This document shows, piece after piece, positions 1 through 64,000 of a stretch of DNA of 64,000 nucleotides (positions are counted from its first letter, which is position 1; every line of letters starts with the position of its first letter). This DNA comes from Desulfobotulus pelophilus (lineage in GTDB: Bacteria > Desulfobacterota > Desulfobacteria > Desulfobacterales > ASO4-4). A model generated the notes under the pieces. The model saw nothing but the letters and a program-made list of their open reading frames with translations, had not been told where the DNA came from and searched no databases. The position numbers and the translations under genes are program-made. Location of the stretch: the NCBI RefSeq assembly GCF_026155325.1, contig NZ_JAPFPW010000002.1, positions 62,001 through 126,000 on the forward strand, in the 5' to 3' direction.

Positions 1-221
1 CAAACTTTTTTTCAGGTGTTTTTCTGTCGGCCTGTATGGGAGTAGCATTTTTGCAGGGAAAGATGATTTTTTACGATCTTTCAGAAAAGAAATACAGTCT
101 GGAAAAGTCTGCTTGCTGCTGTGAAGTAAAGCTGGTCGCTGTGGGGAGCGCGGCGAAGATATATATCTGACTGGTTTGTCGGCATATTGTCCGTAAGGAT
201 GCAAAGGGAGGGATACGAGGA
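1..221. other. Window start, upstream region of the IHF-like gene
   Basis: I see no convincing coding frame here. The sequence precedes the plus-strand IHF-like gene and should hold its promoter. A purine-rich stretch (gggaggg at about 208-214, then gagga just before the ATG) supplies the ribosome binding region. The end of an upstream gene may lie in the first bases but cannot be recognised. Confidence 0.4.
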
Positions 222-527
222 ATGACACTCACGAAAAATCATGTGGCGGATGAGGTTCAGCAGGCCCTTGGAGTTTCGCGTAAACGCAGCATGGAGCTTG
301 TGGAAATATTGCTTGAAATTGTCAAAAGCAGTCTTGAATCTGATAATGATGTGCTGGTCAGCGGGTTTGGTAAGTTCTGTGTTCGGGAAAAAAAACCCCG
401 GCGGGGGCGCAATCCTGCCACAGGAACAGACATGCTACTGGATGGTAGAAAGGTGGTTACCTTTAAGTGCTCCGCCGTATTGAGGGACCGCATCAATTCC
501 GGTAAGGTTGAGTCGCCTGGCTCATAA
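222..527 (+). CDS. ihfA: Integration host factor alpha-type DNA-bending protein
   Basis: The 101-residue product belongs to the HU/IHF family of small histone-like proteins that bind and sharply bend DNA as dimers. The N-terminal helices are followed by the conserved VSGFGKF strand (about residues 46-52) and the beta-arm segment with RNPATG (about 63-68), whose proline intercalates between base pairs in known family members. The start TLTKNHVADEV and the GRNPATGTDM arm resemble IHF-alpha more than HU, but beta or HU assignment cannot be excluded. The last residues (KVESPGS) are a non-conserved tail. The gene stands alone and faces the minus-strand acyltransferase gene. It is expected to act in nucleoid organisation and in promoter architecture, for example at sigma-54 promoters. 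Confidence 0.85.
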   Translation: MTLTKNHVADEVQQALGVSRKRSMELVEILLEIVKSSLESDNDVLVSGFGKFCVREKKPRRGRNPATGTDMLLDGRKVVTFKCSAVLRDRINSGKVESPGS

Positions 528-628
528 GGGGAAGCAGGGCCAGAGAATGAAGTGGGAAAGTTCGTTTTTGTCAGAGTGCCGGGTTCCAGCCTGAGATCTT
601 TGTGGTGTCCGGATGGTCCCCCTATCGA

Positions 629-1558
629 TTATGCGGCTTCTTTTTTTGCGGTAATGGTGTCAAGCCAGACATCCTGCTGCATCTGAGAGAGCCGTTTTTC
701 TTTTTCCTGCCAGAGAGTGTTCAGTTCTTTTTGAAAAATGTTTCTAAAATCCGGATCATTAAAATAGTCTCCCCTTAGTTTTTCATGAATGGGCAGAGAG
801 CGGATATGCATGCGTATGAGAGGTGTTTTTCCACTGACAAACTGCCAGAAGGTTGGGATGCCTCTGGGGTATGCAATGGTGACATCCACGATCTGATTCA
901 TCTGTGTTCCCATGGCCGCAATCACAAAAGCCGTACCAGCCGCTTTCGGCTTGAGAAGTCCATGAAAAGGGCTTTTCTGGCGGCGGTGTTTGGCCTCTGT
1001 GATGCGGGTACCCTCCACAAAATTCATTATGGAGACGGGAGTGGTTCTGAATTTTTCACAGGCTATGCGGGTAGATTCCAGATCTTTTCCCTTTTTGTGA
1101 GGATGTTTCAGTATGTATTCCCTGCTGTAACGTTTCATGAAGGGGAAATCGAGGGCCCACCAGGCAATACCCATAATGGGTACCCAGATGAGCTGTTGTT
1201 TGAGAAAAAATTTAAGGAAAGGAATTTTTCCTTTCATGATTTTCTGGAGGGCAAGGATATCCACCCAGCTCTGGTGGTTGCAGAGGACCAGATACCAGCC
1301 ATGGGGAGAAAGGTTTTCTCCACCCCGTACATCCCACTGGGTGGGCAGAAAAAAAGAGAAGGTGATGTTATTGACGTGAACCCAGAAGGTGCTGATGAGG
1401 ATGAGGACGCGGGTTATCAGTTTACGGCTGCCCTTCCATGGGACCATCAATTTTACAAAGGTGAGCAGAATGATGGGAATAAAAAGAGTTGTGGTGGACA
1501 GTGAGAGGATGGTGATTACAAGTACACCGCGTAAGAAAGAGGGAAAAAGAGTCTGCAT
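629..1558 (-). CDS. 1-acyl-sn-glycerol-3-phosphate acyltransferase family protein (YihG-like)
   Basis: This 309-residue membrane-associated protein carries the PlsC acyltransferase signature: NHQSWVD (the catalytic HX4D box) near residue 95 and VEGTR near 180. It has a hydrophobic N-terminal segment. The family transfers acyl chains onto lysophosphatidate in phospholipid synthesis. The spacing of motifs and the length match the YihG/LCLAT subgroup rather than the short PlsC. The frame is open 15 codons further upstream, but the ATG at 1558 has an AGGGGA ribosome site, so I start there. It is the last gene of a minus-strand run after the FapA-like gene, with a 212-base gap. The precise acyl donor and acceptor cannot be read from sequence. 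Confidence 0.8.
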   Translation of the reverse strand: MQTLFPSFLRGVLVITILSLSTTTLFIPIILLTFVKLMVPWKGSRKLITRVLILISTFWVHVNNITFSFFLPTQWDVRGGENLSPHGWYLVLCNHQSWVDILALQKIMKGKIPFLKFFLKQQLIWVPIMGIAWWALDFPFMKRYSREYILKHPHKKGKDLESTRIACEKFRTTPVSIMNFVEGTRITEAKHRRQKSPFHGLLKPKAAGTAFVIAAMGTQMNQIVDVTIAYPRGIPTFWQFVSGKTPLIRMHIRSLPIHEKLRGDYFNDPDFRNIFQKELNTLWQEKEKRLSQMQQDVWLDTITAKKEAA

Positions 1559-1770
1559 GGTGAGTCCCCTGTTGTAAAGGTCAGGCTTTCGACAATGAAC
1601 CATGCCATGTAGCAGGGTAAAGGGAGAGCGGTTACTTCCGAACAGAGAGGTCCCCTCCGCTCATTGCGGGGGGAAGCATAAACGTGCACGGAGTCAGTAT
1701 GGTAAAGATAGCAAAGTCATTATTTTTTGAAAAGTCGTGGATAGGGCTTATGACATTCCTTTGACAATTC

Positions 1771-4011
1771 CTAGCGGATAATGCGAATCACATATTCTTT
1801 TCCATCGGGTCCCTGCAGTTCAACTTCACGTACCATCACCCGGGAACAGGCTTCCTTCAGGGTGGCTTGAGCCTTTCTGCCTATTATCCGCGTTCCGGCA
1901 TAAGCTGTTTGATTGACACGCAGGAGGGCAATGGGCGTACGCTGGGCAGCCCATTCTTGCAGGGCCTTTTTTTCCTGCTGTTTCTCCTCCAGACCTTTTT
2001 CAGCCAGCCTGATTTCTTCTGTGGCTGTTTTATGTTCCTCGTCAATGGATTCCTGACGCTGGAAAAGTTCTGACAGCCTTTTTTCGGCAGCCTTCATGGT
2101 CTGTTCCAGCGTTTTGATAAGGGCAGGTGCCTCTGTTGCTGTTGTTTCCGCGTCCTCAAATTTTTTCTGTTGAATCAGTTTCAGCTTCAGGCCCGACCGG
2201 TCCTGTATCTGGGCCGTCTGGGTGATAAGGGCCATGAGGTTTTTGTTTTCCTCCTCCAGCTCGACAGGGATCTTTTTTTTCTGCCTGAGGGATTCATTCC
2301 GCGTTTCAATTTCGGTTTCTATCTGGTCAAGCCCTTCCTGCAGTGGCAGATCCACGCCGATATAGAGGGTGGAAGGGTCGGATATTTCCGTACCAATACT
2401 GCCGGCCTCTATGCCCTGCCTGGCGGCAATGGTGGAGGCGATGATTTTACCGCTGCGGATATTGCATCCACCGGAACAGGCAATGTCTGCATCAATAATT
2501 TCACTGGCCACTGTGACATTGGCCAAGGTGCGTATTTTGGATTTGTTGATGAAACGTGCCCTCACATCCCCCTCGGTTTGAACTTCTCCTTCCGTGATTC
2601 CGTTTGTTATGATCACATCTCCTTTGGCGGCAATGATGCCTCCGTCAAGGGATTCTGCCGTTACATGGAAGGCTTCTACCCGAAAGCCGGCAGGTATTTT
2701 ACCGGTTATACGGACTTTACCCTGATACTGAATATGGCCGGTCTCATAGCCCACATCGCCCTTAACAAGAATTTCATCCATTACGGAGATTTCGCCGGAA
2801 GCCCGGAGGGTGGGCTGTCCATCGATTTTTGCATAGATTTTCAGTTTGTCATCGCTGGTGTAAACGCCGGTTCCGGCTTTGATTACAGGGTCTTTTACTT
2901 CCGGTACCATGATAAGGTGACCAAACACATCGACCCCGTTGCTGCCTTTGACGGCTGGTTGTTTTTCCGCAAGGAGACTTCCTTGCGGAACATGGGGGAT
3001 GGTTCCCCTTTCCCGGAAATCAATGCGTCCATCATCGGAAAGCATGGCACCGCTTGAAAGAAAATCCGATGGGAAGTGGAATGTGACACGGCCATCTTTG
3101 CCTTCTCGGGGTATTTTTCCTGTGGCAATTTTGAACTGTGACTGGCGGATATTTTCAAAGCGGATAAAACCATCAACAAGGGAGATGTCAACCAGCCCGG
3201 TTACAACTCCTTTTGCCTGTACCCAAAGGAAAATATCTTCTGCTGAAGTAGCCGCCGGTAAAGGGTGTACTGCCTGGATAAAGGCTTCCATGGCATTATC
3301 GCTGATCTGCAGGCGAAGGAAGGCATCCAGTTCGGAGGCAGGAGTGGACTCTGTTTGATTTTCTTGATGGATGATTGTCTGCGGTGCTGGATTAAGGGTC
3401 GGTTCTTCGCAGACTGGGTCCGTTGCCGGCGGTGAAGTGCTGGCGTCTGGAAGAGAGTCTGCGGAGGGTTTGGGAGAAGGTTGGTCACATTTTGAAAGCG
3501 CATTGAGAACAGCTTCTAGCTGTTGGGCGCGAAGGTGCCCCTGTTGCACGAGGATATCCCCAAGGGGAGGACTTATCCCTTTGGTACGGAAAATGGTTTT
3601 TTGAATTTCAAGTGCCTGATCCAGAGTAGGCTGCTGAATCCACTGAAGATGAAGAATAGCCGCAGCCAGGCGTTTTTCCCTGTTTCTTTGGAGCCATATG
3701 CTACGGGCTTTATCCAGCTTTTTGATTTTATCGACTGTCATTCCGGTATGATTTTTCAGGATTTCCAGAATGTCTGACCTTGGGTCGGAGATACGTTGCT
3801 CTTTCCATTGTGCCATGATTTTTTCTATGGCATCGGAGGTGATATCTCCAGAGTGAAGGGCCATTTTCAGCACAATGGGGATGGCCGTTACGGGAAGGGC
3901 CATGGTATTGCCGCAGTGGCTGCATGCTGCTGTCATACCGTCCATGGAAGCCGGAAAGGTGTGCTGTGTATGGCAGTTGCTACAGGTGCATGAAAGGTCT
4001 GCGGCGGACAT
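1771..4011 (-). CDS. DUF342/FapA family polymer-forming protein with N-terminal zinc ribbon
   Basis: This 746-residue protein starts with a Cys4 ribbon (CSNCHTQH ... CSHCGN, within the first 40 residues). A helical region containing two PilB/GspE-N-like segments (LEILKNHTG and GDILVQQGHL) and a Pro/Thr-rich linker follow. The core is a long DUF342 (FapA) beta-helix with repeated glycine-rich turns, such as EILVKGDVGYETGHIQYQ, KGDVIITNGITEGEVQ and SGGCNIRSGKI. The C-terminal third is a charged coiled coil and ends in KEYVIRIIR. FapA-like proteins are linked to flagellar placement and to surface or cell-envelope functions, but no flagellar genes are nearby. The start at 4011 has GGAG five bases upstream. 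The frame stays open 32 codons further back. The specific role is unknown. Confidence 0.75.
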   Translation of the reverse strand: MSAADLSCTCSNCHTQHTFPASMDGMTAACSHCGNTMALPVTAIPIVLKMALHSGDITSDAIEKIMAQWKEQRISDPRSDILEILKNHTGMTVDKIKKLDKARSIWLQRNREKRLAAAILHLQWIQQPTLDQALEIQKTIFRTKGISPPLGDILVQQGHLRAQQLEAVLNALSKCDQPSPKPSADSLPDASTSPPATDPVCEEPTLNPAPQTIIHQENQTESTPASELDAFLRLQISDNAMEAFIQAVHPLPAATSAEDIFLWVQAKGVVTGLVDISLVDGFIRFENIRQSQFKIATGKIPREGKDGRVTFHFPSDFLSSGAMLSDDGRIDFRERGTIPHVPQGSLLAEKQPAVKGSNGVDVFGHLIMVPEVKDPVIKAGTGVYTSDDKLKIYAKIDGQPTLRASGEISVMDEILVKGDVGYETGHIQYQGKVRITGKIPAGFRVEAFHVTAESLDGGIIAAKGDVIITNGITEGEVQTEGDVRARFINKSKIRTLANVTVASEIIDADIACSGGCNIRSGKIIASTIAARQGIEAGSIGTEISDPSTLYIGVDLPLQEGLDQIETEIETRNESLRQKKKIPVELEEENKNLMALITQTAQIQDRSGLKLKLIQQKKFEDAETTATEAPALIKTLEQTMKAAEKRLSELFQRQESIDEEHKTATEEIRLAEKGLEEKQQEKKALQEWAAQRTPIALLRVNQTAYAGTRIIGRKAQATLKEACSRVMVREVELQGPDGKEYVIRIIR

Positions 4012-4122
4012 GGGCACTCCAAACTTTCGGGTCAGAGTAATGGGGACGATGGGCGCATTCCACTGTTGTCTTATGATCTGATCTGCCAGTGTATCAGAAT
4101 GCCCCAAAAAGGAGTATGGTTT

Positions 4123-4653
4123 TCAGGGCTCGTAAAATCCTTTATCATCGATGTCTTTATGGATAGGGCCTGTGACGAGAAAAGGCGAGGCATCGATACT
4201 TTTGGCGTGCATCATGTGGACAATGTGGTGCAGGCTGGAAAGAATCGTGAGCTGTTCCCACTGGGGGAGGCTTGCCAGCTGGTGTACAAAGGTTTCCTGC
4301 AGCAGGGGGGGAGCTTCTTCCAGAATCGCCTGTCCTTTTTCAGTAATGGACAGAAGGGTGGTGCGTTTGTCACGGGTTCCCCGTAGCCTGGAAACAAGGC
4401 CCTGACGTTCCAAGCGGAGCAGTATTCCCGTCACTGTTGCCTGACTGAGGCTGATGGCACGGGCAAGTTCAGTCACGGCAATTTCTTCATGCCGGGCAAT
4501 TTCTTCAAGGATGATCAGCTGAGGACCGGTGAGTCCGTGGGTTCGCACCAGCTGACGGGAATGCAGTTCAATGGCCTGGGTAATACGGCGAAGGGCCACA
4601 AGGACTTCCCTTGAAAGGTTTCTGGCATTGCTCTGTTCGGCATGGCACATCAT
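4123..4653 (-). CDS. MarR family transcriptional regulator
   Basis: The 176-residue protein has the MarR winged-helix fold: a dimerisation helix, the recognition region (VTELARAISLSQATVTGILLRLERQGLVSR) and the wing RGTRDKRTTLLSITEKG. Such repressors act as dimers and often sense small phenolic or lipophilic ligands. I chose the ATG at 4653 because AAGGAG sits seven bases upstream. The reading frame extends 24 codons further, with poorer ribosome sites. The gene lies 109 bases downstream of ispH-ubiA and 111 bases upstream of the FapA-like gene. An inverted repeat at 4721-4741 just upstream could be its own operator. Target genes are not evident. Confidence 0.85.
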   Translation of the reverse strand: MMCHAEQSNARNLSREVLVALRRITQAIELHSRQLVRTHGLTGPQLIILEEIARHEEIAVTELARAISLSQATVTGILLRLERQGLVSRLRGTRDKRTTLLSITEKGQAILEEAPPLLQETFVHQLASLPQWEQLTILSSLHHIVHMMHAKSIDASPFLVTGPIHKDIDDKGFYEP

Positions 4654-4720
4654 GCTGCTGCTCCTTGCTCTGGAATGATGCATTTCATTTTGCATCTCCC
4701 ATATCATACCTTGTATAAAA

Positions 4721-4741
4721 AACAATCAGATCCGTATTGTT
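4721..4741. promoter_or_regulatory. Inverted repeat upstream of marR, possible operator
   Basis: AACAAT and ATTGTT are separated by nine bases, in an AT-rich stretch between the end of ispH-ubiA and the start of marR. MarR proteins usually bind imperfect palindromes near their own promoters. This placement suggests autoregulation, but the half-sites are short. Confidence 0.3.
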
Positions 4742-4762
4742 ATATGATGTAAAGTACTGTTT

Positions 4763-6496
4763 TTACCCCAGCTGAAGGCCTATGGCTGCAAGAATACCTG
4801 TAAAAATCAGAAGGCTTTCTATGTGGAAAGCCAGACGTGTGTCCGCAGTGATACGTCCTTTGGCTTCGGCACGGAGCATCCATATCAGAACAAAGGGAGG
4901 CAGTGCCAGTATAAAGGCATTGCATGGAAAAAGAGGTGTGGGAGTAAGGAGAAAGATGCCCACAAAAATGGCCGTAAGCATACGCGTAAGCAGACGGTGG
5001 CTGGCCTGTTCTCCCAGAAGAATGGGCAGGGTTTCCTTGCCGACAATGCGGTCTCCCTGAATGGCCAGAATATCAAAGAAGGCCGTACGCACAAAAACGA
5101 GAATGGTTATGAAAACAAAGGCTCCCAGAGAGGCAAAGTCCAGAACGCCCCGTATGCCGACACTGGGCAGGATGACGCACAGAACACCCCATGCAATGGC
5201 AATTAAAATAGTTTTTGATCCCGGTATATCCTTAAGGCTTCGGATACCTCCGGGCGAGAGGGATGGGGGCAGCAGGGGAGTATTGTAAAGGCTGCCTGCG
5301 AGAGACATAAAAAAAAGAAGGAAAAAAGGCAGAAGACCGGACTGAAATGCGGCATAAAGTCCGGCCAGCCCTGCCGTACTTGCAAGAATAAAGAAAAAGA
5401 GTCGGCCTTTTTCATAAAGGCTGGCTCTTTCCGGATTATTGTAACGATCCGAGGGGATTCCTGTGAGGTTGTTGAAGATTTGCATGGACAGGATATAGGC
5501 TGCGGCTATGAAAGAATAGCGCATTTCATGGGGAAAGCCCTGAAGCATGCTGGCAGCATAGCTGACAGCCGCTGCTCCCATAGCCAGATAGATATTACTG
5601 CTGAGAAGAAAAAGCTGTATTCTTTTGATCCATCCATGGGCACGGTTCCGGCTGTTTTCCATGGATTTTTTTTCAAGGGTGCTGACAACCTGGCGCAGAA
5701 TCCAGTTGGGTGTGGATGCTCCGGCTGTGATACCGATGCTGTTTTTCCCGGTGAGAATGGATGTATCCAGTTCCCTGGCTGATTCTATGTGAAGGCTGGT
5801 TGCTCCCGCTTCTGTTGCCACTTCAGCCAGTCTTTGTGTGTTACCGGAATTTTTTCCGCCTACAACAATGACAAGATCCACCCCCTTTGCCAGAGCCATG
5901 GTTTCTGTCTGTCGTTTTTCCGTGGAATCGCAGATGGTATTGAACATTTTGTAGTGGGGGGCATTGTGGAGAGCCCACTGATGAATTGTTTCATAAAACA
6001 TTGTATTCTGGGTTGTCTGGGCAACGAGAATGGCTTTTTCAAATATGGGCAGGGCTTCAAGCTGCTGGACGGTGTTGATTACATGGCCCCTGTCACCTCC
6101 ATACCCCAGCAGTCCCACGACTTCAGGGTGATCCTCATCTCCTGCAATAATGACGTGATGCCCGGATTCTGCATGCTTCCGGATGATGGTCTGTACCCGT
6201 ATGACACGGGGGCAGGTAGCATCCATGACATGAAAGCCTGCTTCTGTCAGTTGCTGCCGGGTGGCGGGTGGAATCCCGTGGGCCCGTATGATGACAGTGC
6301 CTTCGCCTTTCTCTGGGATGTGGGAGAGGGTTGGTATCCCTTTTTCCTTCAGAATGTCCAATACCTGGGGATTGTGGATGAGGGGGCCGTAGGTGCAGAT
6401 GGGCCCTTCATTTTTGTTGGCGGCATCTATGGCCATGTCAACCGCCCTACGGACACCCATACAGAAACCTGCGGTTTTTGCAATTTGGATATGCAT
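4763..6496 (-). CDS. ispH: Fusion of IspH (HMBPP reductase) and a UbiA-type prenyltransferase domain
   Basis: Residues 1 to about 275 are a complete IspH, the last MEP-pathway enzyme, which reduces HMBPP to IPP and DMAPP with a 4Fe-4S cluster. The cluster cysteines are at C12 (GFCMGV), C95 (DATCPRV) and C189 (TICDST), and the catalytic glutamate is in HPEV (E125). After a short basic linker, residues about 298-577 form a polytopic UbiA-superfamily domain with DRYNNPER and GDRIVGKETLPILLG motifs. The first aspartate-rich motif reads NNxxGxxxD (342-350) instead of NDxxDxxxD, and the second reads DxxAxxxD (475-482). The two domains share one frame without a break. The IspH part is certain. Whether the UbiA half is catalytic is unclear. 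The gene follows parB on the minus strand. Confidence 0.9.
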   Translation of the reverse strand: MHIQIAKTAGFCMGVRRAVDMAIDAANKNEGPICTYGPLIHNPQVLDILKEKGIPTLSHIPEKGEGTVIIRAHGIPPATRQQLTEAGFHVMDATCPRVIRVQTIIRKHAESGHHVIIAGDEDHPEVVGLLGYGGDRGHVINTVQQLEALPIFEKAILVAQTTQNTMFYETIHQWALHNAPHYKMFNTICDSTEKRQTETMALAKGVDLVIVVGGKNSGNTQRLAEVATEAGATSLHIESARELDTSILTGKNSIGITAGASTPNWILRQVVSTLEKKSMENSRNRAHGWIKRIQLFLLSSNIYLAMGAAAVSYAASMLQGFPHEMRYSFIAAAYILSMQIFNNLTGIPSDRYNNPERASLYEKGRLFFFILASTAGLAGLYAAFQSGLLPFFLLFFMSLAGSLYNTPLLPPSLSPGGIRSLKDIPGSKTILIAIAWGVLCVILPSVGIRGVLDFASLGAFVFITILVFVRTAFFDILAIQGDRIVGKETLPILLGEQASHRLLTRMLTAIFVGIFLLTPTPLFPCNAFILALPPFVLIWMLRAEAKGRITADTRLAFHIESLLIFTGILAAIGLQLG

Positions 6497-6622
6497 AAGT
6501 AATCTTTCGAACTTTTAAAAATAGCACGGCCTGATGGAAATCTCTTGTGCCGGTCGTTGGCTGCGGATGTGTCCGGATTCAGAAAAAATACCGTATCCTC
6601 ACTTGTCATAAAAAACGGCAGG

Positions 6623-7540
6623 CTATTTCGATTGTTTTGAAAGGAGTTCCAGCCTGTGCATTAAATTATCAAAGTCTTCCGTACTCTGATAGGGAATCTC
6701 CAGCCTGCCTGAGCTGGCATTACCCCGTATACGAACTGGAAATCCAAAGGTATCAGACAGGTGCTGTGCCATCTTCCTGTAATCTTCAGGAAGGGAAGGC
6801 GTGGAGCTGGTCTCCGTTGCCTGTGAAGGGGTGAGGAGTTTTTTGACCAGAGCTTCACATTCCCGAACGGAAAGTTTTTTTTCCACGACTTGATGGAAGG
6901 CTTGCAGCAGGAGTGTTTCCCGTTCCAGTCCGAGAAGGGCGCGACCGTGGCCCATGGATAGCGTGCCTTGATCCATTGCCTGTTGAACAGGATCTGGCAG
7001 CTGTAGCAGACGGATAAAATTGGTGATGCTGGAACGGCTTTTCCCAACGGAAGCCGCCACGGCCTCCTGAGTCATACCAAATTCTGTGACAAGCTGCTGG
7101 TAGGCCCGTGCTTCTTCCATGGGGCTGAGGTCATTGCGCTGAATATTTTCCACAATGGCAACCTGGAGCATGCGCAGATCATCCAGCTCACGGACAATGA
7201 CAGGCACGGCATCCAGTCCTGCCAGGTCGGCTGCCCTTACCCTGCGTTCTCCGGCAATAATCTGGTAGATTCTGTTAACACGGCGAACAAGGACGGGCTG
7301 GAGAATACCTTCGGATCGAATGGATTCTGCCAGTTCCTGCAGCGACGCCGGATCAAAGTACCTCCGGGGCTGGAAGGGATTGGGTTGCAGGTCGGCTATG
7401 GGAAGGGTTGCCTGCTGGTGGGAGTCGCTGGTTGCAGCATGATTGTCTGTGGCTTCTATGTCCGGAATAAGAGAGGAGAGGCCACGGCCCAGCCCGCTTT
7501 TTTTCCGGAGTTTTTTGGATGGTGCTTCAGAATCTGTCAT
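6623..7540 (-). CDS. parB: Chromosome-partitioning protein ParB
   Basis: The 305-residue protein opens with the basic GLGRGLSSLIPD motif typical of chromosomal ParB. The ParB/Srx nuclease-like CTP-binding domain follows (LQPNPFQPRRYFDPASLQELAESIRSEGILQPVLVR and the GERRVRAADLAG box, about residues 50-110). After it come a helix-turn-helix DNA-binding region (MTQEAVAASVGKSRSSITNFIRLLQLP) and a C-terminal dimerisation domain. ParB binds parS and loads as a sliding clamp for origin segregation. It lies 85 bases downstream of parA on the same strand, the usual pair. No consensus parS site was found in the window by eye. Confidence 0.95.
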   Translation of the reverse strand: MTDSEAPSKKLRKKSGLGRGLSSLIPDIEATDNHAATSDSHQQATLPIADLQPNPFQPRRYFDPASLQELAESIRSEGILQPVLVRRVNRIYQIIAGERRVRAADLAGLDAVPVIVRELDDLRMLQVAIVENIQRNDLSPMEEARAYQQLVTEFGMTQEAVAASVGKSRSSITNFIRLLQLPDPVQQAMDQGTLSMGHGRALLGLERETLLLQAFHQVVEKKLSVRECEALVKKLLTPSQATETSSTPSLPEDYRKMAQHLSDTFGFPVRIRGNASSGRLEIPYQSTEDFDNLMHRLELLSKQSK

Positions 7541-7625
7541 GTACAGGAATTTCCAAGGATTGTGCGATGATTGGGTTGAAAAACGACCCTCCTTCCGTCT
7601 GCCGCAGTGAAGACAGCTGGCGGGT

Positions 7626-8390
7626 TCAGGAGGAAGCGCGCATCAGTTCTTCTGCCAGCTCCATATAACTTTGGGCTCCCTTGGATGCGGGGGCATAAAT
7701 AAAAATGGACTGCCCGAAACTGGGGGCTTCACCCAGGCGGACATTTCTAGGGATGCGGGTTTTAAAAATCAGATCTTTGAAATACTGTTCGGCATCTTCG
7801 GCCACCTGGGTGGAAAGATTGGTCCTTCCGTCAAACATGGTGAGAAGAATACCGGCAATACGAAGATGGGTATTAAGGCTTTTTTTAATGCGCTTGACGG
7901 TCTGCAGAAGTTGCCCCAATCCTTCCAGGGCATAGAATTCGCTCTGCAGGGGGATGAGTACGGAATCCGCTGCTGTAAAAGCATTCAGGGTAAGCAGGCT
8001 CAGAGATGGTGGGCAGTCCAGCAGAATATAGTCATAGCGGTTCTGCAGGGGGGCCAGTATGCGGTAAAGAAGCTTTTCTCTCTCCGGAGCTCCCATCATT
8101 TCCACTTCAAATCCGATGAGCTCAACCCTTGAGGGAAGGATGTGCAGGCCTTCTATTTCACAGTTGCAGATCAGATCTTCAACTCTGGCCTCACCAATGA
8201 GAGCATGGTAAAGTGTCTGTCCGAGGCTGGATTTGTCCAGACCGATGCCTGTGGTGGCATTAGCCTGGGGATCGCAGTCCACAAGAAGAATTTTTTTGGC
8301 AGAGAGGGCCAGAGCCGCAGCAAGGTTAATGGCTGTGGTGGTTTTACCCACTCCCCCTTTCTGGTTGGCGATGCAGATGATCTGTGTCAT
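7626..8390 (-). CDS. parA: Chromosome-partitioning ATPase ParA (Soj)
   Basis: This 254-residue deviant-Walker ATPase has the KGGVGKTT P-loop near its N-terminus (MTQIICIANQKGGVGKTT), the Walker A' segment DCDPQANAT and the Walker B-like DYILLDCPPSLS. ParA dimerises on ATP binding, coats the nucleoid and is stimulated by ParB. The frame is open for 49 more codons upstream, but the canonical ParA N-terminus begins at the ATG at 8390, with GAGG upstream. Length and motif spacing fit the short chromosomal Soj class without an N-terminal helix-turn-helix. It is divergent from the M48 protease gene. Confidence 0.95.
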   Translation of the reverse strand: MTQIICIANQKGGVGKTTTAINLAAALALSAKKILLVDCDPQANATTGIGLDKSSLGQTLYHALIGEARVEDLICNCEIEGLHILPSRVELIGFEVEMMGAPEREKLLYRILAPLQNRYDYILLDCPPSLSLLTLNAFTAADSVLIPLQSEFYALEGLGQLLQTVKRIKKSLNTHLRIAGILLTMFDGRTNLSTQVAEDAEQYFKDLIFKTRIPRNVRLGEAPSFGQSIFIYAPASKGAQSYMELAEELMRASS

Positions 8391-8561
8391 AACAAGTTTG
8401 CCTCTACCATAGTTCCGGTGAATTGCAAAGCAAAGGATTCCGGTAAAGAGGGGGAGGTCGGAATCCGTGGCTGATCCGGTCATCAAATTGTCTGCAGAGC
8501 CGGTAGTTTTAAGTTCTGCCGTTTCCCAGTAGGCCACACGCCAAGAAGGAAAGGACGATTC

Positions 8562-9998
8562 ATGTCCCTTTTAAAGAAGGCTGTCAACTGCGTTTTTGCC
8601 GTCCTTGTTCTGACAGTACTCCTTTTATCTTTCCCTCATCCTGCTTTATCTCTGACCCTTCAGGAGGAAGAAGAGATTGCTGAACAGTTTGTCCGTTACA
8701 TTCAGGCAACCCAGCGTCTTGTCAGGGATCCCGTTATAACGGAGTATGTCCGTGGGGTGGGAAACCGTATTCTTGCTACCATTGATAACCCTCCTTTTCC
8801 CATGACTTTCAATGTGGTTCTGGATCCAAGCTACAATGCCTTTGCCGGTCCGGGAGGACATATTTATGTCCATTCGGGCCTGATTCTGGCCATGGAGCGG
8901 GAGGAGGAGCTGGCCGGTATTATGGGGCATGAAATTGCCCATGTGACATGTCGCCATATTGCTGAGCTGGTCAGCCGATCCAGAAAAGTGGGCTTGGGAA
9001 CCCTTGCGGGTATGGCTGCAGGTATCCTTGCAGCCGTGGGTGGTGCCAGTCCGGATGCTGCCATCGGCCTTATCATGGGCAGCCAGGCTGCGGGTCAGTC
9101 GGCCATCCTGTCCCATACCCGTGAGAATGAACGTCAGGCGGATGAGCGAGGCCTAACGTATCTTACAGATGCAGGCTACGGAGGGGAAGGACTTTTGACC
9201 ATGCTCCGTAAAATCAGGAGCAAAGAGTGGTACACCACAGATGATGTGCCAACCTACCTGAGAACCCACCCCGGAACAGAAGAACGTATAGCTTTTGTGG
9301 CGTCCTGGTTGGAAACCCGCAACAGTGAAGCCGTTTCCAGAGATAACCCCTCGGATAATGATGCGTTCCAACGTGTGCGAAACCGGCTTCTTGGGCGTTA
9401 CGGGGAAGTGGATACGGCCACCTCCCAGCTACGGCGTAAACTGCAGGATACACCGGATGATCTGTCTCTGCAGCATGCTCTGGCCCTGGCCCTGATTCGC
9501 CAGAATGCCAGAGAGGAAGCCCTGGCCCTGATGGAAAAAGTTGCCCGGTCAAGGCCCATGGATACGGTGACCATCGCAGACCTGGGCCGGATCCGATATC
9601 ATGCAGACCGTCCTGAATCCGCCATTCCTCTTTTGAAAAATGTGGCTCCCGAAACAGATGACCCGGAGGTTTTTTTTGATCTTGGGCGGGCCTATACGGC
9701 TGTCGGTAATTATGAAGCGGCCGTTAAAACCTTTGACAGGGTGCTGTCCATGGCCCCATCTCTCATCGGGGCTCACTATAGCCTCGGAGAAGCCTACGGC
9801 CGCATGGGCAGGGACGGAATGTCCCACTATCATCTTGGGCGTTATCACCAGGGCGCAAGGGATTTTACCAATGCAGACTTTCATTATTCCCGGAGTCTGG
9901 TCCTCCTTCCGGAAGGCTCTGCCGAAAGCGATGATGCTTTAAAGCGCAGGGACACGGTGCGCAAACAGCATCGGAGGTCTTCTCAGGAAAAGCGGTAA
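8562..9998 (+). CDS. Periplasmic M48 family metalloprotease with TPR repeats (BepA-like)
   Basis: The 478-residue protein has a signal peptide (about residues 1-30). The M48 zinc-protease domain carries HEIAH at 123-127 and the third-ligand region ENERQADERG. From about residue 280 it has several TPR units (for example DDLSLQHALALALIRQNAREEAL and YTAVGNYEAAVKTFDRVL). This architecture matches BepA (YfgC), which degrades or chaperones stalled LptD and other outer-membrane proteins. The start at 8562 has GGAAAGGA upstream. Its stop lies only ten bases from the stop of the convergent EF-G gene, so there is no room for a separate terminator. Orthology to BepA is likely but not proven. Confidence 0.88.
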   Translation: MSLLKKAVNCVFAVLVLTVLLLSFPHPALSLTLQEEEEIAEQFVRYIQATQRLVRDPVITEYVRGVGNRILATIDNPPFPMTFNVVLDPSYNAFAGPGGHIYVHSGLILAMEREEELAGIMGHEIAHVTCRHIAELVSRSRKVGLGTLAGMAAGILAAVGGASPDAAIGLIMGSQAAGQSAILSHTRENERQADERGLTYLTDAGYGGEGLLTMLRKIRSKEWYTTDDVPTYLRTHPGTEERIAFVASWLETRNSEAVSRDNPSDNDAFQRVRNRLLGRYGEVDTATSQLRRKLQDTPDDLSLQHALALALIRQNAREEALALMEKVARSRPMDTVTIADLGRIRYHADRPESAIPLLKNVAPETDDPEVFFDLGRAYTAVGNYEAAVKTFDRVLSMAPSLIGAHYSLGEAYGRMGRDGMSHYHLGRYHQGARDFTNADFHYSRSLVLLPEGSAESDDALKRRDTVRKQHRRSSQEKR

Positions 9999-10008
9999 AA
10001 TTATTGTA

Positions 10009-12039
10009 TCAAGGGGCATCAAAATGGGAAAAAACCATGGTATAGTTGCCACGACCCTGGGTGGCTGATCGCAGATCCGTTGCGTACCCGAACATTTTTT
10101 TCAGGGGTACAATGGCCTGGATTTCCTGAATGCCGGATTTTGGTGTGATTCCTTCAATCTTGCCTCCTCTGCTGTTGATGTCGCCGATTACTTCGCCCAT
10201 ATGATCTTCAGGAACAAAAATTTCCACATTCATGATGGGCTCCAGCAGGAGACCCTGTCCCTGCACCATAGCCTGGCGACAGGCCATGGAGGCGGAAACG
10301 GTGAAAGCCAGTTCCGTATCACATCCTTCCCGTACTTCCGCTTCCAGAAGAACGGCCTCAAGATCTGTGGTCGGGTATCCCATCATGGGGCCGGCACCAA
10401 AGGCTTCCCGTATGCCTTTTTCCGCTGCGGCCATGAGTTCCCTGCGCAGCAGACCTTCGCTAAGGCGGGAGGAGATACGGATACCTGTTCCCCTTTGGAG
10501 GGGGCGCAGCATGAGGACAATGCGGCCATAGTGGCGGATTCCTGTAATCTCACGATCAAAGACAGCCTCCCCTTTGGAGTCTGCGGCGAGGGTTTCCCTG
10601 TGAACCACCTGAGGGCGGCCCACGTTGACCTGGGTATTGAATTCCCGGGACATTCGGCTGACAATTACCTCTAGATGAAGTTCTCCCATGCCCGAAAGAA
10701 TGGTCTGGCCCGTATCCGGATCCTGTTTCATGCGAAGGGTGGGATCTTCATCCAGCAGCTTGGCCGTGACCTGTTCCAGCTTTTCCTGATCGGCATGGGT
10801 CTTGGGCTCGATGGCAAGGGATATGACAGGTTCATAAATGTCGATGCGCTCCAGCATAACAGGATGGGCAGGGGAGCAGAGAGTGTCGCCCGTGGCGGAG
10901 TCTTTGAGGCCTACGAGTCCGACAAGGCTGCCGGGTCCCGCATCGGGAATGCGTTGTTTTTTGTTGGCATGCATGAGCAGGATACGGGAAACCCTTTCCT
11001 TGCGGTTGAGGGTGGGGTTGAAAACCTCGTCTCCCTCTTTGAGTTTTCCCGAGTAGATTCTTGCGTAGACCAGCTTGCGTCCTTCAGGCATGGCTACCTT
11101 GAAGATAAGTGCGGAAAGGGGTTCAGCGGATTTTGGAGGAAAATGAACCTTGTCTTCTGTTCCGGGAATGACACCTTCAACGGGAGGAACATCCGCCGGG
11201 CTGGGCAGGAATGCCTGAATGGCATCCAGAAGCGGCTGAATCCCTTTGTTTTTCAGCGCTGATCCGCAGAGAACGGGAACCATTGTAAGGTCGATGGTGG
11301 CCCTGCGCAGGCTTTCCATAATTTCTTCCTCGGAAAAAGTTTCTTCAGACAGGTATTTTTCCATGAGGGTATCATCGGTTTCAGCCACGGATTCCAGCAG
11401 TTTTTCCCTGGCTGTGCGGACCTCTTCCATCATATCCTCAGGAATGTCGCCTTCGCTGTAGTTTGCCCCGGGGCTTTCGTCATCCCATACAAGTGCTTTC
11501 ATGCGGATGAGATCAATCATGCCGACAAAGCGGTCTTCCGAACCCATGGGAAGGGCAACGGGCACGGGGTTAGCGCCCAGTTTTTCCCGGATCTGCTGAA
11601 CAACTCCCTGAAAATTGGCTCCGATACGGTCCATTTTGTTGATAAAGGCAATTTTGGGTACATGGTAACGGTCGGCCTGACGCCATACCGTTTCGCTTTG
11701 GGGCTGAACGCCTCCCACGGCACAGAACACGCCGATGGCACCGTCAAGCACCCGTAAGGAACGTTCCACCTCAATGGTAAAGTCCACATGTCCCGGAGTA
11801 TCAATCACCTGAATCCGGCTGTTTTTCCAGTCGCAGGTTGTGACGGCACTGGTGATGGTGATGCCTCTTTCCTGCTCGTCAGGCATCCAGTCCATGACGG
11901 CTTCTCCGTCGTGAACCTCACCCAGTTTGTGGGAGCGTCCTGTGTAGTAAAGAATGCGTTCGGTAACCGTGGTTTTACCTGCATCAATGTGGGCCATGAT
12001 GCCAATGTTACGTATCTGGGAAAGTTTTATCGGAGTCAT
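10009..12039 (-). CDS. Elongation factor G paralog (EF-G2-like)
   Basis: The 676-residue translational GTPase has all five EF-G domains. GTPase motifs are [13 protein letters not shown] and NKMD. The fourth domain (GELHLEVI, then HRETLA) and the C-terminal [11 protein letters not shown] are intact. Compared with the second EF-G in the window (50104-52194), the switch region reads [19 protein letters not shown]. The sequence resembles the spdEFG2/mtEFG2-type paralog, which in studied systems works mainly in ribosome recycling with RRF. That assignment is from remembered family patterns and needs a tree. Its ATG overlaps the stop of the upstream GerMN gene by four bases (ATGA), which implies translational coupling. 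Confidence 0.88.
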
Positions 12040-12596
12040 CGTACAATCATCATATTAGCGGTAAGAGGATGCCGGATATCGATATGCCCGGCCAGTGTGT
12101 CCTGTTCCTGGCCGGCGATGAGAATTTTCACCTTTCGGATTTCCGGTACGTTCAGTACAAGTGAATTGACCAGTGCATAAATTGTGTGCAGTTCTCCGTG
12201 GCTTCCACCAGGATGCTTTTCCCGGATGTCCGGATGGAAATCGAGGATGATCATGTCGTTTTCCATGTAGAGGGCCAGAAGCCTCGTCCCATCGGGTATG
12301 GGGGATACTCCGTTGCCGGATGGGCCTGTTATGAGTGCTTCCAGTATGGTCCTGGCCCTTTCCCGTGCATTCCCTGCCAGTGGAATTTCCCGTGTTTCTG
12401 CAGAAAGGAACTCCGATGCGGGATTGACAAAATAAAGATAAATGCTTTCCCTGTGGGGCCGGCCGCTTTCCGGAGGCAGCGGATGACCGGTGACGGAAGG
12501 TTCCGGCCCGGGGGCTGAAATCCGTATCCCGGCCCAGAAGGCAGTGGCAACGAGCACAATGCCAATGACAAGGACAGGGATGGGGGAAAGTTTCAT
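12036..12596 (-). CDS. GerMN-domain membrane-anchored protein
   Basis: The 186-residue protein begins with an uncleaved-looking hydrophobic segment ([19 protein letters not shown]), followed by a proline-rich stretch. Residues about 60-180 form a GerMN domain ([85 protein letters not shown]). GerMN is found in spore germination GerM and in many envelope lipoproteins of non-sporulating bacteria. Its biochemical role is unknown. The ATG at 12596 has GGAG five bases upstream, and the frame continues 50 codons further back. The last codons overlap the EF-G gene by four bases, an unexpected pairing. Confidence 0.8.
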
Positions 12597-13154
12597 GGTT
12601 TCTCCATGGAAGGTCTGTATGGATATGGGACTGTATAGTGTTATGTCAGCAGGATTCCGTACCGGGTGACACTCTGTCAAACATCCAAAGATACGGTGAA
12701 GTGGGCGGAGTGTCAACAGGCAGGGCGGATCCTTTTTCTCTGTCATCGGGACTTCGGAGGCTGAAATCCTTTTTGTTTTTATTGATAGGGTCAGACACTT
12801 GACCTTTGGACGCTGTATGGCAAAAAAGAAACTGTGTGGTCTGATGGAGGTCTGTTTTTTTCCGGGGGCATATCCTGCAGGGTTTTTTAGAAAAAGAATG
12901 GTGAAACGGGCTAAAAAACAGGGAATGATGGTTGTCTTTTTTTTTCAAACATGGTTACATGCCCACACTTTTATTAAAATAAGGATAACAATAGAAAAAA
13001 GTTTCGTGTAATCCACACTTGTCTGCTAAGGAATTGGGGATGAAAAGGAGCTGGGTGTTATAAGGCGGGCATCGTTTCGGTATTGTCGGGGAGGCAATGC
13101 TCCTTATAATAAAGGCGGCCATAGCCGGACACAAAAGACCATGGGGCGGGGACC
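12597..13154. other. 558-base intergenic region between divergent GerMN and PanP genes
   Basis: This region lies between divergently transcribed genes and should contain promoters on both strands. It has AT-rich tracts around 12885-13010. Short open frames here lack family motifs and ribosome sites, so I call none of them a gene. Confidence 0.4.
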
Positions 13155-14813
13155 ATGCGACAGGGATTGGGCTTTGAAGCACCTTCCGTAAGGAACGGTG
13201 AATGGGAGCAGATGCTCAGGCTGTTTATTCAGCCGGACACCGAGGCTGACCGGGCGAAGCTGGTCGGCTATATGGAGCAGATTTTATTCGGACTGCAGGA
13301 GTTTCTGCATAAGCACGTGGGGGTTACCGAGGAAATAGGTCTGAAAGAGCTGGCTCTGGGATACATGGACAGCAGCATTTGTTTTGATCCGGAAAAAAAG
13401 CTGCCGGAAGTGATATCGGACATCATAGATCGTATAGCACCTCAGGCTGTCAATGTCTCTTCTCCCTATTTTGTGGGTCACATGACATCGGCTATTCCTT
13501 TTTTTATGGTGCTTTTTAAGGCTATTGTGGCAGCTCTGAACCAGAATGTGGTGAAGCTGGAAACCTCCAAGGTTGTTTCCATTGTGGAACGGCAGGTGGT
13601 GGCGAGGTTGCATCGTCTGGTTTATGGGATGGACGCCTCCTTTTACGAAAAGCATGTCCAGAGTACGGATGCAACCCTCGGAACGTTCACGGAAGGGGGG
13701 ACGGCTGCCAATCTTACGGCTCTGTGGGTGGCCAGAAATACACTTCTGGCTCCGAAAGAAGGTTTTGAAGGTGTTGAGGCGGAGGGGCTGGCATCGGCTT
13801 ACAGAGCCTACGATATTGATCGGTGCGTGATTCTGGTATCCCGCAGGGGCCATTATTCCCTTCGGAAAGCCGTGGGTGTACTGGGTCTTGGGAATAAAAG
13901 TCTTGTAACCATAGACGTTGACGGAGAAAACCGTATATGTCTTCCGGCTTTACGCAGAAAGATAGCGGAATACAGTGCGGATCCTAAAATCCGCATTCTT
14001 GCGGTGGTGGGGATTGCCGGTGCTACAGAAACCGGCACGGTGGATCCTTTGCGTAAAATGGGAGAGATCTGCAGGGAGGCGGGCATACACTTTCATGTGG
14101 ATGCCGCCTGGGGCGGGCCCACCCTGATGAGTGACCGGTACCGTCATCTTCTGGATGGTATTGAACTGGCCGATTCTGTCACCATAGATGGACATAAGCA
14201 GTTTTATATGCCCATGACCTGCGGTATGGTGTACTTCAGGAACCCTTTTCATCTGGATACTATCAGTTACCATGCCAATTATATTATCCGCAGGGGTTCC
14301 GTGGATCTTGGTATCAAGACCCTGTCCGGTACCCGGGAAGCCAATTCTCTGGTCCTGGATTCTGCTCTCAAAGTGATGGGGCGCAAGGGCTATGGCATGC
14401 TGATTGACCATGGCATTGATCTGGCCAGAAAATTTGCGGAAGAAATACGCAAGAGGGAGAACTTCCAGCTTGTTACAGTCCCGGAGTTGAATATTCTGAC
14501 CTATCGTTTCTGCCCGACTCACCTTAAGGAGGCGCTGTTGCGCTCTTCCGGTTCAGAGCGCAGCGAACTAAATGAAAAAATAAACGATATCAACATTACC
14601 ATTCAGAGGGTACAGCGGGAGGCAGGCAGGAGCTTTGTTTCAAGGACTTCCATTGATAAGGGAGTGCCCGGTGGCGGGGAAACGGTTGTGCTGCGTGCGG
14701 TACTCATGAATCCCCTGACTACTCTGGGCATTTTGAACGATATTCTGGATGAGCAGGAAGTCATCTATCGGGATAACTATCGGGAAATGGATATCCGGGT
14801 ACAGGGTCTGTGA
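13155..14813 (+). CDS. panP: PLP-dependent aspartate 1-decarboxylase family protein (PanP-like)
   Basis: The 552-residue protein is a fold-type I group II decarboxylase related to glutamate and tyrosine decarboxylases. Visible features are FTEGGTAANLTALWVARN near residue 180, HVDAAWGG (the PLP aspartate) and SVTIDGHKQFYMPMTCG with the Schiff-base lysine in DGHKQ. Segments such as RRGHYSLRKAVGVLG, VVGIAGATETGTVDPL and the length match the PanP group, which replaces pyruvoyl-dependent PanD to make beta-alanine for pantothenate and CoA. A glutamate or other amino-acid decarboxylase remains possible. It is a single gene upstream of lepA, with 152 bases between. No pan genes are in view. Confidence 0.75.
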   Translation: MRQGLGFEAPSVRNGEWEQMLRLFIQPDTEADRAKLVGYMEQILFGLQEFLHKHVGVTEEIGLKELALGYMDSSICFDPEKKLPEVISDIIDRIAPQAVNVSSPYFVGHMTSAIPFFMVLFKAIVAALNQNVVKLETSKVVSIVERQVVARLHRLVYGMDASFYEKHVQSTDATLGTFTEGGTAANLTALWVARNTLLAPKEGFEGVEAEGLASAYRAYDIDRCVILVSRRGHYSLRKAVGVLGLGNKSLVTIDVDGENRICLPALRRKIAEYSADPKIRILAVVGIAGATETGTVDPLRKMGEICREAGIHFHVDAAWGGPTLMSDRYRHLLDGIELADSVTIDGHKQFYMPMTCGMVYFRNPFHLDTISYHANYIIRRGSVDLGIKTLSGTREANSLVLDSALKVMGRKGYGMLIDHGIDLARKFAEEIRKRENFQLVTVPELNILTYRFCPTHLKEALLRSSGSERSELNEKINDINITIQRVQREAGRSFVSRTSIDKGVPGGGETVVLRAVLMNPLTTLGILNDILDEQEVIYRDNYREMDIRVQGL

Positions 14814-14965
14814 ATTGACAGCTGGCCCTGCATTCGGTACAAGCTGTGGTAAATTAAAAAAGCGGATCGCCGTTTTTCGGCTGACCGTTTTTTTATGGGG
14901 TAATATTTTTTTGATGTGCGAGCTGCATACCGCTAAGACAGTTTTTTATAAGGTGCCGGTAATCC

Positions 14966-16759
14966 ATGAAGAATATTCGAAATTTCAGCATTATAGCCCA
15001 CATTGATCACGGAAAGTCCACGCTTTCCGATCGTCTTATTCAATCTACGGGGATCATTGCAGACCGGGATTTTCATGATCAGATTCTGGACTCCATGGAT
15101 ATTGAACGGGAGCGAGGCATTACCATTAAGAGTCAGACTGTTTGTCTCCCTTACAGGGCTTCTGACGGTAAAGAATATTCTCTGAACCTCATCGATACTC
15201 CGGGCCATGTGGATTTTACCTATGAAGTTTCCCGTGCTTTGGCGTCCTGTGAAGGGGCGCTGCTGCTGGTAGATGCCACCCAGGGTGTGGAGGCCCAGAC
15301 CTTGGCAAATCTCTATCTGGCCATGGAACACAATCTTGTCATTATTCCTGTAATCAACAAAATCGACCTTCCCAGTGCGAACGTGGAGTGGGTAAAAGAG
15401 CAGATTGCCGATGACCTTGGGCTTGATCCCTTTGATGCTGTATTGACCTCAGCCAAAGAAGGTATGGGTATTGACGAGCTGCTGGAAGTCATAGTGACAA
15501 AATTGCCGCCACCTGCAGGAGACCCCGAAGCTCCGTTAAAGGCCAGAATTTTTGACTCCCACTATGATCCGTACCGGGGTACTGTCGTGCACATGCGCAT
15601 TGTGGACGGGGCCATTAAGGCTGGTGATGAAATACGCTTCATGAGTAACAATGCCGTATACAGGGTTGAGGAGGTAGGGCTTTTTCAGATTATCCGTAAT
15701 CCTCAGAAAACTCTGAAGGCGGGGCAGGTCGGGTATATGATTGCCGGAATTAAAACAGTCAGCGATACCCGGTGCGGGGATACGGTTACCCATCATAAAA
15801 AACCTTGTACCAGGGCTTTCGGAGGATTTCATGAAGCCAAGCCTGTGGTTTTTTCTTCCCTGTACCCTGTGGCTTCGGATGATTATGAAGAGCTGGCAAC
15901 GGCCATAGAAAAGCTCAAATTAAATGATGCGGCTCTGATGTATGAGAAGGATAGTTCCGCAGCCTTGGGGTTTGGTTTCCGGTGCGGTTTTCTGGGGATG
16001 CTGCATCTTGAGGTCGTGCAGGAAAGACTTGAAAGGGAGTTTGATCTTTCCCTTATTATAACGGCTCCATCTGTCAGTTATCACCTGGAGCTGATGGATG
16101 GGGAATCCCTTGTGGTGGATAATCCAGCCCTTTACCCTGATCCTACCCTGATTCAAAGCGTGAAAGAACCTTTTATCAAAGCTAATATTATTGTTCCCGA
16201 GCGGTATATGGGTGCTGTGATGAAGCTTTGCATGGAACGTCGGGGGATCAACCGAAACTACCAGTATCTGACTTCCAGCCGTTTGGAAATGATTTTTGAG
16301 CTTCCCCTCGGTGAGGTGGTGTATGATTTTTATGATAAGCTGAAGAGTATTACTCAAGGATATGGTTCCTTTGATTATGATATGCTGGAACATAGAGAAA
16401 CCAATCTCGTTAAGCTGGATATTCTTGTGAATGGTGAAAAGGTGGATGCCCTTGCTCAGCTGGTGCATAAAGATAAGGCTGAGGCCAGAGGCCGCATGGC
16501 TTGCGAACGCTTACGGGAAGAAATTCCACGGCAGCAGTTTAAAATACCCATTCAGGCAGCCATAGGGGGCAAGATTGTTGCCAGAGAAACCATTTCTGCT
16601 TTCCGTAAGGATGTCACGGCTAAATGTTATGGCGGTGACATTAGTCGAAAGCGTAAGCTTTTGGAAAAACAGAAAAAAGGTAAGAAGAGAATGAAGATGG
16701 TCGGGCAGGTGGAAATTCCACAGTCAGCCTTTCTTTCTGTTCTGAAAACAGGAGACTGA
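14966..16759 (+). CDS. lepA: Elongation factor 4 (LepA), ribosome back-translocase GTPase
   Basis: The 597-residue GTPase begins [25 protein letters not shown], the diagnostic LepA N-terminus. It has DTPGHVDF and NKIDLPSA as further G motifs. The C-terminal unique domain ([24 protein letters not shown]) is complete. LepA lacks EF-G domain IV and modulates translation initiation or back-translocation. It is commonly co-transcribed with lepB, but here the next gene is an ABC transporter cluster 342 bases away. It is the third translational GTPase of the EF-G superfamily in this window. Confidence 0.97.
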
Positions 16760-17101
16760 GGTGGCGGAAGAATGGTTTCTGGGTGCTGTGAGCAGTATGA
16801 TATAAAAAAAGGCTATTCTTTGTTGGAAGGCCGGAGTGACATGCTTTTGTCTTGTTCGACTTGTCGTTTCTGGCCGGGAAGACTGTAAAAAGGACATGAG
16901 TTCCTGTACCATTCTTGGTTGGGGATATTGTGATCTCTGGTTTGTGTGCTGTTTTAAAAAAAGACTTTTTTCGGGGGCTTGGAAAAAAACTTGTCAAAGC
17001 ACCCTCATTTCGATAGATGCTTTTTGTCATGGATTCAGGATACTTATTTTCCGGCCAAATGGTCTGACCCTTTGGTCATAAAAAACGTCAGGGAGTGTGT
17101 G
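16760..17101 (+). other. Intergenic region upstream of the ABC transporter genes
   Basis: These 342 bases separate lepA from the substrate-binding protein gene. An inverted repeat TGACC-N4-GGTCA (17065-17078) sits about 25 bases before the start codon, where an operator could lie. A weak promoter-like pair (TTGTCA at about 16992, TAGATG 17 bases later) is present. No gene is evident. Confidence 0.3.
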
Positions 17102-17884
17102 ATGAAAAAGATTATGATGGCTGTTTTTTGCGTAATGGCAATGGTCTTAACGGCCCATGCGGACAATTCATGGGAGCGGGTGCAGAAAGCTGGAAAGCTT
17201 ATGATCGGCCTGGATGACGCTTTTGCTCCAATGGGGTATCGTCTTGAGGACGGAACGCTTGTGGGCTTTGATGTGGATGCTGCCGAAGCCCTTGGAGAGC
17301 GTATGGGGATTGCCATTGAATGGCATCCCACGGCATGGGATGGTGTGATTCACTCTTTGAATTCCGGCAAGTTTGACTGTATCTGGAATGGTATGACCAT
17401 TACCCCGACACGGGCGGAGCAGGTCAATTTCACGGAACCTTATATTATGGACGGGCAGGTTGTGGTGGTGCGTTTCAATGAAACCCGTTTTGCCTCTTAT
17501 GAAGATCTGGGAGGCATGGTGGTTGGTCTTCAGAAGGGATCCAGTGCTTTGAATGCTCTTCAGGCTCTTCCTGAAGCCCCAAGGGATGTGAGAGAATATG
17601 CGGATAATCCCAAGGCTCTTCTTGATCTTGAAAGCGGACGTCTGGATGCGGTGATCATTGATAATGTCGTGGGAAGGGATGCGATTTCCAAGCGTATCGG
17701 AAGATACAAAGTCCTGCCCGGCTTCATAACCAAGGAACCCTTTGGTGTGGCGTTCCGTAAGGCGGAACACAGCCTGCGGAACCGGGTGCAGGCAGAGTTG
17801 GATGCCATGGTGGCTGATGGAACGCTTGGCCTGATTTCTGAAAAGTGGTTTGGTGAGAATATTGTAGACAAAGCATCCTGGTAA
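17102..17884 (+). CDS. Polar amino-acid ABC transporter, periplasmic substrate-binding protein
   Basis: The 260-residue product has a cleavable signal peptide (MKKIMMAVFCVMAMVLTAHA). The mature protein is a family 3 solute-binding protein: KLMIGLDDAFAPMGYRLEDGTLVGFDVDAAEALGERMG, WDGVIHSLNSGKFDCIWNGMTITPTRAEQVNFTEPY and KEPFGVAFRK. This family binds cationic or polar amino acids (GlnH, HisJ, ArtJ). The ligand cannot be fixed from sequence. I use the ATG at 17102, which starts the signal peptide. It is the first gene of an SBP-permease-ATPase operon, followed by a strong hairpin (17913-17946) before the permease gene. Confidence 0.92.
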   Translation: MKKIMMAVFCVMAMVLTAHADNSWERVQKAGKLMIGLDDAFAPMGYRLEDGTLVGFDVDAAEALGERMGIAIEWHPTAWDGVIHSLNSGKFDCIWNGMTITPTRAEQVNFTEPYIMDGQVVVVRFNETRFASYEDLGGMVVGLQKGSSALNALQALPEAPRDVREYADNPKALLDLESGRLDAVIIDNVVGRDAISKRIGRYKVLPGFITKEPFGVAFRKAEHSLRNRVQAELDAMVADGTLGLISEKWFGENIVDKASW

Positions 17885-17912
17885 TATTTTGTAATTTCAG
17901 TGATTGATCAGT

Positions 17913-17946
17913 CCGACGCCCGCACGGTGAAAACTGCGGGCGTCGG
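17913..17946 (+). other. 12-bp perfect stem-loop between substrate-binding protein and permease genes
   Basis: Left arm 17913-17924 and right arm 17935-17946 are perfectly complementary (12 GC-rich pairs, ten-base loop). No T-run follows. Stem-loops at this place in binding-protein operons are known to protect the upstream mRNA or limit read-through, so the binding protein is made in excess over the permease. Confidence 0.7.
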
Positions 17947-17962
17947 TGTTCTAAGGAGACCC

Positions 17963-18964
17963 ATGGTAAGAGTAATGAAAGCCACCTTTCTGGCTCTGTG
18001 TTTTTTGGCCCTGTCCGGTGTGGTTCATGCGGATACATCCGCCCTTTTTCGTCAGGCGGATAATGTTATGGCTTCAGGCGATCTTTCGGGAGCCGCGGGT
18101 ATTCTTGCTTCTGTTCCATCTCCTGACAGGGGCGGCGAAGTGGCTCCTTTTGTTCGAAGCCGCATGCAGATGGCCCGGATCTACCATGCCATGGGGGATT
18201 ATGGGGCGGCTATGGATGCCTGCAGGGAGGTGTTGGTACCCTACCCGCAGAATGTTGAAGCGGCCAATTTTCTGCGTTCTCTGGAAAGGGAAACCCTGCC
18301 CGCTTATATTCTTTTTTTTAAGGATGCGGCCCTTTTTCTCCCGAGTCTGCTGAAAGGGGCCGGGATGACGCTGACCCTGGTTCTGGTGACCATGGTTGTG
18401 TCTCCTCTGGGGGGACTTCTCATTGCACTGGGCCGTATCAGCCGTGTTCCTCCGCTTTCCGTTTTGTGCTGGTTTGTTATCTGGTTTTTCCGGGGGACAC
18501 CGCTTTTGCTGCAACTGTTTTTTATTTACTATGGTCTCCCCAGCCTGGGGATAACCCTTTCTCCTATGGCTGCGGCCCTTTTTGGCCTGGGTATTAACTA
18601 TTCGGCCTATCTGGCTGAGATTATACGGGGTGGCATTGAAAGCATTGACGGTGGACAGATGGAAGCTGCCAAGGCCATTGGTATGAGCTATGGCCAGGCC
18701 ATGCGAAGAGTCATTATTCCCCAGACCTACAAACGCCTGATACCTCCTGTGGGTAATGAGTTCATTGCCCTTATCAAGGACACAGCACTGGTGTCCACCA
18801 TCGCCATGGTGGAGCTGATGAGGGCAGCCGATCAGATGTTTAATGCGTACTTTAATATTAATGTACTGATTCTGGCGGCCTGTATGTATCTTCTTTTTAC
18901 TACGGTCTTTACGTTTTGTTTTGAGACCCTTGAAAGGCGGGTGGGGGTTTATGAAAAGCGCTGA
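17963..18964 (+). CDS. Amino-acid ABC transporter permease with periplasmic TPR-like N-terminal extension
   Basis: The 333-residue protein starts with a signal-peptide-like segment (about 1-23, ending VVHA). About 100 residues of helical TPR-like sequence follow (ADNVMASGDLSGAAGILASV, RIYHAMGDYGAAMDACREVLVPYPQNVEAANFL). The rest is a His/Glu/Gln/Arg-type permease with several membrane spans and the EAA loop (EAAKAIGMSYGQAMRRVIIPQ), which docks the ATPase. The ATG at 17963 has AAGGAG upstream. The frame is open 21 codons further back, but there it would run through the hairpin. A TPR domain on this permease class is unusual. It overlaps the ATPase gene by 14 bases. Confidence 0.88.
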   Translation: MVRVMKATFLALCFLALSGVVHADTSALFRQADNVMASGDLSGAAGILASVPSPDRGGEVAPFVRSRMQMARIYHAMGDYGAAMDACREVLVPYPQNVEAANFLRSLERETLPAYILFFKDAALFLPSLLKGAGMTLTLVLVTMVVSPLGGLLIALGRISRVPPLSVLCWFVIWFFRGTPLLLQLFFIYYGLPSLGITLSPMAAALFGLGINYSAYLAEIIRGGIESIDGGQMEAAKAIGMSYGQAMRRVIIPQTYKRLIPPVGNEFIALIKDTALVSTIAMVELMRAADQMFNAYFNINVLILAACMYLLFTTVFTFCFETLERRVGVYEKR

Positions 18965-19730
18965 CAGCACAGCGGTTCTGGAGCTGCAGGAAATTGTAAA
19001 ACGGTATGGCAACCTGACGGCTGTCGACGGCGTCAGTCTTTCAGTGGCGGCTGGAGAAAAAGTAGTGGTTATAGGCCCGTCCGGTTCCGGAAAATCCACA
19101 TTGCTACGTAGCGTGAATATGCTGGAATGTATTGACGGAGGGCATATTTTGTTTGAAGGCCGGGATGTGGGCTATGTGACACGGAAAGGAAAGCGGGTGC
19201 CGGATGCTCAGAAGAATATCTGCAGGCTGCGTTCTGAAATAGGTATGGTATTTCAGCATTTTCATCTTTTCCCCCATATGACTGTCCTTGGTAATGTGAT
19301 GGAAGGTCCTGTTACGGTAAAAAAGATGGACAGGGCAGAAGCCTGTGAACTCGCTTGTATGATGTTGGAAAAGGTCGGGCTTTCCGACAAGAAAGATGTT
19401 TTTCCCGCAACCCTTTCCGGAGGGCAGAAACAGCGGGTTGCCATTGCAAGGGCACTGGCCATGCAGCCCAAGATGATGCTGTTTGATGAGCCCACATCCG
19501 CCCTGGATCCTGAATTGGTGGGAGAAGTGTTTGACACCATACGCGCGCTGGCAAAGGACGGTATGACCATGATTATTGTGACCCATCAGATGGGTTTTGC
19601 TCGGGAAATTGCCGACAGGGTTCTTTTTATGGAGAACGGGGTGTTGGTGGACAGCGGTAAGCCTGCAGATTTTTTTGGATCCTGTCAGGAAAATGATCGG
19701 ATTTCTTCTTTTCTGTCCCGTTGCATGTAA
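18951..19730 (+). CDS. Amino-acid ABC transporter ATP-binding protein (GlnQ/ArtP-like)
   Basis: This 259-residue ATPase has Walker A GPSGSGKST, the Q-loop FQHFHLFPH, the signature LSGGQKQR, Walker B MMLFDEPTSALD and the H-loop VTHQ. It belongs to the PAAT family that energises polar amino-acid uptake. The start at 18951 follows GGTGGGGG and overlaps the permease gene, so translation is probably coupled. A short insertion after Walker A (GRDVGYVTRKGKRVPDAQKN) is longer than in GlnQ and resembles HisP-like proteins. No second permease gene is present, so the channel is presumably a permease homodimer. Confidence 0.95.
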   Translation: MKSADSTAVLELQEIVKRYGNLTAVDGVSLSVAAGEKVVVIGPSGSGKSTLLRSVNMLECIDGGHILFEGRDVGYVTRKGKRVPDAQKNICRLRSEIGMVFQHFHLFPHMTVLGNVMEGPVTVKKMDRAEACELACMMLEKVGLSDKKDVFPATLSGGQKQRVAIARALAMQPKMMLFDEPTSALDPELVGEVFDTIRALAKDGMTMIIVTHQMGFAREIADRVLFMENGVLVDSGKPADFFGSCQENDRISSFLSRCM

Positions 19731-20020
19731 TTTTTTGGTTTTTGCACGGGCGCTGTACCGGAAATGGCTTGGGTAGTAACCCGGTGTAATAGTCTGATAA
19801 ATTAAGGTTTGGAAAGCGCCAGCGGGCTGAACGATATGTTGGGCTTGTCGTCCAAAAGCTCTATGTGTGGTGTGCCCGGTCCTGGCGTTTGGACTTTTTA
19901 CGAGCCCATCACCATCAGGTTTTGTTTTGAATTGATTTTCTGGAGCAGGGCCTGCTGGTGAACGCTCATGGAAAATAAAAAAAGCACCGAATATAAAAAT
20001 TCGATGCTTTATTTGTTGTG
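19731..20020. other. Intergenic stretch between ABC ATPase and tRNA-Phe
   Basis: About 240 bases before the tRNA terminator show no coding frame with family support. A clear terminator for the ABC operon was not found. Confidence 0.35.
19972..20010 (-). terminator. Intrinsic terminator of tRNA-Phe
   Basis: On the minus strand a 12-bp stem (arms 19999-20010 and 19981-19992, one G-U pair) with a six-base loop is followed by a U-rich run (A-rich on the plus strand at 19972-19983). It begins 11 bases past the tRNA 3' end. Confidence 0.8.
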
Positions 20021-20096
<76 letters not shown>

Positions 20097-20111
20097 GCTC
20101 AAGACGAAGCC

Positions 20112-20140
20112 TTTGTAAGGAAAATGGCAAAGAGTGTCAA
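20112..20140 (-). promoter_or_regulatory. Sigma-70 promoter of tRNA-Phe
   Basis: On the minus strand TTGACA (20140-20135) and TACAAA (20117-20112) are separated by exactly 17 bases. The tRNA begins 15 bases beyond the -10 box. The perfect -35 box and ideal spacing fit a strong stable-RNA promoter. Confidence 0.8.
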
Positions 20141-20281
20141 GATATTTTTAATCTGTTCTGTAAAAAGTCTTTTTTTTCTTTGCCGTCCGGCCCTGTATTT
20201 TGATATTTTTAGTATGTAATATTTTGTTTTTATAGGTAAAAGCCTTGTTGTAATCTCCTGGCGTGCCGCTTGTTCCATATA

Positions 20282-21049
20282 TCATGCGGGAGCTTGCCAT
20301 CTCCCGTCCATGGGTGGCAGGGACAGGTCTCCGTAACGATGTTGCAGCAGGGCCGTTCCTGCCAGAATGGCCGTGGGAGCCCTCAGGATGCGTGGGCCAA
20401 GGCCCAGAACCTGATAGCCTGCGTTTGTTAAAGCCTGGACTTCAGCGGGCTCCAGCCCGCCTTCAGGGCCAAAAACGGCTCGGATGCGATGAGGGCTGGA
20501 TTCTGTTCCCGGCCATTTGCTTGTCTGGGTACTTTCCCAGAAAAGGAGGCGCATCTCTTCGCCGCCGTCTCCATGCAGCAGGGGAGCCATACCATCGTGA
20601 AAAAGAATTTCCGGTATGTGGCTTCCGCAACACTGCTTGAGAGATTCTGAGGCGAGTTTCTGCCATTTTTCCATGCGCAGATTTACTTTGTCTTTTTTGA
20701 GAACGGGGATGCTTCGGTTGGCGACAAAAATTCGGATGGTGGCTGCGCCAAGCTCTGTCAGTGGACGGATCAGTTCATCCGTTTTTTTTTCTTTGAGAAG
20801 GGCGATGGCAATATCCAGGTGTACAGGAGGGGGCGGAATCCGCCGTATGGCTCCTGTGGGCGTGCAATGAACGCCTTTGCTGTCGATTCTTTCTATAATG
20901 GCTTTCTGCTCATTTCCTTTGCCGTCAAAAATGCAGAGGGTATCGCCTGTTTCCATGCGGAGCACCTTGCGGATATGTTCAGCATTCTGGCCAGTGATGG
21001 TGAGTGTGGAAGGTGAGCTGTCTAACAGTGGAAAGGGAATACGGCGCAT
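20282..21049 (-). CDS. rsmE: 16S rRNA (uracil-1498-N3)-methyltransferase RsmE
   Basis: The 255-residue protein has an N-terminal PUA-like part (HIRKVLRMETGDTLCIFDGKG) and a SPOUT methyltransferase domain with the trefoil-knot motifs VFGPEGGLEPAEV and LGLGPRILRAPTAILAGTALLQ. RsmE methylates U1498 of 16S rRNA on 30S subunits using SAM. The length is normal for the family. It is transcribed away from the acidic-protein gene. The intergenic region upstream is 478 bases. Confidence 0.95.
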   Translation of the reverse strand: MRRIPFPLLDSSPSTLTITGQNAEHIRKVLRMETGDTLCIFDGKGNEQKAIIERIDSKGVHCTPTGAIRRIPPPPVHLDIAIALLKEKKTDELIRPLTELGAATIRIFVANRSIPVLKKDKVNLRMEKWQKLASESLKQCCGSHIPEILFHDGMAPLLHGDGGEEMRLLFWESTQTSKWPGTESSPHRIRAVFGPEGGLEPAEVQALTNAGYQVLGLGPRILRAPTAILAGTALLQHRYGDLSLPPMDGRWQAPA

Positions 21050-21527
21050 GGGAATTTTCCTTGTCTCTGAATTCTGCGCTCAGTAAGAAGTGTTGTATGT
21101 GTATTGCTGCTCTGAAATTGTAGCCTTATTCTGAAGAATATAAAATTTTTACCGGGAAGGGCAAGGCCGCTTTCTTGACAGATTTTTTGGGATATGAAAT
21201 ATTTAACCGTATTGATTGGCAGCCCTATGGATCACAGGGGCTGGGTAACGCGGACAATGTTTTTTGTTTCGTTTACGAAATCAGATAGTTTTATTCTGCT
21301 TCGAATGCTAATAGTGAACAATAAGCTGTGCTGTCCCGGACTGCTATGGGTCAGCATCCTGAATACTTTAGGGAAAAGGCAGGAATTTTTCTGCGGAATG
21401 TTTTTCTGAAGAAACCCCCATCGGACTGTATAACCAGAATGCTTTCTGAATCCTCGGATGTCGCTGATTCTCCCCCCTGTTGCGGTGTCCACAACACCAA
21501 CCTGTCCAGTCTGCAATCGGAGACGCT
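21050..21527. other. 478-base divergent intergenic region
   Basis: It lies between rsmE (minus) and the acidic-protein gene (plus). A consensus -35 box TTGACA is at 21175-21180, with AT-rich sequence (GATATGAAATATTT) at -10 distance. A small inverted repeat TTTCG-TTTA-CGAAA occurs near 21266-21282. No gene is supported. Confidence 0.35.
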
Positions 21528-22643
21528 ATGAAGGATACGACTGAACGGAGCACTGCGCCGTCGCGAAATGATGGATTGACCGATGATTTGGATTTGTCGG
21601 ATCTTGCCATAACTCTTCAGTCAGAAAGTACTGAAAAAATTCCAGATTCTGATCTTGGTCTGGCAAAGGACGTGGCTGCTCCTGAGATGTTTTCTGAAGA
21701 TCGGGGCGTACCGTTACCCGCTGAGTCTGCGGGTGTTCCCATGGATGAGGATGGCTTTATTGATCTTGATGATATTCTTTTAGGGTCTCCCCTTGATTTT
21801 GAGGATAGTGCCATCCCGGGAACAGATGGAGACAGTGGGCCGGTGAATGGGGAAGAGGATTTGGTTCTCGATCCGGAAGATTGGGTGGAGGAACAGGATC
21901 TTGGGGCAGGCGATGTCCCTGATTTTACCCTTGAACGGGAAGTCCCTGCCGCATCACCCGAGCCAGGCGTACAGTTTACTGAAGAAATCCTGGATCTTGG
22001 AGATATTGGAGATCTTGTGGAGGATCTTCCTTCGGGGGCATCCAGTTTGGTTGAGGAAGAAGGGGATATCCTGGATCTGGAAGATGTTGGGAGTTTTGTC
22101 GGGGAGGAAGGTGTACCCTTTGACGCTGAGGTTGCCGATGAAGATTTGATTCCTCTCAAGCTGGACCCTGTGGATTTTTTTCCGGGAACGGAGGAAGTTA
22201 CAGACAGGCCTTTTCCTTCCATAGAGAAGGAGGATTTTGACAGCAGTTTTTTGGATGACGACAGCTCTGCCGAGGATATCGAGACTTTTCTGGAATTTGA
22301 GGAAGAGGCTTCGGTTTCTGATGCCGCCCTGTTGCTCTCTGGAGAACCCGGCTTTGTTTTTGTGGAAGAGAAGGAACAGGACCTTGCTGCTGAATCCCTG
22401 ATGCCGGATACGGATTTTGTTTCCTTTGAAGATTCTCCTGAGGCCGATGCCGATATGACCCCGGATGGTTTGGAAATGCGGCTGGGGCAGGTCAATTTTG
22501 AGGAAATGTTGGAGAGGGTAGTCCGCAAGGTTTTTTCAGAGAAGCTGGATGCGGCGCTGGTGGCTGTTGTGGAGCGGGCAGTGGAAAAAGAGATGCGTGC
22601 TCTGAAGCATACGGTTTATGAAGATCCGGAAGAATCGGCATGA
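21528..22643 (+). CDS. Highly acidic repetitive protein of unknown function
   Basis: I do not recognise the family. The 371-residue product is extremely rich in Asp, Glu, Leu and Ser, with almost no Cys. Loosely repeated short elements of the type DILDLEDVG occur throughout (for example GFIDLDDILLGSPLDFED, EEILDLGDIGDLVEDL, GDILDLEDVGSFVGEE). There is no signal peptide or membrane span. The last 60 residues differ: they form an amphipathic helix (VNFEEMLERVVRKVFSEKLDAALVAVVERAVEKEM), likely an oligomerisation or docking module. Such a layout suggests a disordered scaffold or partner-binding protein. The ATG at 21528 has GGAG six bases upstream. A strong terminator separates it from valS. Confidence 0.75.
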   Translation: MKDTTERSTAPSRNDGLTDDLDLSDLAITLQSESTEKIPDSDLGLAKDVAAPEMFSEDRGVPLPAESAGVPMDEDGFIDLDDILLGSPLDFEDSAIPGTDGDSGPVNGEEDLVLDPEDWVEEQDLGAGDVPDFTLEREVPAASPEPGVQFTEEILDLGDIGDLVEDLPSGASSLVEEEGDILDLEDVGSFVGEEGVPFDAEVADEDLIPLKLDPVDFFPGTEEVTDRPFPSIEKEDFDSSFLDDDSSAEDIETFLEFEEEASVSDAALLLSGEPGFVFVEEKEQDLAAESLMPDTDFVSFEDSPEADADMTPDGLEMRLGQVNFEEMLERVVRKVFSEKLDAALVAVVERAVEKEMRALKHTVYEDPEESA

Positions 22644-22763
22644 TCTGAATCAGGTGAGTCCTTCTTCTGCCATCCGCAGGAATGGGTGGCGGGTGCTGTA
22701 GGAGGCAAGGTGCTGTGTGTGAATGGTGGCGCATGCCCAGGAATATTGCCGATCAAAAACTTG

Positions 22764-22802
22764 CACAAAAAAGGGGATTATTCCATAATCCCCTTTTTTG
22801 TG
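22764..22802. terminator. Strong bidirectional-type intrinsic terminator before valS
   Basis: An 18-bp perfect stem (22764-22781 with 22785-22802) has a three-base loop, six A on the left flank and six T on the right flank. It ends transcription of the acidic-protein gene, about 120 bases past its stop. It leaves valS with its own promoter in the next 87 bases. Confidence 0.92.
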
Positions 22803-22889
22803 GGCTGTTTTCTGATCCAGAATACAGGAAGCCGGGTTTTGGGTAAGCCGGTTTTTTTGGGAATTTTATACGAAGCATGAGGAGTGCAC

Positions 22890-25553
22890 ATGAGTGAGGC
22901 TCTGTTAGACAAGGGGTATGAACCCCGGGAAGTGGAAGCGCGCTGGTACCGCTACTGGCTGGAAAATCAGCTCTTTGCCGCTGCGGATAAAGATGAGGAA
23001 AAAGAAGCTTTTTCCATCGTGATTCCGCCGCCCAATGTCACGGGTAAGCTGCACATGGGGCATGCACTGAACAATACCCTGCAGGATATTCTCTGCCGTT
23101 ACCACAGGCTTTGCGGAAAAAATGTATTGTGGATGCCGGGAACGGACCATGCGGGTATTGCCACCCAGAATGTGGTGGAAAAGCAGCTGGCCCTTGAAGG
23201 GAAATCCCGGGATGATCTGGGCAGGGATGCTTTCATCGACAGAGTCTGGGAATGGCGTCAGGAGTATGGTGGTGCCATCATCAATCAGCTGCAACGCCTT
23301 GGCGCTTCCTGTGACTGGAATCGTGAACGCTTCACCATGGATGAGGGACTCTCAAAAGCTGTTCGCAAGGTTTTTGTACGGCTGTACGAAGAGGGCCTGA
23401 TTTATAAAGGGCAGTATCTGATAAACTGGTGTCCCCGCTGCCATACGGCTCTGGCAGATCTGGAGGTGGAGCATGAAGAGAAAGATTCTTTTCTCTATCA
23501 CATTGCCTATCCCCTGGCGGATGATTCCGCTTCCCTTGTGGTGGCCACCACCCGCCCGGAAACCCTTTTCGGGGATACGGCGGTAGCTCTCCATCCCGAA
23601 GATGATCGCTATGCAGACCTTTCCTGCGCTTTTGTTAAACTTCCCCTGACGGAGAGGGAGATCCCTGTCATCCGGGATAGCTATGTGGACAGGGATTTCG
23701 GTACGGGTTGTCTGAAGGTAACACCAGCCCATGATCCCAATGACTTTGAACTGGGCATCAGGCATGGCCTGGAGCAGATTAAGGCCATTGATGATGATGG
23801 CCGGATGAATGCCCATGCCGGGGCCTTTGCAGGGCTGGATCGTTTTGAGGCACGGAATGCTGCTGTGGCTGAGCTGGAAAAGCAGGGGTTGCTGATTAAA
23901 AAAGAAGAGCTGACCCACAGTGTGGGGCATTGCTATCGCTGTAAGACCGTGGTGGAACCCAACCTTTCCCTGCAGTGGTTTGTGAAGGTGGCCCCTTTGG
24001 CGGAAAAAGCCCTAAAGGCGGTGGAAGAGGGGCATACCCGCATTTATCCCGAAAACTGGACCAAAACCTATTACGAATGGATGCACAATATCCGGGACTG
24101 GTGTATTTCACGTCAGATCTGGTGGGGTCACCGTATTCCGGCATGGACCTGTAAAGACTGCGGTTCTCTCATGGTTCTGGAGGCGGATCCCGAGGCCTGC
24201 ACGGACTGTGGTTCCAGATCCATGATTCAGGAAAGTGATGTGCTGGATACCTGGTTCAGTTCTGCCCTCTGGCCCTTTTCCACCATGGGATGGCCGGAAA
24301 AAACCGATCTTCTGAAAACCTTTTATCCGACCTCTGTACTGGTTACAGGATTTGACATCCTCTTTTTCTGGGTGGCCCGCATGATGATGATGGGAACCCA
24401 TTTCATGGATGAGGTACCTTTTAAAGAGGTGTATATCCATGCACTGGTACGGGATGCCGAGGGCAAGAAAATGAGCAAATCCCTTGGCAATGTGATTGAC
24501 CCCCTGGAAGTGATTGACCAGTACGGGACCGATGCCTTCCGTTTCACCCTGACGAGTTTTGCCGCCATGGGCAGGGACATCAAGCTTTCCGAAGAAAGGG
24601 TGGAGGGCTACCGCCATTTCATCAACAAGCTTTGGAATGCGGCCCGATTTTCCCTCATGCATCTGGACCGGGCCTATGAAAATTTTGATGAAAAAGCTCT
24701 GTCCCTTCCGGATCAGTGGATTCTTTCCCGTCTGAACACGGTGGCTGCCCAGGTACAGCAGGCTTTGGAAAGCTACCGTTTTAACGATGCCGCTTCCATT
24801 CTCTATCGCTTTGTGTGGAATGAATTCTGTGACTGGTACCTTGAGGCCATAAAACCCGTTCTTTTCGGTAAGTCCGGAGAAGCGGCCATGGAAGCCACCA
24901 AGGGGGTTCTGTACCGGGTAATCAGTGATGCCCTGATTCTTCTGCACCCCATCATTCCCTTTGTTACGGAGGAAATCTGGGCAAAGCTCCCCGGAGAGAG
25001 GGGTTCCATCATGCGGGCGGTTTATCCCACAACAAACTGGGATCAGCAGCGTCTGGCCTATTCCCCTGAAGCGGAAGTGGCCATGGAGTTTCTCATGGAG
25101 CTGGTGACGGGGGTCCGCAATATCAGAGGTGAGATGAATCTGCCTCCGGCTCAGGCCCTGGACGCGGTTTTTCATACGGATAACCCCTTCCAGAAGGAAA
25201 TGATTCACAACCACGGAGACCTGATGAAGCTTCTGGCCCGACTCCGTACCCTTGAGGCAGAGAGTGTGGGGGAGCGTCCCAGAGTCTCTGCCACCAGTAT
25301 TGTTTCCGGTTCCCCCATCTATGTTCTTCTGGAAGGCATTCTTGATTTTTCCAAAGAAGTGGAGCGTCTGGACAAAAGCATTGCCAAGGTGGACAAGGAG
25401 CTGAGTGGCATATCCGCCAAGCTTGATAATCCAGGTTTTGTTGACAGGGCACCTGAGGCGGTTGTGAAAAAGGTGAAAGAACAGCATGGAGAGCTTTCGG
25501 AAAAACGCAGACAGCTTGTTGCCAACCGGGATCGCATGGCTGCCATGGTGTAG
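22890..25553 (+). CDS. valS: Valyl-tRNA synthetase
   Basis: The 887-residue class I synthetase has the HIGH variant HMGHA (GKLHMGHALNNTLQD), the KMSKS loop (GKKMSKSLGNVIDP), the editing CP1 domain (TTRPETLFGDTAVA), the anticodon-binding domain and the C-terminal coiled-coil arm (about 820-887) typical of ValRS. A GTG six bases earlier is in frame, but the ATG at 22890 has GAGGAG five bases upstream, so I choose it. ValRS charges tRNA-Val and edits threonine. It is probably monocistronic, since nadC follows after a 545-base gap. Confidence 0.97.
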   Translation: MSEALLDKGYEPREVEARWYRYWLENQLFAAADKDEEKEAFSIVIPPPNVTGKLHMGHALNNTLQDILCRYHRLCGKNVLWMPGTDHAGIATQNVVEKQLALEGKSRDDLGRDAFIDRVWEWRQEYGGAIINQLQRLGASCDWNRERFTMDEGLSKAVRKVFVRLYEEGLIYKGQYLINWCPRCHTALADLEVEHEEKDSFLYHIAYPLADDSASLVVATTRPETLFGDTAVALHPEDDRYADLSCAFVKLPLTEREIPVIRDSYVDRDFGTGCLKVTPAHDPNDFELGIRHGLEQIKAIDDDGRMNAHAGAFAGLDRFEARNAAVAELEKQGLLIKKEELTHSVGHCYRCKTVVEPNLSLQWFVKVAPLAEKALKAVEEGHTRIYPENWTKTYYEWMHNIRDWCISRQIWWGHRIPAWTCKDCGSLMVLEADPEACTDCGSRSMIQESDVLDTWFSSALWPFSTMGWPEKTDLLKTFYPTSVLVTGFDILFFWVARMMMMGTHFMDEVPFKEVYIHALVRDAEGKKMSKSLGNVIDPLEVIDQYGTDAFRFTLTSFAAMGRDIKLSEERVEGYRHFINKLWNAARFSLMHLDRAYENFDEKALSLPDQWILSRLNTVAAQVQQALESYRFNDAASILYRFVWNEFCDWYLEAIKPVLFGKSGEAAMEATKGVLYRVISDALILLHPIIPFVTEEIWAKLPGERGSIMRAVYPTTNWDQQRLAYSPEAEVAMEFLMELVTGVRNIRGEMNLPPAQALDAVFHTDNPFQKEMIHNHGDLMKLLARLRTLEAESVGERPRVSATSIVSGSPIYVLLEGILDFSKEVERLDKSIAKVDKELSGISAKLDNPGFVDRAPEAVVKKVKEQHGELSEKRRQLVANRDRMAAMV

Positions 25554-26098
25554 CGTTGGATAGATGCAGGAGGGAAGGGAACAGGGTGCCCAGGTTGTTT
25601 GGGGTGCCGTAGAAATCAATGGCCTGGGCACCTGTATTTTGGGGGTATGATCCTTGCTTTTCAAAATAGGGTAACGGAAATATCTGTCAGGCAGGTGCCG
25701 AGGCACCAGGCTATTTTCTTGTGGCGTAATCGTATTTTTTGAGCTTTTTGCCCTGTGCAGAATCGGCAAAATTTGTTGGCACAGGCAGGCTGAACTTTTG
25801 TATTGTCATAGAGGTTTTGGTTCGCTGCACTTTTGTGCTGACTTCAGACAGCTGTCGATTGTATCAGCACTCCGGTACTCAAGCTGAATAAGGCGATAGG
25901 GCTTCAAACAGTAAGTTTTTGGTTTTATGCACTTGAGTGTCGGACGAAGCGTTGATTCGAAAGGATTGCAATGTCATTTACAAGCCGCTGGTGTCTTTCC
26001 AGAAGTTGCCGTAAAGCCCCTGTTTTCAGGTATGAACCAAGCTGCTGAAATGTTAGGTTGAAATGTGTTGAACACATCCCAGAAGAGGAAAAAACTGT
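25554..26098 (+). other. 545-base gap between valS and nadC with repeated GGTGCC elements
   Basis: No coding frame is convincing. The first 160 bases contain several copies of GGTGCC and its complement: an inverted repeat at 25585-25632, one copy inside its loop, and a compact hairpin at 25694-25707. The remaining 390 bases should hold the nadC promoter. I see no known riboswitch pattern. Confidence 0.4.
25581..25639 (+). terminator. Possible valS terminator hairpin
   Basis: GGTGCCCAGG (25585-25594) pairs perfectly with CCTGGGCACC (25623-25632), and ACA/TGT extends it around a one-base bulge. The loop is 28 bases. A short TATTTT follows. The stem is strong but the loop is long and the T-run weak, so termination is only likely. 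Confidence 0.45.
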
Positions 26099-26959
26099 AT
26101 GTTTGCTGTGGAACGCCTCATTAATCTGGCCATGGAAGAAGATATCGGTACGGGAGATATCACCACCGAGGCCATTGTTCCCGAAGATGCCATGGGCGAA
26201 GGTGTTGTGATCACCCGGGAAGAGGGCATTGTGTCGGCCGGTTTTTCCGTAGCCCAGCGGGTTTTTGAAAAGCTTGATAAAGATGTGGTTTTTTCCCCTC
26301 TGGTGAAGGAGGGAGAGGCTCTTGCCGTCAATACCCGCATTCTGCACCTTCAGGGACGGATGCGTGCCCTGCTTACAGGCGAGCGGACGGCTCTCAACTT
26401 TATGCAGCGTCTTTGTGGAATCGCGACCCATGTTCGGGCCTTTGGCCGGGGTATGGAAGGCAGTGGCATCACCCTTGTGGATACAAGAAAGACCACACCT
26501 GGGTGGCGGGTTCTGGAAAAATATGCGGTGCGTGTGGGAGGCGCTTCCAATCACCGTATGGGACTTTACGATGGCGTTCTCATTAAGGACAATCACATCG
26601 CTGCAGCTGGAGGTGTGGCATCGGCCGTGGAAGCCGTGCGCAGGCGGGTTTCCCATCTGGTGAAAATTGAGGTGGAGGCGGAAACCCTTGAGGAAGTGGA
26701 TCAGGCTGCGGAGGCCGGTGCGGATGTCATTCTTCTGGATAATATGGATGCCGATATGGTCAGAGAAGCTGTCCGCCGCATTGATGGGCGAAGCCTGGTG
26801 GAGGTTTCCGGCATGGTGACAGCTGAAAAAATAAAGGCTTTGAGTCTTGCGGGCGTTCATATCATTTCCGCCGGTGCCCTGACCCATCAGGCAAGGGCCG
26901 TGGATCTGAGCATGCGCATTGCACCGCCGGGAAAGCTCCGTCCGGAATGGGCCACCTGA
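26099..26959 (+). CDS. nadC: Quinolinate phosphoribosyltransferase (NadC)
   Basis: The 286-residue enzyme converts quinolinate and PRPP to nicotinate mononucleotide, CO2 and PPi in de novo NAD synthesis. Family motifs are EDIGTGDITT, LTGERTALNFMQRLCGIAT, VDTRKTTPGWRVLEKYAVRVGGASNHRMGLYDGVLIKDNH and the C-terminal barrel VDLSMRI. Conserved Arg, Lys and His residues in DTRKTTPG and SNHR contact the substrates. The ATG at 26099 follows GAGG. A rhomboid gene starts 13 bases after its stop, so the two are probably co-transcribed. nadA and nadB are not in the window. Confidence 0.96.
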   Translation: MFAVERLINLAMEEDIGTGDITTEAIVPEDAMGEGVVITREEGIVSAGFSVAQRVFEKLDKDVVFSPLVKEGEALAVNTRILHLQGRMRALLTGERTALNFMQRLCGIATHVRAFGRGMEGSGITLVDTRKTTPGWRVLEKYAVRVGGASNHRMGLYDGVLIKDNHIAAAGGVASAVEAVRRRVSHLVKIEVEAETLEEVDQAAEAGADVILLDNMDADMVREAVRRIDGRSLVEVSGMVTAEKIKALSLAGVHIISAGALTHQARAVDLSMRIAPPGKLRPEWAT

Positions 26960-26972
26960 TCAGGGAGATGAA

Positions 26973-27953
26973 ATGATTCCCATTCGGGACACCCAGCCAT
27001 CCCGTAACCGGCCGGTGGTGACTCTTCTGCTTATCTTTGTCAATGCCCTGGTCTTTTTTATGCAACTGGGGCAGGGGCCGGAGATGGCTCGTTTTTTGTG
27101 GGAGTGGGGGCTGGTTCCAGCCCGCTACACGGATCCTGCCCTTTCGGTTTATACGGGCCTGTTTCAGAAAGTATTCACCTTTTTTTCTTTTATGTTTCTC
27201 CATGGTGGCTGGCTCCACATTATTTTTAATATGTGGACTCTCTGGATTTTTGGGGACAACGTGGAAGATCGCCTTGGTCCTCTCCGGTATCTGGGGTTTT
27301 ATCTGGCTTGCGGACTGGCATCCGGATTGGCCCATTCCATGGTCTATCCCACCTCCACCATTCCCGTTGTGGGAGCCAGTGGAGCCATTGCCGGTGTTAT
27401 GGGAGCTTACTTTCTTCTGTATCCGGCATCCCGTATCCTGACCCTCATCCCCATTTTTATTTTTCCCCTTTTCATTGAAATCCCGGCTTTCATTTACATG
27501 GGTATCTGGTTTCTGTTTCAGATATTCAATGCCATGGGTGGTGGTGGAGGGGTGGCCTGGTGGGCTCACATCGGTGGCTTTGTTATGGGTGCCTTTCTGC
27601 TGCGTTTTCTCGTACAGCTTCCGGAAGGTCATTTTGCTGCAAAGGTACGCAAGGCCATGCGCAGAAGAAAAACGCCGGGACTTCAGACCATTCGTGTGAT
27701 TGCTCCCCAGGATACCCCCCATTTTTACGGCACACTGATTCTTTCTCCACCGGAAGCCCTTGCAGGATGCACCAAGCGGGTGAACATTCCATGGGGCTTT
27801 TATTCCCGCCTTTATAAAATCACCGTTCCACCCCAGAGCCGTGAAGGTCAGAAGCTGCGCCTTCAGGGGATGGGCCGACGTATGCCTGATGGTACAGCCG
27901 GTGATCTTTACCTTACGATTCGTATTCGTCAACTTGATGGATTTTCCTTCTGA
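26973..27953 (+). CDS. Rhomboid intramembrane serine protease with C-terminal DnaJ-CTD-like domain
   Basis: Residues 1 to about 220 form a rhomboid protease with six or seven membrane spans. The first-loop HxxxN region is HGGWLHIIFNMW (H82, N86), the catalytic serine lies in GASGA (S136) and the catalytic histidine in AHIGGF (H199). After a basic linker, residues about 245-320 (TLILSPPEALAGCTKRVNIP, YKITVPPQSREGQKLRLQGMG, DGTAGDLYLTIRI) closely resemble the C-terminal substrate-binding domain of DnaJ/CbpA. No J-domain is present. The start at 26973 has AGGGAG upstream. A soluble chaperone-like domain on a rhomboid could capture unfolded substrates; this is inference. Confidence 0.88.
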   Translation: MIPIRDTQPSRNRPVVTLLLIFVNALVFFMQLGQGPEMARFLWEWGLVPARYTDPALSVYTGLFQKVFTFFSFMFLHGGWLHIIFNMWTLWIFGDNVEDRLGPLRYLGFYLACGLASGLAHSMVYPTSTIPVVGASGAIAGVMGAYFLLYPASRILTLIPIFIFPLFIEIPAFIYMGIWFLFQIFNAMGGGGGVAWWAHIGGFVMGAFLLRFLVQLPEGHFAAKVRKAMRRRKTPGLQTIRVIAPQDTPHFYGTLILSPPEALAGCTKRVNIPWGFYSRLYKITVPPQSREGQKLRLQGMGRRMPDGTAGDLYLTIRIRQLDGFSF

Positions 27954-28293
27954 TGTCTGCTTTTTATCAATAATCTGGCGTCCGCATATTTTTCCCCTCC
28001 GCATTGTACTGTACGTTTGTCGGTAGCGTTTTTTCAAAAAATATTCCCTGTATTCCAGTGCGTCCTTAGCAAAATTCAGAATAAATCATCGGTACTTCCG
28101 GAATTCACAGAACTGGTGGCCATGGGGTTTTGGTCGGCATGAGGCCGTTCATTGCTTTGTGATCAGCGTGGAAGGAAGTCTGTCTGCCTGTGTTTATTTT
28201 GTTATGAAGTATTTTATAAAATATTTTATAAAATACTTGACCCTGTAATTCCTTTCTGCAAAGGTGAAAGAAAAAAATGCAAAGGCTTGATTG
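27954..28293 (+). other. Control region upstream of the catabolic cluster
   Basis: The 340 bases after the rhomboid gene carry no gene. They end in the AT-rich palindrome at 28207-28238 and the start of the HpsN-like gene. A candidate -35 TTGTTA (28199-28204) and -10 TATTTT (28222-28227), 17 bases apart, overlap the palindrome. Confidence 0.45.
28207..28238. promoter_or_regulatory. 32-bp perfect palindrome, probable operator of the catabolic cluster
   Basis: The sequence reads identically on both strands over 32 bases. It consists of two overlapping copies of the self-complementary 14-mer TATTTTATAAAATA, at 28210-28223 and 28222-28235, with a 12-base period. It lies 55 bases before the first structural gene and overlaps a candidate promoter. 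The GntR-family regulator at the far end of the cluster is the obvious candidate ligand. A purely structural or terminator role is less likely, since there is no GC stem. Confidence 0.6.
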
Positions 28294-29643
28294 ATGAAAC
28301 ATGAATCAAAAATAAAAAAGGAGATTGGTGTGGAATACATAAAAAAAGCCTGTCTGTCAGCGGAGGGAAACAGCCTTGAAAAACGAAAGCTTGTGGAGAA
28401 AATCCTAAGTGATATCGAAGAGCGTGGAGAGGAAGCTGTAGCAGAACTTGCAAGGAAGTTTGATAACTGGGAAGGGCCTTTTGTTCTTTCCGATGAAAAA
28501 AAACAAAAACTGATTGAATCCGTACCGCAAAGGGTGAAAGACGATATCCGTTTTGCCTATGAGCAGGTGGCGGGTTTTGCCGTGGCACAGCGTGAAAGTC
28601 TGAAGGAGTTTGAGCTGGAGACGTTTCCCGGTGTGATTCTCGGGCAGAAGGTAATCCCCATGGATGTGGCGGGTTGCTATATCCCCGGAGGCCGATTTGC
28701 CCATGCCTGCTCTGCTTTAATGAGTGTGGCAACTGCCAAGGCTGCCGGAGTGAAAACTGTCATAGCCTGTTCTCCTCCCCGAGGTGGCGGTATTGATCCT
28801 GCCGTATGCTATGCCATGGATATAGCCGGGGCGGATATGATTCTTGAAATGGGCGGGGTTCAGGCCATCGCCAGTATGGCATACGGACTTTTTACGGGAA
28901 AGCCTGCCAATATTATTGTTGGTCCTGGTAATGCCTTTGTGGCCGAAGCCAAGGCTATTTTGGCCGGATCCGGGCGCTGTGCCATAGATGTTTTTGCCGG
29001 CCCCACGGAGTCCGGAGTCATCGCGGATAAGACCGCAGACCCCATGACAGTGGCTGTGGATCTCGTGTCCCAGGCCGAACATGGCTACGACTCTCCCGTC
29101 TGGCTTTTCACGGATTCAAGGGAGCTTGCAGAGACAGTTCTGGAAATTATGCCAAGAGTCATAGCGGATCTCACAACACCGGAGGTTGCGGAGGCAGCAT
29201 GGAGGGATTACGGAGAAATTATTCTGTGCGAAAGCCGGGAAGAACTTTGCCAGGTAAATGACCGCTATGCTCCGGAGCATATTCAGGTTATCGCAGACGA
29301 TCTGGATTGGTGGAGGGATCATCTGAAAAGCTATGGGTCCATGTTCCTTGGGGAAGGAGCCACCGTAGCCCATGGCGATAAATGTTCCGGTACCAATCAT
29401 ATTTTGCCTACAAAAAAAGCAGGTTATAATTCCGGCGGACTCAATGTTCACAAGTTTTTAAAGATTTATACCTATCAGAATATATCCGTTGAAGCCAACA
29501 GGGTGTTTTCTGCCGCTGCATCCCGACTTTCCCGGGTGGAGGGAATGGAAGGGCATGCCAGAGCCTGTGACTGGAGGCTGAAAAAGTTTTTCCCTGAAGA
29601 AAAATGGGATTTTGAGGTGTACGAACAGAAGCGTTATTGCTGA
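28294..29643 (+). CDS. HisD-family dehydrogenase, HpsN-like (sulfopropanediol/amino-alcohol dehydrogenase)
   Basis: The 449-residue enzyme belongs to the histidinol-dehydrogenase family: zinc- and NAD-dependent four-electron oxidation of a primary alcohol to a carboxylate. All metal and catalytic landmarks are present: SQAEHG (Gln and His ligands), YAPEHIQ (catalytic Glu-His), HGDKCSGTNHILPT (Asp ligand) and EGMEGHARA (His ligand). The pattern VAGCYIPGGRFAHACSALMSVATAKAAGVKT and the lack of other his genes argue for the HpsN subgroup (2,3-dihydroxypropane-1-sulfonate to sulfolactate) rather than true HisD. Cysteinolate, an amino alcohol like histidinol, is another plausible substrate. The ATG at 28294 has AAAGG upstream. 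It is the first gene of the cluster. Confidence 0.85.
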   Translation: MKHESKIKKEIGVEYIKKACLSAEGNSLEKRKLVEKILSDIEERGEEAVAELARKFDNWEGPFVLSDEKKQKLIESVPQRVKDDIRFAYEQVAGFAVAQRESLKEFELETFPGVILGQKVIPMDVAGCYIPGGRFAHACSALMSVATAKAAGVKTVIACSPPRGGGIDPAVCYAMDIAGADMILEMGGVQAIASMAYGLFTGKPANIIVGPGNAFVAEAKAILAGSGRCAIDVFAGPTESGVIADKTADPMTVAVDLVSQAEHGYDSPVWLFTDSRELAETVLEIMPRVIADLTTPEVAEAAWRDYGEIILCESREELCQVNDRYAPEHIQVIADDLDWWRDHLKSYGSMFLGEGATVAHGDKCSGTNHILPTKKAGYNSGGLNVHKFLKIYTYQNISVEANRVFSAAASRLSRVEGMEGHARACDWRLKKFFPEEKWDFEVYEQKRYC

Positions 29644-29657
29644 TTCGGTGTGATTCC

Positions 29658-29699
29658 CTGCTGGCCAGATACCGGATAGGTATCTGGCTTTGAAGCAGG
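29658..29699 (+). other. Intergenic stem-loop between dehydrogenase and DegT genes
   Basis: A perfect 10-bp stem (29664-29673 with 29679-29688, five-base loop) sits inside outer complementary CCTGC and GCAGG arms. No T-run follows directly. It may stabilise the upstream message or reduce read-through. Confidence 0.55.
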
Positions 29700-29741
29700 C
29701 TTCCGTCTTATTGACTGCCATACGACTATGATGGAGGGGTA

Positions 29742-30947
29742 ATGGCGCAGCAATGCTTTAGCAAAAGTTTTACCAGACAGGAGCCCATTCCTGAGCATGC
29801 CATTGAGCGGGCCATATCGGTATTACGGTCGGGGAAATTGCATCGCTATAACGTGGAAGTTGGAGAGGCAGGGGAAGTTTCCGAACTGGAAACAGAATTT
29901 GCTTCCTACATAGGGAAAAGATATTGCCTGGCCTGTGCATCATGCGGCAGTGCCATGTATCTTGCCCTTAAATCCGCCGGGGTTCAAAGGGGCGACAAGG
30001 TTCTGTGCAATGCCTACACACTGGCACCCGTTCCCGGAGCCATAGAAAATGCTGGTGCAGATATTGAGCTGGTTGAAATTTGCGAAGATTATACCATTGA
30101 TATTCGTGATCTGGATCGTAAGGCAGCGGCGGGCAATGCAAAGTGGCTTCTGCTGTCTCATATGCGCGGACATATGGCAGACATGGATAAAATTCAAAGA
30201 GTCTGTGAGCGGCACGGGCTTTTTTTGATCGAAGATTGTGCCCATACCATGGGCGCGGAGTGGGATGGCAGAAAGTCGGGTAGTTTTGGACAGGTAAGCT
30301 GTTTTTCGACCCAGACCTATAAACATATGAATTCTGGAGAAGGGGGCTTTCTTGTCACCGATGATGAAGAGCTCATGGCCCGGGCTATCCTCCATTCCGG
30401 CTCGTACATGCTGTATGACCGCCATGTCGCCCGCCCGGATCTGGAAGTCTTTGATCCCATAAAGAAAAGAATTCCGAACTATTCCTGTCGTATGGATAAC
30501 CTGAGAGCTGCCATTCTCCGACCTCAGCTACAGATGCTTACAAGACAGTGTCAGCGTTGGAATGAGCGCTATCGCCTGCTGGAAGCGGCCATCCATTCTA
30601 TAGAAGGTCTCTGGTGTCCACCCCGTGATCCCCGCGAGAATTATGTTGGCAGCTCCATCCAGTTTTCTGTCTGTCATGGTGACAGTGAGAGTATACGACT
30701 GTTTCTGGAAAAATGCCGTGAACGTGGTGTTGAGCTCAAGTGGTTCGGGAGTCCGGAACCCGCTGGTTTTACAAGTGCATATCAGAGCTGGGAATATTTT
30801 GGCAATCTTCCGGACCTGCCTAATACGAATCGTATTCTTAAACGTATGTGCGATATGCGCATTCCGCTGACCTTTACACTGGATGACTGTCGGGTGATTG
30901 CGGAAATTCTTCGTGATGTTGCAACAGATATTTTACAGTCGGATTGA
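29742..30947 (+). CDS. DegT/DnrJ/EryC1/StrS family PLP-dependent aminotransferase
   Basis: The 401-residue protein is a fold-type I aminotransferase. It has the substrate-sensing GSAMYLALKSAGVQRGDKV region, the PLP aspartate in IEDCAHTMGA (D165) and the Schiff-base lysine in QTYKHMNSGEGG (K194). Family members usually transaminate a keto or aldehyde carbon of sugars or cyclitols with Glu or Gln as donor. Here there are no sugar-nucleotide genes around it, so a small catabolic substrate is likelier. It may interconvert a keto (or hydroxy-keto) sulfonate and the amino form, but that is inference. GGAGGGG precedes the ATG. It lies 98 bases after the dehydrogenase gene. Confidence 0.85.
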   Translation: MAQQCFSKSFTRQEPIPEHAIERAISVLRSGKLHRYNVEVGEAGEVSELETEFASYIGKRYCLACASCGSAMYLALKSAGVQRGDKVLCNAYTLAPVPGAIENAGADIELVEICEDYTIDIRDLDRKAAAGNAKWLLLSHMRGHMADMDKIQRVCERHGLFLIEDCAHTMGAEWDGRKSGSFGQVSCFSTQTYKHMNSGEGGFLVTDDEELMARAILHSGSYMLYDRHVARPDLEVFDPIKKRIPNYSCRMDNLRAAILRPQLQMLTRQCQRWNERYRLLEAAIHSIEGLWCPPRDPRENYVGSSIQFSVCHGDSESIRLFLEKCRERGVELKWFGSPEPAGFTSAYQSWEYFGNLPDLPNTNRILKRMCDMRIPLTFTLDDCRVIAEILRDVATDILQSD

Positions 30948-31051
30948 CCTTCTTTTCGATTGTTTGTTGATGGATGTTCTGTTTTGGGTGCTCGGCTTCG
31001 GATAATCCGGAGGACAGGAAGAATTTTCTGACAATATGCGAGGAGGGAAAA

Positions 31052-32050
31052 ATGATGAAGCGGATGGTGGTAGCCCTATGTTTACTTTCTGCCGTTATAT
31101 TCACTGCAGTTCCTGCAGCTCTGGCTCAGACCGTCATGAGAATGGGTATGGGAGATGCTATTGACTCGGATCAGGGAGCCTTTTCCATACGGTTTAAGGA
31201 AGCCGTAGAAAGTCTTTCCGGGGGTAAAATACGGATAGAGCTTTTCCCGAATGGCTCCCTTGGCTCGGAAACGGAGATGCTGCAGAATACTCGCAGGGGG
31301 ACACTTGACCTTGCCACAATTGGTGTGGGAAATGCTGTTCCCTTTGTTCCCGACCTTGGCGTGTTAACCATGCCTTATCTTCTGGAGTCCCACTATGACG
31401 CCATTAAGGCGACAACGGGTGGACTGGGGCAGCAGTGGAATGAGAGATCCATTGCAAAGGGTGGTTTCCGGATTCTTGGCTGGACCTATTCCAACTTTCG
31501 CTTTGTGACCAATTCCAGGCGACCTGTGCGAAAACTTGAGGATATCAAGGGAATGAAGATCCGGGTTCCCCACAACAATATTATTCTGGCTACGTTTCGG
31601 GCATGGGGTGCCAATCCCGTTCCCATGGATTGGGCTGAAACATTCACAGCTTTGCAGCAGAAGGTTGTAGATGGTCAGGAAAATCCCTACATCGTGAACT
31701 ATACAACCAAATTCCATGAGGTTCAGGATTATCTCACGGAAGTTCATTACCAGTACTCACTGCAGCCTCTGATGATTGGTGAGCGGAAATGGAAAACCCT
31801 GGATAAGGAAACTCAGGATATTCTGATCCGGGCAGGAATGGAAGCACAGCAGTATGCCATTGCCTACCAGATTCTGGAGGCGGAAAAAGCCAAAAAAGGT
31901 ATGCAGGATGCGGGAGTTGAAATTTGCTATCTGGAAGATGAGGAACAATGGAAACAGCTGGCCAGAGAAAAGGTTTGGCCTGAATTCTATGACTTTATCG
32001 GCGGGCGGCAGAATCTGGATATGGTGATGCAAAGTCTTGGTAAGAAATAG
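31052..32050 (+). CDS. dctP: TRAP transporter substrate-binding protein (DctP family)
   Basis: The 332-residue protein has a signal peptide (MMKRMVVALCLLSAVIFTAVPAALA) and a DctP-type solute-binding fold. Features are GAFSIRFKEAVESLSGGKIRIELFPNGSLGSETEML, LDLATIGVGNAVPFVPDLGVLTMPYL and the conserved region FRFVTNSRRPVRKLEDIKGMKIRVP, whose arginine (in KIRVP) clamps an acidic group of the ligand. That arginine implies an acid substrate, such as a carboxylate or sulfonate. The gene starts after AGGAGGG. It is followed by a hairpin and then the two membrane subunits, giving a complete tripartite sodium-driven importer. Confidence 0.93.
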   Translation: MMKRMVVALCLLSAVIFTAVPAALAQTVMRMGMGDAIDSDQGAFSIRFKEAVESLSGGKIRIELFPNGSLGSETEMLQNTRRGTLDLATIGVGNAVPFVPDLGVLTMPYLLESHYDAIKATTGGLGQQWNERSIAKGGFRILGWTYSNFRFVTNSRRPVRKLEDIKGMKIRVPHNNIILATFRAWGANPVPMDWAETFTALQQKVVDGQENPYIVNYTTKFHEVQDYLTEVHYQYSLQPLMIGERKWKTLDKETQDILIRAGMEAQQYAIAYQILEAEKAKKGMQDAGVEICYLEDEEQWKQLAREKVWPEFYDFIGGRQNLDMVMQSLGKK

Positions 32051-32063
32051 CTGGCAAAGAAAG

Positions 32064-32094
32064 CATACCGGGCGAGCTGTTCTCACCCGGTATG
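32064..32094 (+). other. Stem-loop between dctP and dctQ
   Basis: CATACCGGG (32064-32072) pairs with CCCGGTATG (32086-32094), and three further pairs lie inside the loop. No T-run follows. As in other binding-protein operons it probably raises the yield of DctP relative to the membrane subunits. Confidence 0.6.
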
Positions 32095-32113
32095 TCTGAG
32101 AAAGGGCTACGAC

Positions 32114-32653
32114 ATGAAAGCAAAACGCGCCCTGCAATATATTGATAAGTTTGAGAGTTATGTCTGTCAGGTTTTGTTGGGTTTTTTCGTTGTTGTTCTT
32201 TTTATGCAGATTGCTCTCAGGATTTGTTTTAACTACGTTATCCCGTGGAGTGAAGAAATATCCCGTTTTTCTTTTGTCTGGTTTGTTTTTTTTGGTGCTG
32301 CCTATGCAGCCCGTCTGGCAGCCCATAACCGGGTGACAATTCAGTTTAAACTCTTCCCTCCGGTTGTAGGAAATATCTGTATGTTCCTATCGGATATTAT
32401 ATGGATCGGCTTCAATCTGCTTATGATCTGGAAAAGCCTGGAAGTGATTACAGACCTGATGGAGTTTCCGTATATTTCTCCTTCCCTTGGCTGGTCAATG
32501 GCCTATGTGTACTGGATTTTTCCCATCAGTTTCAGTCTCATGAGCGTAAGGATAATTCAGGTTAATATCATGAAATACTGGCTTAAGATTGAAATAAAGG
32601 ATGTGGATAAAATTGACCCTGACGACCTTGAACCTTTACCGGAATCCCATTAG
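32114..32653 (+). CDS. dctQ: TRAP transporter small membrane subunit (DctQ family)
   Basis: The 179-residue protein has four predicted membrane helices (YVCQVLLGFFVVVLFMQIALRI, FVWFVFFGAAYAARLAAH and two more). The DctQ signature WSEEISRFSFVWFVFFGAAYAAR is present, with PWSEE before helix 2. DctQ bridges DctM and scaffolds docking of the loaded binding protein. The C-terminus is a short acidic tail. A gap of 16 bases separates it from dctM. Confidence 0.92.
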   Translation: MKAKRALQYIDKFESYVCQVLLGFFVVVLFMQIALRICFNYVIPWSEEISRFSFVWFVFFGAAYAARLAAHNRVTIQFKLFPPVVGNICMFLSDIIWIGFNLLMIWKSLEVITDLMEFPYISPSLGWSMAYVYWIFPISFSLMSVRIIQVNIMKYWLKIEIKDVDKIDPDDLEPLPESH

Positions 32654-32669
32654 GGAAGGAGGCGGAAGT

Positions 32670-33953
32670 ATGTCTGCTGCTGGCGTATTGTTCGGTTGCT
32701 TCGCCCTTCTTCTGCTTATGGGGGCTCCCATAACCGTGGCCCTGGGTGCAGCGGCCATGGCTGCTTTCATGGTGGTGGGACAGGATCTGTCCACAATGGT
32801 GCAGATTGCCTTTTCATCGGTGAACTCATTTCCCATAATGGCACTGCCTGCTTTTGTTCTTGCCGGTGCTTTAATGGAGGTTGCCGGGATTTCAAGGAGA
32901 CTGGTGAAGGTTGCCGAATCCATGGTTGGTACGGTTGATGGGGGGCTTGCCATTTCCACAACACTGGCCTGTGTGTTTTTCGGGGCCATATCCGGTTCCG
33001 GTCCGGCTACAACCGCTGCCGTAGGAATGCTGATGATCCCGGCCATGATCAGAAGAGGTTATGACCCCGGATATGCTTCCGCGGCTACGGCCAGTTCCGG
33101 AGGTATCGGAATCATTATCCCGCCCAGTATTCCCATGGTAATCTATGGGGTTGTCGCCCAGGAATCCATTACAAAAATGTTTGTCGCTGGGGTTGTTCCC
33201 GGTTTATTGATTTCTGCCGGTCTCATTGTGGTTCATCTTCTGCGTTGCCGGGGGAAGAACTTGAGCCAGGGAATGGTACCATGGTCCGCATCCGGGTTGC
33301 TCTGTTCCCTGCGGGAAGGATTCTGGGCCGTTCTAGCACCGGTTATTATTCTGGGAGGAATCTATACGGGTTTTTTTACTCCTACGGAAGCCGCCATTGT
33401 TGCCATTTTTTATACGCTGATCATAGGAATTTTTGTTTATAAGGAAATTTCTCTCAAGGGGCTGATGAAATCCCTTGAAACCACCTCATGGCTTACCGGC
33501 AGGGTTCTGGTGATCATGTTTACCGCCTTTGCCTTCGGCAGGTTGCTGGTTCAGTACCAGATACCCGATATGATAGCGCAATGGCTTCTTGAAATTACAA
33601 GTAATCCCCATCTTATCTGGGCGATGGTTATTTTTTTCCTTCTTTTTCTCGGCATGTTCATGGAAACCCTTGCCATAATTATGCTGGTCACACCGGTACT
33701 TTTGCCGATCATGGTGGCCATCGGAGTGGATCCTATCCATTTTGGGGTGGTTCTTGTCTGCTGCTGTGGTGTGGGTTTTTCAACTCCGCCCCTTGGCGAG
33801 AATATGTTTATTGCTTCGGGTATTGGCGGTGTAACCCTTGAAGAGATTTCTCTGAAAGCTCTTCCTTTTTGTTTTGTCACCATCGGTGTCATTTTTTTGA
33901 TGGCTTATGTCCCCGGATTGATTCTCTGGTTGCCGGAGCTGTTCGGGTACTGA
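32670..33953 (+). CDS. dctM: TRAP transporter large permease subunit (DctM family)
   Basis: The 427-residue transport subunit has about 12 membrane segments and DctM landmarks: GAPITVALGAAAM, FVLAGALMEVAGISRRLV, SGSGPATTAAVGMLMIPAM, ASSGGIGIIIPPSIPMVIYG and FTPTEAAIVA. It forms the sodium-coupled channel of the TRAP system with DctQ. AAGGAGG lies seven bases before the ATG at 32670. The frame is open upstream into dctQ, but the ribosome site and the usual N-terminus place the start here. Confidence 0.94.
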   Translation: MSAAGVLFGCFALLLLMGAPITVALGAAAMAAFMVVGQDLSTMVQIAFSSVNSFPIMALPAFVLAGALMEVAGISRRLVKVAESMVGTVDGGLAISTTLACVFFGAISGSGPATTAAVGMLMIPAMIRRGYDPGYASAATASSGGIGIIIPPSIPMVIYGVVAQESITKMFVAGVVPGLLISAGLIVVHLLRCRGKNLSQGMVPWSASGLLCSLREGFWAVLAPVIILGGIYTGFFTPTEAAIVAIFYTLIIGIFVYKEISLKGLMKSLETTSWLTGRVLVIMFTAFAFGRLLVQYQIPDMIAQWLLEITSNPHLIWAMVIFFLLFLGMFMETLAIIMLVTPVLLPIMVAIGVDPIHFGVVLVCCCGVGFSTPPLGENMFIASGIGGVTLEEISLKALPFCFVTIGVIFLMAYVPGLILWLPELFGY

Positions 33954-34014
33954 TGTACCGTTTTGATTCAGATATTGTGACTGAATAAGGCGGGCTTTTT
34001 ACTAAGGAGCTAAT

Positions 34015-34395
34015 ATGAAAAAAGAAAGTGTTTGTACGGCAAAGGCACCTGCAGCAATCGGTCCCTATTCTCAGGCTGTAAAGTCCGGTGGTTTTCTTTT
34101 TACCTCGGGTCAGCTTCCCATAGATCCGGTAACAGGCAATATACCGGAAGGAGATATCAAAGTGCATACCCATCAGGTGTTAAAAAATCTGAAGGCAATT
34201 GCTGAGGCAGCAGGGACGGATCTTTCATCTGTTGTGAAAGCTACCGTATACCTTAGCAGCATGAAAGATTTTGCATTGGTAAATGAAGTATATGCTGAAT
34301 ATTTTACGGAACCGTTTCCCGCCAGGAGTGCTTTTCAGGTTGCACAGCTGCCTCTGGGTGCCTCTGTGGAAGTGGAAGCTGTTTTTGAACTCTGA
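34015..34395 (+). CDS. ridA: RidA family 2-iminobutanoate/2-iminopropanoate deaminase
   Basis: The 126-residue YjgF/YER057c/UK114 protein hydrolyses reactive enamine/imine intermediates such as 2-aminoacrylate from PLP-dependent eliminations. Key residues are in place: Y18 (GPYSQAV), R104 (PARSAFQVAQLPLGA) and E121. AAGGAG lies upstream of the ATG. The next gene encodes a PLP lyase whose reaction would release 2-aminoacrylate, so RidA probably detoxifies and speeds the lyase step. An intrinsic terminator follows directly. Confidence 0.93.
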   Translation: MKKESVCTAKAPAAIGPYSQAVKSGGFLFTSGQLPIDPVTGNIPEGDIKVHTHQVLKNLKAIAEAAGTDLSSVVKATVYLSSMKDFALVNEVYAEYFTEPFPARSAFQVAQLPLGASVEVEAVFEL

Positions 34396-34400
34396 TTTGT

Positions 34401-34426
34401 GAAAAAGGGCAGGCCCTTTTTACAGG
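34401..34426 (+). terminator. Intrinsic terminator after ridA
   Basis: AAAAAGGGC (34402-34410) pairs with GCCCTTTTT (34413-34421) over a very short loop, with a T-run in the right arm. It lies a few bases past the ridA stop, and could attenuate transcription into the lyase gene. Confidence 0.6.
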
Positions 34427-34473
34427 TACCATGCTTTTGGGCATGAATAACATTTTAAAGAAATGAGGACTTC

Positions 34474-35475
34474 ATGAATTTTACCCAATTCCCCCGCAGG
34501 AAATATCTGCAAGGTGCAACCCCCATCGAGCCCATGGCAAATCTATCCAAAGCCCTTGGGGGGAATGTGGATCTTTATGTTAAAAGAGATGACCTTTTGC
34601 CTGGGTCGGCAGGGGGGAACAAAACCCGTAAACTTGAATTCTGTTTTGCTGATGCCCTTGAAAAAAAAGCAGACACCGTCGTTACATGCGGTGCTGTTCA
34701 GTCCAATCACTGCCGCCTCACTGCTTCATGGGCCGTCAAGGAAAACATGGACTGTCATCTGGTTCTGGAAGAACGGGTAAAAGGTTCGTACAAGCCTGAA
34801 GGATCGGGCAATAATTTTTTGTTTGAGCTGCTGGGTGTGAAATCCGTCCGCGTGGTTCCGGCGGGTTCGGACATGATGGCAGAAATGGAAAAAACTGCGG
34901 CAGAGCTGAGAAATGCTGGTAAACAGCCCTACATTATTCCCGGAGGTGCTTCCAATGCCATTGGTGCCCTTGGGTATGCCAGCTGTGCTCAGGAAACTAT
35001 GGTGCAGCTGAATGAGATGATGCTGAAGATTGACAGCATTGTTGTTCCGTCCGGTTCCGCCGGAACCCATGCGGGTATGGCAGTTGGCATGTTTGCCATG
35101 AATACCCATATTCCTGTTCTCGGTATGAATGTGTCCAGAAAAAAAGATGTTCAGGAAGGGATTGTTTATAAACTGGCCGGAGAGCTGGTAACAAAACTGG
35201 GTGTTAAAACAGAGATCCCACGAGACCATATTACCTGTTTTGACGAATATGTGGGGCCGGGCTACTCTCTCCCCACCGGAGATATGATTGAAGCTGTAAA
35301 ACTTTTTGCCGGTACGGAAAGCATTCTTCTGGATCCTGTTTATTCAGGAAAAGCGGCAGCTGGTCTCATCGATCTGGTCCGTAAAGGATACTTCCCTAAA
35401 GGAAGCCGGGTCCTTTTTCTGCATACCGGAGGTTCGCCTGCTCTGTATGCCTATCTTGATACATTCAGGGCATAG
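34474..35475 (+). CDS. PLP-dependent lyase of the D-cysteine desulfhydrase/CuyA (L-cysteate sulfo-lyase) family
   Basis: The 333-residue protein is a fold-type II PLP enzyme with the family motif PGSAGGNKTRKLEF (PLP lysine K50), VTCGAVQSNHCRLTA, YIIPGGASNAIGALGYASCAQE and GSAGTHAGMAVG, plus the C-terminal LLDPVYSGKAAAGLIDL and FLHTGG. Relatives are D-cysteine desulfhydrase (DcyD), ACC deaminase and CuyA, which splits L-cysteate to pyruvate, ammonia and sulfite. The flanking RidA, the HpsN-like enzyme and the acid-type TRAP importer favour a CuyA-like role, but sequence alone cannot separate CuyA from DcyD. GAGGA precedes the ATG. Terminators stand on both sides of the gene. Confidence 0.8.
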   Translation: MNFTQFPRRKYLQGATPIEPMANLSKALGGNVDLYVKRDDLLPGSAGGNKTRKLEFCFADALEKKADTVVTCGAVQSNHCRLTASWAVKENMDCHLVLEERVKGSYKPEGSGNNFLFELLGVKSVRVVPAGSDMMAEMEKTAAELRNAGKQPYIIPGGASNAIGALGYASCAQETMVQLNEMMLKIDSIVVPSGSAGTHAGMAVGMFAMNTHIPVLGMNVSRKKDVQEGIVYKLAGELVTKLGVKTEIPRDHITCFDEYVGPGYSLPTGDMIEAVKLFAGTESILLDPVYSGKAAAGLIDLVRKGYFPKGSRVLFLHTGGSPALYAYLDTFRA

Positions 35476-35507
35476 CTGATCGGGGCTGGCTCTGTATGGC
35501 ATTTGTC

Positions 35508-35541
35508 TGTCCGGGATCTTTGGGTCCCGGGCAGTTTTTTT
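35508..35541 (+). terminator. Intrinsic terminator after the CuyA-like gene
   Basis: An 11-bp stem (35508-35518 with 35523-35533, two G-U pairs) and a four-base loop are followed by a run of seven T. It separates the lyase gene from the racemase gene. Confidence 0.85.
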
Positions 35542-35591
35542 GTGTTCAGAGTAAAAAGACTCTTCTTACTGCCGTGGAAAGGTAACGGGAA

Positions 35592-36320
35592 ATGCAATGC
35601 GGAAAAGAAAAAGTGGTGGGCATTCTGGGTGGAATGGGGCCTGCTGCAACGGTTGATCTGATGAAAAGGGTGATTGACCTTACCCCTGCCGTGGATGATG
35701 CGGATCATATCCGGATGATTGTGGATAATAATCCAGGAGTACCGTCCAGAATGAAGGCATTGCTGGACGGTACGGGAGAGAGTCCTGGTCCATGCATGGC
35801 AGAAATGGCCAGAAGGCTTGCGTCATGGGGCGCAGATTTTCTTGTCATACCCTGTAATACGGCGCATTTTTATTATGATGATGTCCGAAATGCCGTATCT
35901 GCGCCAGTGGTTCATCTTGTGGATCTTACAGCTTCCGTTGTTGCCGAAAGGCTGCCGGAACACATGAAGGCAGGTATTATGGCTTCCACGGCAGTTGTAA
36001 ATACCGGGCTTTATGATAAAGCTTTCATGCCATATGGTGTTCCTTTGCTATATCCTTGCCCTGCAGATCAGGAAAGACTTCTGGATGTGATTCGTTCTGT
36101 GAAGGCTGGAGATAGGGGATGGGATATACGGAACAGTTTTCTTGCCATTGCAGCAAGTCTTGTGAAGGAAGGAGCTGGAATATTGATTATAGCCTGTACG
36201 GAACTGGGAGTTATCGGAGAGGAGTTGGGAGCAGAATTCGTTGATACAACAGATGTCCTGGCTTCCCACATTGTTTCTGTCGTGAAAAAGGGAGCCCTTC
36301 CTTTTGAAAAGATGCGTTGA
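35592..36320 (+). CDS. Aspartate/glutamate racemase family protein
   Basis: The 242-residue protein has the fold of PLP-independent amino-acid racemases. The N-terminal VGILGGMGPAATVDL is characteristic, and both catalytic cysteines are present in IPCNTAH (C88) and IACTELG (C202). The family racemises Asp, Glu or broader acidic amino acids by two-base chemistry. Cysteate is the sulfonate analogue of aspartate. The gene sits next to a cysteate-lyase candidate, so D/L-cysteate interconversion is an attractive role. An ordinary aspartate racemase remains possible. Confidence 0.85.
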   Translation: MQCGKEKVVGILGGMGPAATVDLMKRVIDLTPAVDDADHIRMIVDNNPGVPSRMKALLDGTGESPGPCMAEMARRLASWGADFLVIPCNTAHFYYDDVRNAVSAPVVHLVDLTASVVAERLPEHMKAGIMASTAVVNTGLYDKAFMPYGVPLLYPCPADQERLLDVIRSVKAGDRGWDIRNSFLAIAASLVKEGAGILIIACTELGVIGEELGAEFVDTTDVLASHIVSVVKKGALPFEKMR

Positions 36321-36430
36321 ACATGCCGGGCTTCTTTGTTCGCTATGGATCGTATCATGATGCAAGGCTGATGCAGTCAGTTGCAAGGTCAGAAGAAGCT
36401 TTTTTGATTTGGTTTTATGCGGAGTGTTGG

Positions 36431-37366
36431 ATGATGGAAAAAAAATCGGTTCCTGTTTTTTCAGCCCGTATGGGTTTGGTGTATTCTGTTGGATCAGCAG
36501 CGGCCTATGCAATGCTTCCGGTTTTTACGCGCATGTCTTTGGCCAGCGGCATGAGCAGTCTTGAAATCATGCAGTTGCGTTATGGTTTTGGAGTTGCCAT
36601 GGTATTTCTTTATCTTGCCATTTGCAGCCCGGAGTCCTTGAAAATAAGTCCGAAGGGTCTTTTTATTGCATTTGTCTTGTCCTTCGGACTGGACCAGATC
36701 ACCAGTCTGAACCTTGCCAGGTGTTTTGAAACGTTGACAGCGTCAACCGGGATTCTTATTTTTTACATATTTCCTGCCATCACGACAGTACTTTCCGTTC
36801 TGATTTATAAAACCCCGGTCAGTAGGAAAACCATTACGTCGATGGTGCTGGTGGCAGGGGGGTGCTGTCTTGTTCTGGTTCAGGCATTTTCCCATAAGGT
36901 TGCGCTGTCGGGCGTATTGTATGTACTCTCCGCCGCTTTTACCTTTGCCCTCAGCTTTGTTGTACTGCAGCGTGTCATGGAGAAGATACCTCCTCTGACC
37001 ATTACATTTTACGTAATGCTTTTCACCACCGTGGGGTTTAATTTTGTAAAGGGTGACATAACCTTCTTGTTTTATCTGGATTCCTATCAGTTTCTGATGG
37101 GGCTTCTGCTGGGTCTGATTCCAACAGCCCTGGGAGTTACCCTTCTTTATCTGGCCATCAGCGTGACGGATTCTGGTTTTGCTGCCCTGTGTTCGTCAAT
37201 AGAACCTGCTGTTACCGTGCTGGCAGCCTATCTGTTGCTGAGCGAACCGATTCTGATCGTTCAGGTTGCAGGAATGCTGATTGTGATGCTGGGAATATTT
37301 ATTAAGTACCTGGACTCCAATCATCCTGCGGATTCTGCGGCAGCCAGCCTGCCAAAATGCGTTTAG
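36431..37366 (+). CDS. EamA/DMT-superfamily transporter
   Basis: The 311-residue membrane protein shows ten predicted helices in two EamA repeats: MGLVYSVGSAAAYAMLPVFTRMSLA and SLEIMQLRYGFGVAMVFLYLAI in the first half, and LSGVLYVLSAAFTFALSFVVLQRV and GFAALCSSIEPAVTVLAAYLLLSEPI in the second. EamA proteins often export metabolites or amino acids. Within this cluster it could export an end product or move the substrate; the direction is unknown. The ATG at 36431 has GGAG six bases upstream. The frame is open from 36317, but that extra N-terminus is not membrane-like. Confidence 0.85.
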   Translation: MMEKKSVPVFSARMGLVYSVGSAAAYAMLPVFTRMSLASGMSSLEIMQLRYGFGVAMVFLYLAICSPESLKISPKGLFIAFVLSFGLDQITSLNLARCFETLTASTGILIFYIFPAITTVLSVLIYKTPVSRKTITSMVLVAGGCCLVLVQAFSHKVALSGVLYVLSAAFTFALSFVVLQRVMEKIPPLTITFYVMLFTTVGFNFVKGDITFLFYLDSYQFLMGLLLGLIPTALGVTLLYLAISVTDSGFAALCSSIEPAVTVLAAYLLLSEPILIVQVAGMLIVMLGIFIKYLDSNHPADSAAASLPKCV

Positions 37367-37559
37367 GCCAGAAGGGTGGGGTTTCTGGAACAGACGAGCG
37401 ATGGACTATCCAAAGCTCATCGGTCAGCAGAACGGCACATGGAGAAGGAAGTACGGGCAACTTAACTCATGATAGAGGGTGGCTGGCAGCTTCCCATGGA
37501 CGTTGTGCGAGCTTATCAAAATGGTAAGGAGTGTGCATTTGAAAACTGGTGAAGGCTCA

Positions 37560-38195
37560 ATGAAATCCCTCATAGCCTATGATAAAATCAAGGAGCTCAT
37601 ACTTTCAGGAAGAAAATATCCGGGAACAAGGCTTGTTTTAGCGGAACTCGAGACGGAGCTTGGAATCGGACGCGGACCAATCCGGGAAGCTCTTATGCGG
37701 CTTGATCGTTCGGGGCTGGTACGGAATGTACCTTATAAAGGAGCCATCGTAGCTCCTTTGCCTAAAAAAAATGAAATGGATTATATTTTCAGTATTCGAG
37801 TTAAGCTTGAAGCTGAGCTGGCCAAGGCCGCTATGAAGAACCTTAGGGATGAGGATATGGAAGAGCTGGAGAAGACGTACCAAAAGATGCAATGCATGAC
37901 ACAGGAATTTTATAGTCTCGACCGTCACTTCCATGATGTTTTATATGAAGCATCCGACTATCCCCATCTCTGCCTGATTGCTCATAAGCTTGTTGAGTCT
38001 GTGGAAGCTTTTTTAAACCTGTTTCAGCATGATGAGAATGATTACAGAATATTTTTAGAAGAGCATGCCCTGATTCTGGAGTTTTTGAAAAAAGGTGATT
38101 CTGAAAAACTGCAGAAGGCAGTGGCTGACAATGTTAAGTCTGGAATGAGACGCATTGAGAAAGCCTATGCCTTGCTGATGAACAATCACGGTTGA
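37560..38195 (+). CDS. GntR family regulator, FadR/FCD subfamily
   Basis: The 211-residue protein has the GntR winged helix at residues about 1-70 (AYDKIKELILSGRKYPGTRLVLAELETELGIGRGPIREALMRLDRSGLV) and an all-helical FCD effector domain. Metal-ligand histidines appear in DRHFHDVLYEASDYP and EEHALILEFLKKGD. FCD regulators of sulfonate, sugar-acid and organic-acid pathways bind acidic ligands, often with zinc. Three starts are possible. The ATG at 37560 has GAAGG at four bases, and a TTG at 37539 has AAGGAG at seven. It probably controls the cluster upstream, possibly through the palindrome at 28207. Its stop overlaps the convergent pbpC stop by ten bases. Confidence 0.88.
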   Translation: MKSLIAYDKIKELILSGRKYPGTRLVLAELETELGIGRGPIREALMRLDRSGLVRNVPYKGAIVAPLPKKNEMDYIFSIRVKLEAELAKAAMKNLRDEDMEELEKTYQKMQCMTQEFYSLDRHFHDVLYEASDYPHLCLIAHKLVESVEAFLNLFQHDENDYRIFLEEHALILEFLKKGDSEKLQKAVADNVKSGMRRIEKAYALLMNNHG

Positions 38196-40435
38196 GCCTC
38201 CATTCCGGTGAGCTCAACGACTCCGTTTACATCCGGAATCTGTCGTGTCAATTCCATGGTACGCTGGCCTTGTGTTACCTGTATGCTTGCCATGCAGGAA
38301 AGGGTACGGCCGTCTTCAAGATCAATACGAACCCTTATTTCATGCGTACCTGCCTGCAGCGGCCAGAGTACTTCCGGCGTATTCCCTTCCTTGAAGAGCA
38401 CGCCATTTATATACCAGCGGTACAGTGCTTTTTGCTGCGGTTCACTGACCCTTAGGGGCAGCTTCTGATTTTCAGGCGCAATTCTCGGGTCCATGGTGAG
38501 CAGCAGCCCATCCATGGGGCTTTGCAGGTGAATGCTGGTTTCAGCATTTTCCCCTTCAGAGGCAGGCTGGGCATCCCGGGGCATCCACTCGCTTCGGAAC
38601 GCCGTGCACAGCCCATGGGGATTTTGGCGGATACAGACATCCCGAAGAACAAGGTCCTGTGGCAGGGGCAGTGCTTTTGTGTCCTGATTCCGGTTAAGCT
38701 CCCTGAAAACTGAGCGCAGCAGGGGCACGGGCCCGGAAGCGCCGGCAAGGTTATGCATGGGGCTTCGATCCAGATTGCCCATCCAGATTCCCACCGTGTG
38801 CTGATGGTCAAACCCGAAGGCCCAGGCATCCCTGTGGTCGGAGCTTGTGCCTGTTTTAATGGCTGTCTGTACGGGGAAGGCCATAAGAGGGCCGAACTCG
38901 TAACGCCTCGCTTCCGGATCCGACAGAATAAGGGCAATGAGACGGGATGTATCCCGTTGGAAAATTGTTTCTCCGGGCTGTATCAATTCGGGTGGTGTAT
39001 TCAGAACATGAAGGGGGAGTTTTCGACCATCTCTGGCCAGAATTGCGTAAGCACGCGTGAGTTCCAGCAGTGATACTTCACCATTTCCCAGTACAAGGCC
39101 GTCGCCATAAAATCCGGCGGTACGGGTCAGAGAGTGCAGGCCGCAGGCCCGCAGGGTTGCAAGATAGGATTCGACACCTACATGGCGCACGGTTCGGATA
39201 GCGGCGAGGTTCAGTGAATTGGCCAGAGCATCCCTGAGGGGCATGATCCCATAGGCATTGCGGGAATAATTCTGATAGTCGTGGCTGCCCCTTCCAACGG
39301 GAGTGCTGATGGGCGTATCGGCAATGGGAGTTGCCGCCGTCCAGCCCCTTTCCAGAGCCATGGCATAGGCAAAGGGTTTGAGGGCGGATCCCGGTTGTCT
39401 TGGGATAAGGGGTGCATTGATTTTGCCACCGTCACGTTTGTCCTGGCCATTTCCGGCAACCGCCCATGCCCGTATTCGGCCCGTTCGGTGTTCCAGCACG
39501 AGAACAGCCCCATTGGTAAGGTTATGCATGGCAAGCTGGGCTGTCCGAGCATCCAGAAGCCCTTGAATTTTTTTTTGGAGAGGTCCGTCCAGGCTGGTGC
39601 GGATGGGAAGGGTTGTGGAAGGGGAGGGAAGGCTTTCTCTGACATAGCGAACGAAAAAAGGGGCATGCACGGGAAGTGTTTTTCGGCGCAGTTCCGGAGT
39701 CAGTCGGGTACGCTCTGCTGCCTCCTGACGGAGGATTTCAGTCTGGACCATACGCCTTGCAAGGGTTTCTACCCGCTGCATAAGCCTTTCTGGATGATGG
39801 GCAGGATGCAGTGCCTGAGGGGCTCTGGGAAGGACGGCAAGAATAAGGATTTCCGTTGTATCCAGAGTGGAAAGATCCCGGTCGAAGAGACGGTCAGCTG
39901 CCTGCACAACGCCTCTGCATCGGTCGGGATAGGGAACCTGATTCAGATAAAAGGCCAGGATGTCCGCCTTGGAGAAATGTTTTTCGAGCCGATAGGCATC
40001 GATACTTTCCAGCATGCGCGAGCCAAAGGTTCGGGGCCTCGGGTTCAGGATACGGATAACCTGTTCGGTGATGCTGCTGGCTCCGCGAACGTTACCACCT
40101 GCCCGGATATTCTGCAGAAGGGCATGGCCTACGGCCTTCCAGTCCGTTCCATTATGAAGGAAAAAACGTTTGTCTTCGGCCATGATAATGGCTTGGCGTA
40201 GCAGCAGAGGAATGGTGTGGAGTTCGGCTATGTCCTGCGTGTTCAGGTGGTCTTCCCTGGCAAATGTGATGGGAGTGCCGTAGCGGTCCAGAAGCCGTAC
40301 CCGCTCAACCGGAACGGCAGGGAGGAGTTCGGAAGGCAGGGGGCTCAGGCCACGGTACAGCCACAGGCTGAACAAAAGGAGGGTCAGAGCTGGTATTATC
40401 CAGAGAAGAGCTGTCTTTGTTTTATATCTCCGCAT
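38186..40435 (-). CDS. pbpC: Penicillin-binding protein 1C (peptidoglycan glycosyltransferase)
   Basis: The 749-residue protein has a membrane anchor (ALLWIIPALTLLLFSLWLY) and a GT51 glycosyltransferase domain (IIMAEDKRFFLHNGTDWKAVGHALLQNIRAGGNVRGASSITEQ). A transpeptidase domain follows with PGSALKPF, SLN and KTGTSSDHRDAWAFGF, then the C-terminal BiPBP_C beta domain. PBP1C polymerises glycan strands; its transpeptidase role is weak in E. coli. The ATG at 40435 starts the standard N-terminus. A TTG at 40513 overlapping the upstream stop is possible but less likely. The gene follows the alpha-2-macroglobulin gene on the same strand, the classic repair/defence pair. Confidence 0.93.
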   Translation of the reverse strand: MRRYKTKTALLWIIPALTLLLFSLWLYRGLSPLPSELLPAVPVERVRLLDRYGTPITFAREDHLNTQDIAELHTIPLLLRQAIIMAEDKRFFLHNGTDWKAVGHALLQNIRAGGNVRGASSITEQVIRILNPRPRTFGSRMLESIDAYRLEKHFSKADILAFYLNQVPYPDRCRGVVQAADRLFDRDLSTLDTTEILILAVLPRAPQALHPAHHPERLMQRVETLARRMVQTEILRQEAAERTRLTPELRRKTLPVHAPFFVRYVRESLPSPSTTLPIRTSLDGPLQKKIQGLLDARTAQLAMHNLTNGAVLVLEHRTGRIRAWAVAGNGQDKRDGGKINAPLIPRQPGSALKPFAYAMALERGWTAATPIADTPISTPVGRGSHDYQNYSRNAYGIMPLRDALANSLNLAAIRTVRHVGVESYLATLRACGLHSLTRTAGFYGDGLVLGNGEVSLLELTRAYAILARDGRKLPLHVLNTPPELIQPGETIFQRDTSRLIALILSDPEARRYEFGPLMAFPVQTAIKTGTSSDHRDAWAFGFDHQHTVGIWMGNLDRSPMHNLAGASGPVPLLRSVFRELNRNQDTKALPLPQDLVLRDVCIRQNPHGLCTAFRSEWMPRDAQPASEGENAETSIHLQSPMDGLLLTMDPRIAPENQKLPLRVSEPQQKALYRWYINGVLFKEGNTPEVLWPLQAGTHEIRVRIDLEDGRTLSCMASIQVTQGQRTMELTRQIPDVNGVVELTGMEAQP

Positions 40436-40452
40436 CGGCAGGTGTCGGTTCC

Positions 40453-40485
40453 CGGGCTTTTCATGGTTTCCGCATGAAAAGCCCG
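40453..40485 (-). other. 13-bp perfect stem-loop between the alpha-2-macroglobulin and pbpC genes
   Basis: Arms 40453-40465 and 40473-40485 are fully complementary around a seven-base loop. No T-run follows on the minus strand. It sits in the 74-base gap between the genes and may tune pbpC expression relative to the upstream gene. Confidence 0.6.
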
Positions 40486-40509
40486 TTATGTTTCGGTTTC
40501 GGATTTCTT

Positions 40510-43500
40510 TCAAGGAATTCGTGGGCCTATTTTGATGATGCGTTCTTTGTCACGGCCCCATATTTCCGGACGGTAGAGGGCCTCCCCGTGGGCGGCGGGC
40601 ATATGGAAGCGGCCTTCAGCAATGGCCTGAACCGTAAATGTGAGGCGCCAGGTCCCTGCTGGCATCTCTTCGGCAAAGAAACGAACAGCCTCATGGCGGA
40701 ATTCCTGATGGTAGAAGGGCCACGGGCTGCCATGGCGGATGCCTTCAGGCAGAACAGACCGGTCCATATCTGTTTCGCTGGTGGCGAGATGGGGGTTTAC
40801 GGCTTCGAAACCTGCGGGCAGGGGAATTTCAGCCATGATAAAATGAAGGTTCTGTGTGCTGGTGATGTCGTAGGCCAGTCTTACCCGGTCACCCCTGCTA
40901 AGGTTTTTGAATTCTGTTGTATTGGCTGGTGTGTCGTTAATGCTGATTGCCGTAAGGTTCACATGCAGTCCGCTGTCTGCGGGAGGCAGTGGGCCATGCG
41001 AGGCAAAAGTCAGGGCAGCTGTATAGTACAGAGGCCCTTTCCCCTGTCTTTGTATATGCAGGGTCTGTTCCCGGCCCGGATCATCCGGGTGCATGGGGCG
41101 GGTTATGCGGACGGCCGTATCCCGGATATCCCGGAAGTGAACCCCGCCGTAAAGTCCTGAAGGATCCTGTACCTCCGCATGCAGATCCACCGTTGCCGAC
41201 TCGTAGGTGAGGGCGTATTCCGCAGCTGCCATGGCAGCAAAAAGGTTTTCCTGAGTGCCTTGCCACCGGGCTTCATCCCCTTGTCCTTCCATAAGTTCGT
41301 TTACCAGCAGAGAAACATAGCTATGAAGTTCGGGAGGAGCGTCCGGAAGCCGGGCAAGACGGATCATTGCCATGAGAACGGCGGCCTGGGTACGGTTGTG
41401 AGACCCCATAAGCCATGGGTGGGCAAGGCTCTCATCATCCTGAGCAGCCATACCCTTTGGGGTTCTGTGGGTTCTTGCCATAAGTGCGTCAACCACAGGA
41501 GCCAGTTTATGGTAGGCAAGACCCTGCCGTGCTCCGGCCTCCAGAAAAAGGGCCGTGGCGAAAAGTCCGTCTTGCTGGGGTTGCGGCATAAGACGGTCAA
41601 AGAGTGTTGCATCTGCATCCGGTGCAAGGGCCAGCAGGGCCATCATGCGGGAACTGCGGTCGAGGACAGGTGTTCCACTTACGTTTCGCCGCAGAAGGGT
41701 ATCCAGATAAGTCTCGAGTCTGCGGCTGACTTCGGGATCCGGTGTGAATCCGAATTCGGAAAGACGTTTGAACATCAAGGCCGTGAAGGCGGAAAGGAAC
41801 GGGTTTTCACCACCTCCAGCCGAAGGGAAATAGCCCATGGCTCCGTTTTCTGATTGAAACCGGCCTGCCTGGGAGAGGATGTCGGAGATCAGTGTTTCCG
41901 CCTCTTCCCATTGCAGTTCATCGGGAAGATAATCCATCATGGAAAGATAAAGAGCCGCGCCCATTGCCTTTGAAAGCTGCTGTTCCCAGCAGGTATAGGG
42001 ATAATCCTTGAGAAAAAGCAGGGGGGCTTCAACGGCAGATAAGAGGCTGGGGGAAAGACGGATGCCAATACCGCCGACATCGGTTCTGGCATTCCCGGGG
42101 ATTCGGATCGGGATGCCCGTATGGGTGTTGTCAGCTTTGCCGGAAACGGCCTGAGTTTCCAGGAGAAGACTGTCTCTTATGTCCAGACTGTGGGCCAGTG
42201 CGTCACCATCGAGTGCGTCCTTGGCTATGATTTCCATACGCAGGGTGCCGGTGTGGTCGGCATCCATGGGCAGAAAGAAGGAACTCCGCTGCCAGGGGGC
42301 AAAGGAGGCATCAAAATGGCGCTGCGTCAGCAGTCTGCCATCATTATGAAGTTCAGCCCGGATGTGGATATTTCTTTGTTCATCGGTTCTGTTCAGTATG
42401 GAAAAGCCTGCCTGCAGCCTATCCTCTTTACGCAGAAAGTTGGGCATGATGGGGCGTATTTCCGTAGGGCGGTTTACTTTGAAAAGTTGCTGGCCTGTTC
42501 CCATGCGTTCCCGGGGACTCACGGCCATGGCCAGCACTTCCCACCCTGTGAGGTTATCCGGTGCGGGAAATGAGAAGGTTACCCTGCCGTTTTCATCGGG
42601 CAGCATTTCCGGATTCCAGTAGGCAACCCCCCGGAAATTTTCTCTCAGTCGCAGTCCGCCACCGTCTCCTGCGGGTGTGGCTCCTTTGGCATCCAGTTTC
42701 TGCATGCCCAGAAGACGGGTGAGAAGGGTATAAGTTTCAACGTCAATGGAGGAAACGGATGTATAAAGGCCCGTATGGGGATCAAAGTTCCTGCGGCCTC
42801 CGGGCAGTAGGTCAAAAATGGCACTGTCCAGAACGACCATGGCTATTTCCGTATCCATAGCCAGGTCGGCAGGTATCTGCAGGCTGCCGCGTACTTCTTC
42901 TCCGGGCTTATAGTGTTCCTTTTCCATGGTTACGGAAACGGGAATTTTCTTTTGTGGTGCTGTAACGCTGAGATAAAGATAGCCGCTGCGGAAAGCCGGT
43001 TTGCCCATGTCAGGGCCTGTCTCAGGAGCCTGGGATCCGGCTACCCTTGGAGAAAGCAGGGATATTGCCACATAACATCCGGGAAGAGCTGCCGGACCAA
43101 TGGGTATTTCAATGATTTCCGCAGCATTTTTAAGAGGCCGAACCTCATGGCGCAGGATGCCATAGCGTTCGACACTGATCAGGGCCATGGCCCCCGGGAA
43201 GGGATTTTTCACAAGGATGCGGGCCGTTTCTCCCACACGGTAACTGTCTTTTTCAGGGATCATTTCAATGCGCTGATCTTCAGGATTTTCCCATGTAACG
43301 GATCCGGGACCCGAAACCCATACGGGAATGCGGGTGGTATGGCTGCGCCCTTGGCTGTCATGAATGGTAACACTGACCCTCCAGCGGCCGGGAGAGTTGG
43401 GTGTAAAAACGGCATCAACGGGGGTTTGACCCGAAGTAAGCCGGGTGGAGGCCCTTTCTTTCCATTGGGTGGTGTAGCGTGGGGTATAGGCATCTCCTGC

Positions 43501-46146
43501 ACCCCTTGCACGGATTACGGAAACTTCCTGCCGTTCGGCACGAAAGGAGATGGGAATATCGGGTATGATGCTGCCCTCCGGATTGCACACTACCACCTGG
43601 AATTCGGCGGTTTTACCTTTCTGCTGCATCCACTCAAGGGAGCGGATGCCTACCAGAAGATCCCGGCCCTCAAAGGGAATACGGGTGGTGGCACTGACGG
43701 ATTTTCCTCTCTCATCACTGACAGAGGTTTCCAGAGAAAGCTCTCCGTAGGCCATATCTGTTTCCGGGATTTCCTGCCGGATGGAGGCTGTGCCATGGCT
43801 GTCAAGGGTTCGGGTGATGTCTGTGAGTGTATGCTCCGGAATGCTGGGTTTGCCGTTGTTGCTGTCAAAGAAAAAATTCCGTAGTAGAGGATGGGGCGGG
43901 GTAAAGGGCCGCGCATGGATATGGCTGCGTATGCGTGCGGGAGCATCGGTATAGGCACCGCCCGCATGGAGAGCGGCTGAGGCCTTGAGGTCAAGGGTGT
44001 CACCGGGTTTTGCCCTGAGTGCGGAAATGTCTGCCTGTGTTCGGAAAGGCGCAGTGGAAAAATCTGTGACCATCACCGAAAGAGGATAAAGATCTGCAGG
44101 GCTTTTTTCATGGGAAAGCTGAAAGCGGTAACGTCCAACGGCCCCGTCTTCCGGAATGGGGAAGGCTCCATGAAGAGAACCGAATTTCGACAGATCAAGA
44201 TCGGTTCTGGCATGTATCTCCTGGTCTCTGGGATCCAGTATACGGAGTGTCCAGCCGGAAAGGGGAGGTTCTATCAGCCCGGTGATATCCTGATTCCGTA
44301 TATATATTTTATATTCCATGGTTTCGCCGGTGCGGTAGATTCCCTGGGAGGTGAGCCCCCACGCCTTGAGATGACCATAGGCTGCCCTGCTGTTGGAAAA
44401 AACTGGAGGATCGGAGACCTGCCAGAGATGGAGGGAAAAACGCCAGTCCAGGGGGAAAAGAATTCTGTCCTTTTCGAGGCTGGCCTCCAGAAACCAGAGG
44501 GGCTTGTCTTCTCTGTAGTCACCTCTGCCTGCTATGTTCTGCTCGGGGTCCAGTTCGGCCGTGCCGGGAAGAAGGGCCACTCCCTCGGAGTTGGTGATGG
44601 CCGAGCTTACCATTTTTTCATGGATTTCCAGATCTTTTTCACGGCCTTCCCTTATATGAATCCTCACTCCCGGAACCGGTATTCCCGTACGGAGGTCTGT
44701 CACCCATACAAGACTGTTGAAATGGCCGAGCTTGACCACTACCTGCCAGGGAGAGACGATGGCAAGAAAACGGGAGGCTCCCTCCCAGGTCCGGACTTCC
44801 GGCTCTGTGATAATTTCTCCTGATACAATTCCACTTTCAGGAAGAATGGTCCGTATGCCTGCGCCCAGAAGGGCCGGTTTATCCGCAAGAAGTCCCGTTT
44901 CCCGTTTACCTGTGTCCACGGGATAGAGCCCCACTCCGTCCATGGCCATACCACGGATGCGGAAACTGTCTATGTTGGTCAGGAAGAGGGGGATGTCCGA
45001 GGGCAGACCCTTTTCAAGAACGGCCGTATTACCGGGCAGGGAAAAAGAGGGTTTCAGATGGTCCGTCTGAAAGATTACCTGGCTGTTCTTTTTGAGTGTA
45101 CGGCCGAAGGTGTCGGGCAGGCTGTCCGGCACACTAATGGTGTACTGGCTTTTGGGGTTCGGGTTTACAGGAAGGGAAATTCCATATTCCGCATTTTGAG
45201 TATGCAGGGTTCTCGACGGGTCGTAATCATAGAATCCATCCCATGGTTTCTGGTTTCCCGGTAAGGGGGGGGTAAAGCGGACATGGGCTGCGGCATCGGA
45301 CAGGCGAACGGGAGTGCTGAACACCAGTTCTGTATGGCTCTGGGGGTCTGCGGCGGGGAAGATCTTCGGTTCCGATGCATCCGGTGTGTGGGAGGGAACA
45401 AAGATACTGTTTCCGTCCAGACTGGTATAGCGGATTCCGAGAAAGGATGGCTGGGGGAAGGTGGCAAAGGTACGGATACCTCTTTTTTCAATACCGGGTT
45501 CAGGTCCTTCCGGGCTTATCAGGCCTGCTTTTACCATGAGCTCTGCTTCCTGGTTTCCGGGCAGGATGGGTGGCTTTATGATCCATGAGGTAGCAACGGA
45601 AGCTTTCGGCGTGTCTCCCGCCGCGTGAGCCTGTACCGTCCATAAAAAATCACCGCTCCGGAAGACAACGGATTTTTCGACGGACTCTCTTGTCAGAGGC
45701 AGATTGGCATGAATTTGAAAAACCGGTGTGGCTGCATTGGCCCATCGCTGAAAAAAGGCATGGGTGATTTCTGGTCTTGTAGTGGTAAAGGAGTTGTTTT
45801 TTGTGGCGGGTACAGCTGTTCCGTCAAGGGCCGTCAGACCTTTTTCCACATCCACCGTATAGCGGGTGGCGGGTTTGAGTTTTTCTTCGGGGTTTGGCCG
45901 GAAGCTCAGGGTCTGGGGATCGGTCCAGCGCCATTGCCCTTGTACGGGCGGAGAGATCTGTACGGGAACCTCCTTTGCCTCCGCCTGTCCCAGGGCTACC
46001 ATGGGGCGGTCAAACTCCAGACGGATGCGCTGGTCCATGGGCACGTTTTCCCCCTGCGGTACAATGCGGAGGAGCGGGCTGGACAGGGCCATGGAAGGAA
46101 GCCAGAGCAGACAAAGAAAAAGAAGGGAGGGAGTTTGTTTACGCAT
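40510..46146 (-). CDS. Bacterial alpha-2-macroglobulin (YfhM-like)
   Basis: The 1,878-residue protein has a type I signal peptide (LLFLCLLWLPSMALS) with no lipobox cysteine, so it is probably periplasmic. Macroglobulin beta-domains, a long bait region and a thioester motif CWEQ (C1386) follow, then alpha/alpha-toroid repeats (YLSMMDYLPDELQWEEAETLIS) and a C-terminal receptor-binding-like domain. Bacterial A2Ms trap attacking proteases by bait cleavage and thioester coupling. They pair with pbpC, as here, to protect and repair damaged walls. The ATG at 46146 has GAGG upstream. The length is typical of large A2Ms, and no frameshift is evident. Confidence 0.95.
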   Translation of the reverse strand: MRKQTPSLLFLCLLWLPSMALSSPLLRIVPQGENVPMDQRIRLEFDRPMVALGQAEAKEVPVQISPPVQGQWRWTDPQTLSFRPNPEEKLKPATRYTVDVEKGLTALDGTAVPATKNNSFTTTRPEITHAFFQRWANAATPVFQIHANLPLTRESVEKSVVFRSGDFLWTVQAHAAGDTPKASVATSWIIKPPILPGNQEAELMVKAGLISPEGPEPGIEKRGIRTFATFPQPSFLGIRYTSLDGNSIFVPSHTPDASEPKIFPAADPQSHTELVFSTPVRLSDAAAHVRFTPPLPGNQKPWDGFYDYDPSRTLHTQNAEYGISLPVNPNPKSQYTISVPDSLPDTFGRTLKKNSQVIFQTDHLKPSFSLPGNTAVLEKGLPSDIPLFLTNIDSFRIRGMAMDGVGLYPVDTGKRETGLLADKPALLGAGIRTILPESGIVSGEIITEPEVRTWEGASRFLAIVSPWQVVVKLGHFNSLVWVTDLRTGIPVPGVRIHIREGREKDLEIHEKMVSSAITNSEGVALLPGTAELDPEQNIAGRGDYREDKPLWFLEASLEKDRILFPLDWRFSLHLWQVSDPPVFSNSRAAYGHLKAWGLTSQGIYRTGETMEYKIYIRNQDITGLIEPPLSGWTLRILDPRDQEIHARTDLDLSKFGSLHGAFPIPEDGAVGRYRFQLSHEKSPADLYPLSVMVTDFSTAPFRTQADISALRAKPGDTLDLKASAALHAGGAYTDAPARIRSHIHARPFTPPHPLLRNFFFDSNNGKPSIPEHTLTDITRTLDSHGTASIRQEIPETDMAYGELSLETSVSDERGKSVSATTRIPFEGRDLLVGIRSLEWMQQKGKTAEFQVVVCNPEGSIIPDIPISFRAERQEVSVIRARGAGDAYTPRYTTQWKERASTRLTSGQTPVDAVFTPNSPGRWRVSVTIHDSQGRSHTTRIPVWVSGPGSVTWENPEDQRIEMIPEKDSYRVGETARILVKNPFPGAMALISVERYGILRHEVRPLKNAAEIIEIPIGPAALPGCYVAISLLSPRVAGSQAPETGPDMGKPAFRSGYLYLSVTAPQKKIPVSVTMEKEHYKPGEEVRGSLQIPADLAMDTEIAMVVLDSAIFDLLPGGRRNFDPHTGLYTSVSSIDVETYTLLTRLLGMQKLDAKGATPAGDGGGLRLRENFRGVAYWNPEMLPDENGRVTFSFPAPDNLTGWEVLAMAVSPRERMGTGQQLFKVNRPTEIRPIMPNFLRKEDRLQAGFSILNRTDEQRNIHIRAELHNDGRLLTQRHFDASFAPWQRSSFFLPMDADHTGTLRMEIIAKDALDGDALAHSLDIRDSLLLETQAVSGKADNTHTGIPIRIPGNARTDVGGIGIRLSPSLLSAVEAPLLFLKDYPYTCWEQQLSKAMGAALYLSMMDYLPDELQWEEAETLISDILSQAGRFQSENGAMGYFPSAGGGENPFLSAFTALMFKRLSEFGFTPDPEVSRRLETYLDTLLRRNVSGTPVLDRSSRMMALLALAPDADATLFDRLMPQPQQDGLFATALFLEAGARQGLAYHKLAPVVDALMARTHRTPKGMAAQDDESLAHPWLMGSHNRTQAAVLMAMIRLARLPDAPPELHSYVSLLVNELMEGQGDEARWQGTQENLFAAMAAAEYALTYESATVDLHAEVQDPSGLYGGVHFRDIRDTAVRITRPMHPDDPGREQTLHIQRQGKGPLYYTAALTFASHGPLPPADSGLHVNLTAISINDTPANTTEFKNLSRGDRVRLAYDITSTQNLHFIMAEIPLPAGFEAVNPHLATSETDMDRSVLPEGIRHGSPWPFYHQEFRHEAVRFFAEEMPAGTWRLTFTVQAIAEGRFHMPAAHGEALYRPEIWGRDKERIIKIGPRIP

Positions 46147-46828
46147 GGCGCAGATCCTCAATGGGGCGTAAAAAGTGGATGGGAAAGGGGCATTCTGGCA
46201 GGGCCCAGTTTGATGCAGAATACCCGGTCAGCCGAAGACAGCCCGGTGACGGTGGTTAAAAAAATGAATGATAAAGTCTTATAAAGCAAAAAAGTTTTGC
46301 TTGCTTTTATGGGAAAACAGTACAACTATAGCTACCTGCCCAAAGGGGCAGCAGCATAGGGGAGCTTCTGTACTCCCTGTGCAGGAAGGGTCTCTCACCG
46401 TTCTTACCTTACCACGCTGTGCTGATTGTCACAGCCGTACCTGTATGGAAAAAAGGCAGATCTGTTTTGATTCCGGAAGAAAACGGAAAAACTGCGGTTT
46501 GCTTTCCCCATGGCCTGCAGAGGTCTGATTATGCGATAGCGCACGGCAGTACTTGTCTGTATTTGTGCCACTAAATATGTGATTAGGCAAGGCTTTGATG
46601 ACCATGGATTTCTGGCGTCATAAAATATGCAGCATATCCATTGGGGTCAGCCTCTTTCATTCATTGTCAGACACAGCAATACTATCTGCCCGGATCCTTC
46701 CTGTTTTCTGAATGCAGGCGGGCTTTCTGTTTGTATGGCATATCTGGCTGAGATTTTTTCAGCCGGAGTGCTTTTTTATACGCTGGCGTACAGGGGGAAG
46801 CCCGTGCGTCTGGAATCAAGGAGAATAT
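46147..46828. other. 682-base intergenic region
   Basis: It lies between the divergent A2M (minus) and DUF3352 (plus) genes. The frame of the DUF3352 gene is open back to 46712, but without a signal-anchor start. No other gene is recognisable, and several short open frames lack ribosome sites or family motifs. The region should hold both promoters. Confidence 0.35.
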
Positions 46829-48577
46829 ATGAAAAAAGTTGGAATTTTTGTCGCTCTGGCTGTCATCGTGGCGGCAGGTGCCGTTGCCTGGTATGCAATG
46901 AAACCTGCCGGAAAAATTACCGGATGGCAGATCGCAGAAGTGTTGCCGGCGGATACCCTTGTTTTTATAGAGATTACCAATGCGGAGAAGCAGATGGAAT
47001 CCCTTCTGTCCAGCCCGCTCGGCAGGAGTGTCGGGGAGATGGATATGGAGGCCGCTCTGTACCAATTGGGTGATGACCCTTTTCTGCTGGAAACATGGCG
47101 GACCCTGGAAGAAAAAATTTCATCTCCGCTTAACCGTCGTCTTTTCTATGCCCTTTTCGGCAGGCAGGCAGGAATGGCTATTTTCCCTGAAGCTATGGAG
47201 GAAGGCCATGGGCCGGGTGTGATAGCGCCGGGGGTGGCTTTTGTGGCAAAACCCGTGGGGGATGCTGCCCTTATATCCTTTATGGCACAGTGGGTACCGG
47301 ATCTGAAAACGGAGGCATTGCCTCCCTATCAGGGGCAGGAAATCCGTGTGCTGCGGTTTGATAATGAAGTGGATCTTTATACGGGTACATGGAAAGGTCT
47401 GTTGCTGATGGCCTTTGACCTGCAGACCTTGCAGCGTATGCTGGATGTTTCCGCTCAGAGGGTCGCTTCGCTGGGTGACCACCCGCCCTTTGGTGCCATG
47501 GTAAGGGAGTTTGAAAGTACGGATCGTTCCTTTTTTGTGTATGCGGATATGCCCGCTCTGACCGCAGCCCTGGATGAACCCATGGAGTATCTGCTGGGAG
47601 GTGTCGGCATGGCCGTATGGTCTCAGTTGCGGGGACAGATGAAGGGCTTTAAGGAGCTGGTCTGGATCGGGTTTGATGAGAGCAGGGAAATGCAGGTCTC
47701 CGAGGGCAGGATTTCCATGGATCAGAAAGCCATGGACCCGGAATTCCGTTCAGTGATCAATATTCCTGCCCGGAAATCCCTTCCTTTGGGAATGGCTCCG
47801 GCAGATACCCAGTTTTTTTTCTGGAATGGTACCTTCGACATTCGTTACTCCATAGAATCCCAGTTTCAGCGTAAAGAGGATTTGGTAGAATTTTACGAAG
47901 GATTTGAGTCGTTTGCAGGGTTCTCATTTGATGAATTTGTTGCGGCCTTCGGGCAGGACCTCGCTGTGCTCACCACCGGTGTGAATACCCGGGGAATGTT
48001 TCTCATTCCTGACCTGGCGCTCATTATAGCCAGCCCCAGTCCGGACCGTTTGTCTGCCTTTCTGGATGGACTCCTGACTCAGGTGGAAAGTTTCATCCAC
48101 ACGCCCTTTGAGCGCGAGCAGGAGATGGTTCAGGATATTGCACTGATCAGTGCCATTTCTCCCCTTGGAGATGATATCGTACCTGCCTGGGCAGCCATGG
48201 ATGGCTATTTCATCGTAGGGCTGAAGCCTGACAGTGTGCGTGCTGTCATTCAGGCCGCCCGTTCCGGATCCGGCTTGACAGCAGACCCCGTTTTTCAGGC
48301 TGTTGCAGAGGGCATGGACGGGAAAACCCATGGTGTGTCCTATATTCGTTTTGATGCCTTGATGGCTACCTGCATGGAGATAGCGGACTGGTCACTGCAA
48401 AGAACACGGATGATGAACCCATGGCAGGCAGAGCCCCAGGCGGTTCTGGTCCGTGAAATACTTTCTCCTCTTCTGAGCGGTCTCAAAATGTATGAAGCCA
48501 TAGGCAGTTATACCACATATGAAAAAGACAGGGTTGTGATGCAGACCCGCACGAAATTGCAGCTGATTCAGGAATAA
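46829..48577 (+). CDS. DUF3352 domain membrane-anchored protein
   Basis: The 582-residue product has an N-terminal hydrophobic anchor (KKVGIFVALAVIVAAGAVAWYAM). A long DUF3352 region follows, with LPADTLVFIEITNAEKQMESL, an alternation of ADMPAL-type strands and DDIVPAWAAMDGYFIVGLKPDSVRAVI near the C-terminus. The family is found in cyanobacteria and Deltaproteobacteria, exported and of unknown function. AGGAG lies upstream of the ATG at 46829. The C-terminal part (YEAIGSYTTYEKDRVVMQTRTKLQL) matches the usual end. Its neighbour, the A2M gene, diverges; no functional link is visible. Confidence 0.75.
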   Translation: MKKVGIFVALAVIVAAGAVAWYAMKPAGKITGWQIAEVLPADTLVFIEITNAEKQMESLLSSPLGRSVGEMDMEAALYQLGDDPFLLETWRTLEEKISSPLNRRLFYALFGRQAGMAIFPEAMEEGHGPGVIAPGVAFVAKPVGDAALISFMAQWVPDLKTEALPPYQGQEIRVLRFDNEVDLYTGTWKGLLLMAFDLQTLQRMLDVSAQRVASLGDHPPFGAMVREFESTDRSFFVYADMPALTAALDEPMEYLLGGVGMAVWSQLRGQMKGFKELVWIGFDESREMQVSEGRISMDQKAMDPEFRSVINIPARKSLPLGMAPADTQFFFWNGTFDIRYSIESQFQRKEDLVEFYEGFESFAGFSFDEFVAAFGQDLAVLTTGVNTRGMFLIPDLALIIASPSPDRLSAFLDGLLTQVESFIHTPFEREQEMVQDIALISAISPLGDDIVPAWAAMDGYFIVGLKPDSVRAVIQAARSGSGLTADPVFQAVAEGMDGKTHGVSYIRFDALMATCMEIADWSLQRTRMMNPWQAEPQAVLVREILSPLLSGLKMYEAIGSYTTYEKDRVVMQTRTKLQLIQE

Positions 48578-49015
48578 GTTCTGGTACGAAGCTGTCTGAA
48601 ATAATTTCCGTTGTGATAAAAACAGGGGGCGTCGGCCATGGGTCGGTACCCCTTTGTTTTTTACAGGCAGGCGCTGAAAAGCTGGTGGATAAGATCCGTT
48701 CCAGGCGAAAGTCACCTGGCAGCAAGGACTTTGCTGGCTGTGAAGCCGAAAGCCCCGCACGTGCGCAGGGAGAGCGTTGGGTCCACTAGTTTCGGGTATC
48801 AGGCCGGCCGGTGCAAGCGGCTCTCATCGGAGCTGGCGGAGGAGGGAAGGGCTGCCGAAAAGCCCATAATAGGGGCTTTCCCCACCCGGTTCCATGGAGC
48901 GGGTCTGAGAGAAGATACGTTTCGGGGTGGTGCGGATTGATCCGGGAGGAATCGGTATGCCGGAAAAGGATGAGAAAGCCGAGCCGGGGGGGCAGGGGCT
49001 CCCCCGGTTCAATGG
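48578..49015. other. 438-base gap between convergent DUF3352 and DUF3334 genes
   Basis: No gene is seen. The region is GC-rich. A 7-bp hairpin (48858-48864 with 48872-48878) lies in the middle, and a strong 10-bp hairpin at 48981-49010 abuts the minus-strand DUF3334 gene. Convergent transcription would require termination here. Confidence 0.4.
48981..49010 (-). terminator. Terminator-like hairpin after the DUF3334 gene
   Basis: The 10-bp stem (48981-48990 with 49001-49010, one G-U pair) has a ten-base loop and lies five bases past the stop codon of the minus-strand gene. Only a weak pyrimidine-rich tail follows. Confidence 0.4.
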
Positions 49016-49558
49016 CTACTGAGCCTGAATGAATTCGGTTTTTTCAAGGGCCAGCTCAATTTGGAACTGCTTGCCGTTCACATGGAAGACCATGCGCCGG
49101 TTATCCCTGTAGTCGCAGTCCAGAATAAGGGTGATGGCAGAGTTTAAGGCCAGTGCCTTGGGCTGACCGCAGAAGCTTGAAAGTTGAAACTTATCTTCTA
49201 TGGTACGCATGAGAAGCCCCATGATCTGGTTGGTCATCTCCCCTATGCTGTCTGCCACTTCATTGGATGTATAATCCTTGGCGAGTTCATCCTGAGGGAT
49301 GCCCATGCGGGTCATGTAGTGACCGTACAGGTCCATGGCAGCCCCTGCGGAAAAATTCATTACCACAAGCCCGTTATAATCCCCTGTGAACTGGACAAAG
49401 CAGCCGATTTCCGGTTTCATGGTGACTTTGGGGATGGCCTGAAAGGTATTGGAATATTTGATGGGCAGCTTGGTGCTGGATTCCAGCAGATGGCGGGTGG
49501 CCTTGCAGAGAACAAGGGCTATCTGGTCAATGGTGGACATCTGTTTGGCTGTATCCAT
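49016..49558 (-). CDS. DUF3334 family CheX/CheC-like protein
   Basis: The 180-residue protein resembles CheX/CheC phosphatase folds: GCFVQFTGDYNGLVVMNFSAGAAMDLYGHYM, followed by SNEVADSIGEMTNQIMGLLMRTIEDKF. The latter carries the Glu and Asn of the ESxxN dephosphorylation helix in the form EMTNQ. The family, DUF3334, is recognised by overall pattern in Vibrio and other bacteria. It may dephosphorylate a response regulator, but no CheY or histidine kinase is in the window. I start at the ATG at 49558; the frame is open 25 codons further upstream. Ribosome site AGGA is distant. Confidence 0.7.
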   Translation of the reverse strand: MDTAKQMSTIDQIALVLCKATRHLLESSTKLPIKYSNTFQAIPKVTMKPEIGCFVQFTGDYNGLVVMNFSAGAAMDLYGHYMTRMGIPQDELAKDYTSNEVADSIGEMTNQIMGLLMRTIEDKFQLSSFCGQPKALALNSAITLILDCDYRDNRRMVFHVNGKQFQIELALEKTEFIQAQ

Positions 49559-50028
49559 AAAGGGGAGGTTCCTTTCCTCTGGGGGGTGCGGGCGTGAGAA
49601 GCCTTGTCGGGCCAGCAACTCTGTTGGAATCATAGCCTAAGAAGGCAGATAAATCCAAGGGAAAACCGTAAAAAAATCTTTTGGGAATGCCTCGAACCCT
49701 TATGGCTATGCGGCCTATAATGAAGGCATTAGGGTACGGATTTTCAGGTCATGTTTCACCGGCAGGGTTTGGATAAACGCTCTTTTTTCTGTGGGGTCGA
49801 ACTCCCTCCGGCCTGCATCCGTTACTACGGCTTAGGTTCGTAGCAGGTCGTTTACTAGGTTGTTTTAAAAGGTGAAAATGCTTTTCTGTCACCGTGTAAG
49901 GGGTGTCGGCTTAGTATGGAAACAATGACTGTCGGATTTGATGAGTTGCCAAACAGGCACTTGATTTCAGTGTCTGTCCGTCAATGCTGTATATCGGCCG
50001 ACAGCCCGGAGTCCGGTCTCTTGATGAT
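49559..50028. other. Intergenic region with a compound hairpin between DUF3334 and fusA
   Basis: No gene is evident. A nested hairpin lies at 49812-49847: outer CCTGC/GCAGG and inner CTACG/CGTAG with an asymmetric bulge. The region contains the promoter of the DUF3334 gene and, at its right end, the terminator of fusA. Confidence 0.35.
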
Positions 50029-50057
50029 AAAAAAAAGCCCGGGAAAATCCCGGGCTT
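50029..50057 (-). terminator. Intrinsic terminator of the EF-G gene
   Basis: On the minus strand AAGCCCGGGA pairs with TCCCGGGCTT (50048-50057 with 50035-50044) around a three-base loop, followed by eight T (50036-50029). It lies 47 bases beyond the stop. This is a textbook strong terminator. Confidence 0.95.
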
Positions 50058-50103
50058 GTCAAGGAGGCGGTGTAAGATATCTCCCTCAGGAGAGCATCGT
50101 GGT

Positions 50104-52194
50104 TTACTTGCCTCTTTTTTTCTTCATTTCTTCCACTTCTTTACGGATGTCTTCCATTACGGAGGATGGCACCTGCCGATAAGCGGCAAATTCCATGGTA
50201 AACTGAGCCTTACCCTGGGTGCCGGATCGGAGTATGGTGGAATATCCGAACATCTCAGCCAGAGGAACCTGTGCTTCAATGATGGACATGGGGCCTTCTT
50301 CTGAGGAGCCCACAATCATGCCCCTGCGCTGGTTGATGGTGCCCATTACATTGCCCTGGAACTCTGTGGGTGTTTCCACAACTACCTTCATGATAGGCTC
50401 AAGAACCGTAGGCTTGGCTTTGGCGTAGCCCTCAAGGAAGGCACCTCTGGCTGCGGCCTGGAAGGCCATTTCGGAGGAGTCCACGGCGTGGGAAGCACCA
50501 TCGTTGATTACAACGCGCACACCGTTAACGGGAAACTCCAGCGAGGGACCTTTATTCATGCAGGCCCTGAACCCTTTTTCACAGGCTGGGATGAAGTTTG
50601 TGGGAATGGAGCCGCCCGTAACGTTATTAACAAATTCGAAGTCACCCTCTTCCAGCGGTTCCATGTAACCGGCAACTCGGCCATACTGACCGGCACCGCC
50701 AGTCTGCTTTCTGTGAGTGTAGTTGAATTCGGCTTTCTGGAGAATGGTTTCGCGGTAGGCAACACGGGGTTTGCCCGTTTCTACTTCTGCCTTGTATTCG
50801 CGTTTCATACGCTCCACGTATACTTCCAGATGCAGTTCACCCATGCCTTCAATAATGGTCTCACCGGTTTCTTCATCCACAAAGGTGTTGAATGTGGGGT
50901 CTTCTTTGGTAAACCGGTTCAGAGCCTTGGACATGTTGATCTGGGCCTTGTTATCCTTGGGGATGATGGACAGGGAGATAACGGGCTTGGGAACAAACAT
51001 GGACGTCATGGAAACATTGAGGGAAGGATCGGAAAAGGTGTCGCCGGAGGCGCAGTCCACACCAAAGATGGCCCCGATCATACCCGATGGAATTTTATCA
51101 ATTTCTTCCATCTGGTCTGCATGCATGCGGACCAGGCGACCGACTTTAATCTTTTTGCCCGTTCGCACATTCACAACGGAAGAGCCTTTTTCCAGCATCC
51201 CCTGATAAACGCGAAGGTAGGTCAGCTGGCCGTATGCACCGTCTTCCAGTTTGAAGGCCAGGGCTACTACCGGTTTTTCAATGGTGGAGTCAAGTACAAT
51301 GGGCTCTTCTGCATTGTTCAGGTCCAGGGCTTCGTTGCGGACATCAGGAGGAGCGGGCAGAAAGGTTGTCACGGCATCCAGAAGGAGCTGTACACCTTTG
51401 TTTTTGTAGGCGGAGCCCATGAAAACGGGGGTCATTTGGCGTATGAGCGTTCCCTGCCGGATGGCCTCCACCAGCATTTCATTGGAAACCTCCGTTTCTT
51501 CAAGGATGGCTTCGGTCAGCTCATCGGAGAAGAGCGAGGCTGCGTCAATCAGCTCCTCACGCTTTTTCTGTGCCAGATCCATGAGTGCGGCGGGAATTTC
51601 TTCCTCACGGATGTCTTCCCCGCTTTCTCCATCAAAATAAAAGGCCTTCATGGAGATGAGATCAACAACACCCTCATGACTGGTTTCAAGGCCTATGGGA
51701 ATCTGCATGGCCCAGGCGTTGTGGCCGAGTTTTTCCCTGAGTTGGGAAATAACACGGTCGGGGCTGGCTCCGGTACGGTCGCATTTGTTGACAAAGGCTA
51801 TGCAGGGAACATTGTAGCGTTTCATCTGCTGGTCCACGGTGATGGACTGGGACTGAACGCCGCCCACGGAGCAGAGAACAAGGATGGCACCATCCAGAAC
51901 CCGGAGAGACCGTTCCACCTCTATAGTGAAATCCACATGGCCGGGCGTATCAATAAGGTTGATGTCGTGGCCCTTCCACTCGCAGAAGGTGGCGGCGGAG
52001 GCAATGGTGATTCCTCGCTCCCGTTCCAGCTCCATGGAGTCCATGGTGGCTCCAACGCCATCTTTTCCCTTTACGTCATGGATGGCATGAATTCTTTTGG
52101 TAAAAAACAGAATGCGTTCGGAAAGGGTGGTTTTCCCGGAGTCAATGTGGGCACTGATGCCGATGTTCCGGACTTTCTGGATATCGTATTTCAT
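50104..52194 (-). CDS. fusA: Elongation factor G, mtEFG1/spdEFG1-like
   Basis: The 696-residue EF-G has GTPase motifs [13 protein letters not shown] and NKCD, and complete domains II-V, including the domain IV tip ([22 protein letters not shown]). The switch-1 region [24 protein letters not shown] is typical of mitochondrial EFG1-like bacterial proteins, and differs from the other EF-G in the window (10009-12039). This copy likely performs translocation. No rpsL-rpsG-tuf operon surrounds it, whereas canonical fusA normally lies in that operon. A strong terminator follows. The next gene upstream, azlC, is divergent. Confidence 0.95.
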
Positions 52195-52653
52195 GTTACC
52201 GAATCCTTGAGAAACAAAAAATAGGTTGTTTGACCAACGGACAGGTCTGCCTGTCTACCGCGGTCGAAATTTGTGGCCAGGATACAGTTATTTTGTTTGA
52301 ATTCCATTCATGACAATCCGGAATGAAACAAAACAACCTATTTGGACGTGGCGGCGAAAGAACCGCCCGTACCGGATTTTTTCATGCCGGCGTTGAGGGG
52401 GGGTTCGGAACCATAAAAAAATCATCATTCCCCTGCAGCAATGCTTTATGGAGAAAGATGACCTTGAAACAAAATCGGTGTATTTTAATGATAATATCTT
52501 TAAGTGTCAAATATTTTTTTAAAGGGACTTTGTCGGATCAAGATCTTTCGCTTGACCTTGGGCTTTTTTCTATCTATCCCGTTCAGTATGGGGCCGGGTT
52601 TTTTTGTTGTCTGTGGTCCGGCAGGAAGGCAATGATGCCATCGAGGGGATGTT
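52195..52653. other. 459-base divergent intergenic region between fusA and azlC
   Basis: Promoters for fusA (minus) and azlC (plus) must lie here. TTGACC at 52552-52557 is a possible -35 box for azlC, with TATCTATC at -10 distance. A strongly AT-rich block spans 52480-52530. No gene or known leader motif is recognisable. Confidence 0.3.
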
Positions 52654-53376
52654 GTGCAGAGAACAGGCCGAATAAGCGATAACTGTTATGCGGGAGCCAG
52701 GGCCATCTGGCCCATATGTGTGGGATATTTTCCCCTGGGGCTTGCCTTTGGCGTACTGGCGGAGAAGGCGGGGCTTTCCGGGGTGCATATTTTTTTTATG
52801 TCCTCCCTTGTGTTTGCGGGTTCCGGTCAGTTTATTGCCGTATCCATGATTGATGCGGGAGCTTCGGCGATTGCTGTAATCATGACAACATTTATGGTGA
52901 ATCTGCGCCATCTGCTTATGTCCTCTTCCCTTGCGGTGTGGTACAGGGGGGTTTCCAGGGGCCGTTTAAGCTGGCTGGCATGTTTCATTGTGGATGAGAC
53001 CTTTGCGGTGAACACCAGTAGGCTGAAGTCCGGAGCATGGCCGGTGGGAGCTGCCATTACCGCCAGTTTTCTGGCCTATGCAGCCTGGGTGGGCAGTACG
53101 GTGCTGGGGGGTGTTTTCGGGCGCTTTATCGCCCCGTCGGCTTTTGGCATAGATTATGCTATGATAGCCATGTTCATTTGTCTTCTGGTTTTTCAGCTGA
53201 ATGGGCTCCTGTATGTTGTGGCAGGACTTGTGGCCGCGCTGGCAGGGACCCTGGCGGCTTTATGGATTCCAGGGAATGTTTTTATTGTGGTGGGGGCTGT
53301 GGCAGGAGCGAGTGTTGGCCTTGTTCTGAAGAGGATGGCCCTGTTGTCGGGTAGCCGTGCACGGAGGAAGTCATGA
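52654..53376 (+). CDS. azlC: AzlC family branched-chain amino-acid exporter, large subunit
   Basis: The 240-residue membrane protein has AzlC features: PICVGYFPLGLAFGVLAEKAGLSGVHIFFMSSLVFAGSGQFIAVSMI, NLRHLLMSSSLAV and FIVDETFAV. It works with AzlD (YgaZ/YgaH) to export valine or other branched-chain amino acids. The start is a GTG preceded by GAGGGG. The stop overlaps the azlD start in ATGA, so translation is coupled. Confidence 0.92.
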   Translation: MQRTGRISDNCYAGARAIWPICVGYFPLGLAFGVLAEKAGLSGVHIFFMSSLVFAGSGQFIAVSMIDAGASAIAVIMTTFMVNLRHLLMSSSLAVWYRGVSRGRLSWLACFIVDETFAVNTSRLKSGAWPVGAAITASFLAYAAWVGSTVLGGVFGRFIAPSAFGIDYAMIAMFICLLVFQLNGLLYVVAGLVAALAGTLAALWIPGNVFIVVGAVAGASVGLVLKRMALLSGSRARRKS

Positions 53377-53699
53377 GCCCTGATTATATGTTCCTTGTGC
53401 TGGGCATGGGCTTGGTGAGTTTTCTTCCCCGCTGGATTCCTCTTTTTTTCCTGAGTCGAAGAAAGCTGCCGGTCTGGATGGAGGAGTGGCTGGATCTGAT
53501 TCCCGTTTCCATTCTTGCGGCTCTGCTGGTACCCTATCTCATTACTTCCGGAGAACCAAGGGTTGTCAGTTTTGCAAAACCGGAACTGTTTGTGGCATTT
53601 CCCACCCTTTTTGTTGCCTGGCGTACCCGGTCCCTTGGCCTGACACTGGTTGCCGGAATGGGTATGTTCTGGCTTGTGGGGAAAACGGGCTGGTTGTAA
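53373..53699 (+). CDS. azlD: AzlD family branched-chain amino-acid exporter, small subunit
   Basis: The 108-residue protein has four hydrophobic helices and the AzlD pattern: FLPRWIPLFFLSRRKLPVWMEEWLDLIPVSILAALLVPYL and LVAGMGMFWLV near the end. It is the partner of AzlC, and its ATG overlaps the azlC stop by four bases. The rsmG gene begins 14 bases later, so the three may share a transcript. Confidence 0.92.
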   Translation: MSPDYMFLVLGMGLVSFLPRWIPLFFLSRRKLPVWMEEWLDLIPVSILAALLVPYLITSGEPRVVSFAKPELFVAFPTLFVAWRTRSLGLTLVAGMGMFWLVGKTGWL

Positions 53700-53713
53700 T
53701 CTCGAGGAGGAAG

Positions 53714-54382
53714 ATGGCCATGCAGGTGGGCGATGATGCCTGGTGTGATGTCGTGAAGACCGGAGCGGTGAAGATGCTGGGGGCAGCTCTGGATGAAAGG
53801 GTTGTGAAAGGGCTTGCCTTTCATGCGAACAGCCTGATGCTATGGAACGGAAAGGTGAACCTTACGTCCATAACGGATCCTTTACAGGTGGCGGAAAAGC
53901 ATGTGCTGGATGCACTGGCTGTCACTCCCTTTCTTCCGAAAGCAGGCCGGGTCCTGGATGTGGGAACCGGTGGAGGATTTCCCGGTATTGCCATGGCCCT
54001 GATGAGGCCGGATCTGGATGTGGTGATGGTTGACAGTGTTCATAAAAAGACTGTTTTTGTGCGAGAGGTGATCCGGGGCCTCCGGCTTGAAAGAGCCCAA
54101 GCTCTGCATGCCCGGGTGGAAAGCTTGCAGAAAAATGACGGTTGTCAAGGTTTTTCCTGTATTGTTTCAAGGGCCTTTACGGCCCTTGGTCGTTTTGTGG
54201 AGATGGGTTTGCCCTTGCTTCATCCTTCAGGCACCATTCTTGCCATGAAGGGACCTGAGGGAACTACAGAGAGCCTACCTTCCTGTGAAGGGCTGGAAAA
54301 AGATGTTTTTTGTTACGACCTGCCCTTTGGCGGAGGAGAGCGGGTGATTGTAAGGCTTCGGCGATCTCCTTATCCTGTGTAA
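53714..54382 (+). CDS. rsmG: 16S rRNA (guanine-527-N7)-methyltransferase RsmG
   Basis: The 222-residue enzyme has the SAM-binding core VLDVGTGGGFPGIAMALMRPDLDVVMVDSVHKKTVFVREV and the segment VSRAFTALGRFVEMGLPLLHPSGTILAMKG of GidB/RsmG. It methylates N7 of G527 in 16S rRNA. The frame is open back into azlD, but the ATG at 53714 has GGAGG at four bases. It is often near the origin with parAB, but here it follows azlCD. ileS begins 232 bases later. Confidence 0.94.
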   Translation: MAMQVGDDAWCDVVKTGAVKMLGAALDERVVKGLAFHANSLMLWNGKVNLTSITDPLQVAEKHVLDALAVTPFLPKAGRVLDVGTGGGFPGIAMALMRPDLDVVMVDSVHKKTVFVREVIRGLRLERAQALHARVESLQKNDGCQGFSCIVSRAFTALGRFVEMGLPLLHPSGTILAMKGPEGTTESLPSCEGLEKDVFCYDLPFGGGERVIVRLRRSPYPV

Positions 54383-54614
54383 GCCAAGCCCTTCCTTGAC
54401 AGCAGGAAGGAAGATGACATAGATAATTCAGCCTGCAGGGCCGTGTAGAAAAAACCACCTGTTTTGTCCGGTGTTTATGGTGGTTTGGCCGTCCGTTTTT
54501 TGCGGTTCTCTCTCAGGTTTTTTCTTATAAAATGGCTTTTTTCGGGCTGAAGGCATTGTTGTTGTTTCTCCCAGATAGCCCGTTTACCCTTTGTACACTG
54601 GAGAAGGTTTTCCC

Positions 54615-57398
54615 ATGGACTATAAAACGACTCTGAATCTTCCGGTAACGGATTTTCCCATGAAAGCAGGCCTGACACAGCGGGAGCCAGTACAGCTCGC
54701 TGAATGGGAAAAACAGAACCTGTATGGTAAAATCCGTAAAGGCAGTGCCGGCCGACCGAAGTTTATCCTTCATGATGGCCCCCCCTATGCCAACGGTAAC
54801 ATCCATATCGGCACCGCCCTGAACAAAATCTTAAAAGATATTATTGTGCGGTCCCGACAGATGGCAGGTTTTGATGCCCCCTATGTTCCGGGATGGGATT
54901 GTCACGGACTTCCCATTGAGCATAACGTGGATAAGAAGCTTGGTAAAAAAAAGGAAAACATGGGAACGGTGGAAATCCGTCAGCAGTGCCGTACCTATGC
55001 CGAAGGTTTTCTGGATGTGCAGAGGGAAGAGTTCAAACGGCTTGGCGTAATGGCGGAGTGGGATAACCCCTATCAGACCATGGCCTTTGCCTATGAGGCG
55101 GCCATTGCAAAAGCCTGTGGTCTTTTTGCTTTGAATGGCAGCCTTTACAGGGGGAAAAAGCCCATTCACTGGTGCTGCAGCTGCCAGACCGCATTGGCGG
55201 AAGCAGAAATTGAGCACAAGGATGAGCGTTCACCATCTATTTATGTGGCTTTTCCGATGGAAGGGGATTTCAGTCTGGGGAAACCGGTGGACGTATTGAT
55301 CTGGACCACAACGCCATGGACCATTCCCGCCAATCTTGCCGTATGTCTGCACCCCGAATTCACCTATGCGGCCGTGGATATGGGAGAGCGAATCCGTATC
55401 ATGGCCAAAGATCTGGCAGAAGATCTGATGATGGCCTTTGGTTCTGACAGCAGCACCCTTCTGAAGGAATGGGTGGGCCGGGACCTGGAGAACCTGCAGT
55501 ACCGCCACCCTTTCTATGACAGGCTTTCTCCCCTGATTATGGGTGAGCATGTTACCCTGGATGCGGGAACGGGCTGTGTTCATACGGCACCCGGCCATGG
55601 GGCGGACGACTATATCGTTGGTGGACGTTACGGTCTGGAGCCCTACTCTCCGGTGGAAGATAATGGCTGCTATACCAGCGAGGTGGGGGAAGATCTTCAG
55701 GGCCAGTTTGTTTTCAAGGCCAATGAAACGGTTATGGAAAAGCTGGCCTCCTCAGGGCATCTTGTCCATCGGGTTGATATGAGCCACAGTTATCCCCATT
55801 GCTGGCGTTGCAAAAAACCAGTGATTTTCCGGGCCACGCCTCAGTGGTTTATTTCCATGGAGAACAATGAGCTTCGTCAAAAGGCACTGGAGGAAATTGA
55901 CAGAGTGCAGTGGATCCCCAAGTGGGGCAGGGAAAGAATTCACGGGATGATTGCCAACCGGCCGGATTGGTGCGTGTCCCGCCAGAGGTCCTGGGGGGTT
56001 CCCATCCCCATGTTCTACTGTGAGGACTGTGGCAGTCTTTTCATGAATCGGGAAACCGTGGACAGGGTTTATGAACGTTTTCTGGAGAAGGGGGCGGATG
56101 CCTGGTTTGATGAGGACGCCTCCTGTTTTATTGCCAGTGATGCAAAATGCACGGAGTGCGGATGCTCCCGCTTTGTTAAGGAAAGTGACATTCTGGATGT
56201 ATGGTTTGACTCCGGGGTCAGCCATATGGCTATCCTGGAAGAACGAAAGGATGCGCTTTCCTGGCCTGCGGATCTTTACCTCGAAGGCAGTGACCAGCAC
56301 CGCGGCTGGTTCCATAGCTCCCTTCTGACCTCCGTTGGACTGAAAGGAAAGGCTCCCTATCGTTCCGTGCTGACCCATGGTTTTGTGGTGGATGGCGAAG
56401 GACGGAAGATGTCCAAGTCCGTGGGCAATGTCATTGCACCGGAAAAGGTGATCAAACAGCATGGAGCGGAAATTCTGAGGCTCTGGGTGGCATCGTCCGA
56501 TTATAAAGACGATGTGCGTATTTCCGATGCCATATTGCGGCAGTTGTCCGAAGCCTACAGAAGAATCCGCAATACCTGTCGTTTTCTGATCAGCAACCTC
56601 TATGACTTTCAGCCCGCAACGGATTCCCTGGCCTACGATGCTCTGACAGAGCTGGACCGCTATGCCCTTCACCGGCTGGACCAGCTTACCGCAAGGGTGG
56701 AGAAAGCCTATGAAAGCTATGGATTTCATACCATCTACCATGGGCTTCATAATTTCTGTACCCTGGATCTTTCCGCTTTTTATCTGGATATCCTGAAAGA
56801 TCGTCTTTATACGGAGCCAACAGCAGGGCCAATCCGCCGTAGTGCCCAGACAGCCATGTTTCGTATTGTGGACAGCCTTGTGCGGATGATGGCTCCTATC
56901 CTTCCATTTACATCAGAAGAAATCTGGGTCCATATGCCTTCTTGGCCCGCGAAGGAGGAGAGTGTGCATCTGGCTGCCATGCCCAAAACCCGGAACGTGG
57001 CAGATGCGGATCTGGTGAGGCGCTGGGAAGGACTCTCCCGTATCCGCAGCGAAGTCCTGCGGGTTCTTGAGGTGGCGAGAAGGGAAAAAATAATCGGGCA
57101 TCCTCTGGATGCGGAGGTGATTCTTTCGGCGGAAGGGGAGCCTCGGGCCCTGCTGGAGGGTTTTAACCGGGATCTTTTGCAGAATGTATTCATAGTCAGT
57201 GAGGTTACCATAAAAGAAACAAGAGAAGGGCTTACACAGGCTGTGGATATGGAAGGTCTTTTCGTGGGTGTTGGAAAAGCAGCAGGAGAAAAATGTGTGC
57301 GCTGCTGGGTTCGGAACAGCAGTGTGGGCAGTTTTGACGATCATCCGGAAATCTGTTCGAGATGCAGAACCTCTCTGGAGGCCATGGGTATGCTGTAA
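54615..57398 (+). CDS. ileS: Isoleucyl-tRNA synthetase
   Basis: The 927-residue class I synthetase has the HIGH box as HIGTA ([15 protein letters not shown]), the KMSKS loop ([14 protein letters not shown]), the editing domain ([15 protein letters not shown]) and the C-terminal zinc ribbon with CxxC pairs (CVRCWVRNS ... CSRC), as in bacterial type 1 IleRS. It charges tRNA-Ile and hydrolyses Val-tRNA. A TTG at 54591 is also in frame, but the ATG at 54615 has AAGG upstream. The gene precedes lspA, the usual ileS-lspA order. Confidence 0.97.
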
Positions 57399-57561
57399 GG
57401 GTGCCTGAAGTCCGGTATGGAGGAGTGGGGCAGTTGTTGTTATGGCAGAAGACAGGGTTTGTCCGGGGCTGCCCCGGATGAGCCCGGTGTCGAGCCGGGA
57501 GATGGCTGTATGCGTCTCTCATCCGTTCAGCGTAAGCCAAATCACCTAGAACAGGAAGTCC

Positions 57562-58053
57562 ATGATTCGACAAAATTTTTTCTTTCTTCTCTCGGTAGCA
57601 GGCCTTGTGGTTTTTTTGGATCAGCTGACAAAGTACTGGGTGCATACATTCATGGCTTATGGCAGCACCATTCCGCTGATTCCAGGTTTTTTTGACCTGA
57701 CCCATGTGCATAATCCCGGAGGTGCCTTTGGTTTTCTTGCCAGTCAGAGCGAATGGATCAGAAAAGCGGTCTTTCTTTTCGCATCCGGTCTTGCCACTCT
57801 GATGATTCTTTTCTTTTATTATAAAACGCCTCCTGCCTTTGGCTGGCTGAGGACAGGGCTGGCGTTGATTTTTGGTGGTGCTGTCGGCAATATGGCTGAC
57901 CGCATTCGTTTTGGGTATGTCATTGATTTTTTGGACGTGTACTGGAAAGGCTGGCATTGGCCGGCTTTTAATGTGGCTGATTCTGCCATCTGTGTGGGTA
58001 TGGCTATCTTTGTCTGGCATGTGATATTCCGGAAACTCCCCGAAGGATTTTAG
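57562..58053 (+). CDS. lspA: Lipoprotein signal peptidase (signal peptidase II)
   Basis: The 163-residue membrane protein has four helices and the catalytic aspartates in GGAVGNMADRI and FNVADSAICVG, with the conserved NPGGAFG in the first periplasmic loop. It cleaves prolipoproteins before the lipidated cysteine. Two short GC-rich hairpins (the first around 57458-57476) lie in the 163-base gap from ileS. The start is the ATG at 57562, after AGGAAG. Confidence 0.97.
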   Translation: MIRQNFFFLLSVAGLVVFLDQLTKYWVHTFMAYGSTIPLIPGFFDLTHVHNPGGAFGFLASQSEWIRKAVFLFASGLATLMILFFYYKTPPAFGWLRTGLALIFGGAVGNMADRIRFGYVIDFLDVYWKGWHWPAFNVADSAICVGMAIFVWHVIFRKLPEGF

Positions 58054-58151
58054 AAATAAGCGGCTTTGTAATCCTTTCCTTCTGTCTGGCTGGCAGCCCT
58101 CTTTTGATCTTCCCCCCGGCCTTGTGAAGCCGTTACCGAAAGGTGTTCTCC

Positions 58152-59555
58152 ATGGTGGAAATTCGTTATACGGAAATTTCTGCAGCTCTGCAGTGCCAGC
58201 AGAAAGAGGGGTTTTTTCCCGTTTATCTGGTTCATGGGGAGTCCTTTGTCAGTGATGCCGTTGTGGATCGTATCGCCGGGGTGCTGGGTACGCCCGATTC
58301 CCTTGAAGTTCTTGACGGTTCCCGTGTTCGTTTGCGGGATGCTCTTGAGGAGGTGAATACCTTTTCCCTGTTGAGCAGGGGAAAGGTTGTGGTTCTGCAG
58401 GGTGCCAGGCTTTTTGATACGGGGAGTGAGGCGGAGTCCCTGGCGGAAAAGGCAAAAAAAGCGGTAGAAAAAGGAAATACAAAACAGGCCATTCCCCCCT
58501 TTCTCCGCTATCTAGCCCTTAAAGGGATGGATCTGGAAGCCCTTGCCGGTGGAGGCCGGAAGAAAAAGAAGGGGGCTGGAGAAGAGGAGTGGATGCGTGT
58601 ACTGGCCGAAATCTGTCTTGAAAAGGGAGTGAAAGTACCTTCATCCGCAGATGAGGGAGAGCTTCTTGTTAAAGCCCTTGAAAAGGGTTTTCCCGATGGA
58701 CACTATCTGGTGATCTCTGTGGATCAGGTGGATCGCCGTCGGGCTATTTATAAAAAACTGGCCGCAGCAGTTTGTGTGGTGGATGGCAGCGTTCCTTCGG
58801 GTAACCGGCGTCAGGACAGGGAGGCCCGTGACGAAATGATGCGTCAGTGCCTGGTTTCCGTATTGGGGAAGGCCGGTAAAACCATTGAACCCCGCGGCGT
58901 TGGCAGGCTTCTTGAGCTCACGGGGTTCGATCTGCGCATGCTTTCGGCCAATCTTGAAAAATTGGTGGATTTTGCCGGAGACCGGCCTTCTATCACCCTG
59001 AAAGATGTGGAAGATGTATTGCAGCGGACCCGCCAGGATCCTATTTTTGTGTTCACAGGGGCGGTAGCAGACAGAAATGTTCCTGAGGCACTTTTATCCA
59101 TGATCGACTTGGTGAAAGACGGCATGCACCCTCTGCAAATTCTTTCTGCACTTGTGAATCAGTTTCGTAAACTTCTGATAGCCATGGATTTTTTGACCTC
59201 ATCTTCTGGAAAAGACTGGTCCCGGCGTATGGCCTATGATGCCTTTGTTTCGAGGGTGCTTCCATCTCTGCTGGATCATGAAGAAGCCCTGCGCGGTTTG
59301 CGGGCTGAATGGATCGGGACGGAAGAAAAGGGCCGGAAGGCAACGGATCTTTCCATCGCAGGGAACGGAAAAAATCCTTATCCTGTTTACCAGATCCTTC
59401 TGCGGGCTGAGCGCTTTGAAAAGGAAGAGCTTATTGCAGCCATGGGAATGCTGGCGGAAGCGGATCTGCGCATGAAATCCGGCCTGGATGGGACGGGGGT
59501 GCTGGAGTCTGTGGTGATTCGTATTGCCCTGGGCAAGGAAAAGGCTGTGTCCTGA
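58152..59555 (+). CDS. holA: DNA polymerase III delta subunit (HolA), enlarged
   Basis: The 467-residue protein has the clamp-loader delta fold: YLVHGESFVSDAVVDRIAG, EVNTFSLLSRGKVVVLQGARLF, the domain II-III region (LELTGFDLRMLSANLEKLVDFAG, LKDVEDVLQRTRQDPIFVFTGAVADRN) and HPLQILSALVNQFRKLL. Delta binds and opens the beta clamp. It is over 100 residues longer than the usual 340, with a charged insertion (about residues 93-180, including GGGRKKKKGAGEEE) in the N-terminal domain and a long tail. Similar lengths occur in Deltaproteobacteria as far as I recall. The ATG at 58152 has AAAGG eight bases upstream. Confidence 0.85.
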   Translation: MVEIRYTEISAALQCQQKEGFFPVYLVHGESFVSDAVVDRIAGVLGTPDSLEVLDGSRVRLRDALEEVNTFSLLSRGKVVVLQGARLFDTGSEAESLAEKAKKAVEKGNTKQAIPPFLRYLALKGMDLEALAGGGRKKKKGAGEEEWMRVLAEICLEKGVKVPSSADEGELLVKALEKGFPDGHYLVISVDQVDRRRAIYKKLAAAVCVVDGSVPSGNRRQDREARDEMMRQCLVSVLGKAGKTIEPRGVGRLLELTGFDLRMLSANLEKLVDFAGDRPSITLKDVEDVLQRTRQDPIFVFTGAVADRNVPEALLSMIDLVKDGMHPLQILSALVNQFRKLLIAMDFLTSSSGKDWSRRMAYDAFVSRVLPSLLDHEEALRGLRAEWIGTEEKGRKATDLSIAGNGKNPYPVYQILLRAERFEKEELIAAMGMLAEADLRMKSGLDGTGVLESVVIRIALGKEKAVS

Positions 59556-59666
59556 CCGAATTCCCGGTGGAAGGGTGTCGGGGTTTTGCAGTGCGTTTCC
59601 GTTGGTATGGATGTCTGTTCTGGCAGGGTTGCCCCTGGGCTGCCGACTGCGAAAAGGTGGAGTGCT

Positions 59667-61070
59667 ATGCAAAAAACAAAAATAATCTGCACACTGGGGC
59701 CAGCGTGTACCGATCGGAAAATTCTGGAAAAAATGATTCTTGCAGGCATGCGTGTGGCTCGCTTGAATTTTTCCCATGGCAGACACGAAGACCACGGTGG
59801 CATGGTGCGTCTTATCCGTAACGTTTCGGAAAAACTTGGAGTTCCAGTGGCTGTTCTGCAGGATCTCTGTGGCCCGAAAATACGGGTGGGCAATTTGCCG
59901 GAGTCGGGAGTGCGCCTTGTGGCGGGGGCCGAGGTCATCATTTCCATCTTTCCGGAAACGGAGACCCCAGGTGTCATTCCCGTGACTTACGGCGGGCTGG
60001 TAAGGGATGTTTCCGTGGGAGATACTCTGCTTCTGGCCGATGGTATGATGGAACTTCTGGTGCTGCAAAAAGGGGATGACCAGATTCGTTGCCGGGTGGT
60101 TACGGGCGGACTTCTGACTTCGGGCAAGGGGATCAATTTTCCGTCAGGCAGTCTGAATATTCCGGCTCTTACGGAGAAGGACAAGGTGGATCTGGCCTTT
60201 GGTCTTGACTGCGGTGTGGACTTTATTGCCCTGTCCTTCGTCCGCAGCGCTGCGGACATTGCTGAAGTGAAGCGTATTGTGGCGGCCCATGGCAAGGATA
60301 CTCCGGTTATTGCCAAGATTGAAAAGCATGAGGCACTGGGCAATATAACTGAAATTCTGGCGGAAGCAGATGCTATTATGGTAGCCAGGGGTGATCTTGG
60401 TGTGGAAATCCCTCTGGAAAATGTGCCGGATATTCAGAAAGATCTGGTCCGCCGGGCCAATGAGGCAGGCAAGCCTGTTATCATTGCAACTCAGATGCTG
60501 AAATCCATGGTGGAAAGTCCGCGTCCCACCAGGGCGGAAGCCAATGATGTGGCCAATGCCGTTCTGGACGGTGCGGATGCCATTATGCTTTCGGAAGAGA
60601 CGGCCATGGGTACCTTTCCTGTGGAGGCTGTGCAGTATATGGCAAAGATAGCGGGTCGGGCGGAAGGGATTTTTCCCCATGATCGTTACAGGGCAAAACC
60701 GGCAAATAGCGATGTGCCGGAGTCTGTGGCGAGGGCTTCCGTTTCTCTGGCTGATGAGCTGGGTGCAGCGGCCGTGGTGGCACCGACCCGCAGTGGCTTT
60801 ACCGCCATGCAGATTGCCCGTTTCCGGCCGCGTTGTCCCATTCTGGCCCTGAGCCCGGATATCCGCGTGGTTCACAGGCTTTGCCTTCACTGGGGTTGTA
60901 TACCCAGATTATTCCATGAGGTAACAGACACGGACATTATGATTGAAAAGGCGGGAGATGCAGCAGTGGAGGCTGGACTGGCGGTAAAAGGGGAGTGCGT
61001 GGTCCTGACCGCAGGGCATCCCATCTGGCAGCGGGGTACGACAAACATGGTGAAGGTCCGCGTTCTGTAA
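59667..61070 (+). CDS. pyk: Pyruvate kinase
   Basis: The 467-residue enzyme has ICTLGPAC, RLNFSHG, the catalytic MVARGDLGVEIPLENVPDIQKDLV and the Lys-containing VIAKIEKHEA, plus MLKSMVESPRPTRAEANDVANAVLDGADAIMLSEETAMG. It makes pyruvate and ATP from phosphoenolpyruvate. The C-terminal effector domain is present and of normal length. The frame is open 27 codons earlier, but the ATG at 59667 has GGAG at four bases. Enolase, the preceding step of glycolysis, is encoded 0.8 kb away. Confidence 0.97.
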   Translation: MQKTKIICTLGPACTDRKILEKMILAGMRVARLNFSHGRHEDHGGMVRLIRNVSEKLGVPVAVLQDLCGPKIRVGNLPESGVRLVAGAEVIISIFPETETPGVIPVTYGGLVRDVSVGDTLLLADGMMELLVLQKGDDQIRCRVVTGGLLTSGKGINFPSGSLNIPALTEKDKVDLAFGLDCGVDFIALSFVRSAADIAEVKRIVAAHGKDTPVIAKIEKHEALGNITEILAEADAIMVARGDLGVEIPLENVPDIQKDLVRRANEAGKPVIIATQMLKSMVESPRPTRAEANDVANAVLDGADAIMLSEETAMGTFPVEAVQYMAKIAGRAEGIFPHDRYRAKPANSDVPESVARASVSLADELGAAAVVAPTRSGFTAMQIARFRPRCPILALSPDIRVVHRLCLHWGCIPRLFHEVTDTDIMIEKAGDAAVEAGLAVKGECVVLTAGHPIWQRGTTNMVKVRVL

Positions 61071-61087
61071 GGTTTTTCCCGTGGTCT

Positions 61088-61120
61088 GCACCGGCTGGTC
61101 TCTGCTGATGGAGCCGGTGC
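61088..61120 (+). terminator. Hairpin downstream of pyk, possible terminator
   Basis: GCACCGGCT (61088-61096) is perfectly complementary to AGCCGGTGC (61112-61120), with a 15-base loop. It lies just past the pyk stop but has no T-run, so termination may be Rho-assisted or weak. Confidence 0.45.
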
Positions 61121-61248
61121 CTGGTCGACAGGGGGCTTGTCCGCACAAATCCGCAGGCACCGGATATGGTCTTCGGGTACCGGCCGGTCTGTCAAGCCGG
61201 GAGTGAACACAGCTGCTGACCTGCCGGTGCATGGAAGCGGTTCTGGGT

Positions 61249-61650
61249 TTATTCGTCCCGGCTGATCTTGCGGTTCAGCTGCTCGAAGAGGGCTTTCTGT
61301 TTTTCCTCCTGTTTTTTTCGGAAGCTTTCAATCTCCATATTACGATTCTGTCTTCGGGACTGAAAGGCTTCAATGGCAGCATTCATCTGGGGTTCCTGTT
61401 CCTGTCTGGGCAGGGTTTCGATGGGCTGCATGTCCCGAATGAAAAGACGAAGGCATCCGGCCTGGTTTACTGTTTCCAGTATGCCAGAGCTTTCCAGTTT
61501 TTTGATAAAAAAAAGGGCTTCTTCACCTGATATTTCAAGAAGTTCACAAATTTCGACAAGGCCCGGTGGGCTTCCTTTTTTTTGGTGTGAGGCAATGCGG
61601 ATGGCTGCAGCAAGAAGATGGGCTCTTTCGTATGGGCTTTTTGAATGCAT
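61249..61650 (-). CDS. Small hypothetical protein with winged-helix-like region
   Basis: I do not recognise the family. The 133-residue product has a region (GLVEICELLEISGEEALFFIKKLESSGILETV) that looks like a small winged-helix DNA-binding unit, then a Glu/Gln-rich coiled-coil tail (QSRRQNRNMEIESFRKKQEEKQKALFEQLNRKI). No membrane segment is seen. The frame is open to 61713, but the ATG at 61650 gives a plausible start. It faces pyk and is divergent from eno, so it could regulate eno; there is no direct evidence. Confidence 0.6.
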   Translation of the reverse strand: MHSKSPYERAHLLAAAIRIASHQKKGSPPGLVEICELLEISGEEALFFIKKLESSGILETVNQAGCLRLFIRDMQPIETLPRQEQEPQMNAAIEAFQSRRQNRNMEIESFRKKQEEKQKALFEQLNRKISRDE

Positions 61651-61845
61651 GGTTTTTTCTTTCTCGATCAGGGTTTTGAAACGGGGTTTGTCTGCCAAGA
61701 GCCACCTTGACACAAAACTGCAGGAAGAGTATCAGTTCAGAGTATTTTGTCAATGAACGCGCCCTTGGGGTTTTTTTAAAATATTTTTATTTCAAATAGT
61801 TATGATATTCTGCTTGGCGGTTTTCAAGAAAATAACCATGGATGA

Positions 61846-63138
<1,293 letters not shown>

Positions 63139-63180
63139 TGCCAGACGGCTTGTCAAAAAAAATCAGGAAGGGGACAGCTT

Positions 63181-64000
63181 GTGAGCTTGGTATACAGGGG
63201 AGTTCTCATATGGGTTACCATGGCCTTGATGCCCCTTTCGGTCTCTGCCTTCGTTCCTGATGGACCACACCTTGTGGATCTGATGGTACGGGCTATGGGT
63301 GTTCCAGAAAAAGTTCGCCTGGATATTGTTCTGGAGATTCCGGGCGATAAAGAGGCAGAGACCTTGGGCATGGTGAAGGAAAAATTGTTGTTCCGTATAC
63401 CGGACGCCTTTCGGAGTGAAACGGAGGACGGAAGACGGGTGCGTGTTGGGACAGCCCAAGGTGATTTTGTTCTGGTGCTGGATGAAATCATTGTCAGGGA
63501 GGTTTCGGGTCCGGAAGATGATTTTTATCTCCTTCTCCTTGTCAGGGACAGGTCCGCCCTTCTGGTCCTTCTGGAAAACATGGGGGTAGACGTGCACAGA
63601 ACCGGGTTGACCCGGTATGGCGGACGGATCTGTTACCGCCTGGGCTCTCCGTCTGGGTCACAGATCCTGATCGATAAGGAGAGTCTTTATCCTCTTGCCA
63701 TGAAGCGTATGCATACAAGAGCTTCTGGTGAAATGGGTGAGATTACATTCCGTTATCTGGAATGGCAGCGCCGGTCAGGGGCCGCCTGGCCTTTGCGTAT
63801 GGAAATACTGGAAGGAGAGGAGAGACTTCTGCAGGGTATGCAGGTAAAAAGTGTGCAGAAAGATACGCTTTCTGATGCGCTTTTTTCTACAGAGATCCTC
63901 AAAAAGAAGTATCCTTCCAAGGATATGCCGTCTGTCAACAGATCGGAAGAGGATCTCCTCCTTGAAATAGAAGAGCATCTGGAGCGGTTGCGAAGACGTT
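63181..64000 (+). CDS. Secreted hypothetical protein (partial, runs off the window)
   Basis: A GTG start at 63181 with AAGGGG upstream opens a frame that continues to the window end without a stop (273 codons visible). The product begins with a signal-peptide-like segment (VYRGVLIWVTMALMPLSVSAF). Beta-rich sequence follows, including RIPDAFRSETEDGRRVRVG, CYRLGSPSGSQILIDKESLYPLAMKRM and TFRYLEWQRRSGAAWPLRMEI. The pattern of substrate-free beta strands resembles LolA/outer-membrane-lipoprotein-sorting folds, but this is a weak guess. It starts 42 bases after eno and may share its transcript. The C-terminus lies outside the window. Confidence 0.7.
   Translation, partial: MSLVYRGVLIWVTMALMPLSVSAFVPDGPHLVDLMVRAMGVPEKVRLDIVLEIPGDKEAETLGMVKEKLLFRIPDAFRSETEDGRRVRVGTAQGDFVLVLDEIIVREVSGPEDDFYLLLLVRDRSALLVLLENMGVDVHRTGLTRYGGRICYRLGSPSGSQILIDKESLYPLAMKRMHTRASGEMGEITFRYLEWQRRSGAAWPLRMEILEGEERLLQGMQVKSVQKDTLSDALFSTEILKKKYPSKDMPSVNRSEEDLLLEIEEHLERLRRR

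Follow-up and report, generated by a model that had tools for sequence, protein, structure and literature searches.

What does a perfect 32-bp palindrome do in front of a gene cluster predicted to act on sulfonates in Desulfobotulus pelophilus? A first-pass annotation of the 64,000 nucleotides analysed here (contig NZ_JAPFPW010000002.1, positions 62,001 to 126,000; hereafter the window) had proposed that it is a repression site for the GntR/FCD regulator encoded at the end of the cluster.

The palindrome and the gene cluster behind it

The element, AAGTATTTTATAAAATATTTTATAAAATACTT (28207-28238), is identical to its own reverse complement, so that the perfect palindrome of two overlapping units described earlier is borne out. 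It consists of two head-to-tail 12-bp dyads, ATTTTATAAAAT, containing neither G nor C and flanked by AAGT and ACTT, and it reaches 36 bp if one mismatch is allowed. Its conserved part is the 24-bp core of ATTTTATAAAAT x 2 (28211-28234), the outermost bases being different in G002, a genome of the same genus. The period of 12 bp that had been noted is correct, but it is not one helical turn (10.5 bp), from which it departs by about 50 degrees more.

Symmetry of this extent had been called far beyond chance, and our controls agree. Only two other perfect palindromes in the window reach 16 bp or more, with lengths of 18 and 16 bp. The longest in 2000 dinucleotide shuffles of positions 27954-28330 was 20 bp (0/2000 reached 32 bp), and 20 shuffles of the full window gave at most 16 bp. 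The 14-mer at 28210-28223 and 28222-28235 accounts for two window matches with up to 2 mismatches, versus 0.12 expected. When the genome (3,656,775 bases, 86 contigs) was searched for it, as had been suggested, the 14-mer proved not to be frequent: exact copies occur only at these two overlapping places, with seven further places at one mismatch. A chance palindrome or A+T-rich repeat is rejected on the evidence of the shuffles and of this single exact place.

The features of the region are as follows.

28207-28238, no strand: perfect 32-bp palindrome, putative operator (symmetry check, shuffles)
28211-28222, no strand: 12-bp dyad ATTTTATAAAAT, upstream unit (sequence, promoter alignment)
28223-28234, no strand: 12-bp dyad ATTTTATAAAAT, unit on the -35 side (exact in 20 other aligned promoters, which were selected for containing the dyad)
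28237-28242, plus strand: TTGACC, likely -35 element, 2 bp after the array (placed by the relatives' promoters)
28330-29643, plus strand: hisD, histidinol-dehydrogenase-family gene, HpsN-like (GTG start, from the frame conserved in G002)
29742-30947, plus strand: DegT/DnrJ-family aminotransferase (profile match)
31055-33953, plus strand: TRAP transporter genes dctP (Pfam match), dctQ and dctM (position and sequence)
34015-34395, plus strand: RidA-family protein (profile match)
34474-35475, plus strand: CuyA, D-cysteate sulfo-lyase (519 bits, NCBI cut-off 450)
35592-36320, plus strand: CuyB, cysteate racemase (270 bits, NCBI cut-off 190)
36317-37366, plus strand: EamA-family transporter (profile match; start uncertain)
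37539-38195, plus strand: GntR/FCD regulator, proposed binder (TTG start proposed from AAGGAG ahead of it)

All cluster genes downstream of the palindrome are on the plus strand, and a reading frame on the same strand, resembling by eye a rhomboid protease, ends upstream at 27953. Among solved structures, the hisD product matches sulfopropanediol 3-dehydrogenases (E 4.9e-156) better than histidinol dehydrogenases (best E 6.9e-65). The cluster is predicted to serve C3 sulfonates. The regulator carries both domains of its class, PF00392 at 47.6 bits (cut-off 27) and PF07729 at 67.5 bits (cut-off 24.3).

A second, imperfect inverted repeat, TTGATTGATGAAACATGAATCAA (window 28287-28309; 10-bp arms, one mismatch, 3-bp loop), sits between the operator and the hisD start and is not evidently kept in G002. 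Elsewhere in the D. pelophilus genome, a second ridA-cuyA-cuyB locus without the operator (L037, G000 C3, 9125-11306) encodes a CuyA that is 57% identical, and no site with up to 3 mismatches to the 18-mer was found there. The same search of the genome gave four extra places, three inside long reading frames (L003, L004, L005) and one between frames (L006), none of them tied to sulfonate genes.

Recurrence of the array in related genomes

Of the 389 genomes searched in the order, 23 contain an ortholog of the regulator (E <=1e-35), and the stretch around each was read (our own window, L035 and L100-L120), an array being scored at up to 5 mismatches to the 24-mer in 400-bp windows at start regions. 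In position the array agrees with FadR-subfamily operators, which sit at promoters of the regulator's own catabolic cluster: it lies at the hisD or dctP promoter in 13 of the 15 with such a start region on the contig (hisD in 11, dctP only in 2). L107 has an array near gntR and none at the dctP start region, and L120 has only a single exact dyad, at the contig edge. Three more arrays lie beyond the 400-bp windows. Those of L111 and L119 precede dctP, whose protein alignment there begins late or is split, and the third, in L102, is about 950 bp ahead of hisD. In the remaining eight, contig ends truncate the stretch: L115, L117 and L118 have zero sites in the portion present on their contigs, L108 has a weak one with 5 mismatches at gntR, and in the genomes of L101, L103, L105 and L109 the dyad occurs at the promoter of hisD or dctP on a different contig. 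More than two dyads, partly degenerate, occur in L106, L107, L113 and L114, compared with two in the window. G002 keeps the cluster together with an identical 24-bp core, followed by CTTGACCCT as in the window; further upstream its DNA differs, with no alignable relation noted.

Shuffling 18 upstream regions 300 times each, with 11 regions of more than 7 mismatches (chiefly dctP inside an operon) left out, never matched the observed site in 14 regions and matched it once in 300 in another, whereas three regions failed the 1% level (12, 13 and 25 of 300). The phasing of the arrays, 21 at multiples of 12 versus 39 elsewhere, mostly at -10 and -22, is not counted as evidence; the latter offsets are put down to self-similarity of the dyad unit.

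Two genomes without the regulator ortholog are informative. A double dyad was not matched in G001, of the same genus, and no such site precedes hisD of G008, a genome with hisD, degT and cuyA and no ortholog at E 1e-35. As no regulator ortholog was found in G008, control may have been replaced there. Its hisD-degT-cuyA-cuyB genes are preceded by a different inverted repeat, of the CTTGGACTTGGACCAAGTCCAAG type (L036, 5775-5811), and by a gene resembling a corrinoid protein. As a separate observation, L119 (G341, 10447-17318) contains the regulator, CuyB, RidA, DegT and HisD, with dctP split into two alignments and no CuyA match within the 20-kb stretch.

Across the order, the pattern dyad-N2-3-TTGA has 55 matches in 49 of the 389 genomes, compared with 21 matches (counted from the table) for its reversed control. 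It is held by 17 of the 23 regulator genomes versus 32 of the 366 others (Fisher p 1.9e-12), with some of the matches in regulator genomes lying on contigs other than the regulator's and the one in G378 lying inside a long reading frame. Seventeen of the 55 are upstream of hisD (10) or dctP (7), with L104 and L119 supplying the placement of two of them. The gene context of 51 matches was computed; the other four comprise one repeated context and three places in earlier loci.

Double dyads with up to 2 mismatches occur at 17 places in 15 of the 389 genomes (the complete list), and 12 of these places are within 10 kb of an FCD gene; the frequency of such genes in ten genomes rich in them (139 FCD genes) gives an expectation of about 0.05 per place. 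At five places (G000, G002, G202, G334, G341) the double dyad lies at the hisD promoter and the regulator is encoded on that contig; these form one orthologous set, in which our own site started the search. Seven lie less than 10 kb from other FCD genes (G134, G191, G324, three in G116, G387), and the one in G200 is at hisD with the regulator on another contig. Counted by type, five FCD types, four besides that of the cluster, stand beside double dyads, versus four places without one. The reversed 24-mer has 18 matches by our own count, versus 17 for the pattern. Reversing the 24-mer yields the same array at a 6-bp offset, which is why it matches arrays: 11 of the 18 are in loci examined, on or near arrays (both of our own on the palindrome). 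The background of about 7 is comparable to the four or five unexplained places of the pattern.

One further locus, L127 (G119 C93, 6454-17341), contains between two hisD copies Pfam matches to MtmB and MTTB methyltransferases, as well as frames resembling, by eye, a corrinoid protein, a corrinoid activator and a UroD-type methyltransferase. Its dyad arrays are at 4005, 10726, 16441 and 17215, and its regulon may include demethylation of N-methylated sulfonates.

Since the array recurs at orthologous clusters, is associated with the ortholog and lies close to FCD genes, the GntR/FCD regulator of the cluster is quite probably the binder, as had been supposed. The absence of the site from G001 and G008 and the arrays at promoters of other FCD genes point the same way. 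With moderate confidence, judging from these sequence comparisons, we take the palindrome to be the operator of this regulator, most likely serving repression. We infer a mechanism in which each 12-bp dyad would be contacted by one dimer of the regulator; the tandem array stops 2 bp short of the likely -35 element from which hisD and the following genes would be transcribed, and the bound regulator would block RNA polymerase at -35 and just upstream. A compound of the sulfonate pathway, either substrate or intermediate, would then release it, with cysteate, cysteinolate or DHPS as candidates.

Position of the array and its alternatives

The sites had been described as overlapping a candidate promoter. 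The array does abut TTGACC; however, no good -10 is found 17 bp further on, where the hexamer is AAAGGT, and a scan of the window for sigma-70-like promoters found none on the plus strand. The G002 promoter likewise has a poor -10. We aligned 21 distinct promoters with the exact dyad, four of which (L153, L154, L146, L141) had been chosen by a TTGA-containing pattern. The last dyad is separated from a TTGACA-like hexamer (TTGCAT in two) by 2 bp in 15 of the 21 and by 3 bp in 2, and in three the gap is filled by two degenerate units; with the four pattern-picked rows removed, the 2-bp spacing holds in 11 of 17. In L111, the array begins 33 bp before the hisD start and no -35 follows it, and at the FCD genes of G134 and G116 it lies over the -10 of a TTGACA-N18-TATAAA promoter. 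These mixed positions would fit a repressor best, although activation at hisD is also possible.

Activation is indeed the alternative that survives best. The same regulator on the same operator would activate hisD and dctP from just upstream of -35, and repress its own gene where the array covers the promoter. FadR acts both as an activator and as a repressor, and the near-fixed distance to the -35-like hexamer (four of the 15 cases at 2 bp being TTGA-picked) and the poor -10 in both Desulfobotulus promoters are consistent with such a role. However, most of the -35 hexamers are near the consensus TTGACA, which would be unnecessary for class II activation, and neither the array of L111 nor those covering a -10 in G134 and G116 are placed for it. 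We regard activation as unlikely and repression as plausible.

Less likely still, and in our view rather improbable, is that another regulator, encoded elsewhere, uses the array as its operator and that the GntR/FCD gene just happens to be adjacent. The dyad has no GT...AC core although Arg45 is kept in the regulator, and this is a difficulty for the proposed binder because the contact between Arg45 and G is essential in Atu1419 (PMC7797058). Moreover, no GntR-type gene is present in the 20-kb stretch at 4 of the 17 double dyads: G244 (in a reading frame), G365 (beside yebC, by eye), G099 and G119 C93 (beside a methylamine methyltransferase gene). On the other hand, the array recurs beside five FCD types in otherwise unrelated gene sets, and the association with the ortholog across the 389 genomes also speaks against a binder from elsewhere.

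An A+T-rich UP element, contacted by the alpha subunit of RNA polymerase and not serving as a repressor or activator site, would account for an array directly upstream of -35, which is where UP elements sit. Yet this location is kept by 15 plus 2 of the 21 promoters and not by L111, where the array adjoins the start codon, or by G134 and G116; together with the perfect dyad symmetry, the 12-bp repeat, the single such place in the genome and the association with FCD genes, this makes the UP element very unlikely. Finally, a terminator of the upstream gene, or a chance A+T-rich repeat, is scarcely credible, as the RNA could fold into a 14-pair A-U hairpin (-11.5 kcal/mol, z -3.9) but the stem is without a G-C pair where an intrinsic terminator has a G+C-rich stem and a T run, no T run follows it, the terminator scan was negative, and the element is kept in G002 despite the differing DNA further upstream and is reached by none of the shuffles, so that a terminator or RNA hairpin is rejected.

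DNA recognition and known systems

If the regulator of the cluster does repress from this operator, how might it read a dyad made of A and T only? In FadR, Arg35 (position 28) and Arg45 (position 38) contact G, and the subfamily consensus has TKGT/ACMA boxes with a GT...AC core (PMC4494728), which the dyad ATTTTATAAAAT lacks. By eye, the 23 aligned orthologs have Ser or Ala at the position of FadR Arg35 and keep Arg45; a script check of 18 of the 23 gave 15 Ser and 3 Ala at the former and 18 Arg at the latter. In the remaining FCD types found next to double dyads, the Arg35 position is occupied by Asn, Asn, Gln and Gly. A wider residue survey covered 121 GntR helix-turn-helix stretches from 119 of 120 loci, some genes being counted twice in overlapping loci; for FCD genes it drew on 10 chosen genomes (90 of 139 matches) plus the cluster loci, two having too little upstream DNA. 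None of the 36 Arg-bearing stretches has a double dyad (up to 3 mismatches) in the upstream 250 bp, and by the same measure four non-Arg genes outside the cluster carry one, a small sample for statistics. The Arg-bearing FCD genes L268 and L274 have instead TTTAATCAAAGATTTGATCAAAT and ATTTGATTAAATATTTGATTGAAT, with the same 12-bp period and a G (ATTTGATCAAAT-like), this variant being clear at 2 of the 4 printed Arg-bearing genes of the group (not at L277 and L279). The few genes involved hint at a shared architecture with a one-residue switch.

More broadly, we tentatively propose, at somewhat less than even chances, that several FCD/GntR lineages of the order share a second code, in which a tandem (ATTTTATAAAAT)n read by adjacent dimers replaces the GT...AC core. 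If true, one code would serve sulfonate, UbiD-type decarboxylase, TRAP-linked and other catabolic operons. Should binding be confirmed, it would mean FCD/GntR recognition without the G contact held to be typical of the family, and a one-residue, one-base route to how specificity changed. The array also provides a concrete, searchable operator for cysteate and sulfonate breakdown, by which organosulfonate regulons may be read from genomes. As an observation in its own right, the regulator of L107 (G382, 7855-8499) has Ile for the backbone-contacting Arg49 (GPIIEAL), unlike the other aligned orthologs, and adjoins a four-unit array at its own gene.

A search of the open-access literature, judged from titles and abstract openings, brought up nothing on this operator, and the dyad 12-mers gave no match on this subject by title. 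Among described systems, the FadR/VanR-type (FCD) regulators have the same domains as ours, and their operators are likewise A+T-rich palindromes close to the promoter of a catabolic cluster to which the regulator gene belongs (PMC4494728, PMC7797058); they differ in the GT...AC boxes of their consensus, for which we find a 12-bp tandem (PMC4494728). BioR, a member of the FadR subfamily, resembles ours in having an operator outside that consensus, TTATMKATAA, but its sequence is another one, and the passages of PMC4494728 on it mention no tandem array. The nearest solved structure to the regulator, at about 59 bits only, is E. coli McbR/YncC, a VanR-type FCD regulator whose reported binding sites are AT-rich and carry an ATATAT motif; McbR, however, has very many sites in its genome (PMC13343897), in contrast to one array here. 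E. coli NanR, an FCD-type GntR regulator, places several dimers on a repeated (GGTATA)3 operator (PMC8012715), and two closely spaced dyads are likewise present here. The direct repeats of NanR have another sequence, however, and it requires an N-terminal extension of 32 residues (PMC8012715), whereas about 12 residues, counted from the proposed TTG start, precede the GntR domain of our regulator. What is new about the proposed operator is that it is a tandem of A/T-only dyads without the FadR-subfamily core.
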